From Thermithiobacillus tepidarius DSM 3134 (lineage in GTDB: Bacteria > Pseudomonadota > Gammaproteobacteria > Acidithiobacillales > Thermithiobacillaceae): a stretch of 58,315 nucleotides of DNA. The DNA lies in contig NZ_AUIS01000015.1 in assembly GCF_000423825.1 (NCBI RefSeq), positions 1-58,315 of the forward strand, read 5' to 3'. Positions 1 through 58,315 of the stretch are shown here, one piece after another; position 1 is the stretch's first letter, and each line of letters starts with the position of its first letter. Below the pieces are notes generated by a model. That model saw only the letters and a list, made by a program, of their open reading frames with translations. It did no database searches and had not been told where the DNA came from. Made by a program: the position numbers and the translations under genes.

Positions 1-330
1 GGTCGCCGACATCGAACAGGCCGCAGCACTGATCCAGGATCAGCCGGCCGAATTCATCGTGGCCGACAAGGGCTACGATTCGGATGCCTTCGTCGAAACA
101 ATTACGACGCAGGGCGGTCAGGCGGTAATCCCGCCGCGTTCCAACCGACTCAACCCCCGCTCGTTCGACCGGCATATCTACAAGAGCCGCAATCTGATCG
201 AGCGTTTCTTCGCTCGCATCAAGCAATTCAGACGCATCGCCACGCGTTACGACAAGCTCGCCCACTCCTTCCTGTCGTTCGTCCATCTGGCTTGTTCCAT
301 CGTCTGGTTGGCTTGATTGAGAACAGACCC
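1..330 (+). mobile_element. Right end of an IS5-family insertion sequence (partial)
   Basis: The window opens inside an insertion sequence. The transposase reading frame stops at 316 and is followed directly by TTGAGAACAGACCC (317-330), whose reverse complement GGGTCTGTTCTC has the form of an IS5-type (IS427-like) terminal inverted repeat. The next bases are TAA (331-333), compatible with the short TNA-type target duplication of that group, but the left end lies outside the window, so the duplication cannot be confirmed. The element sits about 30 bp upstream of the porin gene and may influence its promoter. Confidence 0.75.
2..316 (+). CDS. IS5-family DDE transposase, C-terminal part
   Basis: The open frame enters from the left edge and covers the last 104 residues of a DDE transposase. 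The segment ADKGYDSDAF holds the second catalytic aspartate region (D in DKGYDS), and RNLIERFFARIKQFRRIATR is the typical C-terminal Y/N-(2)-R-(3)-E-(6)-R/K region of IS5-type enzymes, with E in IERFF as the likely catalytic glutamate. It acts in the nucleus-free cytoplasm on the ends of its own element by cut and paste. The N-terminal part is missing because of the window edge, so whether the full gene is intact is unknown. Confidence 0.85.
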   Translation, partial: VADIEQAAALIQDQPAEFIVADKGYDSDAFVETITTQGGQAVIPPRSNRLNPRSFDRHIYKSRNLIERFFARIKQFRRIATRYDKLAHSFLSFVHLACSIVWLA

Positions 331-359
331 TAATAACTTTTTCATGTGAGGAAATGCTA

Positions 360-1655
360 ATGAAGAAACGTGCCATTGTGGCCGCCATCGGCCTGGCGCT
401 CGGCAGCCAAGGCGCGCTGGCGGCCGATGCCAGCGTGGAGCAGAAGATCGAGATCCTGCAGCAGGAAATCGAAGCCCTGAAGGCCCAGCTCAACACCAGC
501 GCCCAGCCCGCCGCCGGCGCGCCGGCCGCACAGCCGCAAGCTGCCGCTGCCGCTGCCGGCACCGGCCCGAGCCTGCCCGGCCATGCCGCCGGAGACTACT
601 GGGAGCCGCGCCTGCAGCAAAGCCGCACCGTCATCGGCGGCTACGGCGAGATCAACTACAACAATTACCGCGACTCCAGCAAGAACGACGTCCTTGACCT
701 GAAGCGCTTCATCCTCTTCTTCGGCCACAACTTCAACGACTGGATCAGCCTGCGCTCCGAGCTCGAAGTGGAGCACGCCTTCGTCGAGGGCGGCGAGGAC
801 AGCGGCGAGGTGGCCATGGAGCAGGCCTACCTGAACTTCCATTTCAGCGACCGCTTCAACCTGCGCACCGGCTTGCAGCTCATGCCCCTGGGCTTCCTGA
901 ACGAGACCCACGAGCCGCCCACCTACTACGGCGTGGAACGCAACGAGGTGGAAACCCGCATCATTCCCTCCACCTGGCGCGAATTGGCCGTCGGCCTGCA
1001 GGGCGAGGCGGTGCCGGGGCTGGAGTACAACGTGGGCGTGAGTACCGCGCCCGACGCCAGCAAGTTCGGCAATCCCGCCAACGGCTTCCGCTCCATGCGC
1101 CAAAGCGGCGGCCAGGCCAACGCCAACGAGTTCGCTGTCTACGGCGCCCTCAACTACCGCGGCCTGCCGGGCCTGCTGGTGGGCGGCGGCGTGTTCACCG
1201 GCAACACCGGCGGCCGCAAGGACGCGGCCGGCAACTCGCTCGTCGGCGGCGACGCCCGCCTGACCCTGTGGGATCTGCATGCCCAGTACAACTGGCAGAA
1301 CCTGCAGGTGCGCGCGCTCTACGCCCGCGGCACGCTGGACGATGCCGGCGCCATCTCCGCCGCTACGGCGAGCACCGCGCCCAAGGCCTTCTACGGCTGG
1401 TACGTCGAGCCGGCCTACACCGTGTGGCGCAAGGGCGACATGCGCCTGACCCCCTTCGCCCGCTACGAGCGCTACAACACCCAGGACGAAGTGGCGGCGG
1501 GCCTCGTGGCCGATCCCAAGAACGACGAGCGGGTGCTCACCTATGGGGCGAGCCTCTACCCGACCCGCAACGTGGTCTTCAAGGCCGATTACCAGGACTT
1601 CGACAAGGACGACGCCAAGGACCGCTTCAACCTGGGCGTGGGCTACATGTTCTGA
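360..1655 (+). CDS. Outer-membrane porin with N-terminal coiled coil (OprO/OprP-like)
   Basis: A 431-residue protein starting with a Sec signal peptide (MKKRAIVAAIGLALGSQGAL, cleavage after ALA) followed by a short coiled coil (VEQKIEILQQEIEALKAQL), an Ala/Pro-rich linker and a beta-barrel rich in alternating aromatic strands. It ends in LGVGYMF, a classical C-terminal beta-signal ending in Phe. This layout is that of phosphate-selective porin O/P-type proteins; the substrate cannot be told. The start at 360 is preferred over ATG 354 because the ribosome site GAGGAA (348-353) is 6 bases away from it. The next gene downstream is a diheme cytochrome lipoprotein, which suggests, but does not prove, a joint role at the outer membrane. 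Confidence 0.8.
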   Translation: MKKRAIVAAIGLALGSQGALAADASVEQKIEILQQEIEALKAQLNTSAQPAAGAPAAQPQAAAAAAGTGPSLPGHAAGDYWEPRLQQSRTVIGGYGEINYNNYRDSSKNDVLDLKRFILFFGHNFNDWISLRSELEVEHAFVEGGEDSGEVAMEQAYLNFHFSDRFNLRTGLQLMPLGFLNETHEPPTYYGVERNEVETRIIPSTWRELAVGLQGEAVPGLEYNVGVSTAPDASKFGNPANGFRSMRQSGGQANANEFAVYGALNYRGLPGLLVGGGVFTGNTGGRKDAAGNSLVGGDARLTLWDLHAQYNWQNLQVRALYARGTLDDAGAISAATASTAPKAFYGWYVEPAYTVWRKGDMRLTPFARYERYNTQDEVAAGLVADPKNDERVLTYGASLYPTRNVVFKADYQDFDKDDAKDRFNLGVGYMF

Positions 1656-1667
1656 GCGCCGCGGCAG

Positions 1668-1689
1668 GGGCCGGCCATGCCGGCCCTTT
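1668..1689 (+). terminator. Hairpin between porin and cytochrome genes (weak terminator or attenuator)
   Basis: GGGCCGGC (1668-1675) and GCCGGCCC (1679-1686) form a perfect 8-bp stem with a 3-base loop, followed by only three T. It lies 12 bases after the porin stop and before the cytochrome ribosome site. It could reduce read-through from the strongly made porin to the cytochrome; the short T run argues against full termination. Confidence 0.4.
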
Positions 1690-1708
1690 GCTTTCCAAGG
1701 ATAATCCG

Positions 1709-3682
1709 ATGCCTGCCACACACGCACTTCGCCTTTCCCTGCTCGCCGCCCTCGGCGGGCTGACGCTGGGCGGCTGCCAGACGGACGGGACCGACCTCTG
1801 GAACGGCGGCGGCCAGGACCAAACGCCCCTCGCGGCCGCCACGGGCCTGAGCGGCGCCTACGTCTCGCTGGCGAGCTTCAGCAATCCCCAGCCCAACATC
1901 CCCGCCCAGTGCTACATAGAAACCTCGGGCGGCACGCAGAATGCCTGCGTTTACTGCCACACCAACGGCTTGGCCGAAGCCAATCCGCCCCTGGGCAACA
2001 ACAACGCCCAAGGCGACTTGCAGGTCGCCTACAGCTTCGCGCCCGGCCTGAGCGTGAATCATTGGGAAAACACCCTCTTCCCGGAAAAGCTGCGGGCCAT
2101 GGCCGCGAGCCTCGGCGTGAATCCGGACGCCTGGGACATGCAGGCCTACATCCGCCAGGACAATTGGTCGGAGGCCTATCAGGCGCGCGGCGCGGCCCTG
2201 GCCTGGAATGCCGGCAACGGCGCCCTGCGGCTCTTCCCCGCCCTTGATCCCGCCGACCTGCCCGCCCGGACGGACGGCTTTGTGCGCAGCAACGACCCGC
2301 AGCACGGCTACTTCCATGACGGCCAAGGCTGGAACACCGGCTGGCGGGCCCTCAACTTCATGCCCTACGGCATCTTCACGCCCATGACCGGCAGCGTGTC
2401 CGGCGTCTACATCCGGCTGCCGCAGCGCTTCATGCAGCGCGCCGACGGCAGCTACGACCTGACCGTCTACCAGCAGAATCTCGATCTGCTGGAGCGGGCC
2501 ATCCAGAACCGCCTGGCCGGCGGCGATCCCGGCCACTACTACGGCGCCGCCGCGGACGTGGCCGTGCGCCCGGGCCTGTATCCCCTCGGCACCGAATTCG
2601 CGCATCCGCTGCATTACGTGGACGTGGCCGCCGACGGCAGCGATCCCGTGGTCAGCCGCTTTCCCGGCACCCGTGCCCAGCGGGTCAAGGAAATCCGCTA
2701 CATGTACAAGTGGCAGGACTTCGATCCCGCCCGGGCCCCGGCGGGCGGCGCCGAGGAGGAGGAAGGGCCGGGCAGCGTGCTCGTCAACGCGGAGCAGGGC
2801 TGGATCGACAACGGCGCCGGCTGGGTGCTGGCCGGCTACATCGAAAACGCAGCGGGCCGCCTGCGGCCGCAGACTGCCGAGGAGCTCATGCAGTGCTTCG
2901 GCTGCCACAGCGGCCGGGGTCAGGGCGGCGGCTTCAAGTCCGGCGTCGGCAACACGGTGGACAGCACCTGGGCCTTTCCGCGCAAGTTCGCCGGCAGCCT
3001 GGGCTGGCAGGAGATGAATTACCTGGGCTACCGCCACGATCCCGCGGCCGCGACGAGCGCCACTCCCGGCATTGCCGGCCTCGGCGATCCCTTCAACCGC
3101 GGCAAGGGCAAGGGCGAGTTCCGTTATTTCCTGGATACGGTGGTGGGCGCCAGTCTCTATGGCGACATGCCGACACCCATCGAGCAGTACCTGAGCGCGC
3201 GCATCCGCGCGGCCAACGGCTACAGCGCCGACTGGCCGGCACTGGACGCCAGCGATCCGGAACGTTTGCTGGCGGCCCAGCGGCTGCGCCAGCAGCTCAT
3301 GCGCGAGCTCACGGCGCGCGGGGAGCATCTCGATGGCAGCCGCCATATCGCCGGCGCGCTGCTCTATCCGCCGCAGGAAGCGGCCCTGGCCGGCGCCGCC
3401 CGCTACCGGCAGGTGGTGGCCACCCAGCGCTATACCCTGGGCAAGGACGTCTTCGCGGCCACGCCGTTCACCTATCGCTACTACCGCCCGGCGCGCTACG
3501 CCTACACCCATGCCGATGGCAGGCCCTATGCCCAGGGCGAGATCATCACCGACCGGCCGGTGGATGCCGGCGGCGCCGGCCAGGTGCCCACCTTGATTGC
3601 TCTGGCGACGGAGGCGGAAGGCGGTACCTTCAATACCGACTACCAGCCTTTCCTGGCCTATCCGAGCCGGTTCGAACCGTAG
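1709..3682 (+). CDS. Diheme c-type cytochrome lipoprotein, unassigned family
   Basis: A 657-residue protein with a lipoprotein signal peptide: hydrophobic stretch and lipobox LGGC with the lipidated Cys at residue 23. Two covalent heme sites are visible, CVYCH (80-84) and CFGCH (396-400), far apart and each in its own region, so it is a large two-domain diheme protein rather than a small carrier. It should sit at the inner or outer membrane facing the periplasm, or on the cell surface. The start ATG 1709 has AAGGAT at 1696-1701. I do not recognise a named family. Placement directly after a porin invites comparison with porin-cytochrome conduits, but those known in detail use decaheme or monoheme partners, so the function is inference only. 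Confidence 0.75.
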   Translation: MPATHALRLSLLAALGGLTLGGCQTDGTDLWNGGGQDQTPLAAATGLSGAYVSLASFSNPQPNIPAQCYIETSGGTQNACVYCHTNGLAEANPPLGNNNAQGDLQVAYSFAPGLSVNHWENTLFPEKLRAMAASLGVNPDAWDMQAYIRQDNWSEAYQARGAALAWNAGNGALRLFPALDPADLPARTDGFVRSNDPQHGYFHDGQGWNTGWRALNFMPYGIFTPMTGSVSGVYIRLPQRFMQRADGSYDLTVYQQNLDLLERAIQNRLAGGDPGHYYGAAADVAVRPGLYPLGTEFAHPLHYVDVAADGSDPVVSRFPGTRAQRVKEIRYMYKWQDFDPARAPAGGAEEEEGPGSVLVNAEQGWIDNGAGWVLAGYIENAAGRLRPQTAEELMQCFGCHSGRGQGGGFKSGVGNTVDSTWAFPRKFAGSLGWQEMNYLGYRHDPAAATSATPGIAGLGDPFNRGKGKGEFRYFLDTVVGASLYGDMPTPIEQYLSARIRAANGYSADWPALDASDPERLLAAQRLRQQLMRELTARGEHLDGSRHIAGALLYPPQEAALAGAARYRQVVATQRYTLGKDVFAATPFTYRYYRPARYAYTHADGRPYAQGEIITDRPVDAGGAGQVPTLIALATEAEGGTFNTDYQPFLAYPSRFEP

Positions 3683-3996
3683 CAGGCATCGCCAAGGCGG
3701 CTGGGGCACCCAGCCGCGAAAACACTGGATCGGAGCGGCGGCTTGCGGACCGGGCAGGGCCGACGATCGCATCGCGAGCCAGCTCGCTCCTGCATCCAAG
3801 CGTCGCGCCGTGCTGCGCGGCACAACGCCGCGGCGGCCGCCATGTTTCCCGCCTGCCGAAACGAGCTGGCTCGCGATCCCGGTGAGTGGGATCGGCATCC
3901 ATGCGTCGGGGCGCGCGGATCAGGCGTAGCGAGGAAATGGATTTCCGGCAGGACCACGGGGCGCCGCAGTCAACCTGCATGCATGCGCCCCGTTAT
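3683..3996. repeat. Non-coding stretch with REP-like inverted pair
   Basis: No gene is supported here. It contains an REP-like element, ATCGCGAGCCAGCTCGCTCC (3771-3790), and about 70 bases later the inverted form ACGAGCTGGCTCGCGAT (3861-3877), so the two can pair across the gap. The same core is found at several other intergenic sites in this window. Such elements often mark the 3' side of transcription units and can stabilise or end transcripts. Confidence 0.6.
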
Positions 3997-4028
3997 TTGA
4001 CTCACAACTGATAATGCTTATCATTCAT
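3997..4028 (+). promoter_or_regulatory. Promoter overlapped by a Fur box
   Basis: TTGACT (3997-4002) and TATCAT (4019-4024), 16 bases apart, form a sigma-70-like promoter. GATAATGCTTATCATTCAT (4010-4028) overlaps the spacer and -10 box and matches the 19-bp Fur consensus GATAATGATWATCATTATC at about 15 positions, with the clean palindrome GATAA-TGC-TTATC inside. The expected behaviour is repression with iron. The predicted start of transcription leaves a very short leader before the ribosome site at 4031, so the exact promoter could be one step upstream. Confidence 0.7.
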
Positions 4029-4042
4029 TTAAGGAGATCGCC

Positions 4043-4408
4043 ATGCACGCTGTCCTTGTCGGCGCCGACCAGCTCGGCAACATCCCGAAGGTGCTGCAGC
4101 GCTTCGGCATTCGCATCGAGGCGCACATCAGCGGCCGCGACCCGGCGCATCAGCGCAAGCTGCCGGGGCTGCCGCGCCGCGCCAACCTGGTGGTACTCTT
4201 TACCGACTTTCTGGGCCATAATGTGATGCGCCATTACCGGCAGCTGGCCCAGCGCGCGGGCGTGCCGGTGCTGGCCTGCCGGCGCTCGGCCGCCTGCCTG
4301 GAGCAGGAGCTGCAATGCGCCCTGGGCCGCGTGCCGCGCGCCCGCTCCGACAACGCGAACGGAAACCAAGATCTGCCATGCGCCCATTGCCCGCATCGTA
4401 CCCGCTGA
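4043..4408 (+). CDS. DUF2325 domain protein
   Basis: A 121-residue cytoplasmic protein beginning MHAVLVGADQLGNIPKVLQ with AAGGAG at 4031-4036. The opening VLVGAD-type strand followed by a region that reads out a strand VVLFTDFLGHNVM fits the DUF2325 family, small Rossmann-like proteins of unknown biochemical function. The C-terminus ends in CAHC, a possible metal or redox pair. It is the first gene behind a Fur box and overlaps the next gene by 31 bases, so it is probably made together with the FMN-binding and PepSY proteins under iron limitation. Confidence 0.7.
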   Translation: MHAVLVGADQLGNIPKVLQRFGIRIEAHISGRDPAHQRKLPGLPRRANLVVLFTDFLGHNVMRHYRQLAQRAGVPVLACRRSAACLEQELQCALGRVPRARSDNANGNQDLPCAHCPHRTR

Positions 4409-4917
4409 TCCTGCTGCTTTTGCTGGGCCTTCTGGCCGCCCTGCCGGCCCGGGCCGGCAGCCAGGTGTATCTCAGCCCCGAGCAGTTCCTGAGCGAGACC
4501 TTCGGCGGCAGCGTGCCGAAGCCCGCCGTGCTGTGGATCACCCGGCCCATGCAGGCGGAGCTCGCCGGCATCCTGGGCCATCCGCCCAGCCAGTTGCGCC
4601 AGCGCTACTGGAGCGACGGTCAAAAGACCGCCTGGATCCTGGAGGAGATCGGCAAGGAGGAGCCCATCACCGCCGGCTTCGTGGTGGGGCCGGATGGGCG
4701 CATCACGACCAGCCGCGTGCTCATCTATCGGGAATCGCGCGGCATGGAAGTGCGCTATCCCGCCTTTCTTCGCCAGTTCAACGGCGCCGGCCTGAAGGCG
4801 GATCGGCACCTGGACCGCCAAGTGGACGGCATCAGCGGCGCCACCCTGTCGGTCTGGGCCATGGAGCGCATGGCGCGCGCCGCGCTCTATCTGACTCAGC
4901 AAACCCGCGCCAAATGA
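4378..4917 (+). CDS. Periplasmic FMN-binding domain protein
   Basis: A 179-residue protein with an N-terminal signal peptide (LILLLLLGLLAALPARAG) and an FMN-bind domain. The motif DGISGATLS near the C-terminus is the flavinylation signature; Thr156 of SGAT is the expected site for covalent FMN attachment by an ApbE-type transferase, as known for NqrC and RnfG. Such proteins move electrons on the outer face of the cytoplasmic membrane. The upstream frame allows a longer start but the signal peptide fixes ATG 4378. It overlaps both neighbours, and its partner is probably the PepSY-type protein that follows. No apbE gene lies in this window. Confidence 0.8.
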   Translation: MRPLPASYPLILLLLLGLLAALPARAGSQVYLSPEQFLSETFGGSVPKPAVLWITRPMQAELAGILGHPPSQLRQRYWSDGQKTAWILEEIGKEEPITAGFVVGPDGRITTSRVLIYRESRGMEVRYPAFLRQFNGAGLKADRHLDRQVDGISGATLSVWAMERMARAALYLTQQTRAK

Positions 4918-5654
4918 ATGCCCGCTTCAAGTGGCTGCGCCTGACCCGCCACTGGCATGCCCGCCTGGGCGTGCTGGCGGCCGTGTTCTTTCTGATCCTC
5001 GTGATCACGGGCGTGGCCCTGAATCACACCGAGACGCTCCAGCTCGACCAGCGGCGGGTGCAGGCCGCCTGGCTGCTGGACTGGTACGGCCTGCAGGCGC
5101 AGACGCCGCAGCAGGGCTTCGTTTTCAGCGACGGCTACTTCGCCTGGCAGGCGGGCACCTGGGTGCTGGATGGCCGCGTGTTGGGCCGCGATCTGCCCGC
5201 GCCGGTGGGGGCGGTGCAGGCGGACGGCATCCGCTACCTTGCCGACGCCCACGGCCTGAGCCTCTATCAGCGCGACGGCCAGCGGGTGGACCGCCTGGAC
5301 GCCACCACGCTGCCGGCCACCCCGATCCAGGCCCTGGGCCTCGGCGGCACGGCAGTGATCATCCGCACGCCGCGGGGCGATTTCGCCAGCAGCAATGGCG
5401 GCCTCGACTGGACCGCTTGGCGGGACGGGACGGTGCAGTGGAGCCGCCCGGCGCCCCTGCCGGCCGGCCAGCGCGCGCAAGTGCGGCAACTGCTGGCGCC
5501 CAGCCTGCCGCTGGAGCAGGTGCTGCTGGACCTGCACAGCGGCCGCCTTTTCGGCCGCTTCGGCCCCTACCTGATGGATCTCGCCGCGCTCGTCCTGCTG
5601 GGGCTGAGCCTGAGCGGCGCCTGGATCTACTGGCAAAGCATCCGCCGCCCGTGA
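4914..5654 (+). CDS. PepSY-associated transmembrane protein
   Basis: A 246-residue membrane protein with one helix near the N-terminus (about 17-40, LGVLAAVFFLILVITGVALN) and one near the C-terminus (about 213-238), and a periplasmic region of roughly 170 residues between them. The N-terminal pattern RHWHARLGVLAAVFFL...TGVALNH is typical of PepSY-associated TM proteins, some of which are reductases or partners in ferric iron reduction. ATG 4914 overlaps the stop of the FMN-binding gene as ATGA, so translation is coupled. With the Fur-box promoter upstream, a role in extracytoplasmic electron transfer to iron is a reasonable inference. Confidence 0.7.
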   Translation: MNARFKWLRLTRHWHARLGVLAAVFFLILVITGVALNHTETLQLDQRRVQAAWLLDWYGLQAQTPQQGFVFSDGYFAWQAGTWVLDGRVLGRDLPAPVGAVQADGIRYLADAHGLSLYQRDGQRVDRLDATTLPATPIQALGLGGTAVIIRTPRGDFASSNGGLDWTAWRDGTVQWSRPAPLPAGQRAQVRQLLAPSLPLEQVLLDLHSGRLFGRFGPYLMDLAALVLLGLSLSGAWIYWQSIRRP

Positions 5655-6562
5655 GCGAAGCGACCGTTTCCCGCCGCCACCGTCTGGAAGCGGGGCTGGC
5701 CCGGCTGGTGCTGGCCGTATCCGCGCGCCTGCCCGCCGCCCTGCGCAGCCGCCTGGGCCGCGGCCTCGGCCATCTGGTGCGCGTGACCCTGCGCCGCCCG
5801 CGCCGGATCGCCGCGCGCAACCTGGCGCTGTGCTTTCCGGCGCTAGACGGCGCAGCGCGCGCTGCGTTGCTGCGCGAGCACTTCTGCCAATTGGGCGAGG
5901 CGGCCCTGGAGCTGGGTTTCCTGTGGCGCGGCGCACGCGATGACTTCGAAAGGCGGGTGCAGGTGGAGGGCATGGAGCACTGGCACGCCGCCCGCGCGCA
6001 AGGCAAGGGGGTGATCTTTCTGAGCGCCCATCTCGGCAGCTGGGAAAGCTGCGTGCTCTACGGCAGCCTGCTGGGCCGTTTCTCCGCCCTGTACATGCCG
6101 GTCCACAATCCGGCCTTCAACCGCTTGATGGTGCAGGGCCGCGAACGCTTCGGCACGCAGTTGATCCCCAAGGACCGCGGCCTGCGTCCGCTCCTGTCCG
6201 CCCTCAAGCGCGGCGAAACGGTCGGCATGCTGGCCGATCAGAACGTGGACCCCAGCGAAGGCGTCTTCGCGCCGCTCTTCGGCATCCCGGCCAGCACCAG
6301 CTACACGGTCGCCCGCCTCAGCCGGCGCACCGGCGCGCCGGTGATCAACGCCTTCTGCTACCGGCTGCCCCATGGCCGGGGCTTCCGCCTGGTCTTCCGG
6401 CCCATGCCGACGGACTACCCCAGCGGCGACGACGTCCGCGACGCCGCCACCATGAACGCCATCCTGGAAGCGGCCATCCGCGAGGCGCCGGCGCAGTACT
6501 GGTGGGTGCACCGGCGCTTCAAGGATCAGCCGGCGGGCCAGCCGGATCTGTATGCGGATTGA
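5651..6562 (+). CDS. Lipid A / lysophospholipid acyltransferase (LpxL/HtrB family)
   Basis: A 303-residue acyltransferase starting at GTG 5651, which overlaps the stop of the PepSY gene as GTGA. His127 in SAHLGSWES starts the HX4E catalytic motif (H127 and E132). The segments MLADQNVDPSEGVFAPLFG and APAQYWWVHRRFKDQP are typical for the late acyltransferases that add secondary acyl chains to lipid A or related lipids at the inner face of the cytoplasmic membrane. An N-terminal anchor helix of the classical type is weak, the early region being mostly amphipathic (LARLVLAVSARLPAALRSRL). Co-transcription with redox genes may be only a matter of position. Confidence 0.8.
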   Translation: MSEATVSRRHRLEAGLARLVLAVSARLPAALRSRLGRGLGHLVRVTLRRPRRIAARNLALCFPALDGAARAALLREHFCQLGEAALELGFLWRGARDDFERRVQVEGMEHWHAARAQGKGVIFLSAHLGSWESCVLYGSLLGRFSALYMPVHNPAFNRLMVQGRERFGTQLIPKDRGLRPLLSALKRGETVGMLADQNVDPSEGVFAPLFGIPASTSYTVARLSRRTGAPVINAFCYRLPHGRGFRLVFRPMPTDYPSGDDVRDAATMNAILEAAIREAPAQYWWVHRRFKDQPAGQPDLYAD

Positions 6563-6594
6563 GCTCGGACGCTGTCCATAGCCGCAGCACAGTT

Positions 6595-6640
6595 GATCGC
6601 GGGCAAGCCCGCGCCTACGGGCAGGCGCGGGCTTGCCGCG
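6595..6640. repeat. REP-like inverted repeat between convergent genes
   Basis: GATCGCGGGCAAGCCCGCGC followed by CTACGGGCAG and GCGCGGGCTTGCCGCG forms an inverted pair (GCGGGCAAGCCCGCGC against GCGCGGGCTTGCCGC) in the gap between the acyltransferase and the efflux operon, which converge. It belongs to the same dispersed family as elements near 3771, 18869, 44588, 47560 and 54230. It could act as a two-way terminator although it has no T run. Confidence 0.6.
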
Positions 6641-6647
6641 CCGGCCG

Positions 6648-8099
6648 TCAGCCGGCCGGCGCGGCGCTGGCCTGGGTATGCTCGAACCACCCGCCGCCCA
6701 GGGCTTTGTAAAGGTTGACCTGGCCCACCAGCTGGTTCAAGCGGACGTTGAGCAGGCCCTGCTGCGCGTTGTACAGGGAGCGCTGCGCGTCGAGCACCGT
6801 GAGATAATTGTCGACGCCCTGCCGATAGCGCAGCTGCGCCAGCCGGTAGTAATCCTGGCTGCTCTTGACCAGATCCTCCTGCGCCTGCAGCTGGCTGGCG
6901 TAGGTCGCGCGGGCGGCCAAGCCGTCGGCCACCTCGCGGAAGGCCGCCTGGATCGCCCGCTCGTAGCGGACCACGTTGATGTCCTTCTGAATGCGGGCGA
7001 CGTCCAGGCTGGCGCGCAGGCTGCCGGCGGTGAAGATGGGCAGGCTGATGCGCGGCGCGAAGGTCCAGTAGCCGGAATTGTCGCCAAAGAGACCGGACAG
7101 CTCGCGGCTGGCGGTGCCGGCGCTGGCGGTGAGGCTGATGCGCGGGAAAAAGGCCGCGCGCGCCGCGCCGATGTTGGCGTTGGCCGCTTTCAAGGCGTAC
7201 TCCGCCTGCAGGATGTCAGGCCGCTGCTGCAGCACCTCGGCCGGCAATCCGGCCGGCAAGGGACGCAGCAGGCCATCCTGGGCGAGATCGCGCCCGGGCG
7301 GCAGATCGGCCGGCAACGGCGCGCCGAGCAGCAGGGTCAGCGCGTTCTCGTCCTCGGCCACCTGGCGGGTGTACTGCGCCAGGTTTGCCCGCGCGGCCTC
7401 CAGCGCCGTCTGCGACTGGCGCACGTCCAGGCCGGAGGCTACCCCGGCCTGGAAGCTCTTCTCGGTCAGCTCGTAGGATTGCTGATAGGCGGCCAGGGTG
7501 TCGCGGGTCACCTGCAGCAGTTGCTGGTCGGCCTGCCAGGTCAGATAGGCGTTGGCCACCGCCGCAATCAGACTGATCTGCGCACTGCGGCGGGCCTCCA
7601 GCGTGGCGAAGTAGTTCTGCAGGGCCGCCGCCTCCAGGCTGCGCACGCGGCCGAAGAAGTCCAGCTCATAGGCGGTGAGGCCGAGAGTGGCGGTGTACTG
7701 GTTGTAAGTGATGCCGCGACCGCTTATAAACGGCGAAAAACTTGCCGGAATATGCTGGCGCTGGCCCTGGGCATCGGCGCTGACCGCGGGAAAAAGCTCG
7801 GCGCGCTGGATGCGGTAGGTCGATTGGTAGAGCTGGACGTTCAGGGCCGCCTCGCGCAAGTCGCGATTGTTCTCAAGGGCGATCTGGATCAGGCGCTGCA
7901 GGCGCGGATCGGTGAAGAACTCGCGCCAGCCCAGCTGGGCCGCCGGCACGCCGCCGGCGTCCGCTGCCGATGCCTCATAGGCCGGCCCCTGCGGCCAGGT
8001 CTGGCTGACCGGCGCCGAAGGCCGCTCGTAGCTCGGGATCATGGAGCAGCCGGACAACGCCAGGGCGGCCAGGCTCATGGACAGTGCGATTTTCTTCAT
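6648..8099 (-). CDS. Outer-membrane efflux channel lipoprotein (OprM/NodT type)
   Basis: A 483-residue outer membrane factor that forms the trimeric exit duct of an RND pump. The N-terminus [20 protein letters not shown] has a lipobox LSGC. Two long coiled-coil repeats follow, with the family pattern of [20 protein letters not shown] and [19 protein letters not shown], the latter being the usual end of the second repeat. Its ATG overlaps the stop of the pump gene as ATGA, so it is the last gene of a mexAB-oprM type operon. Length is normal for the family. Confidence 0.92.
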
Positions 8100-11000
8100 G
8101 CCCCTTCCCCTTCATGCTTTGCGGCTGCGGCCCGACGCGCCTTGCGGTGATCGACGCGCCGGGTGACCAGCACGAAGAACAGCGGAATCCAGAAAATCGC
8201 CAGGAAGGTGGCGGTCAGCATGCCGCCCACCACGCCGGTGCCGATGTCGCGCTGGCTGCCGGCGCCAGCGCCGGTGGCGACGGCGAGCGGCAACACGCCG
8301 AGCACGAAGGCCATGGAGGTCATGATGATCGGCCGCAGCCGCAGCCTCGCGGCCTCGACCGCCGACTCGAACAGGCTCTTGCCCTGCTTTTCATGCAGCA
8401 CCTTGGCGAACTCCACGATCAGGATGGCGTTCTTGGCGGTCAGGCCCATGGTGATCAAAAGGGCGATCTGCAGGTAGATGTCGTTGGACAGCCCGCGCAG
8501 CCAGGCGGCCAGGAACACGCCGAGCACGCCCAGCGGCACCGCCAGCATCACCGCGAAGGGGATCGCCCAGCTTTCATAGAGCGCGGCCAGGCTCAGGAAG
8601 ATCACCAGCAGGGACAGCCCGTAGAGCAGCGGTGCCTGCGAGCCGCTCATGCGCTCTTCATAGGACACGCCGGTCCACGCGACCTTCAAGCCCTGCGGCA
8701 GTTGGCTGGCGATCTGCAGCACCCGCTCCATGGCCTGGCCGGTGCTGAAGCCCGGCGCCGGCTCGCCCATGATCTCGACCGCGGGAAAGCCGTTGAAGCG
8801 TTCCAGCTTGGGCGAGCCGTAACCCCATTCGCCGCGCACCAGGCTGGCCAGGGACACCATCTGTCCCTGCTCGTTGCGGACGTACCACTTGTTGAAATCC
8901 TCGGGATTCATGCGCGCGTCCGCCTGGCCCTGCACATAGACGCGCTTGACCCGGCCGCGATCGATGAAGTCGTTGATGTAGCTCGACCCCCAGGCGGTGG
9001 ACAAGGTCTGGTTCAGATCCGCTTCCGAGACGCCGAAGGTACGCAGCTTTTCATCGTCGATGAGCAGCCGGTACTGCGGTTCGTCATTCAGGCCATTGGG
9101 ACGCACGCGCACCAGATCCGGGCTTTGCGAGGCCTGCATCAGGAACTGGTTGCGCGCCGCCATCAGGGCATCGTGGCCCAGGCCGCCCTGATCCTGCAGG
9201 TAGAAATCGAAGCCCGTGGCGTTGCCGAGCTCCAGCACCGCCGGCGGAACCACTGCGAAGACCATGGCGTCCTTGATGCTGTGCAACGCTTTCATGGCGC
9301 GCTCGGCGATGGCGGCGGCGCCGTTCTCCGCACCCGGGCGCTCCTCCCAGGCCTTGAGCTGGACGAAGCCCATGCCGGCGCTTTGCCCGCGTCCCGAGAA
9401 ATTGAAGCCGCTCACGGTGAAGATGCCCTTCAACGACTTCGCCTCGTTTTTCATGAAGTACTCGCGCATCTGGTCCAGCACCGCCTGGGTGCGCTCCGCG
9501 GTGGAGCCGGGCGGCGTCGTCACCTGGGCGAAGATCACGCCCTGGTCCTCCGGCGGCAGGAAGGCCGAGGGGACGCGGTGGTACAGGAGCGCCACGGCGC
9601 CCACGATGACCAGGTAGAAAGCCATGAAAATGGCCCGGTGGCGCAGGATGCCGGCCACGCTGCGCTCATAGCGGTCCACGCCGTGATGGAACTGGCGGTT
9701 GAACCAGCCGAAAAAGCCCCGCTTCTCCTGATGCTCGGCATCGCTGGGACGCAGCAGGGTCGCCGACAGCGCGGGCGTGAAGATCAGGGCCACCAGCACC
9801 GACAGCACCATGGCCGAGACGATGGTGATGGAGAACTGCCGGTAGATGGTGCCGGCGGAGCCGCCGAAAAAGGCCATGGGCAGGAAGACCGCCGACAGCA
9901 CCACGCCGATGCCTACCAGGGCGCCCTGGATCTGGCCCATGGACTTGCGGGTGGCCTCGCGCGCCGAGAGCTTCTCCTCGTGCATTACCCGCTCGACGTT
10001 TTCCACCACGACGATGGCATCGTCCACCAGCAGGCCGATGGCGAGCACCATGGCGAACATGGTCAGGGTGTTGATGGTGTAGCCGAAGGCCGCCAGCACG
10101 CCGAAGGTCCCCAGGAGCACCACCGGCACGGCGATGGTGGGGATCAGAGTCGCCCGGAAACTCTGCAGGAACAGGAACATCACCAGGAAGACCAGCACGA
10201 TGGCCTCGGCCAGGGTCTTGACCACCTCGTGGATCGAGGCGCTCACCACCGGCGTGGTGTCATAGGGAATGACGATCTTTGCGCCCGGCGGCAGCGACGG
10301 CTCCAGGCTGGCGATGGTGGCGCGCACCGCCTTGGCGGTGTCCAGGGCGTTGGCGCCGGTGGCCAGGCGCAGGGCCATGCCGGACGAGGGCATGCCGTTG
10401 TATTGCGCGTTGATGGCGTAGCTCTCGCCGCCCAGGCTCACCTCGGCGACGTCCCGCAGGCGCACCTGCGAGCCGTCGGGATTCACCTTCAGGAGGATCT
10501 TGCCGAACTCCTCCGGGGTGCTCAGCAGTGTCTTGCCGATGACGGTGGCGTTGAGCTGCTGGCCCGGCATGGCCGGCAGGCCGCCGAGCTGGCCGGACGC
10601 GATCTGCACGTTCTGCGCCCGGATGGCCGCGGCCACGTCGCTGACCGTCAGCTGATAGTTGTCGAGCTTGGCCGGATCCAGCCAGATGCGCATGGCGTAC
10701 TGGGTGCCGAAGACCTGAAAGTCGCCCACGCCGGGCGTCCGGGCAAGCGGATCGCGCAGGGTTGAGGCCACGTAGTCGGACAGATCCTGGCGGTCCATGC
10801 TGCCGTCGGTCGAGACCAAGCCGATCACCATGAAGAAATTGCGCTGGTATTTGGCCACGCGCAACCCCTGCTGCTGCACCGCCTGCGGCAGCATCGGCAA
10901 GGCCAGCTGCAGCTTATTCTGCACCTGCACCTGGGCGATGTCGGGGTCCGTGCCCTGCTCGAAGGTGACCAGGATGTTCATGCTGCCGTCGGAATTGCTT

Positions 11001-11242
11001 TCCGAGGAGATGTAGCGCAGCCCGTCGAGCCCGTTCATCTGCTGCTCGATGACCTGCACCACCGTATCCTGGACGGTCTGCGCCGAAGCGCCGGGATAGG
11101 TCACGCTGATGGAAATGGCCGGCGGCGCGATGTTGGGATACTGGTTGATCGGCAGGTTCAGGACGGCGAGGGTGCCGCCCAACATGATCAGAATGGCGAT
11201 CACCCAGGCAAAGATGGGCCGGTCGATGAAAAAGTTCGACAT
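8096..11242 (-). CDS. RND multidrug efflux transporter (HAE-1 family)
   Basis: A 1048-residue inner-membrane proton antiporter that takes drugs from periplasm and membrane. It starts [20 protein letters not shown], the canonical HAE-1 start, and shows twelve membrane spans around two large periplasmic loops. [18 protein letters not shown] carries the two adjacent Asp of the proton relay in helix 4, and [20 protein letters not shown] is the typical porter-domain segment. It is close in length and layout to MexB, AcrB and TtgB. It lies 15 bases behind the fusion protein gene and overlaps the channel gene. The substrates cannot be read from sequence. Confidence 0.95.
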
Positions 11243-11257
11243 GAGGAAATTGCTCCC

Positions 11258-12463
11258 TTATTGGGCGCTGCGGGCCATGGACGCGGCCGGGCCGGCCTGT
11301 CCCGGCGCCGCCGGTCCGCCCACGTTGGTCGCCGGCTTGACCCGGACCACGTCACCGGGATGGATGAACTGCAAGCCTTCCGTGATCAACTGATCACCGG
11401 GCTTCAGACCCTCGCTGACCAGCCACATGTTGCCCACGGTGCGCTCGGTCTTGAGCACGCGCTGCTCCACCTTGTTGCCGGGGCCGACCACCAGCGCGGT
11501 GGGCTCGCCCTTGGGATTGCGGGTAACGCCCTGCTGCGGCGCCAGAATGGCCTGCTCGCGCACGCCCTCCTGCAGGCGGGCGCGCACGAACATGCCGGGC
11601 AGCAGCAGGCGGTCGGGATTGGGGAAGACCGCGCGCAGCGCCACCGAGCCCGTGCTTGGATCGACGGTGACTTCGGTGATCTCCATCTTGCCGTCCTGGG
11701 CGTACTCGCTGCCGTCCTCCAGGACCAGCCGGACCTTGGCCGCGCTGCCGCTGGCGCGCTGCAATTGGCCGCTTTCCAGCTCGCGGCGCAGGCGCAGCAG
11801 TTCGGTGGCGGGCTGGGAGATGTCCACGTAGATGGGATCGAGCTGGGTGACGGTGGTCAGTGCCGTGGGCTGATCCGCGGTGACCAAGGCGCCCTCCGTG
11901 ACCAGCGAGCGGCCGATGCGCCCGCCGATCGGCGCCGTCACGCGCGTGTAGCCGAGATTGATCTTCGCGCTCTGCACCGCGGCGCGGGCCTCGCTGATGG
12001 CGGCCTCGTTCTGGCGCAAGGTGGCCTGCGCGTCGTCGTATTCCTGCCGGCTGATGGCATTGACGTCCACCAGCTGCCGGTAGCGCTCCACCTTGAGCTT
12101 GTTGGATGCCAGCGTGGCCTCGGCGCGCGCCAGCGCCGCCTGGGCGCTCTTCAGCGTCGCCTCGAAGGGAGCCGGGGCGATTTGATAAAGCGGCTGGCCG
12201 GCCTTGACCTCGCTGCTTTCATGGAACAGCCGCCGCTGCAGGATGCCGCCCACCTGCGGCCGCACCTCGGCAATGCGATAGGCCACGGTGCGACCGGGCA
12301 GCTCCGTGCTCAGCGTCACCGTCTGCGGCACGATCCGGACCACGCCGACTTCCGGCTGCATCTTCGGCGGCCCGGCGGGCTTGTCGTCCTTGCCGCAGGC
12401 GGTAAGCGTGAGCGCTCCCAGGAAAAGCAGGGCGGGAGTGAGGTGTGCCGACTGGATTCGCAT
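11258..12463 (-). CDS. RND efflux periplasmic adaptor (membrane fusion lipoprotein)
   Basis: A 401-residue adaptor that links the RND pump to its channel. The lipobox LTAC follows a signal sequence (LTPALLFLGALTLTAC). Next come the beta-barrel and lipoyl halves and an alpha hairpin, with the family signature LYQIAPAPFEATLKSAQAAL and GYTRVTAPIGGRIGRSLVTE. ATG 12463 is chosen because AAGGA stands at a proper distance and the lipobox is then in place; the frame is open further upstream to 12550 but that part is not conserved-looking. It is the first gene of the operon, with about 250 bases of leader from the predicted promoter. Confidence 0.92.
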   Translation of the reverse strand: MRIQSAHLTPALLFLGALTLTACGKDDKPAGPPKMQPEVGVVRIVPQTVTLSTELPGRTVAYRIAEVRPQVGGILQRRLFHESSEVKAGQPLYQIAPAPFEATLKSAQAALARAEATLASNKLKVERYRQLVDVNAISRQEYDDAQATLRQNEAAISEARAAVQSAKINLGYTRVTAPIGGRIGRSLVTEGALVTADQPTALTTVTQLDPIYVDISQPATELLRLRRELESGQLQRASGSAAKVRLVLEDGSEYAQDGKMEITEVTVDPSTGSVALRAVFPNPDRLLLPGMFVRARLQEGVREQAILAPQQGVTRNPKGEPTALVVGPGNKVEQRVLKTERTVGNMWLVSEGLKPGDQLITEGLQFIHPGDVVRVKPATNVGGPAAPGQAGPAASMARSAQ

Positions 12464-12718
12464 AGGGTCGTCCTTGCTGAAAGGGGCCGATAACTGCTTG
12501 CACGGGGCCGCGCAAGCACGAGAATGACGAAAAGCCCGACAACGGGCCAAGCGAAGCCTGGCCGCACCTCGCCCGACCTGCGGCCGGGGAACGCGCCCAG
12601 GTCCTAGGACAACAAACCTTCCAGGTTTTCTCCTGCCGGGCTACAACTCGACTAAAAGGCGTTGACTGGCCGGCATGCCCGGCAGGTAATTCAGTACTTG
12701 GTCATTTTCAGATGCGCC

Positions 12719-12747
12719 ATTTTAGTTAGCAAGCTAACTTTTGTAAA
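12719..12747 (-). promoter_or_regulatory. Efflux operon promoter with palindromic operator in the spacer
   Basis: On the minus strand TTTACA (12742-12747) and TAAAAT (12719-12724) are separated by exactly 17 bases, each with one mismatch to the sigma-70 consensus. The spacer and -10 edge are filled by AGTTAGC-TT-GCTAACT (12724-12739), a perfect 7-2-7 inverted repeat. A repressor bound there would block RNA polymerase; TetR or MarR regulators of RND pumps usually act in this way. No regulator gene lies next to the operon, so the repressor must be encoded elsewhere. The leader to the first gene is about 250 bases. Confidence 0.7.
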
Positions 12748-12752
12748 GGGGT

Positions 12753-12768
12753 GACTCTGGACAGAGTC
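12753..12768. repeat. Second 7-2-7 palindrome upstream of the efflux promoter
   Basis: GACTCTG-GA-CAGAGTC is a perfect inverted repeat with the same 7-2-7 geometry as the operator in the promoter spacer, but a different sequence, lying just upstream of the -35 box. It may bind another regulator. The possibility of chance is real for one such site. Confidence 0.45.
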
Positions 12769-12769
12769 T

Positions 12770-13131
12770 AATCGACGCCAGACCAAAGCGTGAGCCCGCC
12801 TGCCGTAAAATCGGCTTGCCTCCCTTCGGCAAAGTTGGGCCGCTGGAGCAGCTTCAGTTAAAAATCAGATGCGTGAGGAGCGACTTTGATCCGCAGGAGT
12901 TATACGTAATGGGCCGCGAACACCTCTATACGCGCTGCTCTCACCAGCCTCTAAGCGCGGCAACAGAACATGGAGGCCAACGGGGCAGGAATCAAGGGAA
13001 TATCGAGCGCGCGCGTTTGCTCGCGCCAAGACGGGGGCCGGCAAAAGGCATGGACGGAGCGTGCCAAAGCCATGCGCAGGGCTTCTTCCTGCCCTTGCAA
13101 GTTTCAGAACTGGGGGCTATTAGAGCACTAT
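12770..13131. other. Intergenic stretch without recognised gene
   Basis: This stretch between the efflux promoter and the tracrRNA is less GC-rich than the surroundings. Open frames exist on the plus strand (for example from 12816 and 12970) but none shows a family motif, a convincing ribosome site or the codon pattern of neighbouring genes. I see no RNA gene or repeat in it. Confidence 0.4.
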
Positions 13132-13138
13132 CCCCGGA

Positions 13139-13232
13139 AAGCAAAAGACCCGACATGCTTGCGCAGAGGTCGGGTCGGGTTCGGTTCTAAGACCTTATTG
13201 TAGCAACGGCTCTCACCCCGGAAAGCTACAAT
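13139..13232 (-). ncRNA. tracrRNA of the type II-C CRISPR-Cas9 locus
   Basis: On the minus strand ATTGTAGCTTTCCGGGGTGA (13213-13232) is identical to one end of the array repeat, so it can pair with the crRNA repeat. It continues GAGCCGTTGCTACAATAAGG, closely like the Neisseria tracrRNA nexus (GAACCGTTGCTACAATAAGG). Then come a linker and a hairpin GACCCGAC...GTCGGGTC followed by TTTT, a Rho-independent end. The length of about 90 nucleotides fits short II-C tracrRNAs. It is divergent from cas9. A -10-like TATGCT and -35-like TTGCAT lie upstream at 13240-13268, overlapping the first codons of cas9. Exact ends need RNA data. Confidence 0.88.
13143..13176 (-). terminator. Rho-independent terminator of tracrRNA
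   Basis: GACCCGAC (13147-13154) and GTCGGGTC (13169-13176) form a perfect 8-bp stem. The inner part holds TGC-GCAA-GCA, a small stem with a GCAA tetraloop. On the minus strand the stem is followed by TTTT (13143-13146). The direct repeat CGGGT next to it allows a shifted alternative pairing. Confidence 0.8.
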
Positions 13233-13239
13233 GTTTCCT

Positions 13240-13268
13240 AGCATAGTTTACGAGAAATCCACATGCAA
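13240..13268 (-). promoter_or_regulatory. Putative tracrRNA promoter overlapping the cas9 start codon
   Basis: On the minus strand TTGCAT (13263-13268) and TATGCT (13240-13245) are 17 bases apart, and 7 bases follow before the anti-repeat begins at 13232, which is the right place for a transcription start. The -35-like box uses the ATG of cas9. Matches to consensus are moderate (3 of 6 and 4 of 6). Confidence 0.45.
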
Positions 13269-16200
13269 GCTCCATCCAAGGCTGAATACACACTCGGGCT
13301 GGACATCGGCATGGCCTCAGTCGGTGCCGCGCTGCTCACGAATGATCGCATCCTTGCTTTGCACGTCCGCGCCTTCGACAAGGCCGAAACCGCCAAGGAA
13401 GGTGAATCGCTCAACGCCATCCGCCGCGCGGCGCGCCTGACCCGGCGACGCCTCCGACGCCGCGCCCATCGCCTCTTGCGCCTGCGCCGCCTGTTTAAGG
13501 GCATGGGCTTGCTCGACAGCCAAGATCCTGCCGCCCTTTTCACCGGGAAATCGCCCTGGGTATTGCGCAGCGAAGGACTGGATCGGCGGCTCACATCTCC
13601 GGAGTGGGCCGCTGTCCTCTACCACATCGTCAAACACCGGGGTTTTCACTCCAGCCGCAAGAGCGAGGCCAAAGCCGATGAACAAATCGGCCAAATGCTC
13701 AGTGGCGTCAACCGCATCAAAGAGCTGCTGGCAAACACGGGATTGCGCACTGTCGGCGAATTGGCTGCCAAGCATGAGGCGTTTGCCGAGGCCAAGCGCA
13801 ACAAGGGCGGCGCCTACACCCACACCTTCGCCCGCGCGGACCTCGCCGCCGAACTGAGCTTGCTTTTCGCGGCGCAACGGCGCTTCGGTAATCGGCATGC
13901 TGACGCCACCTTCGAGAGCGCCGTCCGCGACCTGCTCATGGCACGCCGGCCGGCTTTGTCGGGCGAGCGCCTGCTCAAGATGGTGGGCAAGTGTACCTTC
14001 GAGCCCACAGAGTTCCGCGCCCCCAAGGCCAGCCATAGCGCCGAACGCTTCGTCTGGCTGACCCGGCTCAACAACCTGCGCGTCAGCGGCTTGGGCGAAA
14101 CGCGCCCGCTCACCGATAGTGAGCGGGCAACGCTGATGGAATTGCCCTTCGCGCAGGCGAAGTTGACTTATAAACAAGCGCGCAAGCTGCTCGGCTTGGC
14201 TGAGCATGAGCGCTTCGCCGGTCTCGACTATCGCGATAAGGATCCGGAAAACGCCACACTCTTCGAAGCCAAGGCCTTTCATGCGTTGCGCAAATCATAT
14301 GAGGAGGCGGGCCTGAAGGCGCTCTGGCAGCGTGACGCCCTGGATCCCGAGCGGCTGAACACCTTGGCCCATGCCCAAACCGTGTTCAAGGAGGACGGCG
14401 AGGCCCGTGCATGGCTGGCCGGGCAAGGCGTGGAGCCGGAAATCATCGAGGCCGTGCTCAACGTCGCCTTCAGCGACTTTGTCCGGCTGTCGGTCAAAGC
14501 CCTCCGCCGGATCATTCCGCATATGGAAACCGGACTGCGCTACGACGAAGCCGTGCGGGCGGCCGGCTATGTGCACCATAGTCAGCTTCCCGGGAGCAAG
14601 AGGGCCTTGACCATCCCGCGCATCAGCAAGGACGATTTTCCCAATCCCGTGGTCTACCGGGCACTCAATCAAGCGCGCAAGCTGGTCAATGCCATCGTGC
14701 GTGAATACGGGCCGCCCGTACGCGTGCACATCGAGCTCGCCCGCGATCTCAGCAAGTCATTCGACGAACGCAAAAGGATCGAGCGCGAGCAGAAGAGTTT
14801 CCGTGAAAACAAGCAAAAAGATATCGCGGACTTCGTCGAGCGCTTTGGCGTCACTCCGAAGGGAGCAGACCTCGTCAAATGGCGGCTGTACCGCGAGCAA
14901 AATGCCCAGTGCGCATACAGTCAGAAGGCCTTCGACCTCGATCGCCTGTTCGAGGACGGCTACGCCGAGATCGACCACATCCTGCCCTACTCGCGTAGTT
15001 TCGACGACGGTATGAGCAACAAGGTGCTGGTGCACACAGCGGAAAACCGCAACAAGGGCAATCAGACGCCTTATGAATACCTAGACGGCCAAAGTGACAG
15101 CGAACGCTGGCGCCGCTTCGTTGCTTGGATCATGGGCAACAAGGCTTACCGGCAAGCGAAGCGCCAGCGCCTGCTGCGCAAGGACTTTGGCGAAGCGGCC
15201 GCTCGCGAATTCCGCGAGCGCCATCTCACCGATACCCGCTACATCGCCCGAAGCTTCAAGCGCTTGGTGGAAAGGCACTTGCAATTGGCGGGAGATACGA
15301 GCAACACGCGTTGCATGATCCTCTCCGGCCAGCTCACGGCCTTCCTGCGCGCCCGCTGGGGATTGCTCAAGGTGCGCGAGAATGGCGATCTGCACCATGC
15401 CCTTGATGCCGCGGTGGTGGCCGCGTGCAGCCAGGCGATGGTCAAGCGGCTGTCGGATTATTCCCGGCGCGGGGAGCTGGAGCAGGTGCGCAAAGGTTAC
15501 ATCGATCCAGAAACAGGGGAAGTCCTGGATCTCGCCGCCCTGCGCCGGCTGGAAGCACAGTTTCCCACGCCTTGGTCCCACTTCCGCGATGAGCTGCTGG
15601 CTTGGCTGTCCGCCGACCCGGCAACCCGCTTGGCCCGCTTGCCCAATTACCCGGCGAAACAAGCCCAACGCGCACGTCCCGTTCGCGTCTCCCGGGCACC
15701 CACCCGCCGTGGCACCGGACAGGCTCACCAGGAAACCATCCGCTCAGCCAAACGGCTTGGCAACGGGGTGAGCACGGTCAAGACGCCGCTGCAAAATCTC
15801 AAGCTGAAGGACATCGAAAAAATCGCCGGCTTTGATGACCCGCGCAACGCTACATTGCTCGAGGCCATCCGCCAACGTCTGGAACAGCACGGCGACGACG
15901 GTAAAAAAGCCTTTAAGGAACCCCTCTACAAACCCGGCAAGCCCGCCCCCGTGATCCGTTCCGTCAAGCTCATGGAAACGCAGAAAAGCGGCCTGGCCGT
16001 ACGTGGCGGCGTCGCCAACAACGGCAACATGCTGCGGGTGGATATCTTCACCGATGGAAAACGCTTTCATGCTGTCCCATTGTACGTGGCCGATGCCATC
16101 AAGGCGGAATTGCCCAAGCGAGCGGTGGTGGCTTACAAACCGGAAGCGGAGTGGACCGTGATGGATGACAAGTACGCCTTCCTCTTCAGCCTCCACCCGA

Positions 16201-16451
16201 ATGACTGGGTGGTGGTTACATTGAAGGGTGCAGGCCAACCGCTGGCGGGTTATTTCGCGGGCCTGGACCGTTCCACGGGTGCAATCTCACTGTGGACGCA
16301 CGATAGGAACCAAACCGTCGCCAAAGACGGCCTCATCAGAGGAATCGGCATCAAGACCGCGCTGGCCATCGAGAAATTCCACGTGGACATGCTCGGCCGG
16401 CTGCACCGGGTACGGCAGGAAACCCGTCAACGCCTGAGGCGCGCGGGCTGA
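13263..16451 (+). CDS. cas9: CRISPR-associated endonuclease Cas9, type II-C
   Basis: A 1062-residue RNA-guided DNA endonuclease close in size to Neisseria Cas9 (1082). Asp14 in LGLDIGMASVG is RuvC-I, and an Arg-rich bridge helix lies at about 51-77 (RRAARLTRRRLRRRAHRLLR). Glu491 in VHIELARDL is RuvC-II. The HNH domain has EIDHILPYSRSFDDGMSNKV with His572 and, 23 residues on, Asn595 in ENRNKGNQTPYEY. RuvC-III is HHALDAAVVAAC with Asp715. All catalytic residues are present, so it should cut both strands. The start ATG 13263 has a weak GAGAA at 13252-13256. cas1 begins 4 bases after its stop; csn2 and cas4 are absent, which defines subtype II-C. The PAM cannot be read from sequence. Confidence 0.97.
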   Translation: MQAPSKAEYTLGLDIGMASVGAALLTNDRILALHVRAFDKAETAKEGESLNAIRRAARLTRRRLRRRAHRLLRLRRLFKGMGLLDSQDPAALFTGKSPWVLRSEGLDRRLTSPEWAAVLYHIVKHRGFHSSRKSEAKADEQIGQMLSGVNRIKELLANTGLRTVGELAAKHEAFAEAKRNKGGAYTHTFARADLAAELSLLFAAQRRFGNRHADATFESAVRDLLMARRPALSGERLLKMVGKCTFEPTEFRAPKASHSAERFVWLTRLNNLRVSGLGETRPLTDSERATLMELPFAQAKLTYKQARKLLGLAEHERFAGLDYRDKDPENATLFEAKAFHALRKSYEEAGLKALWQRDALDPERLNTLAHAQTVFKEDGEARAWLAGQGVEPEIIEAVLNVAFSDFVRLSVKALRRIIPHMETGLRYDEAVRAAGYVHHSQLPGSKRALTIPRISKDDFPNPVVYRALNQARKLVNAIVREYGPPVRVHIELARDLSKSFDERKRIEREQKSFRENKQKDIADFVERFGVTPKGADLVKWRLYREQNAQCAYSQKAFDLDRLFEDGYAEIDHILPYSRSFDDGMSNKVLVHTAENRNKGNQTPYEYLDGQSDSERWRRFVAWIMGNKAYRQAKRQRLLRKDFGEAAAREFRERHLTDTRYIARSFKRLVERHLQLAGDTSNTRCMILSGQLTAFLRARWGLLKVRENGDLHHALDAAVVAACSQAMVKRLSDYSRRGELEQVRKGYIDPETGEVLDLAALRRLEAQFPTPWSHFRDELLAWLSADPATRLARLPNYPAKQAQRARPVRVSRAPTRRGTGQAHQETIRSAKRLGNGVSTVKTPLQNLKLKDIEKIAGFDDPRNATLLEAIRQRLEQHGDDGKKAFKEPLYKPGKPAPVIRSVKLMETQKSGLAVRGGVANNGNMLRVDIFTDGKRFHAVPLYVADAIKAELPKRAVVAYKPEAEWTVMDDKYAFLFSLHPNDWVVVTLKGAGQPLAGYFAGLDRSTGAISLWTHDRNQTVAKDGLIRGIGIKTALAIEKFHVDMLGRLHRVRQETRQRLRRAG

Positions 16452-16455
16452 AGCC

Positions 16456-17400
16456 ATGGCGTGGCGCAGCATCGTCATTACCCAGCCGTCCCGCCTGCGG
16501 CTTGCGCAGCGCGCCTTGCTGGTCGAGCAGGACGAGGGCACCGTGCGCGTGCCGCTGGAGGACATCTCGGTACTCGTGATCGACCAACCCCAGGTCAATC
16601 TGACCGCCCAACTGCTGTCCGCCTGCGCGGCCCGACAGATCGCCGTCGTCACGGTGGGAGATGATCACCACCCCAACGGCGTGCTGCTGCCCCATCTGCC
16701 CCACAGCCGGGCGCTCAAGGTCATGCGCGCCCAACTGGACATGAGCCAGCCGCGCCGCAAACGGCTCTGGCAACACATCGTCCAGCGCAAGATACACAAT
16801 CAAGCGGCAGTGTTGGACCGGCATGACCCGATTGCAGCCCACCGCCTGCGTCAGCTTGCACGCGATGTGCGCTCCGGCGACACGGGCCACGCCGAATCCC
16901 AAGCCGCCCAGCTTTACTTCCGCAGCTTGTTCGGACCGGGCTTCAGCCGCAATCACGCGTGTTTACACAATGCCGCACTCAACTACGGCTACAGCATCAT
17001 CCGCTCCGCCTTGGCGCGCCACCTGGTCGCCTACGGCTTCCTGACCGCCTTCGGCCTGCATCATCGCAGCGAACAGAACGCCTTCAACTTGGCTGACGAC
17101 CTGATCGAACCCTTCCGCCCCATTCTGGATGCCCATGTGCTACGCAGCTACCCGCCGGGCTGCGAAGAGCACGACCTGACCCGCGACGACAAAGCCTATT
17201 TGGTGAGCGTGCTGCATGAGGACGTGGCGCTGCACCGCGCCGACGGCTTGGCGGGCAAAAGCACTTTGCTTGCCGCCGCCGAAGCCAGCGTGATCAGCCT
17301 CGGTCAGCGCCTCGAAGACGACGCAACGCAACTCACGCTGCCGGGACCGCTCCCGACCGTCGAGCCCGGCTGGTCATCGAGCTGCGAGGACCATGAGTAA
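16456..17400 (+). CDS. cas1: CRISPR-associated endonuclease Cas1
   Basis: A 314-residue spacer integrase of type II. Metal-binding residues are Glu147 in [17 protein letters not shown], His202 or His203 in [20 protein letters not shown] and the acidic cluster Asp214/Asp215/Glu218 that follows. The N-terminus [20 protein letters not shown] is the typical Cas1 strand start. It works with Cas2 to insert new spacers at the array. The gene lies 4 bases after cas9 and overlaps cas2 by 8 bases, so all three are one operon. Confidence 0.96.
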
Positions 17401-17725
17401 GGAGACCCGCCGCTTCATGCGCCTGCTGGTGTTTTTCGACCTGCCGACCCTCACCCGCGCCGAGAAGCGCGCTTACACGCTCTTTCGTCGTTTTCTGCTG
17501 CAGGACGGCTACGATATGATCCAATGGTCGGTCTATGGGCGCGTGGTGAACGGATTCGACGACATGGAGACGCACATCAAGCGCCTATCCGCCAATCTGC
17601 CTCCCGAAGGATCGGTGCGTTGCCTGCAGATCAGCGAAAAGCAGTTTGCCCAAATGAAGCTTCTGGTTGGCCTGCCCAAAATTCAGGAAAAGAAGGTCAA
17701 TGCCGCTCAACTGCTACTGCTATGA
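17393..17725 (+). CDS. cas2: CRISPR-associated protein Cas2
   Basis: A 110-residue ferredoxin-fold protein of the adaptation complex. [20 protein letters not shown] carries the conserved Asp after the first strand, and [15 protein letters not shown] is the second conserved part of type II Cas2. It starts within the end of cas1 (8 bases shared) and is the last gene before the array. Length is normal. Confidence 0.95.
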
Positions 17726-17742
17726 GCCGAAAATTCATCGGC

Positions 17743-17776
17743 AAAAACCCGCTTCTGCCAAGGCAGGAGCGGGTTT
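17743..17776 (-). terminator. Terminator at the cas2-proximal end of the CRISPR array
   Basis: AAACCCGCTTCTGCC (17745-17759) and GGCAGGAGCGGGTTT (17762-17776) form a 15-bp stem with one G-T wobble and a 2-base loop. On the minus strand it is followed by a run of T (17743-17747), so it would end transcription of the array, which reads on the minus strand, before cas2. In the plus direction it may also end the cas operon. Confidence 0.7.
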
Positions 17777-17787
17777 CCGAGAAGGGC

Positions 17788-18219
17788 ATTGTAGCTTTCC
17801 GGGGTGAGAGAGGGAACTACAACCGACCCGGGCAGTGGGGCGGCGCTCGCGCCATTGTAGCTTTCCGGGGTGAGAGAGGGAACTACAACGCGCGACGAGG
17901 TTGTTGCGCAGATAACGCAATTGTAGCTTTCCGGGGTGAGAGAGGGAACTACAACTCGCTGGCCAGCTCGGTCACCGGCGCCGGTATTGTAGCTTTCCGG
18001 GGTGAGAGAGGGAACTACAACCTACTGCAGATTACGATGTCACATTGCGCCATTGTAGCTTTCCGGGGTGAGAGAGGGAACTACAACGCCAGCGGTCAAG
18101 GCGAGCTACGAGGCCGCATTGTAGCTTTCCGGGGTGAGAGAGGGAACTACAACCGTGCTGGCTTTCGTCGCCGCGCCTTCGTTATTGTAGCTTTCCGGGG
18201 TGAGAGAGGGAACTACAAC
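17788..18219 (-). CRISPR. Type II-C CRISPR array, 7 repeats and 6 spacers
   Basis: Seven identical 36-bp repeats start at 17788, 17854, 17920, 17986, 18052, 18118 and 18184, with six spacers of exactly 30 bp. Read on the minus strand the repeat begins GTTGTAGTTCCC and ends GGAAAGCTACAAT, closely like the Neisseria repeat (GTTGTAGCTCCC...GCTACAAT). The crRNA direction is therefore minus, against the cas genes, as shown by the complementary anti-repeat in the tracrRNA. The 3' TACAAT of each repeat can serve as a -10 box for a promoter inside the repeat. No degenerate terminal repeat is seen. The distal side runs into a methyltransferase gene. Confidence 0.98.
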
Positions 18220-18248
18220 CCCGCAAAAGGGCGTCGCTGTGTTTTTTA

Positions 18249-18815
18249 TCAGCAACTGCTCGGCGCTCGCGCCACCACCCAGGCCCGATCTCCCTCCTCA
18301 CCGCAGTGCAGCAGCTCCAGTCCCTCGCACAGGGCTACCAGCTCCCCCGCCCGCAGCCGGAAGGCTTCGCTGATCGGTCCGCGCTCGCGGCGTGGTCCCA
18401 GCCAGGTTTCGTAGAAGAGCAGGCCGCCCGGGCGCAGGGCGGCCGTGAGCGCGGGGAAGAGGGGGCGGTGCAGGAAGTTGCTGATGACGATGGCGCCGAA
18501 GCTGCCCGGCGCGGGCGGGTCGCGGGTGACGTCGCGGCAGGCGGTGGCGATGGCCAGGCCTTCGGCCTGCGCCGCCCGCGCCAGCGCCGCCAGGGCGCTG
18601 TCGGCGTAGTCCCAGGCGTGGGTGTGCAAACCGCGCCGAGCCAGGAAGAGGGCGTTGCCGCCGCGCCCGCAGGCGAGGTCCAGGGCCGTGCCGTGGGCCG
18701 GCAGCAGGTGGGCGTGATGCCGCAGCACGGCACAGGCCTGCGCCGGCTCGTCGGCATTTTCGCTGTAGCAGGCCTGCCAGCGGCTGCGGCGTTCGGTTTC
18801 GTTTTCTTCGCTCAT
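18249..18815 (-). CDS. Class I SAM-dependent methyltransferase (TehB-like)
   Basis: A 188-residue cytoplasmic methyltransferase. ALDLACGRGGNALFLARRG is motif I with the SAM-binding glycines, followed by AWDYADSALAALARAA (motif II acidic residue) and PGSFGAIVISNFLHRPLFPA (motif IV). The start region RWQACYSENADEPA resembles tellurite resistance TehB-type and related small methyltransferases. The substrate is unknown. It is the last gene of the minus-strand series and its 3' end is 29 bases from the CRISPR array. Confidence 0.75.
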   Translation of the reverse strand: MSEENETERRSRWQACYSENADEPAQACAVLRHHAHLLPAHGTALDLACGRGGNALFLARRGLHTHAWDYADSALAALARAAQAEGLAIATACRDVTRDPPAPGSFGAIVISNFLHRPLFPALTAALRPGGLLFYETWLGPRRERGPISEAFRLRAGELVALCEGLELLHCGEEGDRAWVVARAPSSC

Positions 18816-18868
18816 GCGCCGGGATCTCCGTGGTCAAAAGAACGAGGCGCTGCTTGGCGCAGACAGCG

Positions 18869-18892
18869 GATTGCGAGCCAGCTCGCTCCTAC
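18869..18892. repeat. REP-like element
   Basis: TTGCGAGCCAGCTCGCTCCT, followed by ACG, lies in the 96-base gap between moaB and the methyltransferase gene. It is a single copy of the dispersed core found near 3771 and 44640, with the internal palindrome GAGC-CA-GCTC. Confidence 0.6.
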
Positions 18893-18911
18893 GCCACTGG
18901 GGCAGCCCGCC

Positions 18912-19439
18912 TCACTTTTCGTCGCGGATGCGCGGCAGCAGCTCGGCCAGGTTGCAGGGGCGGTGGCGGATGTCGAGCTGCGGCAGGATGATCTCTTCCA
19001 CGCCCAGGCGGCAGGCGCCGGTGGAGCCGGGCAGGAGGAAGACGATGGTGCCGTCGCAGATGGCCGCTTCGGCGCGGGACTGGATGGTGCTGGTGCCGAT
19101 CTCGGCATAGGAGAGCTGGCGGAACAGCTCGCCGAAGCCGGGAATCGGCTTGCTGACCAGGGGCAGGAGGGCCTCGGGGGTGATGTCGCGGCCGGTGACG
19201 CCGGTGCCGCCGGTGCTGACGATCACGTCCACGCCGGGATCCTGGATCCAGTCGCTGAAGGCTTGGCGCAGGGTCATCAGGTCGTCGGGCACGATGCGCC
19301 GGGCGGCGACGTGGTGGCCGGCCCTCGCCACCAGCTCGGCGATGGCGTCACCGGATTTGTCCGTTTCCGGCGTGCGGGTGTCGGAGACGGTGAGCACGGC
19401 CACGCTCAGGGACAGAAACGCGCGTTGAGTGTCGATCAT
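18912..19439 (-). CDS. moaB: Molybdenum cofactor biosynthesis protein MoaB
   Basis: A 175-residue MogA/MoaB-fold protein that acts in molybdopterin adenylylation or binding. [20 protein letters not shown] is the family signature, and [20 protein letters not shown] is the conserved C-terminal loop. ATG 19439 ([20 protein letters not shown]) begins just before the first strand. It is followed by the methyltransferase and preceded by trkH with a gap of about 44 bases. Other molybdenum cofactor genes are not in the window, so its use here is not shown. Confidence 0.92.
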
Positions 19440-19483
19440 GGCAGGTCCTTGGCTGGGGTGGATGCGCCAAGCATGCCATATTC

Positions 19484-20941
<1,458 letters not shown>

Positions 20942-20949
20942 CCCTGCCT

Positions 20950-22326
20950 CTAGAAGAAAGTGAAGCCGACCTGGAAGAGCTTTTCCACCTCGCGCACGCG
21001 CCGCTTGTCGATGACGAAAACGATGACGTGGTCCTCCGCCTCGACGACCGTGTCGTGGTGGGCGATCAGCACCTCGTTGCCGCGCACCAGGGCGGCGATG
21101 TTGACGCCCGGCGGCAGGCGGATTTCCTCCAGGCGTCGGCCGACGACCTTGGAGGTGCTGCGGTCGCCGTGGGCAACGATGTCCAGCACCTCCGCCGCAC
21201 CGTAGCGCAGGCTGTGCACGGCGGCCACGTCGCCGGCGCGCACGTGGGCGAGCACGGAGCCGATGGTGGCCCAGTGCGGGCTGACCGCCACGTCGATGCC
21301 GGTGCTCTGCACCAGATCAGCGTAGGCGGCGCGGTTGATCAGGGAAAAGGTCCGCCGCGCGCCCAAGCGCTTGGCCAGCATGGCCGACAGGATGTTGGCC
21401 TCGTCGTCATTGGTGACGGCGATGAAGAGGTCGGTCTCGCGGATGCCCTCCTGGTTCAGCAATCCCTCGTCCGCTGCGTCGCCGCGCAGCACCAGACTGC
21501 GCCGCAGCTGCTCGGCGGCATAGAGGGTGCGCTTGGGATTGTGATCGATGACCTTGACCGCCAGGGAACGCTCCTCCAGCGCCTTGGCCAGGCGCAGGCC
21601 GATGTTGCCGCCGCCGGCGATGAGGATGCGCTTGTAGTCCGGCTCGCGGATGCCCAGCTCGCCCATGACCGCGCGGATATCCTCGCTGCGGGCGATGAAG
21701 AACACCTCGTCGCCGGGCTCGATGACCGTGTTGCCCTCGGGATTGATGGCGCGGGTGCGCCGGTAGATGGCGGCGACCCGGGTATCCACATGCGGCATGT
21801 GCCGACGCAGGTCGCGGATGGCGTGACCGATCAGGGGACCGCCGGGCACGGCCTTGACGCCCACTAGGCTGACCCGCCCTTCCGCGAAGGACTGCACGCG
21901 CATGGCGCCGGGGTATTCCACTAGGCGCAGGATGTATTCGGTGACCAGCGCCTCGGGGCTGATGAGCACGTCCACCGGGAAGGTCTTGGCATCGAAGAGA
22001 TTGCGGTGGCTCCAGTACTCCGGGGCCCGGATGCGGGCGATCTTGGTGGGGGTGTGGAAGAGGGCGTTGGCCACTTCGCAGGCGACGATGTTGGTTTCGT
22101 CGCTGCTGGTGACGGCGAGGAGCAGGTCGGCATCCGTGGCGCCCGCCTGCTCCAGCACCGAGGGAAAGGCGGCGTGGCCGGTCACGGTCTGGATGTCCAG
22201 GCGGTCGCGCAGCGCGGCGAGCAGGTCCGCGTTGGCGTCCACCACGGTGATATCGTTGTTTTCCGTGGCCAGGCTTTCCGCCACGGAAGAACCCACCTGG
22301 CCGGCACCCAGGATGATGATTTTCAT
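20950..22326 (-). CDS. trkA: Trk system potassium regulatory protein TrkA
   Basis: A 458-residue cytoplasmic NAD(H)/nucleotide-binding regulator of TrkH. It contains two RCK units: MKIIILGAGQVGSSVAESLA is the first Rossmann motif and ILIAGGGNIGLRLAKALEER the second at about 234, each followed by a TrkA-C domain. This doubled form is usual in proteobacteria. It lies after ntrX and before trkH on the minus strand, an arrangement common in gammaproteobacteria. Confidence 0.95.
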   Translation of the reverse strand: MKIIILGAGQVGSSVAESLATENNDITVVDANADLLAALRDRLDIQTVTGHAAFPSVLEQAGATDADLLLAVTSSDETNIVACEVANALFHTPTKIARIRAPEYWSHRNLFDAKTFPVDVLISPEALVTEYILRLVEYPGAMRVQSFAEGRVSLVGVKAVPGGPLIGHAIRDLRRHMPHVDTRVAAIYRRTRAINPEGNTVIEPGDEVFFIARSEDIRAVMGELGIREPDYKRILIAGGGNIGLRLAKALEERSLAVKVIDHNPKRTLYAAEQLRRSLVLRGDAADEGLLNQEGIRETDLFIAVTNDDEANILSAMLAKRLGARRTFSLINRAAYADLVQSTGIDVAVSPHWATIGSVLAHVRAGDVAAVHSLRYGAAEVLDIVAHGDRSTSKVVGRRLEEIRLPPGVNIAALVRGNEVLIAHHDTVVEAEDHVIVFVIDKRRVREVEKLFQVGFTFF

Positions 22327-22411
22327 GTATCGCTATGACCCGTGAAAAGTGAAAGCCGGGGCGTGAACGGCCGCCCCTTTCACGAATCGCCGTCCCTGCC
22401 CCTCCGCCCGC

Positions 22412-23796
<1,385 letters not shown>

Positions 23797-23800
<4 letters not shown>

Positions 23801-26100
23801 GCCACTCCCTTGTGCAGGATGCGGGCGGGCAGGGTGATCACGATGCGCGCCCCGCCCGTGGGTCGGTTGTCGGCGGTGATCTGGCCGCCGTGCTCCTCCA
23901 CCATCTTTTTGACAATGGCCAAGCCCAGGCCCGTGCCCCGGGGCTTGCTGGTCACGTAGGGCTCGAAGACGCGCTCCAGCAGCTCGGGCGGGAAGCCGGG
24001 GCCGTCGTCGGCCACGGTCAGCTGCACGCGCAGCTCGCCGTTGCCGCCGCCCTGGGCGCGCGTCCTGATCTCGATGCGGTGGCCCTCGGACAGGGCGTCC
24101 AGGGCATTGCGCAGCAGATTGTGCAGCACCTGCCGCAGGCGGCCGGCGTCGGCCTCCACCAGGGGCAGGGTCGGGTCCAGGTCGGTTTCGATGTAGATGC
24201 CTTTGGCGGCGGCATCCCCGGCGATCGGCAGGCTCGCCGGCGTGATCAAATGCTGCCCCTGCTCCCGGTACAGTTCCAGGGTCTCGTTGATCAGCGCATT
24301 CAGGTCCAAGGGCCGGATGCGCAGCTGCGGCTGGCGCGCGTACTCGGAAAAGGCGTCCACCATGACCTTGAGGGTTTCCACCTGATTGATGATGGTGCGG
24401 GTGGCGCGGTCCAGGGGTTCGCCGGCCGCGCCGAGCTGCGCCAGATATTTGCGCCGCAGCCGCTCGGCGGAGAGTTGGATGGGGGTGAGCGGGTTCTTGA
24501 TCTCGTGGGCCAGGCGCCTGGCCACCTCGCTCCAGGCCGCGCTGCGCTGCGCCTGGATCAGGGTGGTGATGTCGTCGAAGACCAGCACGAAGCCGGCCGG
24601 GCCGTGAACCGCGGGCGCACTCTCCTGCTCCTCGACGGGCCGCGCCGGGGGCAGGGGGGCGCCGCGCAGGAGCAGGGTCTGCTTGCCCAGCACCCGGTCC
24701 AGCACCAGCTCCTGCTGGCAGTCCCGTTCCGGATGCGCCAGGCAGTTCTGCAGCCAACCGAAGAAGGGCGACAATTCCGGATGGCGGGCGATCAGCTCCG
24801 CCGCCGACAGGCCGAGCTCCTCGTCGAAGGGAATGCGCAGGATGTGGGCGGCGGCGGCATTGATCACCGCCAGCCTGCCCTCGGCGTTGAAGGTCATCAC
24901 GCCGGTGGACAGGTGCGCCAGGATGGTCTCCACGAAGGCGCGGCGCTCCTCGGCCTGGGCCTGGGCCTGGGCGGCGCTGCGCTGGGCCTGGGCCAGCTGG
25001 CGGGTCATGCTGTTGAAGGAGTGCACCAGGATGCCCATCTCATCGTGGCCGGCGCCGGGCAGCACCGGCGCGAACTCGCCGCGCGCCACGGCGCGGGTGC
25101 CCGCCGCCAGATGGCCGATGGGCGCCGCCAGGCGCCGCGACAGGAACAGGCTCAGCCACAGGGCGGTCAGGCCGGTCACCAGCAGGACGCTGGTGAGGCT
25201 GAGCTTGAAAGCGGTCTTCATGGGATCGCGCATGAGCTCCAGCCGCTGATAGCGCTTGTAGGCCAGCTGCACGCTGTCGGCGGCGGCGGTGAGCTGGCGC
25301 GGCAGGGGATTGACCACGTACAGGAGACGGCGCGGCGGCGCCAGCCGGGTGCTGGCCACCGGCACCAGGACCTTGATCACGAGATCGCCGCGGGCATTGG
25401 GCTCCACCACGGCGTAGGGCCGGCTGCCGCGGGCGACGGCCAGCATGTCGCCGGTGGGCAGGGCGGGCGCCAGGGTCAGGCTGTCGCTGCTGGTGCCGAT
25501 AATGCGGCCGTCCTCCTCCAGCAGGGTGGCCTCCGCCAGCCGGAACTGGGCGCGCATGCGCATGAGGGTGGCCAGGGGCTTGTCCTCGCCCTGCTCCTCC
25601 AGCGCCCGGGCAATGCTCTGCGCCGCGCCCAGGGTATCGAGGCGGCTTTGCTCGATGCTGCTGCGCGCCACGCTGAGGGCCTGATCCAGGGCATCGCGCA
25701 CCTCCACGCTGAACCAGGAGTCGATGCCGCGGTTCAGGAAGAGCCAGGAGAAGCCGAACACGGCCGCCGCCGGCGTGACCGTGAGCACGGCGATGATCAG
25801 CACCAGACGCGCCGCCAGGCGGGTGCCCAGGATGCCGGCGCGCCACTGCCGCCACAGCACGAAAATGTTGAAGAGAATGAGGGCAAAGAGCAGCACTACG
25901 GCGGCGCCGTTGCCGATCAGTAGGGGAATGAAGAGATCCCCGTAATCGCGGCCCTGGCTGGCGATGTAGGTGAAGGTCAGCGAGGCGCCCAGGGCCAGGA
26001 GCAGGATCACCACCCCCCAACCACTGGCGAAGCCGCCGCCCAACCGTCCCACCCCGAGGGTGGAAAGGCGGCTCACGGGCGCAGTGCGACGCTCTTCCAT
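23797..26100 (-). CDS. ntrY: Sensor histidine kinase NtrY
   Basis: A 767-residue membrane sensor kinase paired with NtrX. Several membrane helices fill the first 150 residues, with another near 310, then a HAMP region, a PAS domain and the kinase core with the phosphoacceptor His in RRLAHEIKNPLTPIQLSAER. The ATPase part has DAGRLRQVLHNLLRNALDAL (N box) and VADDGPGFPPELLERVFEPY. It overlaps the DUF4390 gene by 28 bases and ntrX by 4. The signal it senses is not visible; NtrYX systems are linked to nitrogen, redox and envelope control. Confidence 0.93.
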
Positions 26101-26627
26101 GGGCTGTCCATCCCCCAGTCGGAGGTCATGGCGCTCAGGCGCAGGGCCAGCGGCAGGACGGAATTGTCCAGGCGGATGCGCACGTACACCTCATAGGATT
26201 CGTTGGGGCTCAACAGGACCTCGTCCACCAAAGGCAAATCCCGCACCCGCTCCAGATAGGCCAGCGCCTGGGGCCAACCGGCGAAGATGCGGCGCGCGCC
26301 GGTGCTCGGTTCATCCACCAGATACAGGCGCGTCAGCGGGTGATACTGCACGTAGCGCACCTGGCGCACCAGCGCGATGGTGTCGCCCCAGATGAGCGGA
26401 CGCGGCTGCTCCACCTTGGCCTCGGTCACCAGCGCCAGGGTGACGCCGCGATCCAGCAGCTCGCGCAGGCGCGGCGAGGTTTGCAGATTGAAGCGGGCGC
26501 TCACGTAGTATACCTCGTCCTGCTTGCTGACCTGCACGCTGTCCACCTGGAAATTGGCGGCGACGGCGGGCAGGGGCAGGAGCAGGGCAAACAGGAGCAG
26601 GATCCCGATGGGCCAGCGGACGGTCAC
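26073..26627 (-). CDS. DUF4390 domain protein (secreted)
   Basis: A 184-residue protein with signal peptide (WPIGILLLFALLLPLPAVAA) and a compact domain of DUF4390 type, which is regularly found between rsmB and ntrY. GTG 26627 overlaps the stop of rsmB as GTGA, which fixes this start, and its end overlaps ntrY. It is probably periplasmic or on the outer face of the membrane. The constant placement before ntrY suggests a role in signal input to the sensor, but this is inference. Confidence 0.8.
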   Translation of the reverse strand: MTVRWPIGILLLFALLLPLPAVAANFQVDSVQVSKQDEVYYVSARFNLQTSPRLRELLDRGVTLALVTEAKVEQPRPLIWGDTIALVRQVRYVQYHPLTRLYLVDEPSTGARRIFAGWPQALAYLERVRDLPLVDEVLLSPNESYEVYVRIRLDNSVLPLALRLSAMTSDWGMDSPWKSVALRP

Positions 26628-27976
26628 GCGGCCTCCTTTTCGAGCACCGCGTAGAAAAAGCCATCCATGCCGTCGGCGCCGGGCAACACCTGCCCCGTCC
26701 CCGGCAACGCCAGGCAGCGGGCATCGGCATGGCTGGCGCAGAAGGCGGCGATCTGCTCGGCATTCTCCGTAGGCAGCACGCTGCAGGTGGCGTAGACGAA
26801 GCGCCCGCCGGGCCGGAGCAGGGGCCAGAGGGCCGCCAGCAGCGCCCGCTGCCGGGCCGCCAGCGCCGGGATGTCCCCGGCGCGGCGCAGCAGCTTGATG
26901 TCCGGATGGCGGCGGATCACGCCGGTGGCCGAGCAGGGGGCATCCAGCAGGATGCGATCGAAGGGCACGCCGTCCCACCAGGCGTCCGGCTGCGCGGCAT
27001 CGGCGGCGATCAGGCGGGCTGCCGGCAGGCCGAGGCGCTGCAGGTTTTCGCGGATCTGTCCCAGGCGCCGCGCGGAGATGTCCACCGCCCACAGGTCAAG
27101 GTCCGCCAGTTCCAAGAGGTGCGCGGTCTTGCCACCGGGGGCGGCGCAGGCGTCCAGCACGCGCTCGCCCGGCTGAGGGTTCACCAATGGAGCTGCTAAC
27201 TGGGCCGCGCCGTCCTGCACCGAAACCCAGCCCTCGCGCCAGCCCGGCAAGCTTTCCACCGCGACCGGGGCGTCCAGCACCACGCCCGCCGCCGTCCGCG
27301 CCTGGCCTTGGGCCGCGAAGCCGGCTGCGGCCAGGTGCGCCAGATAGGCTTCGCGGGCCAGCCGGCGGCGGTTGACGCGCAGCACCAGCGGCGGATGGGC
27401 GTTGTTGGCCGCCAGCACGGCCGGCCAGTCCTCGGGATAGGCCGTCTGCAGCGCCTCGACCAGCCATTGCGGGTGCGAGCTGGCCACCGCCGGCCCCATG
27501 CCGTCCAGGCGCGCGTCCAGCGCCGCGCGCTCGCGCAGGTAGCGGCGCAGCACGGCGTTCACCAGGCCGCGCGCCCAATCCTTGTCCAGCTGGGCGGCCA
27601 GGGCGACGGCCTCGTTGACGCTGGCCGGCGCGGGCGCGCGCGACGCCTGCAGCTCGTAGAGGGCGACCAGGAGCAGGGCCTTGAGATCCTGATCGCGCGC
27701 CTTGAGCGGCTTGTCCAGCAGCAGGTCCAGCAAGGCCTCCAGCCGCTGCGCCCAACGCGTGGCATTGTAGGCGAGCCACTGGGCCTGGCGCTGATCGCGG
27801 GCGGACAAGCCCTGCAGCTGCAGGGCGTCATCCAGGGATCGGCCCGCCCACACCTGCTGCAGGGCCAGGGCCGCGCGCAGCCGGGCCGAGGCGGGCGGAG
27901 CGGAAGACGTTGCCACGGGTCGTGCGGAGTCCTGCCGGGCGGGCTTCAGCGGGCGCCGGGCCGGGGGCAAGCTCAC
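26624..27976 (-). CDS. rsmB: 16S rRNA m5C967 methyltransferase RsmB
   Basis: A 450-residue enzyme that methylates C967 of 16S rRNA. An N-terminal NusB-like RNA-binding domain (about 30-160) comes before the Fmu methyltransferase domain. [16 protein letters not shown] is the SAM motif, [19 protein letters not shown] the motif IV Pro-Cys, and [15 protein letters not shown] the catalytic Cys of motif VI. It overlaps htpX by 4 bases (ATGA). The N-terminus carries about 25 extra low-complexity residues. Confidence 0.94.
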
Positions 27977-28845
27977 GCCACCCCCATGTCCCGGGCGATG
28001 TAATGCAGTCGCTCGATGCGTTCGCCGGTATTGGGATGGGTTGCAAACAGCCGCATGATGTCCTCGCCGCGCAGCGGGTTGACGATCATCATCTGCGCCG
28101 TGGTCGGATGCGCCTCGGCGCCGGCGAGCGGCACCTGGTGGGCGGCCTGCTCGATCTTTTCCAGCGCCGCGGCCAGGGCCAGCGGATCGCCGGAAATCTC
28201 CGCCCCGCCGCGGTCGGCGCCGAACTCGCGGGTGCGGGACACGGCCATCTGGATCAGCATGGCCGCCACCGGGGCCAGGATGATCACCAGCATGGCGCTG
28301 AACACGCCCAGCACGCCGTTGTTCTCGCGCTGCTGGCCGCCGAAGAGCATGGACAACTGGCCGAACTGGGCCAGGGCGGCAATGGCGCCGGCCACCGTGG
28401 CCGCCAGGGTGGAAATCAGGATGTCGCGGTGGCGGACGTGGGCCAGCTCGTGCGCCAGCACGCCGCGCAGCTCACGCGCGCTCAGGAGGCGCAGGATGCC
28501 GCTGGTGACCGCCACCGCCGCGTGCTGGGGATTGCGGCCGGTGGCGAAGGCGTTGGGCGCGTCATCGGGAATGATGTAGACCCGCGGCATGGGCAGGCCG
28601 GCCCGCTCGGACAGCTCGCGCACGACGCGGTAGAGCTGCGGCGCGCCGTGCTCGTCCACCTCCTGGGCGTTGTACATGCGCAGCACCATGCGATCCGAGG
28701 ACCAGTAGGCCCACAGGTTGGTGCCGGCGGCGAAGAGCAGGGCGATCAGCATGCCGGTCTGGCCGCCCAGGGCACCGCCGACCAGCATGAAGAGCGCGGT
28801 CAACGCGGCCATCAGGAGCGTCGTCTTAAACCAGTTGCTCAGCAT
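27973..28845 (-). CDS. htpX: Membrane zinc protease HtpX
   Basis: A 290-residue inner-membrane metalloprotease for damaged membrane proteins. His132, Glu133 and His136 in [12 protein letters not shown] form the zinc site HExxH. Two helices lie at about 8-25 and 30-48 and two more behind the active site (about 150-205). Location between fmt and rsmB is unusual compared with Pseudomonas, where rsmB follows fmt directly, but it is known in some gammaproteobacteria. Translation is coupled to rsmB by ATGA. Confidence 0.93.
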
Positions 28846-28858
28846 GGTTGCCTCCTGC

Positions 28859-29830
28859 TCAAGCGGAAGGGGCGGCCGGACTGCCCAAAAGCTCGCCCGG
28901 TTCCGGACGGTAGCCGTTGATGAAATCGCCGATCTCCACCGGCGCCTTGCCGGGCATCTGCACCTTCTGCAGGGCCAGGGCGCCGTCGCCGGTGGCCACC
29001 CAGAGATTGCCGGCGTCCGCGCGCATGATGGTGCCGGGCAGCGCCGCGGGCAGGCCGGTGGGCGGGATCGGCCGGGCCTCCCAGATGCGCAGCGTCTTGC
29101 CGCGGAAGCGGGTTTCCGCCACCGGATAGGGATTGAAGGCGCGCACCAGGCGGTCCAGATCCGCCGCGGCGAGCTGCCAGTCCAGCAAGGCTTCCGCCTT
29201 CTTCAGCTTGGGCGCGTAGGTGGCGCGCTCGTGATCCTGCGGCTCCGGATGCAGCCGGCCGTCCCACAGCCGGTCCAGGGCCTCGCGCAGCGCCTCGGCG
29301 CCGAGCTGCATGAGCTTGTCGTGCAGGCTGCCGCCGGTCTCCCGCTCCTCGATGGGCAGGCGCCGCACCCACAGCACGGGCCCGCTGTCCAGCCCCCGCT
29401 CCATCTGCATGATGCTGATGCCGGTCTCCGTCTCGCCCTGCTCGATGGCGCGCTGGATCGGCGCCGCCCCGCGGTAGCGGGGCAGCAGGCTGGCGTGGAT
29501 GTTGATGGCGCCCAGGCGCGGAATGTCCAGGACCGCCTGCGGCAGCAGCAGGCCGTAGGCCACCACCACCATCAGATCCGGCTGCAGCGCCCGCAACTGC
29601 GCCTGCACCGCGGCATCCCGCAGCGTGGTCGGCTGCAGCACGGGCAGCCCGTGGGCCACCGCCGTGCGCTTGACCGGGCTCTCGGCGACGGCGCGACCGC
29701 GCCCGGCCGGGCGATCCGGCTGCGTCAGCACGGCCACCACCTCCTCCGGGCCGCGCAGCAGGATCTGCAGCGGCGGCACGGCGAACTCGGGGGTGCCGGC
29801 GAAAATGACGCGCCTGCCGCCCGCGGCCAT
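28859..29830 (-). CDS. fmt: Methionyl-tRNA formyltransferase Fmt
   Basis: A 323-residue enzyme that formylates initiator Met-tRNA using formyl-tetrahydrofolate. [18 protein letters not shown] is the N-terminal motif, [20 protein letters not shown] the folate-site SLLPxYRG signature, and the C-terminal OB-like domain follows after about 210. def lies just upstream, 4 bases away, and both act on the formyl group at the start and end of its life, a very common gene pair. Confidence 0.95.
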
Positions 29831-29834
29831 GGAC

Positions 29835-30338
29835 CTAGCCCGCCTGCCGCTGACGCTTGGTCAGCTTCTTGCGGATGAGATTCTGCTTCAGGCGCGACAG
29901 GTGCTCCACGAAGATGCGCCCGTGCAGATGGTCGATCTCGTGCTGCAGGCACACGGCCAGCAGGCCATCGGCCTCCAGCTCCAGCGGCTTGCCCTGCAGG
30001 TCCTGGGCGCGTACCTTGATCCGCTCGGCCCGTTGCACGAGTTCGTAGACGCCGGGCACGGACAGGCAGCCTTCCTTCATCTCCTCGATGCCATGGGCCT
30101 CGATGATTTCCGGGTTGACCAGGGTCAGCAGTTCGTTGCGGTTTTCGGAGATATCCACCACGATCAGCTGCTGGCCCGCGGCCACCTGCGGCGCGGCCAG
30201 GCCGATGCCGGGCGCGTCGTACATGGTTTCGGCCATGTCGTCGGCCAGCCGCAGGATATCCTTATTGACCCGAACGATGGGCGTGGCCGGGCGGTTCAGG
30301 CGCGGATCCGGGTATTCCAATATATCGAGCAATGCCAT
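29835..30338 (-). CDS. def: Peptide deformylase Def
   Basis: A 167-residue metalloenzyme that removes the formyl group from new proteins. All three motifs are present: GIGLAAPQV, EGCLSVPG and QHEIDHLHG, with Cys and two His binding the metal. The start MALLDILEYPDPRL at 30338 agrees with the family; the frame is open upstream to 30401 but that would add a non-conserved stretch. It is the first gene of the minus-strand operon and is divergent from the ABC transporter genes. Confidence 0.95.
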   Translation of the reverse strand: MALLDILEYPDPRLNRPATPIVRVNKDILRLADDMAETMYDAPGIGLAAPQVAAGQQLIVVDISENRNELLTLVNPEIIEAHGIEEMKEGCLSVPGVYELVQRAERIKVRAQDLQGKPLELEADGLLAVCLQHEIDHLHGRIFVEHLSRLKQNLIRKKLTKRQRQAG

Positions 30339-30484
30339 TTTTTCGGTCTCGCAATGCAGAATGATCGTGCCGGCCGCATCCCGGCCAAGGCACAGTTTCA
30401 ACTTAGATTCGCATAGAATAGTTTTTGCTTCAAAGTTTAGCCTATTTGGCGCCGCTTTTTCAGGACCTTTCGGGAGTGCTTCGC
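30339..30484. promoter_or_regulatory. Divergent promoter region between def and the ABC genes
   Basis: This AT-richer gap must hold promoters for both directions. On the plus strand TAGAAT (30414-30419) is a fair -10 box without a clear -35. GGGAG (30472-30476) is the ribosome site for the ATPase gene. I could not assign the def promoter with confidence. Confidence 0.35.
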
Positions 30485-31164
<680 letters not shown>

Positions 31165-31168
<4 letters not shown>

Positions 31169-33696
31169 ATCCGCGTGAGGCGCTGTCCGGCTGGGCGCTG
31201 CTGTGGCAGGCGGCGGTGCTGGGCTCCCTGCGCCGCAATCTCGGGCGCGCCGCTCTGAGCGTGCTGGGCATCGCCTTCGGCGTGGCGCTGGGGGTCGCCG
31301 TGACCCTCATCAACGGCGCGGCGGTGAACGAGTTCAGCCAAGCGGTGCGCAGCCTGTCGGGGGAGGCGGACCTGGTCCTGCGCGGGCCGCGCGCGGGCTT
31401 CCCCGAAAGCCTCTATCCGCAACTGGCCCGCGACCCGCAGGTGGCCCTGGCCAGCCCGGCGGTGGAGGTGGAGGCCACGCTGCCGGGGCGCGACGCCACC
31501 CTCAAGCTCGTCGGCCTGGACCCGTTCCGCGCCCTGCGCCTGCAGCCCATGCTGCTGGCCCCGGCCGGCATGGACGAGGATGATCTGCTGGCGCCCGACG
31601 TGGTCTTCCTGAGTCAGGAGGCGGCCCGCTGGCTCGACGTGCGGCCGGGCGACCGGCTGGTCATCCAGGTGGGACTTCGCGCGCGGACGCTGCGGGTCGG
31701 CGGCCTGCTGCCGGCGGCCGGGCCGCGCCAGCGCCTCGGGGTGATGGACATCGCCGGCGCGCAGTGGTTCCTGGGGCGGGTCGGCCGGCTCGACCGCGTC
31801 GACCTGCGCCTGCGGCCCGGCGTGGACCCGGCCGCCTTCCAGGCGCGCTGGCAGTCGCGCCTGCCGGCCGGTTTGACGCTCGCTCCGCCCCAGGCCGCCG
31901 GCCAGCGCGCCGAGAATCTGTCGCGCGCCTATCGGGTGAACCTCACCGTGCTGTCCCTGGTGGCGCTCTTCACCGGCGCCTTCCTGGTCTTCTCCACCCT
32001 GGCCATGGCCGTGCTGCGCCGGCGCGCGCAACTGGCCCTGCTGCGCGTGCTCGGGGTGACGCCGCGCGGCCTGGTGCTGCTCCTCCTCGGCGAGGGCCTG
32101 CTCATCGGCCTCGTCGGCGCGGCCCTCGGCCTCGCCCTCGGCGTGGGCCTGGCCGCCGCCGGCCTGCAGCTCCTGGGCGGTGACCTGGGCGGCGGCTACT
32201 TCCAGGGCGTGCGCCCGCAATTGCAGCCGGACGCGGGCACTCTGTTCATCTTCTTCGCCTTGGGCGTGGGCGTCGCCCTCCTTGGCGCCCTGGCCCCGGC
32301 CCTGGAGATGGCCCGCACGGCGCCGGCCCCGGCGCTTCGGGGCGGCGACGTGGAACGCGCCCTGGGGCGCCTGCACCGGGCTTGGCCGGGCCTGCTGCTG
32401 CTCGGCCTCGGCCTGCTCGCCACCCGCGCCCCGCCGGTGCGCGATCTGCCGCTCTTCGGCTATCTCGCCATCGCCCTGATGCTCGTCGGGGTGGTGCTGC
32501 TGATGCCCACCCTGCTCGGCGGGATCACCCGCCGCCTGCCGCTGCCCGTCGCCGCGCCGGCGCAGATCGCCGTGGCCCAGTTGCGCGGCGCGCCGGGGCA
32601 GGCGGCTGTGGCGGTGGCCGCCATCGTGGTCAGCTTCAGCCTGATGGTATCCATGGCCATCATGGTGGCCTCCTTCCGCCAGTCGGTGGACGACTGGCTC
32701 GGCCAGGTGCTGCCCGCCGACCTCTACCTGCGCGCCAACCAGACCCTGGGCTCGGCCTTCTTCGCGCCGGCGGACCAGGCCGTCATCCGCGCCACGCCCG
32801 GGGTGCGCGAGGTGCAGTTCCTGCGTGCCCAGGACCTGCTGCTGGCCCCCGACAAGCCGGCGGTGGCGCTGCTGGCCCGCGATCTCGATCCCGCGCGGAT
32901 CGGCGCGCATCTGCCGCTGCTCGACGGTCCGCTGGCGCCGCCGGCGGGCGGTCCGCCGCCCGTGTGGATCTCGGAGGCGGTGCAGGACCTCTACGGCTAC
33001 CGTCCCGGCCAGATCGTCCACCTGCCCATCGCCGGCCGGCAACACGCCTTTTTCGTGGCCGGCGTGTGGCGCGACTACGCGCGCCAGTGGGGCGCGATCG
33101 TGCTGGAGCGGCCGCTCTACCGGCGCCTGAGCGGCGACGACGGCGCCAGCGATGCGGCCATCTGGCTCACGCCCGGGGCGACGCCGCAGGGGGTGATCGC
33201 GGCCCTGCGCGCGCGCCTGCCCCTGGGGCGGCAGGTGGAGATGCGGGTGCCGACCGAGATCCGCCAGATCAGCCTGGCCATCTTCGACCGCAGCTTCGCC
33301 GTCACCTACGTGCTGGAGGTGGTGGCCATCCTCATCGGCCTCTTCGGCATCAGCAACAGCTTCAGCGCCCAGGTGCTGGCGCGGCGCGGCGAGTTCGGCA
33401 TGCTGCGCCATCTGGGCATGGACCGGCGCCAGATCGGCGCCATGCTGGCCACCGAGGCGGGCATCGTCGGCGCGCTGGGCGTGGGCGTCGGCCTGCTGCT
33501 CGGCTGGGTGATCAGCCTGATCCTGATCTTCGTGGTCAACCGCCAGTCCTTCCACTGGAGCATGGACCTGCACCTGCCCGGGCCGCTGCTGGCGGGTCTG
33601 GCCGGGCTGCTGGTGCTGGCCGCCACCCTGACCGCCGTGGGGAGCGCGCGCCAGGTCATGGGCCGGGACATCGTGCGCGCGGTGCGGGAGGAATGA
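31165..33696 (+). CDS. FtsX-fold ABC permease (AttG-like)
   Basis: An 843-residue membrane protein with two MacB/FtsX repeats. The first helix (RAALSVLGIAFGVALGVAVT) is followed by a periplasmic domain and a set of three helices near 250-380, then a second set near 400-500, a second periplasmic domain and three last helices (about 705-830). Such permeases do mechanical work on lipids or lipoproteins rather than classical import. It is coupled to the ATPase upstream and to the CrtC-like protein downstream by ATGA overlaps, the arrangement of the attEFGH-type gene sets. Confidence 0.85.
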
Positions 33697-34790
33697 TGGC
33701 GTCCGGCCGCCGCCCCGCGAAGCGCAGCCGGCGGCTGGCCGTACTCGTCTTGCTGCTGCCGCTGGCCATGGCCGCCCAGGCGGCGCCGGTGCATTACCCG
33801 CCGGTGCTGCCCGGCGCGGCCCTGCGCTTTCCGGCCGACCAGGGCAGCCATCCGGCCTTCCGCACCGAGTGGTGGTATGTCACCGGCCGCCTGGAAAGCG
33901 ACGCGGGCCCGCTCGGCTTCCAGATCACCTTCTTCCGCAGCCGCCCGTCCCGGGACTGGCCCAATCCCAGCGCCTTCGCGCCGCGCCAACTGCTCTTCGC
34001 CCACGCCGCCCTGGCCGACCCGCGTCAGAGCCGGCTGCTGCACGACGAGCGCGCCGCCCGCACCGGCTTCGGTCTGGCCGAAGCCCTGGCGGGCCGCACG
34101 GCGGTCTGGATCGACGATTGGTCCCTGCAGCAGACGGGCGCCGGCTATCGCGCCCGCATTCCGGCCAAGGACTTCACCCTGGAGCTCACCCTGACCCCCA
34201 GTCAGCCCATCCTGCTGCAGGGCGACGCCGGCTTCAGCCAGAAGAGCCCCGAGCGCCTGGACGCCAGCTATTACTACAGCCAGCCGCAGCTGCGCGTCAC
34301 CGGCACCGTGCTGCGCCAGGGCCGGCGGCTGCCGGTGCAGGGGCGGGCCTGGCTCGACCACGAGTGGTCCAGCCGCGTCCTGCACCGCGAGGCGAGCGGC
34401 TGGGACTGGCTGGGCCTCAATCTGGACGACGGCGGGGCGCTGATGCTCTTTCGCATCCGTGATGCCCGGGGCGGCGTCCTCTGGGCCGGCGGCACCCACC
34501 GGGACGCCGCCGGCCGCCGCCGCAGCTTCCGGCCCGACGAGATCCGCATGACGCCCGTCACCCACTGGACCTCGCCGCGCACCCGGGTGCGCTACCCCGT
34601 GGCCTGGGACGTGCGCGTTCCCGGCCTGCAATTCCGCCTGCAACCGCTCATGGCCGATCAGGAGCTGGACGCCCGCGCCAGCACCGGCACCATCTACTGG
34701 GAGGGCGCGGTGGATGCCGTGCAGGACGGCCGCCGCCTCGGCCAGGGCTATCTGGAGCTGACCGGCTACGGCCAGCGCCTGCGCATGTAG
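33693..34790 (+). CDS. Secreted CrtC/AttH-like lipocalin-fold protein
   Basis: A 365-residue protein with an N-terminal signal peptide (LAVLVLLLPLAMAAQAAP). HPAFRTEWWYVTGRLES, GFQITFFRSRP, and RAWLDHEWSS with DWLGLNLDDG are typical for the CrtC/AttH family (carotenoid 1,2-hydratase-like, two lipocalin-type barrels). It lies behind an FtsX permease, as in the att genes of Agrobacterium. A role in envelope lipid handling is plausible; hydratase action on carotenoids is unlikely because no carotenoid genes are near. ATG 33693 overlaps the permease stop; ATG 33696 is a possible start with slightly better spacing to GGGAGGA. Confidence 0.82.
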   Translation: MMASGRRPAKRSRRLAVLVLLLPLAMAAQAAPVHYPPVLPGAALRFPADQGSHPAFRTEWWYVTGRLESDAGPLGFQITFFRSRPSRDWPNPSAFAPRQLLFAHAALADPRQSRLLHDERAARTGFGLAEALAGRTAVWIDDWSLQQTGAGYRARIPAKDFTLELTLTPSQPILLQGDAGFSQKSPERLDASYYYSQPQLRVTGTVLRQGRRLPVQGRAWLDHEWSSRVLHREASGWDWLGLNLDDGGALMLFRIRDARGGVLWAGGTHRDAAGRRRSFRPDEIRMTPVTHWTSPRTRVRYPVAWDVRVPGLQFRLQPLMADQELDARASTGTIYWEGAVDAVQDGRRLGQGYLELTGYGQRLRM

Positions 34791-34887
34791 GGCATGTGTT
34801 TTCGGGAAAATGTGCTAATTTGGGACAATAAGCCGGGAGCCGCGCGCGGCTCCTACAAAGCAGATAAAAACACCACAAAGGACTGTC

Positions 34888-35955
34888 ATGCTGCGCCACC
34901 TGAAGCCCCTTGCCCTGGCTAGCCTGAGCCTGGCCCTGCTTGCCCCCGCCCCGACCCCCGCCGCCCCCCGCGACGGCGGCGACCGGCTCCGCATGGTGCC
35001 GGGCCGTCACCTGCCTTATGAATACGTGGTGAAAAAGGGCGACACCCTCTGGGACATCGCCGCCCGTTTTCTGAAGAATCCCTGGCAATGGCCGGAGATC
35101 TGGGAGCGCAACTCCTACATCACCAACCCGGATCTCATCTATCCCGGCGACCTGCTGGTCTTCGACCAGCGCGACGGCATGCTCAAGCTCAAGGTGGTGC
35201 GTGCCGGCCCGCAGGCGCGCGCGCTGCCCCTGGAAGCCATCCCCACCGTGCGCGCCGAGCTGATCCTGCCCTTCCTCAACCGCCCCGGCATCGCCACCGA
35301 CGAGGAGCTCAAGCACCTGCCCTACGTGCTGGCCAGCAAGGACGCGCGAGTCATCTTCGGCCAGCATGACGTGGTCTATGCCCGCGGCTTCGACGCCGAT
35401 GCCGCTCAGCGCTACGACGTGGTGCGCCTGGGACCCGAGCTGGTCGACCCAGGCAGCCGGCGGGTGCTGGGCCACCGGCTGGATCACCTGGGCGTGGCCG
35501 AGGTGCTGGACGACGGCCCGGTACGGCGCCTGCGCATCGTCGAGGCTTACCAGGAAATCCGCCCCGGCGACCGGCTTCTGCCGCAGCCGGCCAGGACCGG
35601 GCTGCACTTCATGCCGCGGGCGCCGGCGCAGGCGGTCAACGGTGTCCTCTTCGCGGCGGAGCAGAGCGTCAACGAGCTGGGGCAGGGCGCGGTCGGCATC
35701 ATCAACCTGGGCACCCAGGCGGGCGTGGAGCCGGGCCAGGTGCTCACCGTCTACCGCAGCGGCCGCCGGATCGACGACCCGGTCACCGGCAAGCCCGTGG
35801 TCCTGCCCGAAGAGGCCATCGGCACCGTCATGGTGTTCCGGCCCTTTGCCCGGGTGAGCTACGTGCTGGTCATGGACAGCATCCAGGCCATCCGCCTCGG
35901 CGACAGCGTGCGCAGCCCGGCGGCGGGCGAGCGGCAAGCCCGACTGGAGCGCTAA
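34888..35955 (+). CDS. LysM domain envelope protein
   Basis: A 355-residue exported protein. A signal peptide (LALASLSLALLAPAPTPAAP) is followed by a LysM domain at about 45-92 (YVVKKGDTLWDIAARFLKNP to YPGDLLVF) which binds peptidoglycan, and a long C-terminal region with a repeated PxxPxR-type barrel of unknown role. The gene stands before dprA, the same order as in Pseudomonas and many other gammaproteobacteria. A hairpin GGGAGCCGCGCGCGGCTCC precedes it in the 97-base gap. Confidence 0.85.
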   Translation: MLRHLKPLALASLSLALLAPAPTPAAPRDGGDRLRMVPGRHLPYEYVVKKGDTLWDIAARFLKNPWQWPEIWERNSYITNPDLIYPGDLLVFDQRDGMLKLKVVRAGPQARALPLEAIPTVRAELILPFLNRPGIATDEELKHLPYVLASKDARVIFGQHDVVYARGFDADAAQRYDVVRLGPELVDPGSRRVLGHRLDHLGVAEVLDDGPVRRLRIVEAYQEIRPGDRLLPQPARTGLHFMPRAPAQAVNGVLFAAEQSVNELGQGAVGIINLGTQAGVEPGQVLTVYRSGRRIDDPVTGKPVVLPEEAIGTVMVFRPFARVSYVLVMDSIQAIRLGDSVRSPAAGERQARLER

Positions 35956-35960
35956 GCCTC

Positions 35961-37070
35961 ATGGCCTTGGCCGACTGGCTCGCCTTCAACCGCCTGCCCG
36001 GGGTGGGACAGCGCGGCCGGCTGGCGCTGCTGGCCCAGTTCGACGAGCCGGCACGGCTTTTTGCGGCGGGCAGCGGCGCCTGGCGGGCGGCCGGGCTGGG
36101 CGGCAAGACGCTGGAGGCCCTGCAGGGCGGTCCGGCGGCCCTGCTGACCGAGGACGATCGCGCCTGGCTGGCGCAGGCCGACACCGAGGTGCTCACCTGG
36201 AACGATCCGGACTATCCGCCGCTGCTGCGCGAAGTGCCGGACGCCCCGGTGGTGCTGTATCTGCGCGGCCGGCGCGAGCTGCTCGGCAGTCCCATGCTGG
36301 GCGTGGTGGGCAGCCGCAGCCCCACGCCGAGCGGCGCGGCCACGGCCCAGGCCTTTGCCGAGCACCTGAGCCTGGCGGGCCTGAGCATCGTCAGCGGCCT
36401 GGCCGCCGGCATCGATGCCGCCGCCCACCGCGGCGCCCTGGCCGGCTCGGGCCGCACCATCGCGGTCATGGGCACCGGTCCGGATCGCATCTATCCGCGC
36501 CAGCACCATGAACTGGCCCGGCAGATCGCCGCCACCGGCCTGCTGATCAGCGACTACCCGCCGGGCACGCCGGTGCGGGCCAGCCAATTTCCCCAGCGCA
36601 ACCGCATCATCAGCGGGTTGAGCTACGGCGTGCTGGTGGTGGAGGCGGCCCTGCAGAGCGGCTCGCTCATCACCGCCCGCTTGGCGGCGGAGCAGGGGCG
36701 CGAGGTCTTCGCCATCCCCGGCTCCATCCACTCGCCCCTGAGCCGCGGGCCGCACAAGCTGCTGCGCGAAGGCGCCAAGCTGGTGGAGACCGCCCAGGAC
36801 GTCCTGGAGGAGCTCGGCCCCCTGCACGGGGCCCTGCAGGCCGCCGTCGGGAACGGCCCGGCCGCTGCGGCCACGGCGGCGCCGACGGACCCGGAACAAG
36901 CACAACTGCTGGGGGTCTTAGCTTATGATCCTCAGCCCTTTGATCTGATCGTCAAGCACAGTGGATTGACGCCCGACAGGGTTTCCGCCATGCTTCTAAA
37001 CATGGAGTTGGACGGTTGGGTCGCCAGCTGCCCCGGAGGGCGCTACTGCCGTGTGCCACGGGGCGCCTAG
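35961..37070 (+). CDS. dprA: DNA processing protein DprA
   Basis: A 369-residue single-strand DNA-binding protein that loads RecA on incoming DNA in natural transformation. After a SAM-like N-terminal part, the Rossmann-type core has VGSRSPTPSGAATAQAFAEH, SGLAAGIDAAAHRGAL and MGTGPDRIYPRQH, followed by FPQRNRIISGLSYGVLVVEA, all conserved. A winged-helix domain ends the protein (about 300-369). It starts 5 bases after the lysM gene. Confidence 0.94.
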   Translation: MALADWLAFNRLPGVGQRGRLALLAQFDEPARLFAAGSGAWRAAGLGGKTLEALQGGPAALLTEDDRAWLAQADTEVLTWNDPDYPPLLREVPDAPVVLYLRGRRELLGSPMLGVVGSRSPTPSGAATAQAFAEHLSLAGLSIVSGLAAGIDAAAHRGALAGSGRTIAVMGTGPDRIYPRQHHELARQIAATGLLISDYPPGTPVRASQFPQRNRIISGLSYGVLVVEAALQSGSLITARLAAEQGREVFAIPGSIHSPLSRGPHKLLREGAKLVETAQDVLEELGPLHGALQAAVGNGPAAAATAAPTDPEQAQLLGVLAYDPQPFDLIVKHSGLTPDRVSAMLLNMELDGWVASCPGGRYCRVPRGA

Positions 37071-37072
37071 AG

Positions 37073-37094
37073 CTTGCTCCCCTTGGGGAGCAAG
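37073..37094 (+). terminator. Perfect palindrome after dprA
   Basis: CTTGCTCCCCTTGGGGAGCAAG is a 22-bp perfect inverted repeat two bases after the dprA stop. It has no T run, so it may be a processing or pausing hairpin between dprA and smg rather than a full terminator. Confidence 0.4.
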
Positions 37095-37162
37095 GCCATG
37101 CCACACCTTCTTTGCTTCACCTTGTCGCACCGCAGCATAGACTCAACCTGGAGGGTCCGCAC

Positions 37163-37642
37163 ATGAAAGAGAACGTCCTGGATATCCTAATGTATCTCTT
37201 CGAGAATTATATGGACGAAGACGAGGCGGACGCCCCCGATCAGGAGAGCATCGAGGCGGAGCTCCACGCGGCGGGCTTCCCGCAGTCGGACATCAACAAG
37301 GCCCTGACCTGGATCGAGGGCCTGGCGGAAATGCAGAGTGCGCCCATGCGCCTGGGCCAGAACACGGGCTTTGCCCTGCGTCACTACAGCTCCGTGGAAA
37401 ACCGCAAGCTGGGCCTGGAATGCCAGGGTTTCCTCATTTTCCTGGAGCAGACCGGGGTCATCGACCAGCACCTGCGCGAGACCATCATCGATCGCGTCAT
37501 GGCGCTGGATAGCGACGAAATCGATCTGGAGCAGCTCAAATGGGTCATCCTCATGGTGCTGTTCAACCAGCCCGGCCGCGAGGAGGCCTACGTCTGGATG
37601 GAAGAGTTGATCTTCGATGAGTCGCGCGGCTATCTGCACTGA
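37163..37642 (+). CDS. smg: Smg family protein
   Basis: A 159-residue acidic protein of the Smg (DUF494) family, which is almost always found between dprA and topA. MKENVLDILMYLFENYMDED is the conserved N-terminus, so ATG 37163 is the start; the longer frame upstream is not conserved. GFPQSDINKALTWIEGLAEM and the C-terminal half are helical. The biochemical role is not known with certainty; links to DNA processing or translation are proposed only from neighbours. Confidence 0.9.
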   Translation: MKENVLDILMYLFENYMDEDEADAPDQESIEAELHAAGFPQSDINKALTWIEGLAEMQSAPMRLGQNTGFALRHYSSVENRKLGLECQGFLIFLEQTGVIDQHLRETIIDRVMALDSDEIDLEQLKWVILMVLFNQPGREEAYVWMEELIFDESRGYLH

Positions 37643-37661
37643 ATCCGCTTTTCTTCCTTTC

Positions 37662-37693
37662 AACGGCGGCCGCTCTCCGGATCGGCCGCCGTT
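37662..37693 (+). terminator. Hairpin between smg and topA
   Basis: AACGGCGGCCG (37662-37672) and CGGCCGCCGTT (37683-37693) form an 11-bp perfect stem with a 10-base loop. It is not followed by a long T run; a C/T-rich tract lies before it. It may weaken transcription into topA or act as a stabilising 3' end for smg. Confidence 0.45.
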
Positions 37694-37714
37694 CTGCATT
37701 GCAGGGTAGCAACC

Positions 37715-40228
37715 ATGAGCAAACGTCTGGTGGTGGTCGAATCGCCGGCCAAAGCCAAAACCATCAACAAGTATCTGGGGCCGGACTACAAGGTGCTGGC
37801 CTCCTACGGCCATGTGCGCGATCTGGTGCCCAAGGAAGGGGCGGTCGATCCGGCGCACGATTTCGCCATGCGCTACGAGATCATCGACAAGAACAAGCGT
37901 CACGTGGACGAGATCGCCAAGGCGCTGCGCGCGGCCGACGAGCTGCTGCTCGCCACCGACCCGGATCGCGAGGGCGAGGCCATTTCCTGGCATCTGGCCG
38001 AGCTGCTGAAGGACAAGGGCCTGCTCAAGAGCAAGCCGGTGCAGCGGGTGGTCTTCCATGAAATCACCAAGAACGCCATCCAGCAGGCCATCCAGCAGCC
38101 GCGCGCCATCTCCCAGGAGCTGGTCAACGCCCAGCAGGCGCGCCGCGCGCTCGACTACCTGGTGGGCTTCAACCTGTCGCCGCTGCTGTGGCGCAAGGTG
38201 CGCCCCGGGCTGTCCGCCGGCCGCGTGCAAAGCGCCGCCCTGCGTCTGATCGTCGAGCGCGAGCAGGAGATCGAGGCCTTCCAGACGCGCGAGTACTGGA
38301 CCATCGAGGCGGACCTGCGCCACGCCGGCCAGGACTTCGAGGCCCGGCTGATCCAATGGGACGGCAAGAAGCTGGAGCAGTTCGACATTGCCGACGCGGA
38401 CCGCGCCGAAATGATCCGCCAGCGGCTGGAGGCCGATTGCAAGCGCGCGCCGCTGCGCGTGCTCAAGGTGGAAAAGAAGCAGCGCAGCCGCCAGCCGGCC
38501 GCGCCCTTCACCACCTCCACCCTGCAGCAGGAGGCGGCGCGCAAGCTGGGTTTCTCCGCCAGCCGCACCATGCGCGTGGCCCAGCAGCTCTATGAGGGCG
38601 TCAGCCTGGCCGAGGGCGCCGTGGGCCTCATCACCTACATGCGTACCGACGCCGTCAACCTGGCCCAGGAAGCGATCGGCGAGATCCGCGCCCTGATCCA
38701 GCGCCGCTACGGCGCCGACTACCTGCCCGACAGCCCGCGCGTCTACAAGACCAAGGCCAAGAACGCCCAGGAGGCCCACGAGGCGATCCGCCCCACCAGC
38801 GTCCAGCGGTTGCCCGAGGAACTGCGCGGCCAGCTGGCGCCGGATCAGTGGAAGCTCTACGAACTCATCTGGAAGCGCACCGTCGCCTGCCAGATGGCGC
38901 CGGCCAGGATCGACACCGTGGCCGTGGACCTCGGCACGGATGCGGACTGGCTGCTGCGCGCCAACGGCTCCAGCATCGCCTTCCCGGGCTTCATCAGCGT
39001 CTACCAGGAGGGCGTGGACGACGTGGCCGAGGAGGGCGGCCGCATCCTGCCGCCGCTGCAGGAAGGCGACCGGCCGGCGCTGCGGGCCATCCGTCCCGAG
39101 CAGCACTTCACCGAACCGCCGCCCCGCTACTCGGAAGCGACCCTGGTCAAGACCCTTGAGGCCTACGGCATCGGCCGGCCCTCCACCTACGCCAGCATCA
39201 TTCAGACCCTGCTCAACCGCGAGTACGTGGAGCTGCTGCAGAAGCGCTTCCATCCCACCGACGTGGGCCGCGTCGTCAACAAATTCCTGGTGGAGCACTT
39301 CGACCGCTACGTGGATTACGGCTTCACCGCGCAGATGGAGGACGACCTGGACGCCGTCTCGCGCGGCGAGAAGGACTGGGTGCCGCTCATGCGCGAGTTC
39401 TGGGACCCCTTCCACCAACGGGTGGAGGAGAAAGCCCAGAGCGTGAGCCGGGCGGAGGTGACGAGCGAGGTGATCGAGGAGGCCTGCCCCAAGTGCGGCA
39501 AGCCGCTGGCCATCAAGCTCGGCAAGCGCGGGCGCTTCATCTCCTGCACCGGCTACCCGGAGTGCGACTACGCCCGGCCGCTGCTGAGCGAGGTGCAGGC
39601 CGAACCCGAGCCGGTCGGCCGCGACTGCCCCGACTGCGGCAAGCCGCTGCTCTACAAGCTGGGGCGCTACGGCAAGTTCATCTCCTGCAGCGGCTACCCC
39701 GAGTGCAAGCACATCGAGCCGCTGGAAAAACCCCAGGGCACCGGCGTCGCCTGCCCCGCCTGCGGCAAGGGCGAGCTGCAGGCCAAGAAAAGCCGCTACG
39801 GCAAAGTCTTTTACTCCTGCAGCACCTACCCGGCGTGCAGCTACGCCGTCTGGGATCCGCCGCTGGCCGAGCCCTGCCCCAAATGCGGCGGCAAGATCCT
39901 GACCCTGAAGACCACCAAGCGCTGGGGCGAGGAGAAGGTCTGCCCGGACCGGAGCTGCGGCTACCGGGTGCCGGCCGACGCCACGCCCGAGCAGATCGCC
40001 GCCGCCGTGGCCAAGCCGCGGCCGGTGCTCCCGGCAGAGGCAGCCGAAGGCGGCAAGGGCCAAGGCAAAGCCGCCGGCAAGGCCGTCCGCGCGGGTACCA
40101 AAACCGGCACGAAAGCCGTTGCCAAAACCGCGAAGGCAACCCCCAAAAAGGCGGCGGGCAAACGTAGCACGGCCGCAGGCAAGGCGCCGCGCGGCCGCAA
40201 GACCGGCGGGACCGCCTCCGCCGGCTGA
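37715..40228 (+). CDS. topA: DNA topoisomerase I
   Basis: An 837-residue type IA topoisomerase that relaxes negative supercoils. The TOPRIM domain starts RLVVVESPAKAKTINKYLG and has DPDREGEAISWHL; Tyr308 in ITYMRTDAV is the DNA-linking residue. Four Cys4 zinc units follow at the C-terminus (CPKCGKPLAIKLGKRGRF, CPDCGKPLLYKLGRYGKF, CPACGKGELQAKKSRYG and CPKCGGKILTLKTTK). After these there is a tail of about 70 residues rich in Lys and Ala with KKAAGKRSTAAGKAPRGRK, like a histone H1 tail, which probably binds DNA. A terminator lies just after the gene. Confidence 0.95.
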   Translation: MSKRLVVVESPAKAKTINKYLGPDYKVLASYGHVRDLVPKEGAVDPAHDFAMRYEIIDKNKRHVDEIAKALRAADELLLATDPDREGEAISWHLAELLKDKGLLKSKPVQRVVFHEITKNAIQQAIQQPRAISQELVNAQQARRALDYLVGFNLSPLLWRKVRPGLSAGRVQSAALRLIVEREQEIEAFQTREYWTIEADLRHAGQDFEARLIQWDGKKLEQFDIADADRAEMIRQRLEADCKRAPLRVLKVEKKQRSRQPAAPFTTSTLQQEAARKLGFSASRTMRVAQQLYEGVSLAEGAVGLITYMRTDAVNLAQEAIGEIRALIQRRYGADYLPDSPRVYKTKAKNAQEAHEAIRPTSVQRLPEELRGQLAPDQWKLYELIWKRTVACQMAPARIDTVAVDLGTDADWLLRANGSSIAFPGFISVYQEGVDDVAEEGGRILPPLQEGDRPALRAIRPEQHFTEPPPRYSEATLVKTLEAYGIGRPSTYASIIQTLLNREYVELLQKRFHPTDVGRVVNKFLVEHFDRYVDYGFTAQMEDDLDAVSRGEKDWVPLMREFWDPFHQRVEEKAQSVSRAEVTSEVIEEACPKCGKPLAIKLGKRGRFISCTGYPECDYARPLLSEVQAEPEPVGRDCPDCGKPLLYKLGRYGKFISCSGYPECKHIEPLEKPQGTGVACPACGKGELQAKKSRYGKVFYSCSTYPACSYAVWDPPLAEPCPKCGGKILTLKTTKRWGEEKVCPDRSCGYRVPADATPEQIAAAVAKPRPVLPAEAAEGGKGQGKAAGKAVRAGTKTGTKAVAKTAKATPKKAAGKRSTAAGKAPRGRKTGGTASAG

Positions 40229-40255
40229 CGGCCACCAGCCTGCACCTCGCCGGCC

Positions 40256-40284
40256 AGCCCCCGGACTCTCCCGGGGGCTTTTTC
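40256..40284 (+). terminator. Rho-independent terminator of topA
   Basis: AGCCCCCGG (40256-40264) and CCGGGGGCT (40271-40279) form a perfect stem with a 6-base loop, followed by TTTT. It ends the lysM-dprA-smg-topA series. Confidence 0.85.
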
Positions 40285-40285
40285 G

Positions 40286-40301
40286 TATTCCACGTGGACA
40301 C
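40286..40301. other. Degenerate parS-like site
   Basis: TATTCCACGTGGACAC keeps the 11-base core TTCCACGTGGA of the two exact parS sites in this window, but both outer arms differ. It lies in the 284-base gap between topA and a SulP gene, which otherwise holds only the terminator. ParB affinity is probably lower than for the full sites. Confidence 0.3.
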
Positions 40302-40512
40302 AGCAGCCAAACCGCGCGATGCGCCGGCACCCACCTGAACACACTGTGGCAAAGGGTGCACATTGGCAGGCAGCATCGGCGGCGCAACGCCCAACGCCCG
40401 GCCAGCCAGCGCCGGATGCAAGCACCATGAGGAAGAGTCGCTGCGCTTCGGGACCAGCGAAAGAACACTCCATGGCGACGCCGTGGACGCGGAGGACGGC
40501 GCTCCGTTCCGC

Positions 40513-42045
40513 TTAAGCAGGCTTGTCGCTGCTCACGGCATAACGTGGGTCTTCGAGAATGTTTACCTCCACCAGATCGCCCGCCTTAGCCAGCAACTGC
40601 CGACACTCGTGGCTCAGGTGGCGCAGATGCAAGGTTTTATCGGCCTTTCCGTAGCGCTCGGCCAGGGAATCGATAGCTTCGATGCCGGAATGGTCGGCTA
40701 CGCGCGCATGCCGGAAATCAATGATTACATTCCGGGGATCGTTGCGTGGGTCGAAGAGCTCGTGGAAATGCTGCACCGAACCAAAGAACAGCGTGCCGTG
40801 CAACTCGTAAATCTTGCTACCCTGCCCGTCGACGGTGGCCTTGGCCCGGATGCGTTTGGCGTGCTCCCAAGCGAAGACCAGCGCGGAAACGATCACGCCG
40901 GTGATCACGGCGATGGCAAGATCGGTTAGCACGGTCACCACGGCCACCAGTAGGCCCACGAAAATGTCGGCGCGCGGCACACGGCAAAAGAGGCGCAGGC
41001 TGCCCCACTCGAAGGTACCGATGACCACCATGAACATGACACCCACCAAGGCAGCCAGCGGAATCATTTCGATCAGATCCGAGGCCAGCACGACGAAAGC
41101 CAGCAGGAAAAGGGCGGCCACGATACCCGACAGCCGGCCACGGCCGCCGGACTCCACGTTGATCATGCTCTGGCCGACCATGGCGCAGCCGCCCATGCCG
41201 CCGAAAAAGCCGGTGACCGTGTTAGCCACGCCCTGGCCAATACAAACACGGTTGCCATCACCACGGGTCTCGGTCAGCTCGTCGATCAGGGTCATGGTGA
41301 GCAGGGACTCGATCAGGCCGATGGCAGCCAGCACCAGGGAATAGGGCAGGATGATCCACAGCGTTTCCAGCTCAAGCGGCACCATGGGAATATGAAAAGC
41401 TGGCAGGCCGCCGGCGATGGAGGCCAGGTCACCCACCGTGCGGGTGTCGAGCTGCAGGCCAAGGACCAGAAGAGTGACGGCGGCGATGGCAGCCAGCGAG
41501 GCGGGCACGGCGCGCGTCAGGCGCGGCAGGAAATAAGCAATGGCCATGGTTAGCGCCACCAGTGCCAGCATCAATCCCAGCTCCGCGCCGTGCATCCAGA
41601 CCTTGCTGCCGTCGGCGCCGGGCACCTTGAACTGCTCCAGCTGCGCCAGGAAGATCACGATTGCCAAGCCGTTGACAAAGCCCAGGAACACCGGATAGGG
41701 CACCATGCGGATGAATCTGCCGATCTTGAGAAAGCCGGCCAGGATCTGAAAGAGACCCATGAGCACCACGGTAGCGAACAGATATTCCACCCCGTGCTGA
41801 GCTACCAACGCCACCATGACCACCGCCAGGGCACCCGTGGCACCCGAGATCATGCCGGGACGCCCGCCCATGGCGGCGGTGATCAGACCGACCAGAAAGG
41901 CGGCGTAGAGGCCGACCAGCGGATGTACTCCCGCGATCAGGGCAAAGGCCACGGCTTCCGGCACCAATGCCAGCGCAACGGTGAGACCAGACAGGATTTC
42001 GGACTTCAGATTGATGGGCGAGTTTTTGCTTATCAGATCAAACAT
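40513..42045 (-). CDS. SulP family inorganic anion transporter with STAS domain
   Basis: A 510-residue membrane transporter. [20 protein letters not shown] is the conserved first helix of SulP carriers, and about ten to twelve helices follow up to residue 390. A cytoplasmic STAS domain lies at the C-terminus (about 400-500, [15 protein letters not shown] and [16 protein letters not shown]). The substrate could be sulfate or bicarbonate; the length and the compact STAS domain resemble bacterial BicA-like and DauA-like carriers, but no residue decides it. It is alone in its unit. Confidence 0.85.
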
Positions 42046-42901
42046 GCTTCTCTCCTGCTCGTTTTCTCATGTCGTAAACGGCGGCAACCGCGCGTCCAGC
42101 ATCGTGGCTTGAAGACGGATTCGGCCGTCCGGACCGGCGGCAGGCCCGCCTTGGCGAGTGATGGCGCCTGCGGCCTTGCCGAGGGGTTCCGCGTGCGCAA
42201 TGAGCTCGGGGAGTCATGCTGAAACTGCATTCTTTTTCTCCTTGTCAATGCCGCTGGGCCGCGGAACGCGTCGACGATCAGACGCACGGGGCCGCGATGC
42301 GGCCCATGGTGCTCTGGTGCGGGGCCCAGACTATCTCAAGGCTGTGGTGTTGCCGATGAGTCGAAAAGCAGGGCGCCAGCGCAGAATGCTTGCGCCCGCC
42401 CGGATGCGGGGCCGCTCGCTCAGGAGCAGCAGAGGAAAAGGATGGATGGTCTACATGTCGCAGCGCAGTATACCAGCCGGGAGAGGCAGAGACAAAGCCC
42501 GGAACTGCTCGTTGCGCGCGTTAGCGTACAGGAGGGCGGCGCGTAGTCCAGCAAGGATCCCTGCCATGGCGTCAGACTGGCACGCCTCGTCTGGCATGCC
42601 GGCGCCCCGGGCCACGGATTGCGCCGGCCAGCACCCGCCACCGGCTTGATGGACCTGGCCGCCCAGCACCCACGCCCCCCGGTTCCACGTGGAACACAAA
42701 CACCGCGACCCGGCCGGAACATCGACTTTGCGAGATCTCAGAGCGACGACGGCACCCCCGCATCGCCCAGCCCATGGATTCAAAAATTTTGAGCCACTTT
42801 GCCAAAAACCTTCGCTATCAGTTACCTAATCCCCCTCGTATCATAACCCCTATCGATCAACCGCAGTGAACATCCTGGAAAGCTCCAGCAAGGAGGGCAT
42901 C
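42046..42901. other. Intergenic stretch of about 850 bases with one parS site
   Basis: Open frames here (for example plus 42158-42649 and minus 42420-42722) have no recognisable motif, poor ribosome sites and biased compositions, so I do not support a gene. The one clear signal is the parS sequence at 42681. The pirin ribosome site is near its end. Confidence 0.5.
42681..42696. other. Centromere-like parS site
   Basis: GGTTCCACGTGGAACA; its reverse complement TGTTCCACGTGGAACC equals the parS sequence known for Pseudomonas chromosomes. The inner 14 bases are a perfect palindrome. ParB loads at such sites near the replication origin to organise chromosome segregation. The same 16 bases occur again at 51058. 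parA and parB are not in the window. Confidence 0.85.
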
Positions 42902-43600
42902 ATGATCACCCTGCGCAAGGCCCATGAGCGCGGCCGCTCCCAGCATGGCTGGCTGGACAGCCGCCACAGCTTTTCCTTTGCCGGCTACCATGATCCCGCG
43001 CACATGGGCGTCTCCCGGCTGCGCGTCATCAACGACGACCGCGTGGCGCCGGGGGCCGGCTTCGGGGCCCATCCGCACCGCGACATGGAGATCATCAGCT
43101 ACGTGCTGGAAGGTGCGCTGGAGCACAAGGACAGCCTGGGCAACGGCTCGGTGATCCGGCCCGGCGACGTGCAGCGCATGAGCGCGGGGCGCGGCGTGGT
43201 CCACAGCGAGTTCAACGCCTCCCAAAGCGAGCCGGTGCATTTCCTGCAGATCTGGATCGAGCCGGATCGCCGCGGCATCGAACCTGGTTACGAACAGAAG
43301 CGCTTTGCCGATGCCGACAAGCGCGGCCGCTTCCGCCTGCTGGCCTCGCCCGATGGGCGCGACGGCTCCGTCCGCATCCACCAGGACGCCCGCCTCTACG
43401 CGACCGTGCTGGCGGCCGGCGAAGCGGCTGAACTCGAAGCCGCGCCGGGCCGTCAGATCTACCTGCACGTGGCCCGCGGCACGGTGGAGAAAGACGGCGT
43501 GCACTTGGCGGCCGGCGACGGCGCCGCCATCCGCGAGGAAACCCGCATCCGCCTCATCGCCCGCGAGCCGGCCGAAGTGCTGCTTTTCGATCTGCCCTGA
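42902..43600 (+). CDS. Pirin family protein (YhhW-like)
   Basis: A 232-residue bicupin. The N-terminal cupin has HPHRDMEIISYVLEGALEH and GRGVVHSEFN, giving the metal ligands His, His, Glu/His of the pirin family. WLDSRHSFSFAGYHDPAHMG is the conserved start. YhhW-type pirins show quercetinase activity or redox-sensing roles. The ribosome site AAGGAGGG is 5 bases before ATG 42902. It lies 21 bases ahead of the azoreductase gene and is likely in the same unit, suggesting a common role in quinone or electrophile handling. Confidence 0.9.
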   Translation: MITLRKAHERGRSQHGWLDSRHSFSFAGYHDPAHMGVSRLRVINDDRVAPGAGFGAHPHRDMEIISYVLEGALEHKDSLGNGSVIRPGDVQRMSAGRGVVHSEFNASQSEPVHFLQIWIEPDRRGIEPGYEQKRFADADKRGRFRLLASPDGRDGSVRIHQDARLYATVLAAGEAAELEAAPGRQIYLHVARGTVEKDGVHLAAGDGAAIREETRIRLIAREPAEVLLFDLP

Positions 43601-43621
43601 ATTTTGATTGGAGGACTACGC

Positions 43622-44251
43622 ATGGCCAAACTGCTGTACATCGAAGCTTCCCCGCGCAAGGCGCGCTCCCACTCCATCGCCGTGGCCGAGGCTTTCCTCG
43701 CCGACTATCGTCAAGCCAACCCGCAAGACGAGATCGAGAGCTGGGATCTATGGTCCATGGACCTGCCGGACCTCGACGAGGACGCCATCGCCGCCCGCTA
43801 CGCCATCGCCCGCGGCCTGGCCCACACGCCGGAGCAGGCGGCGGCCTGGCAGCGCATCACCGACTTCTTCGCGCGCTTTGCCGGGGCCGACAAGTACCTG
43901 ATCAGCGTGCCCATGTGGAATTTCGGCGTGCCCTACAAGCTCAAGCACCTGGTCGACGTCGTCACCCAGCCCGGCCTGGCCTTCCGCTTCACCCCCGGCG
44001 AAGGCTACCAGGGCTTGGTCACCGGCAAGCCCGCCACCGTGATCCACGCCCGCGGCGGCGCCTACGGCGCGGGCACCGGCGCCGAGGGCTTCGATTTCCA
44101 GAAGCCCTACGTGGAAAACTGGCTGCGCTTCATCGGCTTCACCGACGTCCGCAGCATCCTGGTGGAACCCACCCTGGCCCAACCCGAAACCGCCGCCAAC
44201 GCCCGCGAGCAGGCGCTGGAGGAGGCGAGGGCGGTGGCGGTCGGGTTTTAG
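43622..44251 (+). CDS. azoR: FMN-dependent NADH-azoreductase
   Basis: A 209-residue flavodoxin-fold reductase of quinones and azo compounds. LLYIEASPRKARSHSIAVAE binds the FMN phosphate, PMWNFGVPYKLKHLVDVVTQ is the family signature, and VIHARGGAYG the second FMN loop. ATG 43622 follows GGAGG; the frame is open slightly upstream to 43604 but without a better site. It works in the cytoplasm as a homodimer in protection from quinone stress. Confidence 0.92.
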   Translation: MAKLLYIEASPRKARSHSIAVAEAFLADYRQANPQDEIESWDLWSMDLPDLDEDAIAARYAIARGLAHTPEQAAAWQRITDFFARFAGADKYLISVPMWNFGVPYKLKHLVDVVTQPGLAFRFTPGEGYQGLVTGKPATVIHARGGAYGAGTGAEGFDFQKPYVENWLRFIGFTDVRSILVEPTLAQPETAANAREQALEEARAVAVGF

Positions 44252-44950
44252 GGGTGAATCGTGGCGGGTGAGCGGCAGGCAAAGATACCCTGCGGCAAAG
44301 CAACCCGCTGGCCAGCCAAGAGCAGCCCACAGGCTTGCCGGCGGGCGCTGTGCCCAGCTTGACGGGCTGGCATCCTGGCTTGTCGGCGCGGGCTGGCCGG
44401 CGATCCGCTGTACAGATTGGCCAGCAATCGCGAGTGAGCTCGTTCCTACGGCTGGAGAGGGCAGTGCGGCCCAAGGGTAATGGCCGGGCACCCACCCTAT
44501 CGGCCCTCATCCTGCCCGCGCCCGGCGGGAGCGGGCATGCCGGGCGGCTGCGATGCCGTGCCCACCCCTGGCGAGCCGGCATCTCAGGCTGTAGGAGCGG
44601 GCTTGCCCGCGATCGGGTTGATCGAGCGGCACCGTTATCGCGAGCCAGCTCGCTCCTACAGCCAGCGGCGGCAGCGGGGTTAGGGGTTGCCTTTGCTGTC
44701 CCATCCCCTTGCCGCGCCGGGGCGGCGGGAGGAGAGCGAGCGCCTGTCTGAGCGCAGCGAACGGCAAAACAAGCGCAGCGAGAGCGAACGCAGTGAGCGG
44801 CAAAGCCGGTTGCCGCCGGGCACCCCCCGGCACCCAACTTCAGCCGCAAGCGCAGCCCAGGCTACAACCCCGCCCCCGAACCCACTCCCCCCAAAAATTG
44901 CCCAACTAGACTCTCACCATCGCAACCCCGGAAAGACAGAGAGGATCCTC
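44252..44950. repeat. Repeat block A: non-coding, REP-rich
   Basis: About 700 bases without a supported gene. It holds REP-like elements at 44379-44449 and a clean inverted pair at 44588-44662 (GCTGTAGGAGCGGGCTTGCC against the mirrored GCTCCTACAGC end). A segment at about 44461-44662 is strongly similar to repeat block B at about 47441-47628, including CGGGAGCGGGCATGCCGGGC. Near the end, GCGCAGCGAACGGCAAA-type units and TTGCCGCCGGGCACCCCCCG recur, the latter again similar to block B. The GST ribosome site lies at its right end. Confidence 0.65.
44588..44662. repeat. REP pair (BIME/REPIN-like)
   Basis: Two REP-like copies face each other: GCTGTAGGAGCGGGCTTGCC... at the left and ...GCCAGCTCGCTCCTACAGC at the right, with 12 matching end bases. 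As RNA the whole 75 bases can fold in one long hairpin. This is the cleanest copy in the window. No RAYT transposase gene is present here. Confidence 0.7.
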
Positions 44951-45919
44951 ATGGCTGGTTATCTCCTGAACGGCGTCTGGCAGGAAGGCTGGTACGACAC
45001 CCAGGCCACCGGCGGCGCCTTCGTGCGCCCGCCCAGCGCCTTCCACCATACCGTCACCGCCGACGGCAACAGCGGCTTCAAGGCCGAAGCGGGCCGCTAC
45101 CATCTCTACGTGTCCCTGGCCTGCCCCTGGGCGCACCGCGCCCTCATTTTCCGCAAGCTCAAAAAGCTGGAGGACGTGATCTCCATCTCCATCGTCGATC
45201 CGGTCATGTCGGCCCAGGGCTGGGCCTTCAGCGAGCGGGCCGGCTGCATTCCGGACAGCGAGGGCGGCGCCCACTACCTGCACCAGGTCTACACCCGGGC
45301 GCAGCCCGACTACACCGGCCGCGTCACCGTGCCGGTGCTCTGGGACCGGCAGCGCTGCACCATCGTCAGCAACGAATCGGCCGAGATCATCCGCATGCTG
45401 AACAGCGCCTTCGATGCCTTCACCGATGTGCGCACCGACTTCTACCCGGCGCCGTTGCGCGCCGAGATCGACGCCGTCAACGCCTTCGTCTACGACAACG
45501 TCAACAACGGCGTCTACCGCTGCGGCTTCGCCACCGAGCAGGGTGCCTACGAGGCGGCCTTCGACCAGCTCTTCGGCGCGCTGGATCAGCTGGAGGCGCG
45601 TCTCGCCGCAGGCCGCTATCTGCTCGGCAGCCGGCTCACCGAGGCGGACTGGCGCCTTTTCACCACCCTGGTGCGCTTCGACGCCGTCTACTACAGCCAC
45701 TTCAAGTGCAACCTGCGCCGCCTGGCCGACTACCCGAATCTCTCCAATTATCTGCGCGACCTCTATCAGGTGCCGGGCGTGGCCGAGACGGTGAATCTGG
45801 AGCACATCAAGCGCCACTATTACGAGAGCCACCGGCACATCAATCCCACCGGCATCATCCCCAAGGGGCCGCTGCTCGACTTCACCGCGCCCCATGACCG
45901 TGCTCGCTTCGGGCCGTGA
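44951..45919 (+). CDS. Xi-class glutathione S-transferase / glutathionyl-hydroquinone reductase
   Basis: A 322-residue enzyme. VSLACPWAHRALIFRKLKKL has the catalytic Cys in CPWA, the mark of Xi-class enzymes such as YqjG, which reduce glutathionyl-hydroquinones and release glutathione. A long helical C-terminal domain follows with YLLGSRLTEADWRLFTTLVR. ATG 44951 stands after GAGAGGA. It fits the neighbouring azoreductase and pirin in quinone detoxification. Confidence 0.92.
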   Translation: MAGYLLNGVWQEGWYDTQATGGAFVRPPSAFHHTVTADGNSGFKAEAGRYHLYVSLACPWAHRALIFRKLKKLEDVISISIVDPVMSAQGWAFSERAGCIPDSEGGAHYLHQVYTRAQPDYTGRVTVPVLWDRQRCTIVSNESAEIIRMLNSAFDAFTDVRTDFYPAPLRAEIDAVNAFVYDNVNNGVYRCGFATEQGAYEAAFDQLFGALDQLEARLAAGRYLLGSRLTEADWRLFTTLVRFDAVYYSHFKCNLRRLADYPNLSNYLRDLYQVPGVAETVNLEHIKRHYYESHRHINPTGIIPKGPLLDFTAPHDRARFGP

Positions 45920-45964
45920 CTTTGTCTGGAAATGGACGGAGAATAGGCGGGGAGGGAGGTCTCG

Positions 45965-46948
45965 ATGCAGGCGCTGTATGAGCTGATCATTCATTATGGG
46001 CTGGCACTGGTCTTCGCCAACGTGCTGCTGACCCAGCTCGGCCTGCCGCTGCCCGCCATTCCCACCCTGATCGTCACCGGCGCCCTGGCCGCCGCGGGGC
46101 AGCTCTTCGCGCCGGCGGTTTTCGCCGTCGCCCTCACGGCCGCCGTGCTGGCCGACTGTTTCTGGTTCGCCGCCGGCCGGCGCTACGGCTATCACGTGCT
46201 GCGCCTGCTCTGCCGTATCTCCCTGTCGCCCGATTCCTGCGTGCGCCAGACCGAGAACACCTTCGAGCGCTGGGGCACCGGCACCATCGTCATCGCCAAG
46301 TTCATCCCCGGCCTCGCCACCATCGCGCCGCCCCTGGCCGGCGCGCTGCGCGTCCGCCCGACGGCCTTCCTGCTTTTCGACGGCCTCGGCAGCGCCTTGT
46401 GGGTGGGCGCGGGGATCGGCGCCGGGCTCGTCCTCCATGCCCAGATCGACGAGGCCGCCGAATACCTAGCCACCCTGGGCACCGTGGCTCTGGATCTGCT
46501 GGGTGCGCTGCTTTTTGCCTTCATCGGCATCAAATGGTGGCAGCGGCGCCGCTTCTACGAGACCCTGCGCATGGCGCGAATCAGCGTGGACGAGCTTCAG
46601 CGCCTGCTGCAGCAGGGCGCGGAGCCGGTCATCCTGGACGTGCGTTCGGCCGGCGCCCGCAAGCTGGACCCGCGCCGCATCCCAGGCGCCCTGGCGGTGG
46701 ATCCGGCGGCGCTGGACGATGCGCTGGCGCAGCTCTCGCCAGCGCGCGAGGTCGTCTTGTACTGCACCTGCCCCAACGAAGCCTCCGCCGCCCGTGTCGC
46801 CCGCGCCCTCATGGACCGTGGTATCCAGCGGGTGCGCCCGCTGGCAGGCGGCCTGGACGCCTGGTTCAATGCCGGGCTGGCGGGCGAGGAGGGGAGGTCG
46901 GAGACATCCGATCTCGCGCTCGCGCCGCCCGGGAACGATCTGGCCTGA
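45965..46948 (+). CDS. DedA family membrane protein fused to a rhodanese domain
   Basis: A 327-residue fusion. Residues 1-190 form a DedA/VTT membrane domain with FIPGLATIAPPLAGALR as the conserved re-entrant segment and GTGTIVIAKFIPG before it. Residues about 200-305 form a rhodanese domain: PVILDVRSAGARKLDPRRIP and VVLYCTCPNEASAARVARAL, where Cys267 takes the active-site place. DedA proteins support lipid carrier flipping (undecaprenyl phosphate or phospholipids); the rhodanese part would be cytoplasmic. The fusion is known in proteobacteria, its role less so. Confidence 0.88.
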   Translation: MQALYELIIHYGLALVFANVLLTQLGLPLPAIPTLIVTGALAAAGQLFAPAVFAVALTAAVLADCFWFAAGRRYGYHVLRLLCRISLSPDSCVRQTENTFERWGTGTIVIAKFIPGLATIAPPLAGALRVRPTAFLLFDGLGSALWVGAGIGAGLVLHAQIDEAAEYLATLGTVALDLLGALLFAFIGIKWWQRRRFYETLRMARISVDELQRLLQQGAEPVILDVRSAGARKLDPRRIPGALAVDPAALDDALAQLSPAREVVLYCTCPNEASAARVARALMDRGIQRVRPLAGGLDAWFNAGLAGEEGRSETSDLALAPPGNDLA

Positions 46949-46993
46949 AGCCGCGCTTCCTTCCGGCGCATTTTTCGGAGCGGAGAGTTGATC

Positions 46994-47398
46994 ATGGAAA
47001 AACGGGAGCTCGATGTGTCGCTTCCCTTTCTCGAGCACATGGGCGCGCGGCTCGTCGATCTCGGCGAGGGCCGCGCCCGCGTGGGCCTGGACATCGAAGC
47101 CTGGCACCTGCAGCACCTGGGCTTCGTGCATGGCGGGGTGATCTCGACGCTCTCGGACAACACGGGGTGGTACGCCGCCATGTCGAAGCTGCCCGCCGGC
47201 CGCACGAGCGTCACCACGGAGATCAAGATCAACTACCTGAAGCCGGCGCAAGGGCGCTATCTCGAAGCGCGCGCCCGGGTCCTCAGGCGCGGCAAGACGC
47301 TGGCATTCGTGGTCGTGGAGGTGTACTGCGACGAGCAGATGATCGCCTACGCCACCGGCAGCTACGCGATCCTCGAAGCAGCCCGCTTCTCCCGCTGA
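46994..47398 (+). CDS. PaaI/hotdog-fold thioesterase
   Basis: A 134-residue single-hotdog protein. FVHGGVISTLSDNTGWYAAM is the PaaI-type active-site helix with His-Gly-Gly, and the following Asp is the likely catalytic acid. SVTTEIKINYLKPAQGRYLE is the central strand set. The family splits acyl-CoA thioesters in the cytoplasm. ATG 46994 has GGAGAG before it; a TTG at 46988 is less likely. Confidence 0.88.
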   Translation: MEKRELDVSLPFLEHMGARLVDLGEGRARVGLDIEAWHLQHLGFVHGGVISTLSDNTGWYAAMSKLPAGRTSVTTEIKINYLKPAQGRYLEARARVLRRGKTLAFVVVEVYCDEQMIAYATGSYAILEAARFSR

Positions 47399-47809
47399 TG
47401 CCTGCGGATCATCGAAGCATAGGAATCGCACGAACATCGCGGCGGCGCAGCCCAAGGGCAAGGCCCGGGCGCCCGCCCTATCGGCCCGCTCCCGGCGGGA
47501 GCGGGCATGCCGGGCGGTTGCGGCGCCGCGCCAGGCCTGGCGGGTTGGCATCCTGACTCGCAGGGGCGAGCTTGCTCGCGATCCGCTGTATCGATAGGCC
47601 AGCCATCGCGGGCCAGCCCGCTCCTACGTTCCTTGTGCGCGCAGGCCCGCCGGCGCGCCACGCAGAGCGGGACAACGGGGGCTCTTCTTTTGGTTACTTT
47701 TCTTGGGCAAGCAAGAAAAGTAACTTGCCGCCGGGCAACCCCCGACACCCAACTCCCCGCAGGCCAGCCCGCCCAACCCTGGAGCCTCGCCCGCTCAGCC
47801 CATCGCCCA
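47399..47809. repeat. Repeat block B: non-coding, related to block A
   Basis: About 410 bases without a supported gene. The part 47441-47628 is similar to block A (44461-44662) in order and sequence, with CCCTATCGGCCC, CGGGAGCGGGCATGCCGGGC and the REP pair 47560-47628 (GGGGCGAGCTTGCTCGCGAT facing ATCGCGGGCCAGCCCGCTCC). A later part, TTGCCGCCGGGCAACCCCCG at 47725-47744, again matches block A. A strong hairpin at 47693 lies between. Confidence 0.65.
47693..47724. terminator. Perfect 13-bp inverted repeat hairpin
   Basis: GTTACTTTTCTTG, six bases, then CAAGAAAAGTAAC. Similar hairpins with GTTACTTTT...AAAAGTAAC are widespread in non-coding DNA of proteobacteria. It sits between convergent genes (thioesterase and psiE) and could act as a two-way terminator. 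Confidence 0.55.
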
Positions 47810-48295
47810 TTACTCATCCCCCGCCACCGGCATCACCTCCTCCGGCCCGCTCATGCGCTGTCCCCAGCGCACCAGCAGATACATCAGCCCGAGCAGCACC
47901 GCCGCGCCGATCCACAGGGCCACTTCCTTGATCGAGGGCACCACCTCCTGCACCGGCATGACGATGAAGCGGCGCAGCACCACCACCATGGCCACCTCGA
48001 TGAAAGTGGTCACTTCCAGCTTGCCGCCGCGCAGATAGCGGATCTCCGAGGTGATCAGCGCGCTGACGATCCACAGCACCATGAGAGTGCCGAGGGCGTG
48101 CAGGAAGCCGTGCACCAGGTTATGCGAGCGCAGCGCCTCGTAGACGTCGTCGAAGAAAAGCCAGGTGAACATCAGCACCGTGACCGCCAGGGCCAGGCCG
48201 ATGATGAGGTGGGCAAAGCCGTTCAGCCACACCATCGAGCGGATGGTGAGCGCATTGAGGGCCGCCATGGGATCGGGGAAGCGACTCATTTTCAT
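47810..48295 (-). CDS. PsiE family membrane protein
   Basis: A 161-residue inner-membrane protein with four helices (about 26-48, 62-85, 95-113 and 124-146) and the pattern of phosphate-starvation-inducible PsiE proteins: ITSEIRYLRGGKLEVTTFIE in the third loop is the most conserved part. The biochemical function is unknown. It is alone in its unit; no Pho box was recognised upstream. Confidence 0.82.
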   Translation of the reverse strand: MKMSRFPDPMAALNALTIRSMVWLNGFAHLIIGLALAVTVLMFTWLFFDDVYEALRSHNLVHGFLHALGTLMVLWIVSALITSEIRYLRGGKLEVTTFIEVAMVVVLRRFIVMPVQEVVPSIKEVALWIGAAVLLGLMYLLVRWGQRMSGPEEVMPVAGDE

Positions 48296-48398
48296 GGGCG
48301 ACGGTGGAGTTGTTGTGCTTCAGGAGTGATGCCGTCGACCTTGCCACAAGGAACACCGTGCCGCAAGGGCCGAGCGGCGCGCGTCCGCGTGCACGGCG

Positions 48399-48794
48399 TC
48401 ACTGGGCGCCGCGCACCCCGCCAGCCGGCAGCGGCACCGGACCGCAGGCGGCGGGGGAGGGAGAGGCGGCCGGCTGTCCTACCGCCTCCAATTGCCGCAT
48501 GCCCCAGTCATGCATGGCCATGAGGATCGGCCACAGGCTCTCGCCCAGGGGCGTGAGCGAGTATTCGACCCGGGGCGGCACCTCGGGGTAGACCTGACGG
48601 TTCACGATGCCGTGCTCCTCCATCTCCCGCAGCTGCTGGGTGAGCATCTTCTGGGTGATGCCATGAATGGCGCGGCGCAATTCGGAAAAGCGCTTGGTCC
48701 CGGTGAAGAGCTCCTGCAGGATCAGCACCTTCCAGCGCCCGCCGACCACCCGCAGGGTGACGTCGACGGCGCAGTACTCTCCTTCCTTAGGCAT
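48399..48794 (-). CDS. HxlR family transcription regulator
   Basis: A 131-residue winged-helix regulator. VVGGRWKVLILQELFTGTKRFSELRRAIHGITQKMLTQQL is the HxlR-type domain (split here over about 17-57). Cys8 in GEYCAVD is at the place of the redox or aldehyde-reactive Cys of the family. It is divergent from frmA-fghA, and B. subtilis HxlR itself responds to formaldehyde, so control of the adjacent formaldehyde operon is likely. The C-terminal 25 residues are Pro/Ala-rich and not conserved-looking. Confidence 0.88.
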   Translation of the reverse strand: MPKEGEYCAVDVTLRVVGGRWKVLILQELFTGTKRFSELRRAIHGITQKMLTQQLREMEEHGIVNRQVYPEVPPRVEYSLTPLGESLWPILMAMHDWGMRQLEAVGQPAASPSPAACGPVPLPAGGVRGAQ

Positions 48795-49118
48795 GAATGG
48801 TCCCCTTGCAAAGCACCGGCATGGCAGCCGCCGCGGCCCGCCGAATTTCAGCGCGTGCCCATGGTCAAAAATCCCCGACCCGCGCGGAGCCGGGGTATGG
48901 CAGTCCCCCTTTTTGGGCCTTTATCGTGTTCGCGTGACGGCCCAAAACTTACCCAAAAGTAACTGGGTATCCTGAAGGTAGTTATATTACAAAAAAGTGC
49001 ATACTTCACAAGACCCGGCATATGCTCTACAAGAACCTTCATCCGGCGCCGGCCACCTGCCGACGCCGTCCACTGTTCCCGGGGCCATGCGCCCCGCACG
49101 CGAGACAAGGAGACGCCC
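48795..49118. promoter_or_regulatory. Divergent control region between hxlR and frmA
   Basis: A 324-base gap with an AT-rich centre near 48950-49010. TAACT (48960-48964) and AGTTA (48980-48984) form a spaced inverted repeat, and AAGTGCATACTT (48996-49007) lies just after it; both are candidates for HxlR binding. ACAAGGAGA (about 49106-49114) serves frmA. I could not fix -35 and -10 boxes with certainty. Confidence 0.45.
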
Positions 49119-50228
<1,110 letters not shown>

Positions 50229-50237
50229 GAGGGGCGC

Positions 50238-51086
50238 ATGAGCACCGCACTGGAACTGCTGGCCGAGCACAAAAGCTTCGGCGGGGTGGTGCGCTACTGC
50301 CGCCACCCCTCGCAAAGCTGCAACGCGCCCATGCGCTTTGCCGTCTACCTGCCGCCGCAGGCGACGGCCGGGCCGGTGCCGGTGCTCTACTATCTGGCCG
50401 GCCTGACCTGCACCGAAGAGACCTTCATGATCAAGGCCGGCGCCCAGCGCTACGCCGCCGAGCACGGCATCCTGCTGGTCGCCCCCGACACCAGTCCGCG
50501 CCACACCGGCATCCCCGGCGAGGATGATGACTGGGACTTCGGCAGCGGCGCCGGCTTCTACCTGGATGCCAGCGCCGCCCCCTGGTCCGCCCACTACCGC
50601 ATGTACAGCTACGTCACCGACGAACTGCCCGCCCTCGTCGCCGAGCACTTCCCGGCCGATCCGGTGCGCCAGAGCATCTTCGGCCACTCCATGGGCGGCC
50701 ACGGCGCCCTCGTCTGCGCCCTGAAAAACCCGGGGCGCTACCGCTCCGTTTCCGCCTTCGCGCCCATCGGCGCGCCCATGCACAGCCCCTGGGGCGAGAA
50801 GGCGTTTTCCGGCTATCTCGGCGCCGACCGGGACGCCTGGCGCGCCTGGGACGCCAGCGAGCTGGTGCGCGGCACCCAACTGCCCACGCCGATCCTGATC
50901 GACCAGGGCACCGCCGACCAGTTCCTGGAGACCCAGCTCAAGCCGGAACGCTTCGAAGCCGCCTGCCAGGCCGCCGGCCAGGCGCTGATCCTGCGCCGCC
51001 AGCCGGGCTACGACCATAGTTACTACTTCATCGCCAGCTTCATGGAAGAGCATATGCGGTTCCACGTGGAACACCTGACGGCCTGA
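50238..51086 (+). CDS. fghA: S-formylglutathione hydrolase
   Basis: A 282-residue esterase that splits S-formylglutathione into formate and glutathione. Ser151 in FGHSMGGHGA is the nucleophile and His260 in PGYDHSYYFIASFMEEH the catalytic base; the Asp lies near 228 in IDQGTADQFL. CTEETFMIKAGAQRYAAEHG is family typical. It follows frmA in one unit. Its last codons (about residues 274-279) contain an exact parS site at 51058-51073. Confidence 0.96.
   Translation: MSTALELLAEHKSFGGVVRYCRHPSQSCNAPMRFAVYLPPQATAGPVPVLYYLAGLTCTEETFMIKAGAQRYAAEHGILLVAPDTSPRHTGIPGEDDDWDFGSGAGFYLDASAAPWSAHYRMYSYVTDELPALVAEHFPADPVRQSIFGHSMGGHGALVCALKNPGRYRSVSAFAPIGAPMHSPWGEKAFSGYLGADRDAWRAWDASELVRGTQLPTPILIDQGTADQFLETQLKPERFEAACQAAGQALILRRQPGYDHSYYFIASFMEEHMRFHVEHLTA
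51058..51073. other. Second exact parS site, inside fghA
   Basis: GGTTCCACGTGGAACA is identical over 16 bases to the site at 42681. It lies within the last codons of fghA, encoding part of RFHVEHL. Other fghA genes do not require this base choice, so the site seems embedded in coding sequence. Two equal 16-mers within 8.4 kb are very unlikely by chance. Confidence 0.8.
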
Positions 51087-51101
51087 GCCAAGGAGGGAAT
51101 C

Positions 51102-51857
51102 ATGACGCAACTGTCCGGCAAGCGCGCCTGGGTCACCGGCGCATCGAGCGGCATCGGCGAGGCAACCGCGCGGGTCCTGGCCGCCGCCGGGGCGGAGGTG
51201 GTGCTGTCGGCCCGGCGCGAAAAGCGCCTGCAGACGCTGGCCCAGGCCATCCAGGAGGCCGGCGGCCAGGCCGTCATCAAGCCGGTGGACGTCGCCGACC
51301 GCCAGGCCATGGCGCGGCTGGGCGAGGAGCTGGAGGACCTGGGCGGGGTGGACATCCTCATCAACAACGCCGGCCTGATGCCGCTGTCGCCCATGCTCGA
51401 GGGCCGCGTCGACGAGTGGGAGCGCATGATCGACGTCAACGTCAAGGGCCTGCTCTACGCCATCCACGCCGTGCTGCCCGGCATGGCGCGGCGCCGGCGC
51501 GGCCACATCGTCAACCTGGGCTCCGTGGCCGGGCGCGTGACCTTCCCCGGCGGCGCCGTCTACTGCGGCACCAAGTTCGCCGTGCGCGCCATCTCCGACA
51601 CCCTGCGCAAGGAGGGCACGCATTACGGCCTGCGGGTCACGGACATCCAGCCGGGCGCGGTGGCCACCGAGCTGCCGCAGTCCATCGGCAGCGCCGACGT
51701 GCGCCAGGCGGTGACCGGGCCCGGCGGCTTCTACGCCCCGGAGGCGGAGATCCTGCAGGCCGAGGACATCGCCAACGCCATTTTCTACGCCGTCACCCAG
51801 CCGCCCCACGTGGACGTCAGCGAACTGCTGATCCGCCCGCAACGCCAGGAGACCTGA
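51102..51857 (+). CDS. Short-chain dehydrogenase/reductase (SDR)
   Basis: A 251-residue classical SDR. VTGASSGIGEATARVLAAAG binds the nucleotide, LINNAGLMPLS is the NNAG motif, Ser141 in LGSVAG, Tyr154 and Lys158 in YCGTK form the active site. The arginine-rich ARREKRL after the second strand suggests NADP. It follows fghA by 15 bases with AAGGAGG, probably in the same unit. The substrate is unknown; aldehyde or ketone reduction fits the place. Confidence 0.88.
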   Translation: MTQLSGKRAWVTGASSGIGEATARVLAAAGAEVVLSARREKRLQTLAQAIQEAGGQAVIKPVDVADRQAMARLGEELEDLGGVDILINNAGLMPLSPMLEGRVDEWERMIDVNVKGLLYAIHAVLPGMARRRRGHIVNLGSVAGRVTFPGGAVYCGTKFAVRAISDTLRKEGTHYGLRVTDIQPGAVATELPQSIGSADVRQAVTGPGGFYAPEAEILQAEDIANAIFYAVTQPPHVDVSELLIRPQRQET

Positions 51858-51991
51858 GCGAAACCGCCTCCGGCGAACGGCAACCCGCCGGAGGCATCCG
51901 AATCGCCTGTCCCAGGCCGACCGCTGTTGAAGGCCAGCTTGAACGACAGTCGCTGCGCCTGGCCATGCTCAAGCCGGCTTGAACAGGCCGC

Positions 51992-52651
51992 CTAGAGCCC
52001 GCCCACCTTCACGTAGATGATGCAGCCCTCGCGCGAAAAGGGCGTGTGCACGCTCATGTGCGGGTTGCGCAGCCAGGTGCCGGCTGGGTAGCTGCCCAGC
52101 TCGTCCTCGAACACGCCCTCCAGCACCAGGATCTCCTCGCCGCCCGGATGGACGTGGCGGTGAAACTCGGTGCCCGGCGCCCAGCGCACCAGCGCCACGT
52201 TCTCCGGAAAGCCGGCCTGGCTGTAGAGCGGCTTGACCGACAGGCCCGGCGCCACGCCCGGCAGCCAGTCGAGCGCCTGGGTATCCAGGCACACCTGCTG
52301 GCGTTCGGGTCCGTCGTGCTGGCGCAGCTTGACGAAGAGGGTGCAGCCGTCGCGGGTGAAGGGCGCGTGGCGGGTGCCGGGTGGATTCAACAGGTAGGTG
52401 CCGGCCGGGTAGTCGCCATGCTCGTCGGAAAAGACGCCGTCGAGCACCAGGATCTCCTCGCCGGCCGGGTGGGCGTGCGCCGGAAAGGCCGCGCCCGCGT
52501 CATAGCGGACGATGGAGGTGGCCCGCCCCGACTCGCCGCCCAGACGGTCCAGGCGCCGCCGCTGGACGCCCGGGCTCGGGCTCGGCTCCCAGGGCAGCGC
52601 GTGGGTGTCGAGCACCACGCGCTCCAGCAGGTTGGCATGCAGATCTTCCAC
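51992..52651 (-). CDS. Double cupin protein (ChrR-like cupin)
   Basis: A 219-residue protein made of two similar cupin halves: AAFPAHAHPAGEEILVLDGV with DEHGDYPAGTYLLNPPG, and TEFHRHVHPGGEEILVLEGV with DELGSYPAGTWLRNP. Both halves keep the His-x-His and Glu metal ligands, so it arose by tandem duplication. Such anti-ECFsigma ChrR-type cupins can also be free-standing; no sigma factor is next to it. GTG 52651 is chosen since GGCGGAGG lies 6 bases before it; a longer frame exists upstream. Confidence 0.8.
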   Translation of the reverse strand: MEDLHANLLERVVLDTHALPWEPSPSPGVQRRRLDRLGGESGRATSIVRYDAGAAFPAHAHPAGEEILVLDGVFSDEHGDYPAGTYLLNPPGTRHAPFTRDGCTLFVKLRQHDGPERQQVCLDTQALDWLPGVAPGLSVKPLYSQAGFPENVALVRWAPGTEFHRHVHPGGEEILVLEGVFEDELGSYPAGTWLRNPHMSVHTPFSREGCIIYVKVGGL

Positions 52652-52699
52652 GTTAATCCTCCGCCTCGAAATGCCGGTGCCGGCAAGCACCACACCTTA

Positions 52700-52952
52700 C
52701 GCCGATCCCCGCCGCCCGCCAAGCGCCCTTGAGCGCGTCATGACGCTGCGGGACAGCCACAGCCAGGACGGCGCCCAACACGGCGGCGGCATCGAGGTGG
52801 CGGTCAGTCGGCACTTCCACATGCGCCTGGACTACACTTACAGCAACTACGACAAGTACACCCTGGTGGTGCCGCCGACCCCGGGCGGCGCCGCCAACAC
52901 CTACGACAACAGCTACGGCTCGGTGCGGCTGGGCCTGAGCTACCAGTTCTGA
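52700..52952 (+). pseudogene. C-terminal remnant of an outer-membrane beta-barrel protein
   Basis: The frame that ends at 52952 reads GGGIEVAVSRHFHMRLDYTY, then YDNSYGSVRLGLSYQF, that is the last strands of an OmpA-type or surface antigen-type barrel with the terminal Phe beta-signal. No signal peptide or barrel start is found upstream; the 5' part overlaps the start region of the cupin gene on the other strand. It appears to be a 5'-truncated gene left after a deletion. The left limit is approximate. Confidence 0.55.
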
Positions 52953-53079
52953 GCCGCAGGCCGGAGGAACCGCGGGAACGCGGCCCGGCTCCAAATGCCG
53001 GGCGCCGCCTGCGGACGCCTTCCACTCGCGAGACCTGGCGGCGGCCTTCAAGCCGCCGCTCCACTCACAGGAGGATCCT

Positions 53080-53520
53080 ATGCCACGCCATGCTTTCCGC
53101 CTGCTTGCCCCCTTCAGCCTGGCCGCCCTCGGCCTGCTGGGCACCGCCTGCGCCGTCTACCCGCCGCCACCGCCGCCCGGCTACGGCCCGCCGGCCGTGG
53201 CGCTGGCCGCGCCGCCGCTCATGGTCTGGGTGCCCGAACTGGGCCTCTACGTGGCCTACCGCACGCCGTACCGCATCTTCTTCTACGGCGGCAGCTATTA
53301 CTACTACGTCCAGGGCGCCTGGTACGCCGGCCCCGGCTACAACGGCCCCTGGAATCGAGTGGCCGCCGCCCAGTTGCCGCCGCCCCTGCTGCGCTACCGG
53401 GACGAAAACTGGAACCGCTACCAGGTCGAGGCGGAGCAGCGCTACCAGCAGGGTGGCTTCGATCCGCAGCACCAGCCCTTCACCGGCGCGCCCGGACGCG
53501 GCGGCCGGGGACGCCGCTGA
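53080..53520 (+). CDS. Small proline/tyrosine-rich exported protein
   Basis: A 146-residue protein with a hydrophobic N-terminus (LLAPFSLAALGLLGTAC) ending in a Cys that may be lipidated, although GTAC is a weak lipobox. Next come Pro-rich YPPPPPPGYGPP and a Tyr-rich core FFYGGSYYYYVQGAWYAGPG. Ribosome site AGGAGGA is before ATG 53080. I do not recognise a named family; similar YXWG-type small envelope proteins occur in many proteobacteria. Confidence 0.6.
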   Translation: MPRHAFRLLAPFSLAALGLLGTACAVYPPPPPPGYGPPAVALAAPPLMVWVPELGLYVAYRTPYRIFFYGGSYYYYVQGAWYAGPGYNGPWNRVAAAQLPPPLLRYRDENWNRYQVEAEQRYQQGGFDPQHQPFTGAPGRGGRGRR

Positions 53521-53637
53521 GCCGTCCAAGGCATCATCCCTAAGCTGGGATCTGTCAACGCTTTTTTATCCACAGCCGTTGATCATGTAAGGGCCGCCCG
53601 CGGCGGCCCGCATAACAACCAGTGCACGGAGAACCCC

Positions 53638-54156
53638 ATGAAAAAGACCGCTTTGCTGACCCTGATGCTGGGCTCCACCCTGGCGCTGTCCACGGCCTGG
53701 GCCGCGGACTACCGCAGCATGTCCACGGAAGAGCTCGCCAACATGCGCGGCCAGGTGCAAACCCTGCCGCAGACCGAACGCAACGCTTTCCAGCAGGAAT
53801 GGCAGAACCGCGTGCGCAGCATGAGCCAGGAGGAACAGCGCCGTTATCTGAACTTCGGCGGCTATTCCACCGACGAGATGGCGCGCATGCGCGCCCGCAT
53901 GCTCGACGCCCCCGCGGCCGAGCGCAACGCCTTCCAGCAGGAATGGCAGCAGCGCCTGCGCAGCATGACTCCCGAAGAGCAGCAGAAATACCTGGGCCGC
54001 CCGCAGAACGCGACCCCGGGCCAGGGGGGCATGATGCCGGGCCCGGGCAACATGGCGCCGGGGCAAGGCGGCATGATGCAGCCGGGCAGCGGCGGCTTCC
54101 AGGGTCCCGGCATGGGCGGAGGCATGGGCAGCGGCCCGCGCGGCGGGCGCCGCTGA
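53638..54156 (+). CDS. Periplasmic protein with tandem repeat and Met/Gly-rich tail (DUF1104-like)
   Basis: A 172-residue protein with a Sec signal peptide (MKKTALLTLMLGSTLALSTA, cleavage after AWA). Two helical units of about 45 residues follow, each with ERNAFQQEWQNRVRSMS or ERNAFQQEWQQRLRSMT and a leading MSTEELANMRG or YSTDEMARMRA, so the gene arose by internal duplication. The tail (about 121-172) is low-complexity with GMM, PGPGNM and MGGGMG units, a Met-rich pattern that can bind Cu(I). Function is unknown. Confidence 0.65.
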   Translation: MKKTALLTLMLGSTLALSTAWAADYRSMSTEELANMRGQVQTLPQTERNAFQQEWQNRVRSMSQEEQRRYLNFGGYSTDEMARMRARMLDAPAAERNAFQQEWQQRLRSMTPEEQQKYLGRPQNATPGQGGMMPGPGNMAPGQGGMMQPGSGGFQGPGMGGGMGSGPRGGRR

Positions 54157-54408
54157 GCCGCCGGCCCTGAATCTTTCCGTCAGAGCCTTCCCCTTACACC
54201 CCCGCGCGACCGCCGCTTTAGGCGGGCGGAACAACAATCGCGAGCAAGCCCGCTCCTGCGGGCGGCTGCGGCATCGGGGCCACGCCTGGACGGCGGAATC
54301 CAAATTGGCCCGTCAATTGCGACGGGGCACTCGACCGCAGGAGCGGGCTTGCTCACGATCAACCCCGCTTGCTTGCCGCCCTGCTCCATGGGAAGCGGGA
54401 AAACCGAT
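54157..54408. repeat. Non-coding gap with REP pair
   Basis: A left copy AATCGCGAGCAAGCCCGCTC (54236-54255) with CTGCGGGC and a right copy GCAGGAGCGGGCTTGCTCAC (54338-54357) face each other around 85 bases. They lie between the convergent Met-rich protein gene and dusB. Confidence 0.6.
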
Positions 54409-55380
54409 TCACGCCGCCATCAACCGCTCGAAATAGGCCTCGGCCAGGGCCAACTGCTCCCGCGCCGTCTCCACGCGCAGCACCACCTCCCGAAAACCGC
54501 CCGCATCGCCCTGGGCCTGGCTGTACCAGGACAGGTGCTTGCGCGCCACGCGCACGCCGGTGTGCTCGCCGTAGAAGGCGTACAGGTCCTCCAGATGCGC
54601 GAGCAGGATGGCGCGGACCTCGGCGGGAGCGGGGGAGGGCAGCTGTTCGCCGGTGGCGAGATAGTGGGCGATCTCGCGGAAGACCCACGGCCGCCCCTGG
54701 GCGGCACGGCCGATCATCACCGCGTCGGCGCCGGTGTAACCGAGCACCTGCCGGGCCTGCTCGGGGGTGGTGATGTCGCCGTTGGCGATCACCGGCATCC
54801 GCACCGCCTGCTTGATGGCGCGGATGGTGTCGTACTCCGCCGCGCCCCGGTAGGCGCAGGCGCGCGTGCGCCCGTGCACCGCCAGCGACTGGATGCCGGC
54901 CGCCTCGGCGATGCGCGCGATGGCGACGCCGTTGCGGCTCGCCGGGTCCCAGCCGGTGCGGATCTTCAGGGTCACCGGCACGTCCACCGCCGCCACCACC
55001 GCCTCCAGGATGCGCCCCACCAGCGCCTCGTCGCGCAGCAGCGCCGAGCCCGCCATCACGTTGCAGACCTTCTTGGCCGGGCAGCCCATGTTGATGTCGA
55101 TGACCTGCGCTCCCTGGTCCGCGTTGAAGCGCGCCGCCTCGGCCAGCATGGCCGGATCGGCCCCGGCGATCTGCACGATGCGCGGCCCCGGCTCCCCGGC
55201 GTGGTCCAGGCGCCGGCGCGTCTTTTCGCTGTGCCACAGATGGGCCTGCGACGTCACCATCTCCGACACCGCCATTCCGGCGCCCAGCCGCCGGCACAGC
55301 GCGCGAAACGGCCGGTCCGTCACGCCCGCCATGGGCGCCAGCACCACGGGGGTATCGATGCGATAGGGGCCGATCTGCAT
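54409..55380 (-). CDS. dusB: tRNA-dihydrouridine synthase DusB
   Basis: A 323-residue flavoenzyme that reduces uridine in tRNA. A TIM barrel starts PYRIDTPVVLAPMAGVTDRP; Cys100 in INMGCPAKKV is the proton donor, and KIRTGW, VHGRTRACAY, VIANGDITTPEQA and GADAVMIGRAAQGRPW bind FMN and phosphate. These fit DusB rather than DusA or DusC. In many gammaproteobacteria fis follows dusB; here a REP-rich gap follows instead. Confidence 0.92.
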   Translation of the reverse strand: MQIGPYRIDTPVVLAPMAGVTDRPFRALCRRLGAGMAVSEMVTSQAHLWHSEKTRRRLDHAGEPGPRIVQIAGADPAMLAEAARFNADQGAQVIDINMGCPAKKVCNVMAGSALLRDEALVGRILEAVVAAVDVPVTLKIRTGWDPASRNGVAIARIAEAAGIQSLAVHGRTRACAYRGAAEYDTIRAIKQAVRMPVIANGDITTPEQARQVLGYTGADAVMIGRAAQGRPWVFREIAHYLATGEQLPSPAPAEVRAILLAHLEDLYAFYGEHTGVRVARKHLSWYSQAQGDAGGFREVVLRVETAREQLALAEAYFERLMAA

Positions 55381-55497
55381 GCCGAAGCCTCAGAAAAACA
55401 CAGGGTGGCTCATCATAGCCGCAAGTGCTTGTTCGATAAAGGCGGTGCCGGGCTTGGCACTGTTCGGCATCCCGCTTCGCGCCCGCGGCCGCGGAAC

Positions 55498-55540
55498 TTG
55501 CCCGAGCAAATTTGTACTATATAATCTAAAAGATACAAAT
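55498..55540 (+). promoter_or_regulatory. Promoter-operator of the first Xre/RES module
   Basis: TTGCCC (55498-55503), 16 bases, TATAAT (55520-55525). ATTTGTA (55510-55516) and TACAAAT (55534-55540) form a perfect 7-bp inverted repeat around the -10 box. The antitoxin, as a helix-turn-helix protein, is the likely repressor. The same ATTTGT to TATAAT spacing is found in the second module. Confidence 0.7.
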
Positions 55541-55562
55541 ACATGAAAGCGGAGGGTCCCCC

Positions 55563-55967
55563 ATGCCCACGGCTCCACACGCCTCGCCCGCCGACCGCAA
55601 GCGCCTGAGCGACGCCGCCCTGCGCGCCTTCTTCGACATCGCCGAGCACTGGCGCCTGTCCCGCCAGGAAGCCATGACCCTGCTGGGCATCGACGCGACC
55701 TCCACCTACGCCAACTGGAAGGCGGGGCGGGCCGGCGCGCTGCCGCGCGATACCCTGGAGCGCATCTCCTACCTGCTCGGCATCCACAAGTCCCTGCGCA
55801 TCCTCTTTGCCCGGCATCCCGAGTCCGTCTACGCCTGGGTGCGCAAGCCCAACGACGCGCCGCTCTTCGGCGGACGCTCGGCCCTGGAGCGCATGCTCTC
55901 GGGGCAGGTGAGCGATCTCTTCCTGGTGCGCCAGTACCTCGACGCCCAACGCGGCGGCTGGACGTGA
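55563..55967 (+). CDS. Xre/MbcA/ParS-type antitoxin (module 1)
   Basis: A 134-residue protein with an N-terminal helix-turn-helix (about 20-55, SRQEAMTLLGIDATSTYANW) and a C-terminal toxin-binding domain of MbcA/ParS/Xre type (DUF2384), with LERISYLLGIHKSLRILFA and PLFGGRSALERMLSG. It should neutralise the RES protein encoded next and repress the promoter. GGAGGG is 6 bases before ATG. The stop is overlapped by the toxin start (GTGA). Confidence 0.85.
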   Translation: MPTAPHASPADRKRLSDAALRAFFDIAEHWRLSRQEAMTLLGIDATSTYANWKAGRAGALPRDTLERISYLLGIHKSLRILFARHPESVYAWVRKPNDAPLFGGRSALERMLSGQVSDLFLVRQYLDAQRGGWT

Positions 55968-56653
55968 GCGCCGAGTGGGAGGCGCTCGCGCCGATCCCGG
56001 TCGGGCCCCTGCGCACTTACCGGCTGGTGCCCACCGCCCACCCGGCCATCGACCTCTTCGCCGATCTGGAGCACGTCAGCCCAGCGGAGTGGGATCTGCT
56101 CTACGAGCTGGAAGCCCTGACCAACCCGCGCATGCGCGACGCGCGCGGCGAGATCGTCCTGGTGCCCAAGGACGAGCGCGTCTACGGCGAGGGCGCCTCC
56201 TATGTCATGGCCGCCTTCACCCACCTTAACCCGCGCGGCAGCCGCTTCAGCGACGGCAGCTTCGGCGTCTACTACTGCGCCGAAGCCGAGGAGACCGCCG
56301 TGCGCGAAGTCGCCTTCCACGCTGCCCGCTTTCTCGCCAGCACCAGCGAGCCGGCGCAGACCCTGGCCATGCGCAGCATCGGCGCCACCCTGGCGGGCAG
56401 CGCCTACGACCTCCTCGATCAGCCCTGGCCCTGGCTGCGCGGCGAGGACTACGCCCCCTGCCAAGCCCTGGCCCGCCACGCGCGGGGCCGGGTGGACCTG
56501 CTGCGCTACGACAGCGTGCGCCACCCCGGCCACGCCGCCTTCGCCGTCTTCCGCCCCAAGGCCCTGCGCCAGGCGCAGCACCTCAAATACGTGGAACTCT
56601 ACTGGAACGGCCAGCGCTTCACCCACGCCGCCGACATCAGCCTGGAGCTGTGA
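55964..56653 (+). CDS. RES domain toxin (module 1)
   Basis: A 229-residue RES domain protein. TYRLVPTAHPAIDLF, GSRFSDGSFGVYYCAEAEET and LLRYDSVRHPGHAAFAVFRP are typical RES segments, with conserved Arg, Glu and Ser of the ART-like active site. RES proteins such as MbcT and Res destroy NAD in the cytoplasm and stop growth. The GTG start at 55964 overlaps the antitoxin stop (GTGA). It is longer than the module-2 toxin and has an N-terminal extension, so it belongs to a different subgroup. Confidence 0.85.
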   Translation: MSAEWEALAPIPVGPLRTYRLVPTAHPAIDLFADLEHVSPAEWDLLYELEALTNPRMRDARGEIVLVPKDERVYGEGASYVMAAFTHLNPRGSRFSDGSFGVYYCAEAEETAVREVAFHAARFLASTSEPAQTLAMRSIGATLAGSAYDLLDQPWPWLRGEDYAPCQALARHARGRVDLLRYDSVRHPGHAAFAVFRPKALRQAQHLKYVELYWNGQRFTHAADISLEL

Positions 56654-56704
56654 GAAGGGCCGGCGCCAGCCAAGCCCGCAGCCCCAGCAACCCATCTTTC
56701 TCTT

Positions 56705-56737
56705 TTGACATTTGTCTAATATAATAAAGACAAATAT
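56705..56737 (+). promoter_or_regulatory. Promoter-operator of the second Xre/RES module
   Basis: ATTTGTCT (56710-56717) and AGACAAAT (56728-56735) form a perfect 8-bp inverted repeat with TATAAT (56720-56725) in between. The distance from ATTTGT to TATAAT is the same as in module 1 (10 bases). TTGACA at 56705 is only 9 bases from TATAAT and cannot be its -35 partner; the true -35 is weak. Confidence 0.65.
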
Positions 56738-56756
56738 CACCCAAAGGAGACGTGCC

Positions 56757-57197
56757 ATGTTCGATGAACGCAGCATCAGCGTGCTCCTGGGCGGTGTCCG
56801 CGTTTTCGGCCGGGAAATTGACAACCCGCTGGAGTTCGCCGACCGCATCCACGCCGGCTTTCCGCGCGCGGCCCTCGACGCCATCAAGCACCTGATCCAG
56901 CTCAATGACAGCGAGGCCTCGGAACTCATCGGCGTCAACGCCCGCACCCTGGCCCGCTGGCGCGGGGATCCGGAAAAGCCCCTATCGCCGCTGGCCAGCG
57001 ATCGGCTCTACCGCCTGGCCCGCGTATTCGCCCTGGCGGAGGAGGTATTGGAGGACGAAGACAGCGCCCGGGACTGGCTGCGCACGCCCCAGCTCGGCCT
57101 GGACAATCGCGTCCCCATGGAACTGCTCACCAGCGAAGCCGGCACCCGCGAAGTGGAGAACCTGCTCAAGCGCATCGAGCACGCGGTCTATTCGTGA
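56757..57197 (+). CDS. Xre/MbcA/ParS-type antitoxin (module 2)
   Basis: A 146-residue protein. A helical N-terminal part (FGREIDNPLEFADRIHAGFP) is followed by the Xre-type domain (SEASELIGVNARTLARWRG) and the DUF2384 toxin-binding domain, including RLYRLARVFALAEEVLEDED and DWLRTPQLGLDNRVPMELLT. The last segment is the usual loop that plugs the RES active site. ATG 56757 has AAGGAGA before it; its stop overlaps the toxin start. Confidence 0.9.
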   Translation: MFDERSISVLLGGVRVFGREIDNPLEFADRIHAGFPRAALDAIKHLIQLNDSEASELIGVNARTLARWRGDPEKPLSPLASDRLYRLARVFALAEEVLEDEDSARDWLRTPQLGLDNRVPMELLTSEAGTREVENLLKRIEHAVYS

Positions 57198-57661
57198 GCC
57201 TGGTCGTCTGGCGGCTCAGCAAGCGCAAGCACATCGCCACCGCCCTCACCGGCATCGGCGCGCGGGAAGCCGGCGGCCGCTGGAACGCCGAAGGCACCCC
57301 CCTCGTCTACACCAGCGCCAGCCTGGCCCTGGCGGCGCTGGAACTCTTCGTGCATCTGCCCCGCGCCTTCGCCAAGCTGGATTTCGTATCCTTCCGCATT
57401 GAAATTCCCGGCGGCATACCCGTCGAATCACTCACCCCCGAACGCCTGCCGCCCAACTGGCGCCAGCAACCGCCCCCCGACAGCACCCAGACCCTCGGCA
57501 CTCGATGGGCCGCCACCGGCACCAGCGCCGTCCTCCAGGTTCCGTCTGTCCTGGTGCCTTTGGAGAGCAACTACCTGCTGAACCCCGCGCACCCGGATTT
57601 CCGCAGGCTCGTCATCGCCGACCCGGAATCCTTCACCTTCGACCCGCGGCTGTGGAAGTAG
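57194..57661 (+). CDS. RES domain toxin (module 2)
   Basis: A 155-residue RES protein of the short class. GAREAGGRWNAEGTPLVYTS and ASLALAALELFVHLP carry the conserved Arg, Trp, Tyr, Ser and Glu, and FTFDPRLW is the usual C-terminal end. Expected action is NAD depletion when not bound by the antitoxin. GTG 57194 overlaps the antitoxin stop as GTGA. Together with module 1 this gives two complete, non-identical pairs in tandem within 2.1 kb. Confidence 0.92.
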   Translation: MSLVVWRLSKRKHIATALTGIGAREAGGRWNAEGTPLVYTSASLALAALELFVHLPRAFAKLDFVSFRIEIPGGIPVESLTPERLPPNWRQQPPPDSTQTLGTRWAATGTSAVLQVPSVLVPLESNYLLNPAHPDFRRLVIADPESFTFDPRLWK

Positions 57662-57997
57662 GCTTTTCCTGCTTCTGGAATGAAATGCCCTAACGTTTCT
57701 TCAAACTTGAAGTGCCCAACGGCGACGTCCTGATGGTGCAGAAGCGCTTCACCCCGGAAGACGGGCAAAAATTCGCAGCCAAGTTCGGCATGAACCCCTT
57801 CGCCGCCTGCCGCGACGGCGGAGACGCGCACCGCCACGACCACCCACAAACCCGGCGGCTTCCTGCGCAAGAAAGCCACCACCATCCTGGCCGCCTACAC
57901 CAAGCCGGTGCGGTGCCGAGCGGGGCGGGGTGGGCTGCCGCAGGCTTACAAGCTGCCCAACGGCCAGGTGGTGGAAGTGGGGGTGAACTTCAAATTT
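57662..57997 (+). pseudogene. Frameshifted remnant of an unknown gene
   Basis: One frame reads FFKLEVPNGDVLMVQKRFTP and on to DAHRHD near 57840. After that the coherent reading shifts to another frame with THKPGGFLRKKATTILAAYT and, after a further break, AYKLPNGQVVEVGVNFKF. The two PNG(D/Q)V segments resemble each other. The open part is cut by the insertion sequence end at about 57998. I do not recognise the family. Confidence 0.4.
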
Positions 57998-58315
57998 GGC
58001 TCTGTTGAATTTCAAGTGGGTTGCCGGGCATGAGGGTTGATCACTGCGAAGTCGAGCTTGCCGGCGATCAGGAAGATGACGGTTCTGATAGTGGTGAAGC
58101 GGGTGAAGCCGCGAGCGCGGCGCTTGGCGGACTGAAACAGGCCGTTGAGCGCTTCGAGGAAGCCGTTGGTCTGGCGGGTCTGGGCCCAGGCGACGATGCC
58201 CTCGAGGTGGCGACGGACCATGGCGGCGACCTCCTTCATGGGTTCGACCTTGGAACGCATGACGCAGGTGCACCAGTGCTTGAGCATGTCGCGTGCCACG
58301 TTGATCTGCTTGCGC
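57998..58315 (-). mobile_element. End of an ISL3-like insertion sequence (partial)
   Basis: GGCTCTGTTGAATTTCAAG (from 57998) has the form of an ISL3-family terminal repeat (starting GGCTCT), and a transposase frame on the minus strand ends 14 bases inside it. The rest lies beyond the window edge. The element abuts a broken gene, so insertion probably took part in its decay. Confidence 0.65.
58012..58315 (-). CDS. ISL3-family transposase, C-terminal part
   Basis: About 100 residues in an open frame that runs past the right edge. WAQTRQTNGFLEALNGLFQS and RRARGFTRFTTIRTVIFLIA are typical for the C-terminus of ISL3-type DDE transposases, with the Glu in GFLEALN as the likely last catalytic residue. 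An internal ATG at 58299 is not the true start, since the frame continues upstream. Confidence 0.8.
   Translation of the reverse strand, partial: RKQINVARDMLKHWCTCVMRSKVEPMKEVAAMVRRHLEGIVAWAQTRQTNGFLEALNGLFQSAKRRARGFTRFTTIRTVIFLIAGKLDFAVINPHARQPT

Follow-up and report, generated by a model that had tools for sequence, protein, structure and literature searches.

Two identical parS sites near topA and within fghA very probably mark the origin region of Thermithiobacillus tepidarius

In ParABS systems, ParB dimers load at parS and spread from there, and ParA moves the resulting complex, with the origin region separating first. The presence of two identical parS-like 16-mers on one contig of Thermithiobacillus tepidarius DSM 3134 raises the question of whether they are the chromosomal centromere sites of this bacterium and, if so, whether the contig lies close to the origin of replication. 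The window analyzed here, a stretch of 58,315 nucleotides, is the whole of that contig (C13) in a draft genome of 2,958,498 bases in 43 contigs, the published description of DSM 3134T giving 2,958,498 bp, 43 scaffolds and 66.84% G+C (PMC5037610).

The first 16-mer, GGTTCCACGTGGAACA (42681-42696, not assigned to a strand), is located in the 820-bp gap separating a divergent pair of genes, encoding a SulP-family transporter (40513-42045, minus strand; PF00916, TIGR00815) and a pirin-family protein (42866-43600, plus strand; PF02678, PF17954). The transporter gene lies between this site and topA, encoding DNA topoisomerase I (37715-40228, plus strand; TIGR01051), the end of which is 2,453 bp upstream of the site. 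The second 16-mer (51058-51073, likewise not assigned to a strand) falls within the last codons of fghA, encoding S-formylglutathione hydrolase (50238-51086, plus strand; TIGR02821, 469 bits, above the cut-off), where it is read in the frame R-F-H-V-E-H. A gene for a class III alcohol dehydrogenase (49119-50228) is located upstream of fghA, and together the two constitute the usual formaldehyde pair. The original prediction, that the first site equals a known parS and is followed by a second exact copy about 8.4 kb away, proved accurate: the copies are spaced 8,377 bp apart, and the reverse complement of GGTTCCACGTGGAACA is exactly TGTTCCACGTGGAACC, the sequence of Pseudomonas aeruginosa parS1 and parS4 (PMC4368675), which differs from the perfect-palindrome parS2 and parS3. 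Both copies are 16-bp palindromes of the TGTTYCACGTGRAACA type with one mismatch to the perfect palindrome TGTTCCACGTGGAACA, and they were the only matches to it when the whole window was scanned at up to three mismatches. Shuffled windows yielded a mean of 0.11 matches at this threshold and two or more in 0 of 100 shuffles, and base composition predicts only 0.00018 exact 14-base cores GTTCCACGTGGAAC per window and 0.009 per genome; a chance origin of both copies was rejected on these grounds. As their flanks cannot be aligned beyond 18 common bases (CGG...CAC), a recent duplication is not apparent either.

Across the 2.96-Mb genome, GTTYCACGTGRAAC was found at up to one mismatch at exactly three places, all with zero mismatches: the two sites on C13 and one in recF on contig C19. 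These three sites compare with 0.02 expected from base composition, and the reversed pattern, used as a control on the same genome, matched once at up to one mismatch and once at up to two. The third site, GGTTCCACGTGAAACA (C19:4913-4928), is situated within about 4 kb of dnaA and carries a synonymous TTT for TTC in its F-H-V-E codons. Along with this site, C19 carries dnaA, dnaN, recF, gyrB, yidC, mnmE, rsmG, parA and parB, as well as a gene that, from its sequence, we take to be mnmG. A search of the genome for the HTH_ParB family retrieved one match (C19 20469-20768, 9.3e-38), which belongs to a chromosomal ParB (C19:20112-20957) with ParA encoded directly upstream, and a cognate chromosomal ParA and ParB are thus both present. 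The best structural matches of this protein are chromosomal ParB (7bnk, 9.4e-62), and its counterparts of R173 and G201, as mapped by eye on the alignment, are R and G. These two residues are reported to make contact with parS or to be conserved among ParB proteins, with Q and R in their place in Noc (PMC7383237); the C19 protein retains the residues that select parS.

To what extent does this place the window near oriC? The left neighbour of topA is a block of genes (20950-37642, assigned by Pfam and synteny) comprising trkA, an ntrY-like kinase, rsmB, an M48 peptidase, fmt and def on the minus strand and an ABC transporter, LysM, dprA and smg/DUF494 on the plus strand, most of which accompany topA in the vicinity of dnaA in the sister family too. 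Elsewhere on the contig we observed an RND efflux operon on the minus strand (6648-12550; membrane fusion protein, AcrB-type pump and outer membrane factor) and a type II CRISPR-Cas locus (13263-18224) with cas9 (13263-16451), cas1 (16456-17400) and cas2 (17393-17725) on the plus strand, after which comes a repeat array (about 17786-18224; period 66 bp). The right end of the contig (55563-57661) carries two tandem pairs of an Xre/MbcA-type antitoxin and a RES-domain toxin (55563-55967 with 55964-56653, and 56712-57197 with 57194-57661).

We compared seven sister-family genomes consisting of few contigs (G004, G005, G015, G018, G019, G021 and G022, picked from 29 listed). In all seven, topA is on the dnaA contig and transcribed towards dnaA, with a zero-mismatch parS 355-412 bp downstream of it, and every zero-mismatch site in this set, 14 of 14, is at a distance of 10-50 kb from dnaA. 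In G005, G019 and G022, lysM-dprA-smg-topA and rsmB-fmt-def occur together. Counter to this pattern, one of the sites with one mismatch, in G005 (1,514,495), is far from dnaA, and another, in a genome of the sister genus within the same family (G001, C3:98683), is unplaced; over the nine genomes scanned at up to one mismatch, 27 sites matched the pattern and 9 its reversed control. A scan based on topA covered 80 loci, mostly from distant phyla and many with short flanks, and GTTYCACGTGRAAC was present in one of them. This locus, from a metagenome-assembled genome labelled Betaproteobacteria, has GTTTCACGTGAAAC at 14939 and 21565, which puts the two copies some 3 and 9.6 kb downstream of topA.

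Since C13 and C19 are unjoined in the draft, we infer the distance to oriC from these relatives. The two contigs have no common end sequence by which they could be joined, the 21-mers that they share being internal only and shared 31-mers being zero; under a hypothetical join of the right end of C13 to the left end of C19, site 1 and dnaA would be separated by at least 23.9 kb. The GC skew of the right half of C13 is weakly negative (-0.049), a value pointing to oriC on the right-hand side, but we give it little weight because C19 has no clean switch at dnaA. Of the means proposed with the original prediction for locating the window, GC skew was thus undecided, and position relative to dnaA, gidA and parAB was answered in part: dnaA, mnmG, rsmG, parA and parB sit with the third site on C19, but the link to C13 is missing. 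The claim of an origin-proximal region is nevertheless supported by the sister family, with topA and its adjoining parS 10-50 kb from dnaA in matching orientation in seven of seven genomes. By analogy with these genomes, a location of the window far from oriC is strongly disfavoured, and its two sites probably lie tens of kb from the origin.

The copy inside fghA calls for closer scrutiny, as the core of parS reads F-H-V-E in the fghA frame, and F-H-V-E written in GC-rich codons by itself yields 12 of the 16 parS bases. The site could then be a by-product of coding that requires no selection for ParB binding, an idea with which the R-F-H at the corresponding place in FghA of the sister-genus genome is also consistent. 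We compared 47 FghA sequences, namely 20 loci and 27 further sequences from the best 30 of 55 matching genomes (299 searched), after dropping three duplicates. The His is followed by A in 40 sequences, by R, S or G in two each, and by V in a single one, the window's own, and the best parS match in the other 46 fghA genes has 5 to 8 mismatches. The C-terminal end is EEHMRFHVEHLTA in the window and AEHLRFHAAYLKA in the sister-genus genome, where R-F-H-A-A-Y replaces R-F-H-V-E-H, so that three neighbouring residues differ, as do, by eye, five bases of the corresponding 16-mer. With V confined to the window's FghA and none of the other 46 genes within four mismatches, a coincidence of codons is unlikely, and the identity of the fghA 16-mer to the intergenic copy speaks against it as well; we regard the coding by-product as an improbable account of this copy. 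The fghA site probably arose through a change in the protein, with drift as a possible alternative, and such a gain argues for selection for the DNA site. Location within a gene is in itself not unusual. An exact GTTCCACGTGGAAC was present in 17 of 57 genomes of the class; leaving aside the two of the family itself, the remaining 15 loci, from other families, gave 24 parS sites. Of these, 20 fall within recF as far as it could be aligned, each of them reading F-H-V-E, with at least one recF site in 14 of the 15 loci. Hence parS in coding sequence, and the F-H-V-E frame, are usual here, and P. aeruginosa parS1 and parS2 are also reported to be located in recF (PMC5521831).

Two further readings concern the function of the sites rather than their origin. 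Bound ParB might chiefly repress sulP and pirin, or fghA and the SDR gene, with a small role in segregation; the location of site 1 between divergent genes would suit such regulation, and excess ParB has been reported to lower expression next to P. aeruginosa parS1-4 (PMC5521831). Yet the neighbours that are conserved are topA and the origin region, neither sulP nor fghA, the sister-genus genome has an fghA that lacks the site and lies on a different contig from topA, and any regulation would follow from spreading as a side effect, all of which makes a mainly regulatory role very unlikely. Least probable of all, and hardly credible in our estimation, is that an unrelated protein or a Noc-type factor binds the palindromes and they are not parS. 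The identification as parS is one of sequence, which leaves some room for this reading, but the 16-mers are identical to P. aeruginosa sites reported as bound in ChIP (PMC5098823). Noc-binding sites (NBS) go with a Noc protein carrying Q173/K179/K184/R201, whereas the sole HTH_ParB match in this genome is the chromosomal ParB beside ParA, with residues of the R173/G201 type.

We conclude, with a probability of roughly 0.93, that both 16-mers serve the T. tepidarius ParABS system as chromosomal parS sites and, with the third site in recF, mark the origin region. This reading draws on sites that are exact and rare genome-wide, a topA-linked position conserved in the order and a cognate ParA and ParB with parS-selecting residues. 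By analogy with the ParABS family, each palindrome would serve as a loading site for the chromosomal ParB, a CTP-dependent clamp that would then spread over the flanking DNA, after which ParA would carry the origin region to the daughter halves; ParB binding, spreading and segregation at the T. tepidarius sites are thus to be expected. A bolder and rather doubtful proposal is that selection keeps the neighbourhood of parS and topA across the order despite a change of the core from TTTCACGTGAAA to TTCCACGTGGAA, as ParB loaded there might cause the partition complex to cover topoisomerase I or its gene, and that the fghA copy, gained by altering a mostly conserved C-terminal alanine, is a centromere site overriding protein sequence.

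On the whole the parS cluster is ordinary apart from two features of modest note, its conserved place beside topA and the copy in fghA, and the remaining picture agrees with what is known of ParABS. Our literature search returned no title on parS in Acidithiobacillales, and an earlier prediction may exist in older comparative surveys. The analysis identifies the likely centromere region of Thermithiobacillus; the position of parS beside topA, conserved in Acidithiobacillales, aids the ordering of draft contigs around oriC, and the fghA copy would be a small example of a DNA-binding site shaping protein sequence.

Among the closest known systems is that of P. aeruginosa, in which one high-affinity parS near oriC is reported to suffice (PMC4368675) and parS has to be positioned inside a zone of some 650 kb surrounding oriC, parS1 and parS4 being bound in ChIP (PMC5098823). 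The three T. tepidarius sites are in keeping with this scheme, and the two species have in common an identical 16-mer (on the other strand), a site in recF and a small number of sites, which in T. tepidarius too would be of high affinity and near oriC; T. tepidarius differs in having two sites on the far side of topA, of which one is inside fghA, and a single recF site. The sister family likewise has a site downstream of topA and the same gene block, in its case in the origin region, but its core is mostly GTTTCACGTGAAAC and lies 355-412 bp from topA rather than 2,453 bp, and its second site is found between rsmB and ntrY in G019 and G022 and about 1.8 kb further from topA in G004, G005 and G021. 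Pattern searches of the sister-family genomes examined returned no recF site, unlike T. tepidarius with its one. The sister-genus genome is closer in this respect, with a recF site on its dnaA contig (C6) at the same offset (412) as in T. tepidarius, although its copy is one mismatch from the palindrome. It too has two sites on its topA contig (C5), downstream of topA, but these form a tight pair 12.5 kb beyond the gene, and its fghA, on another contig, has no parS.
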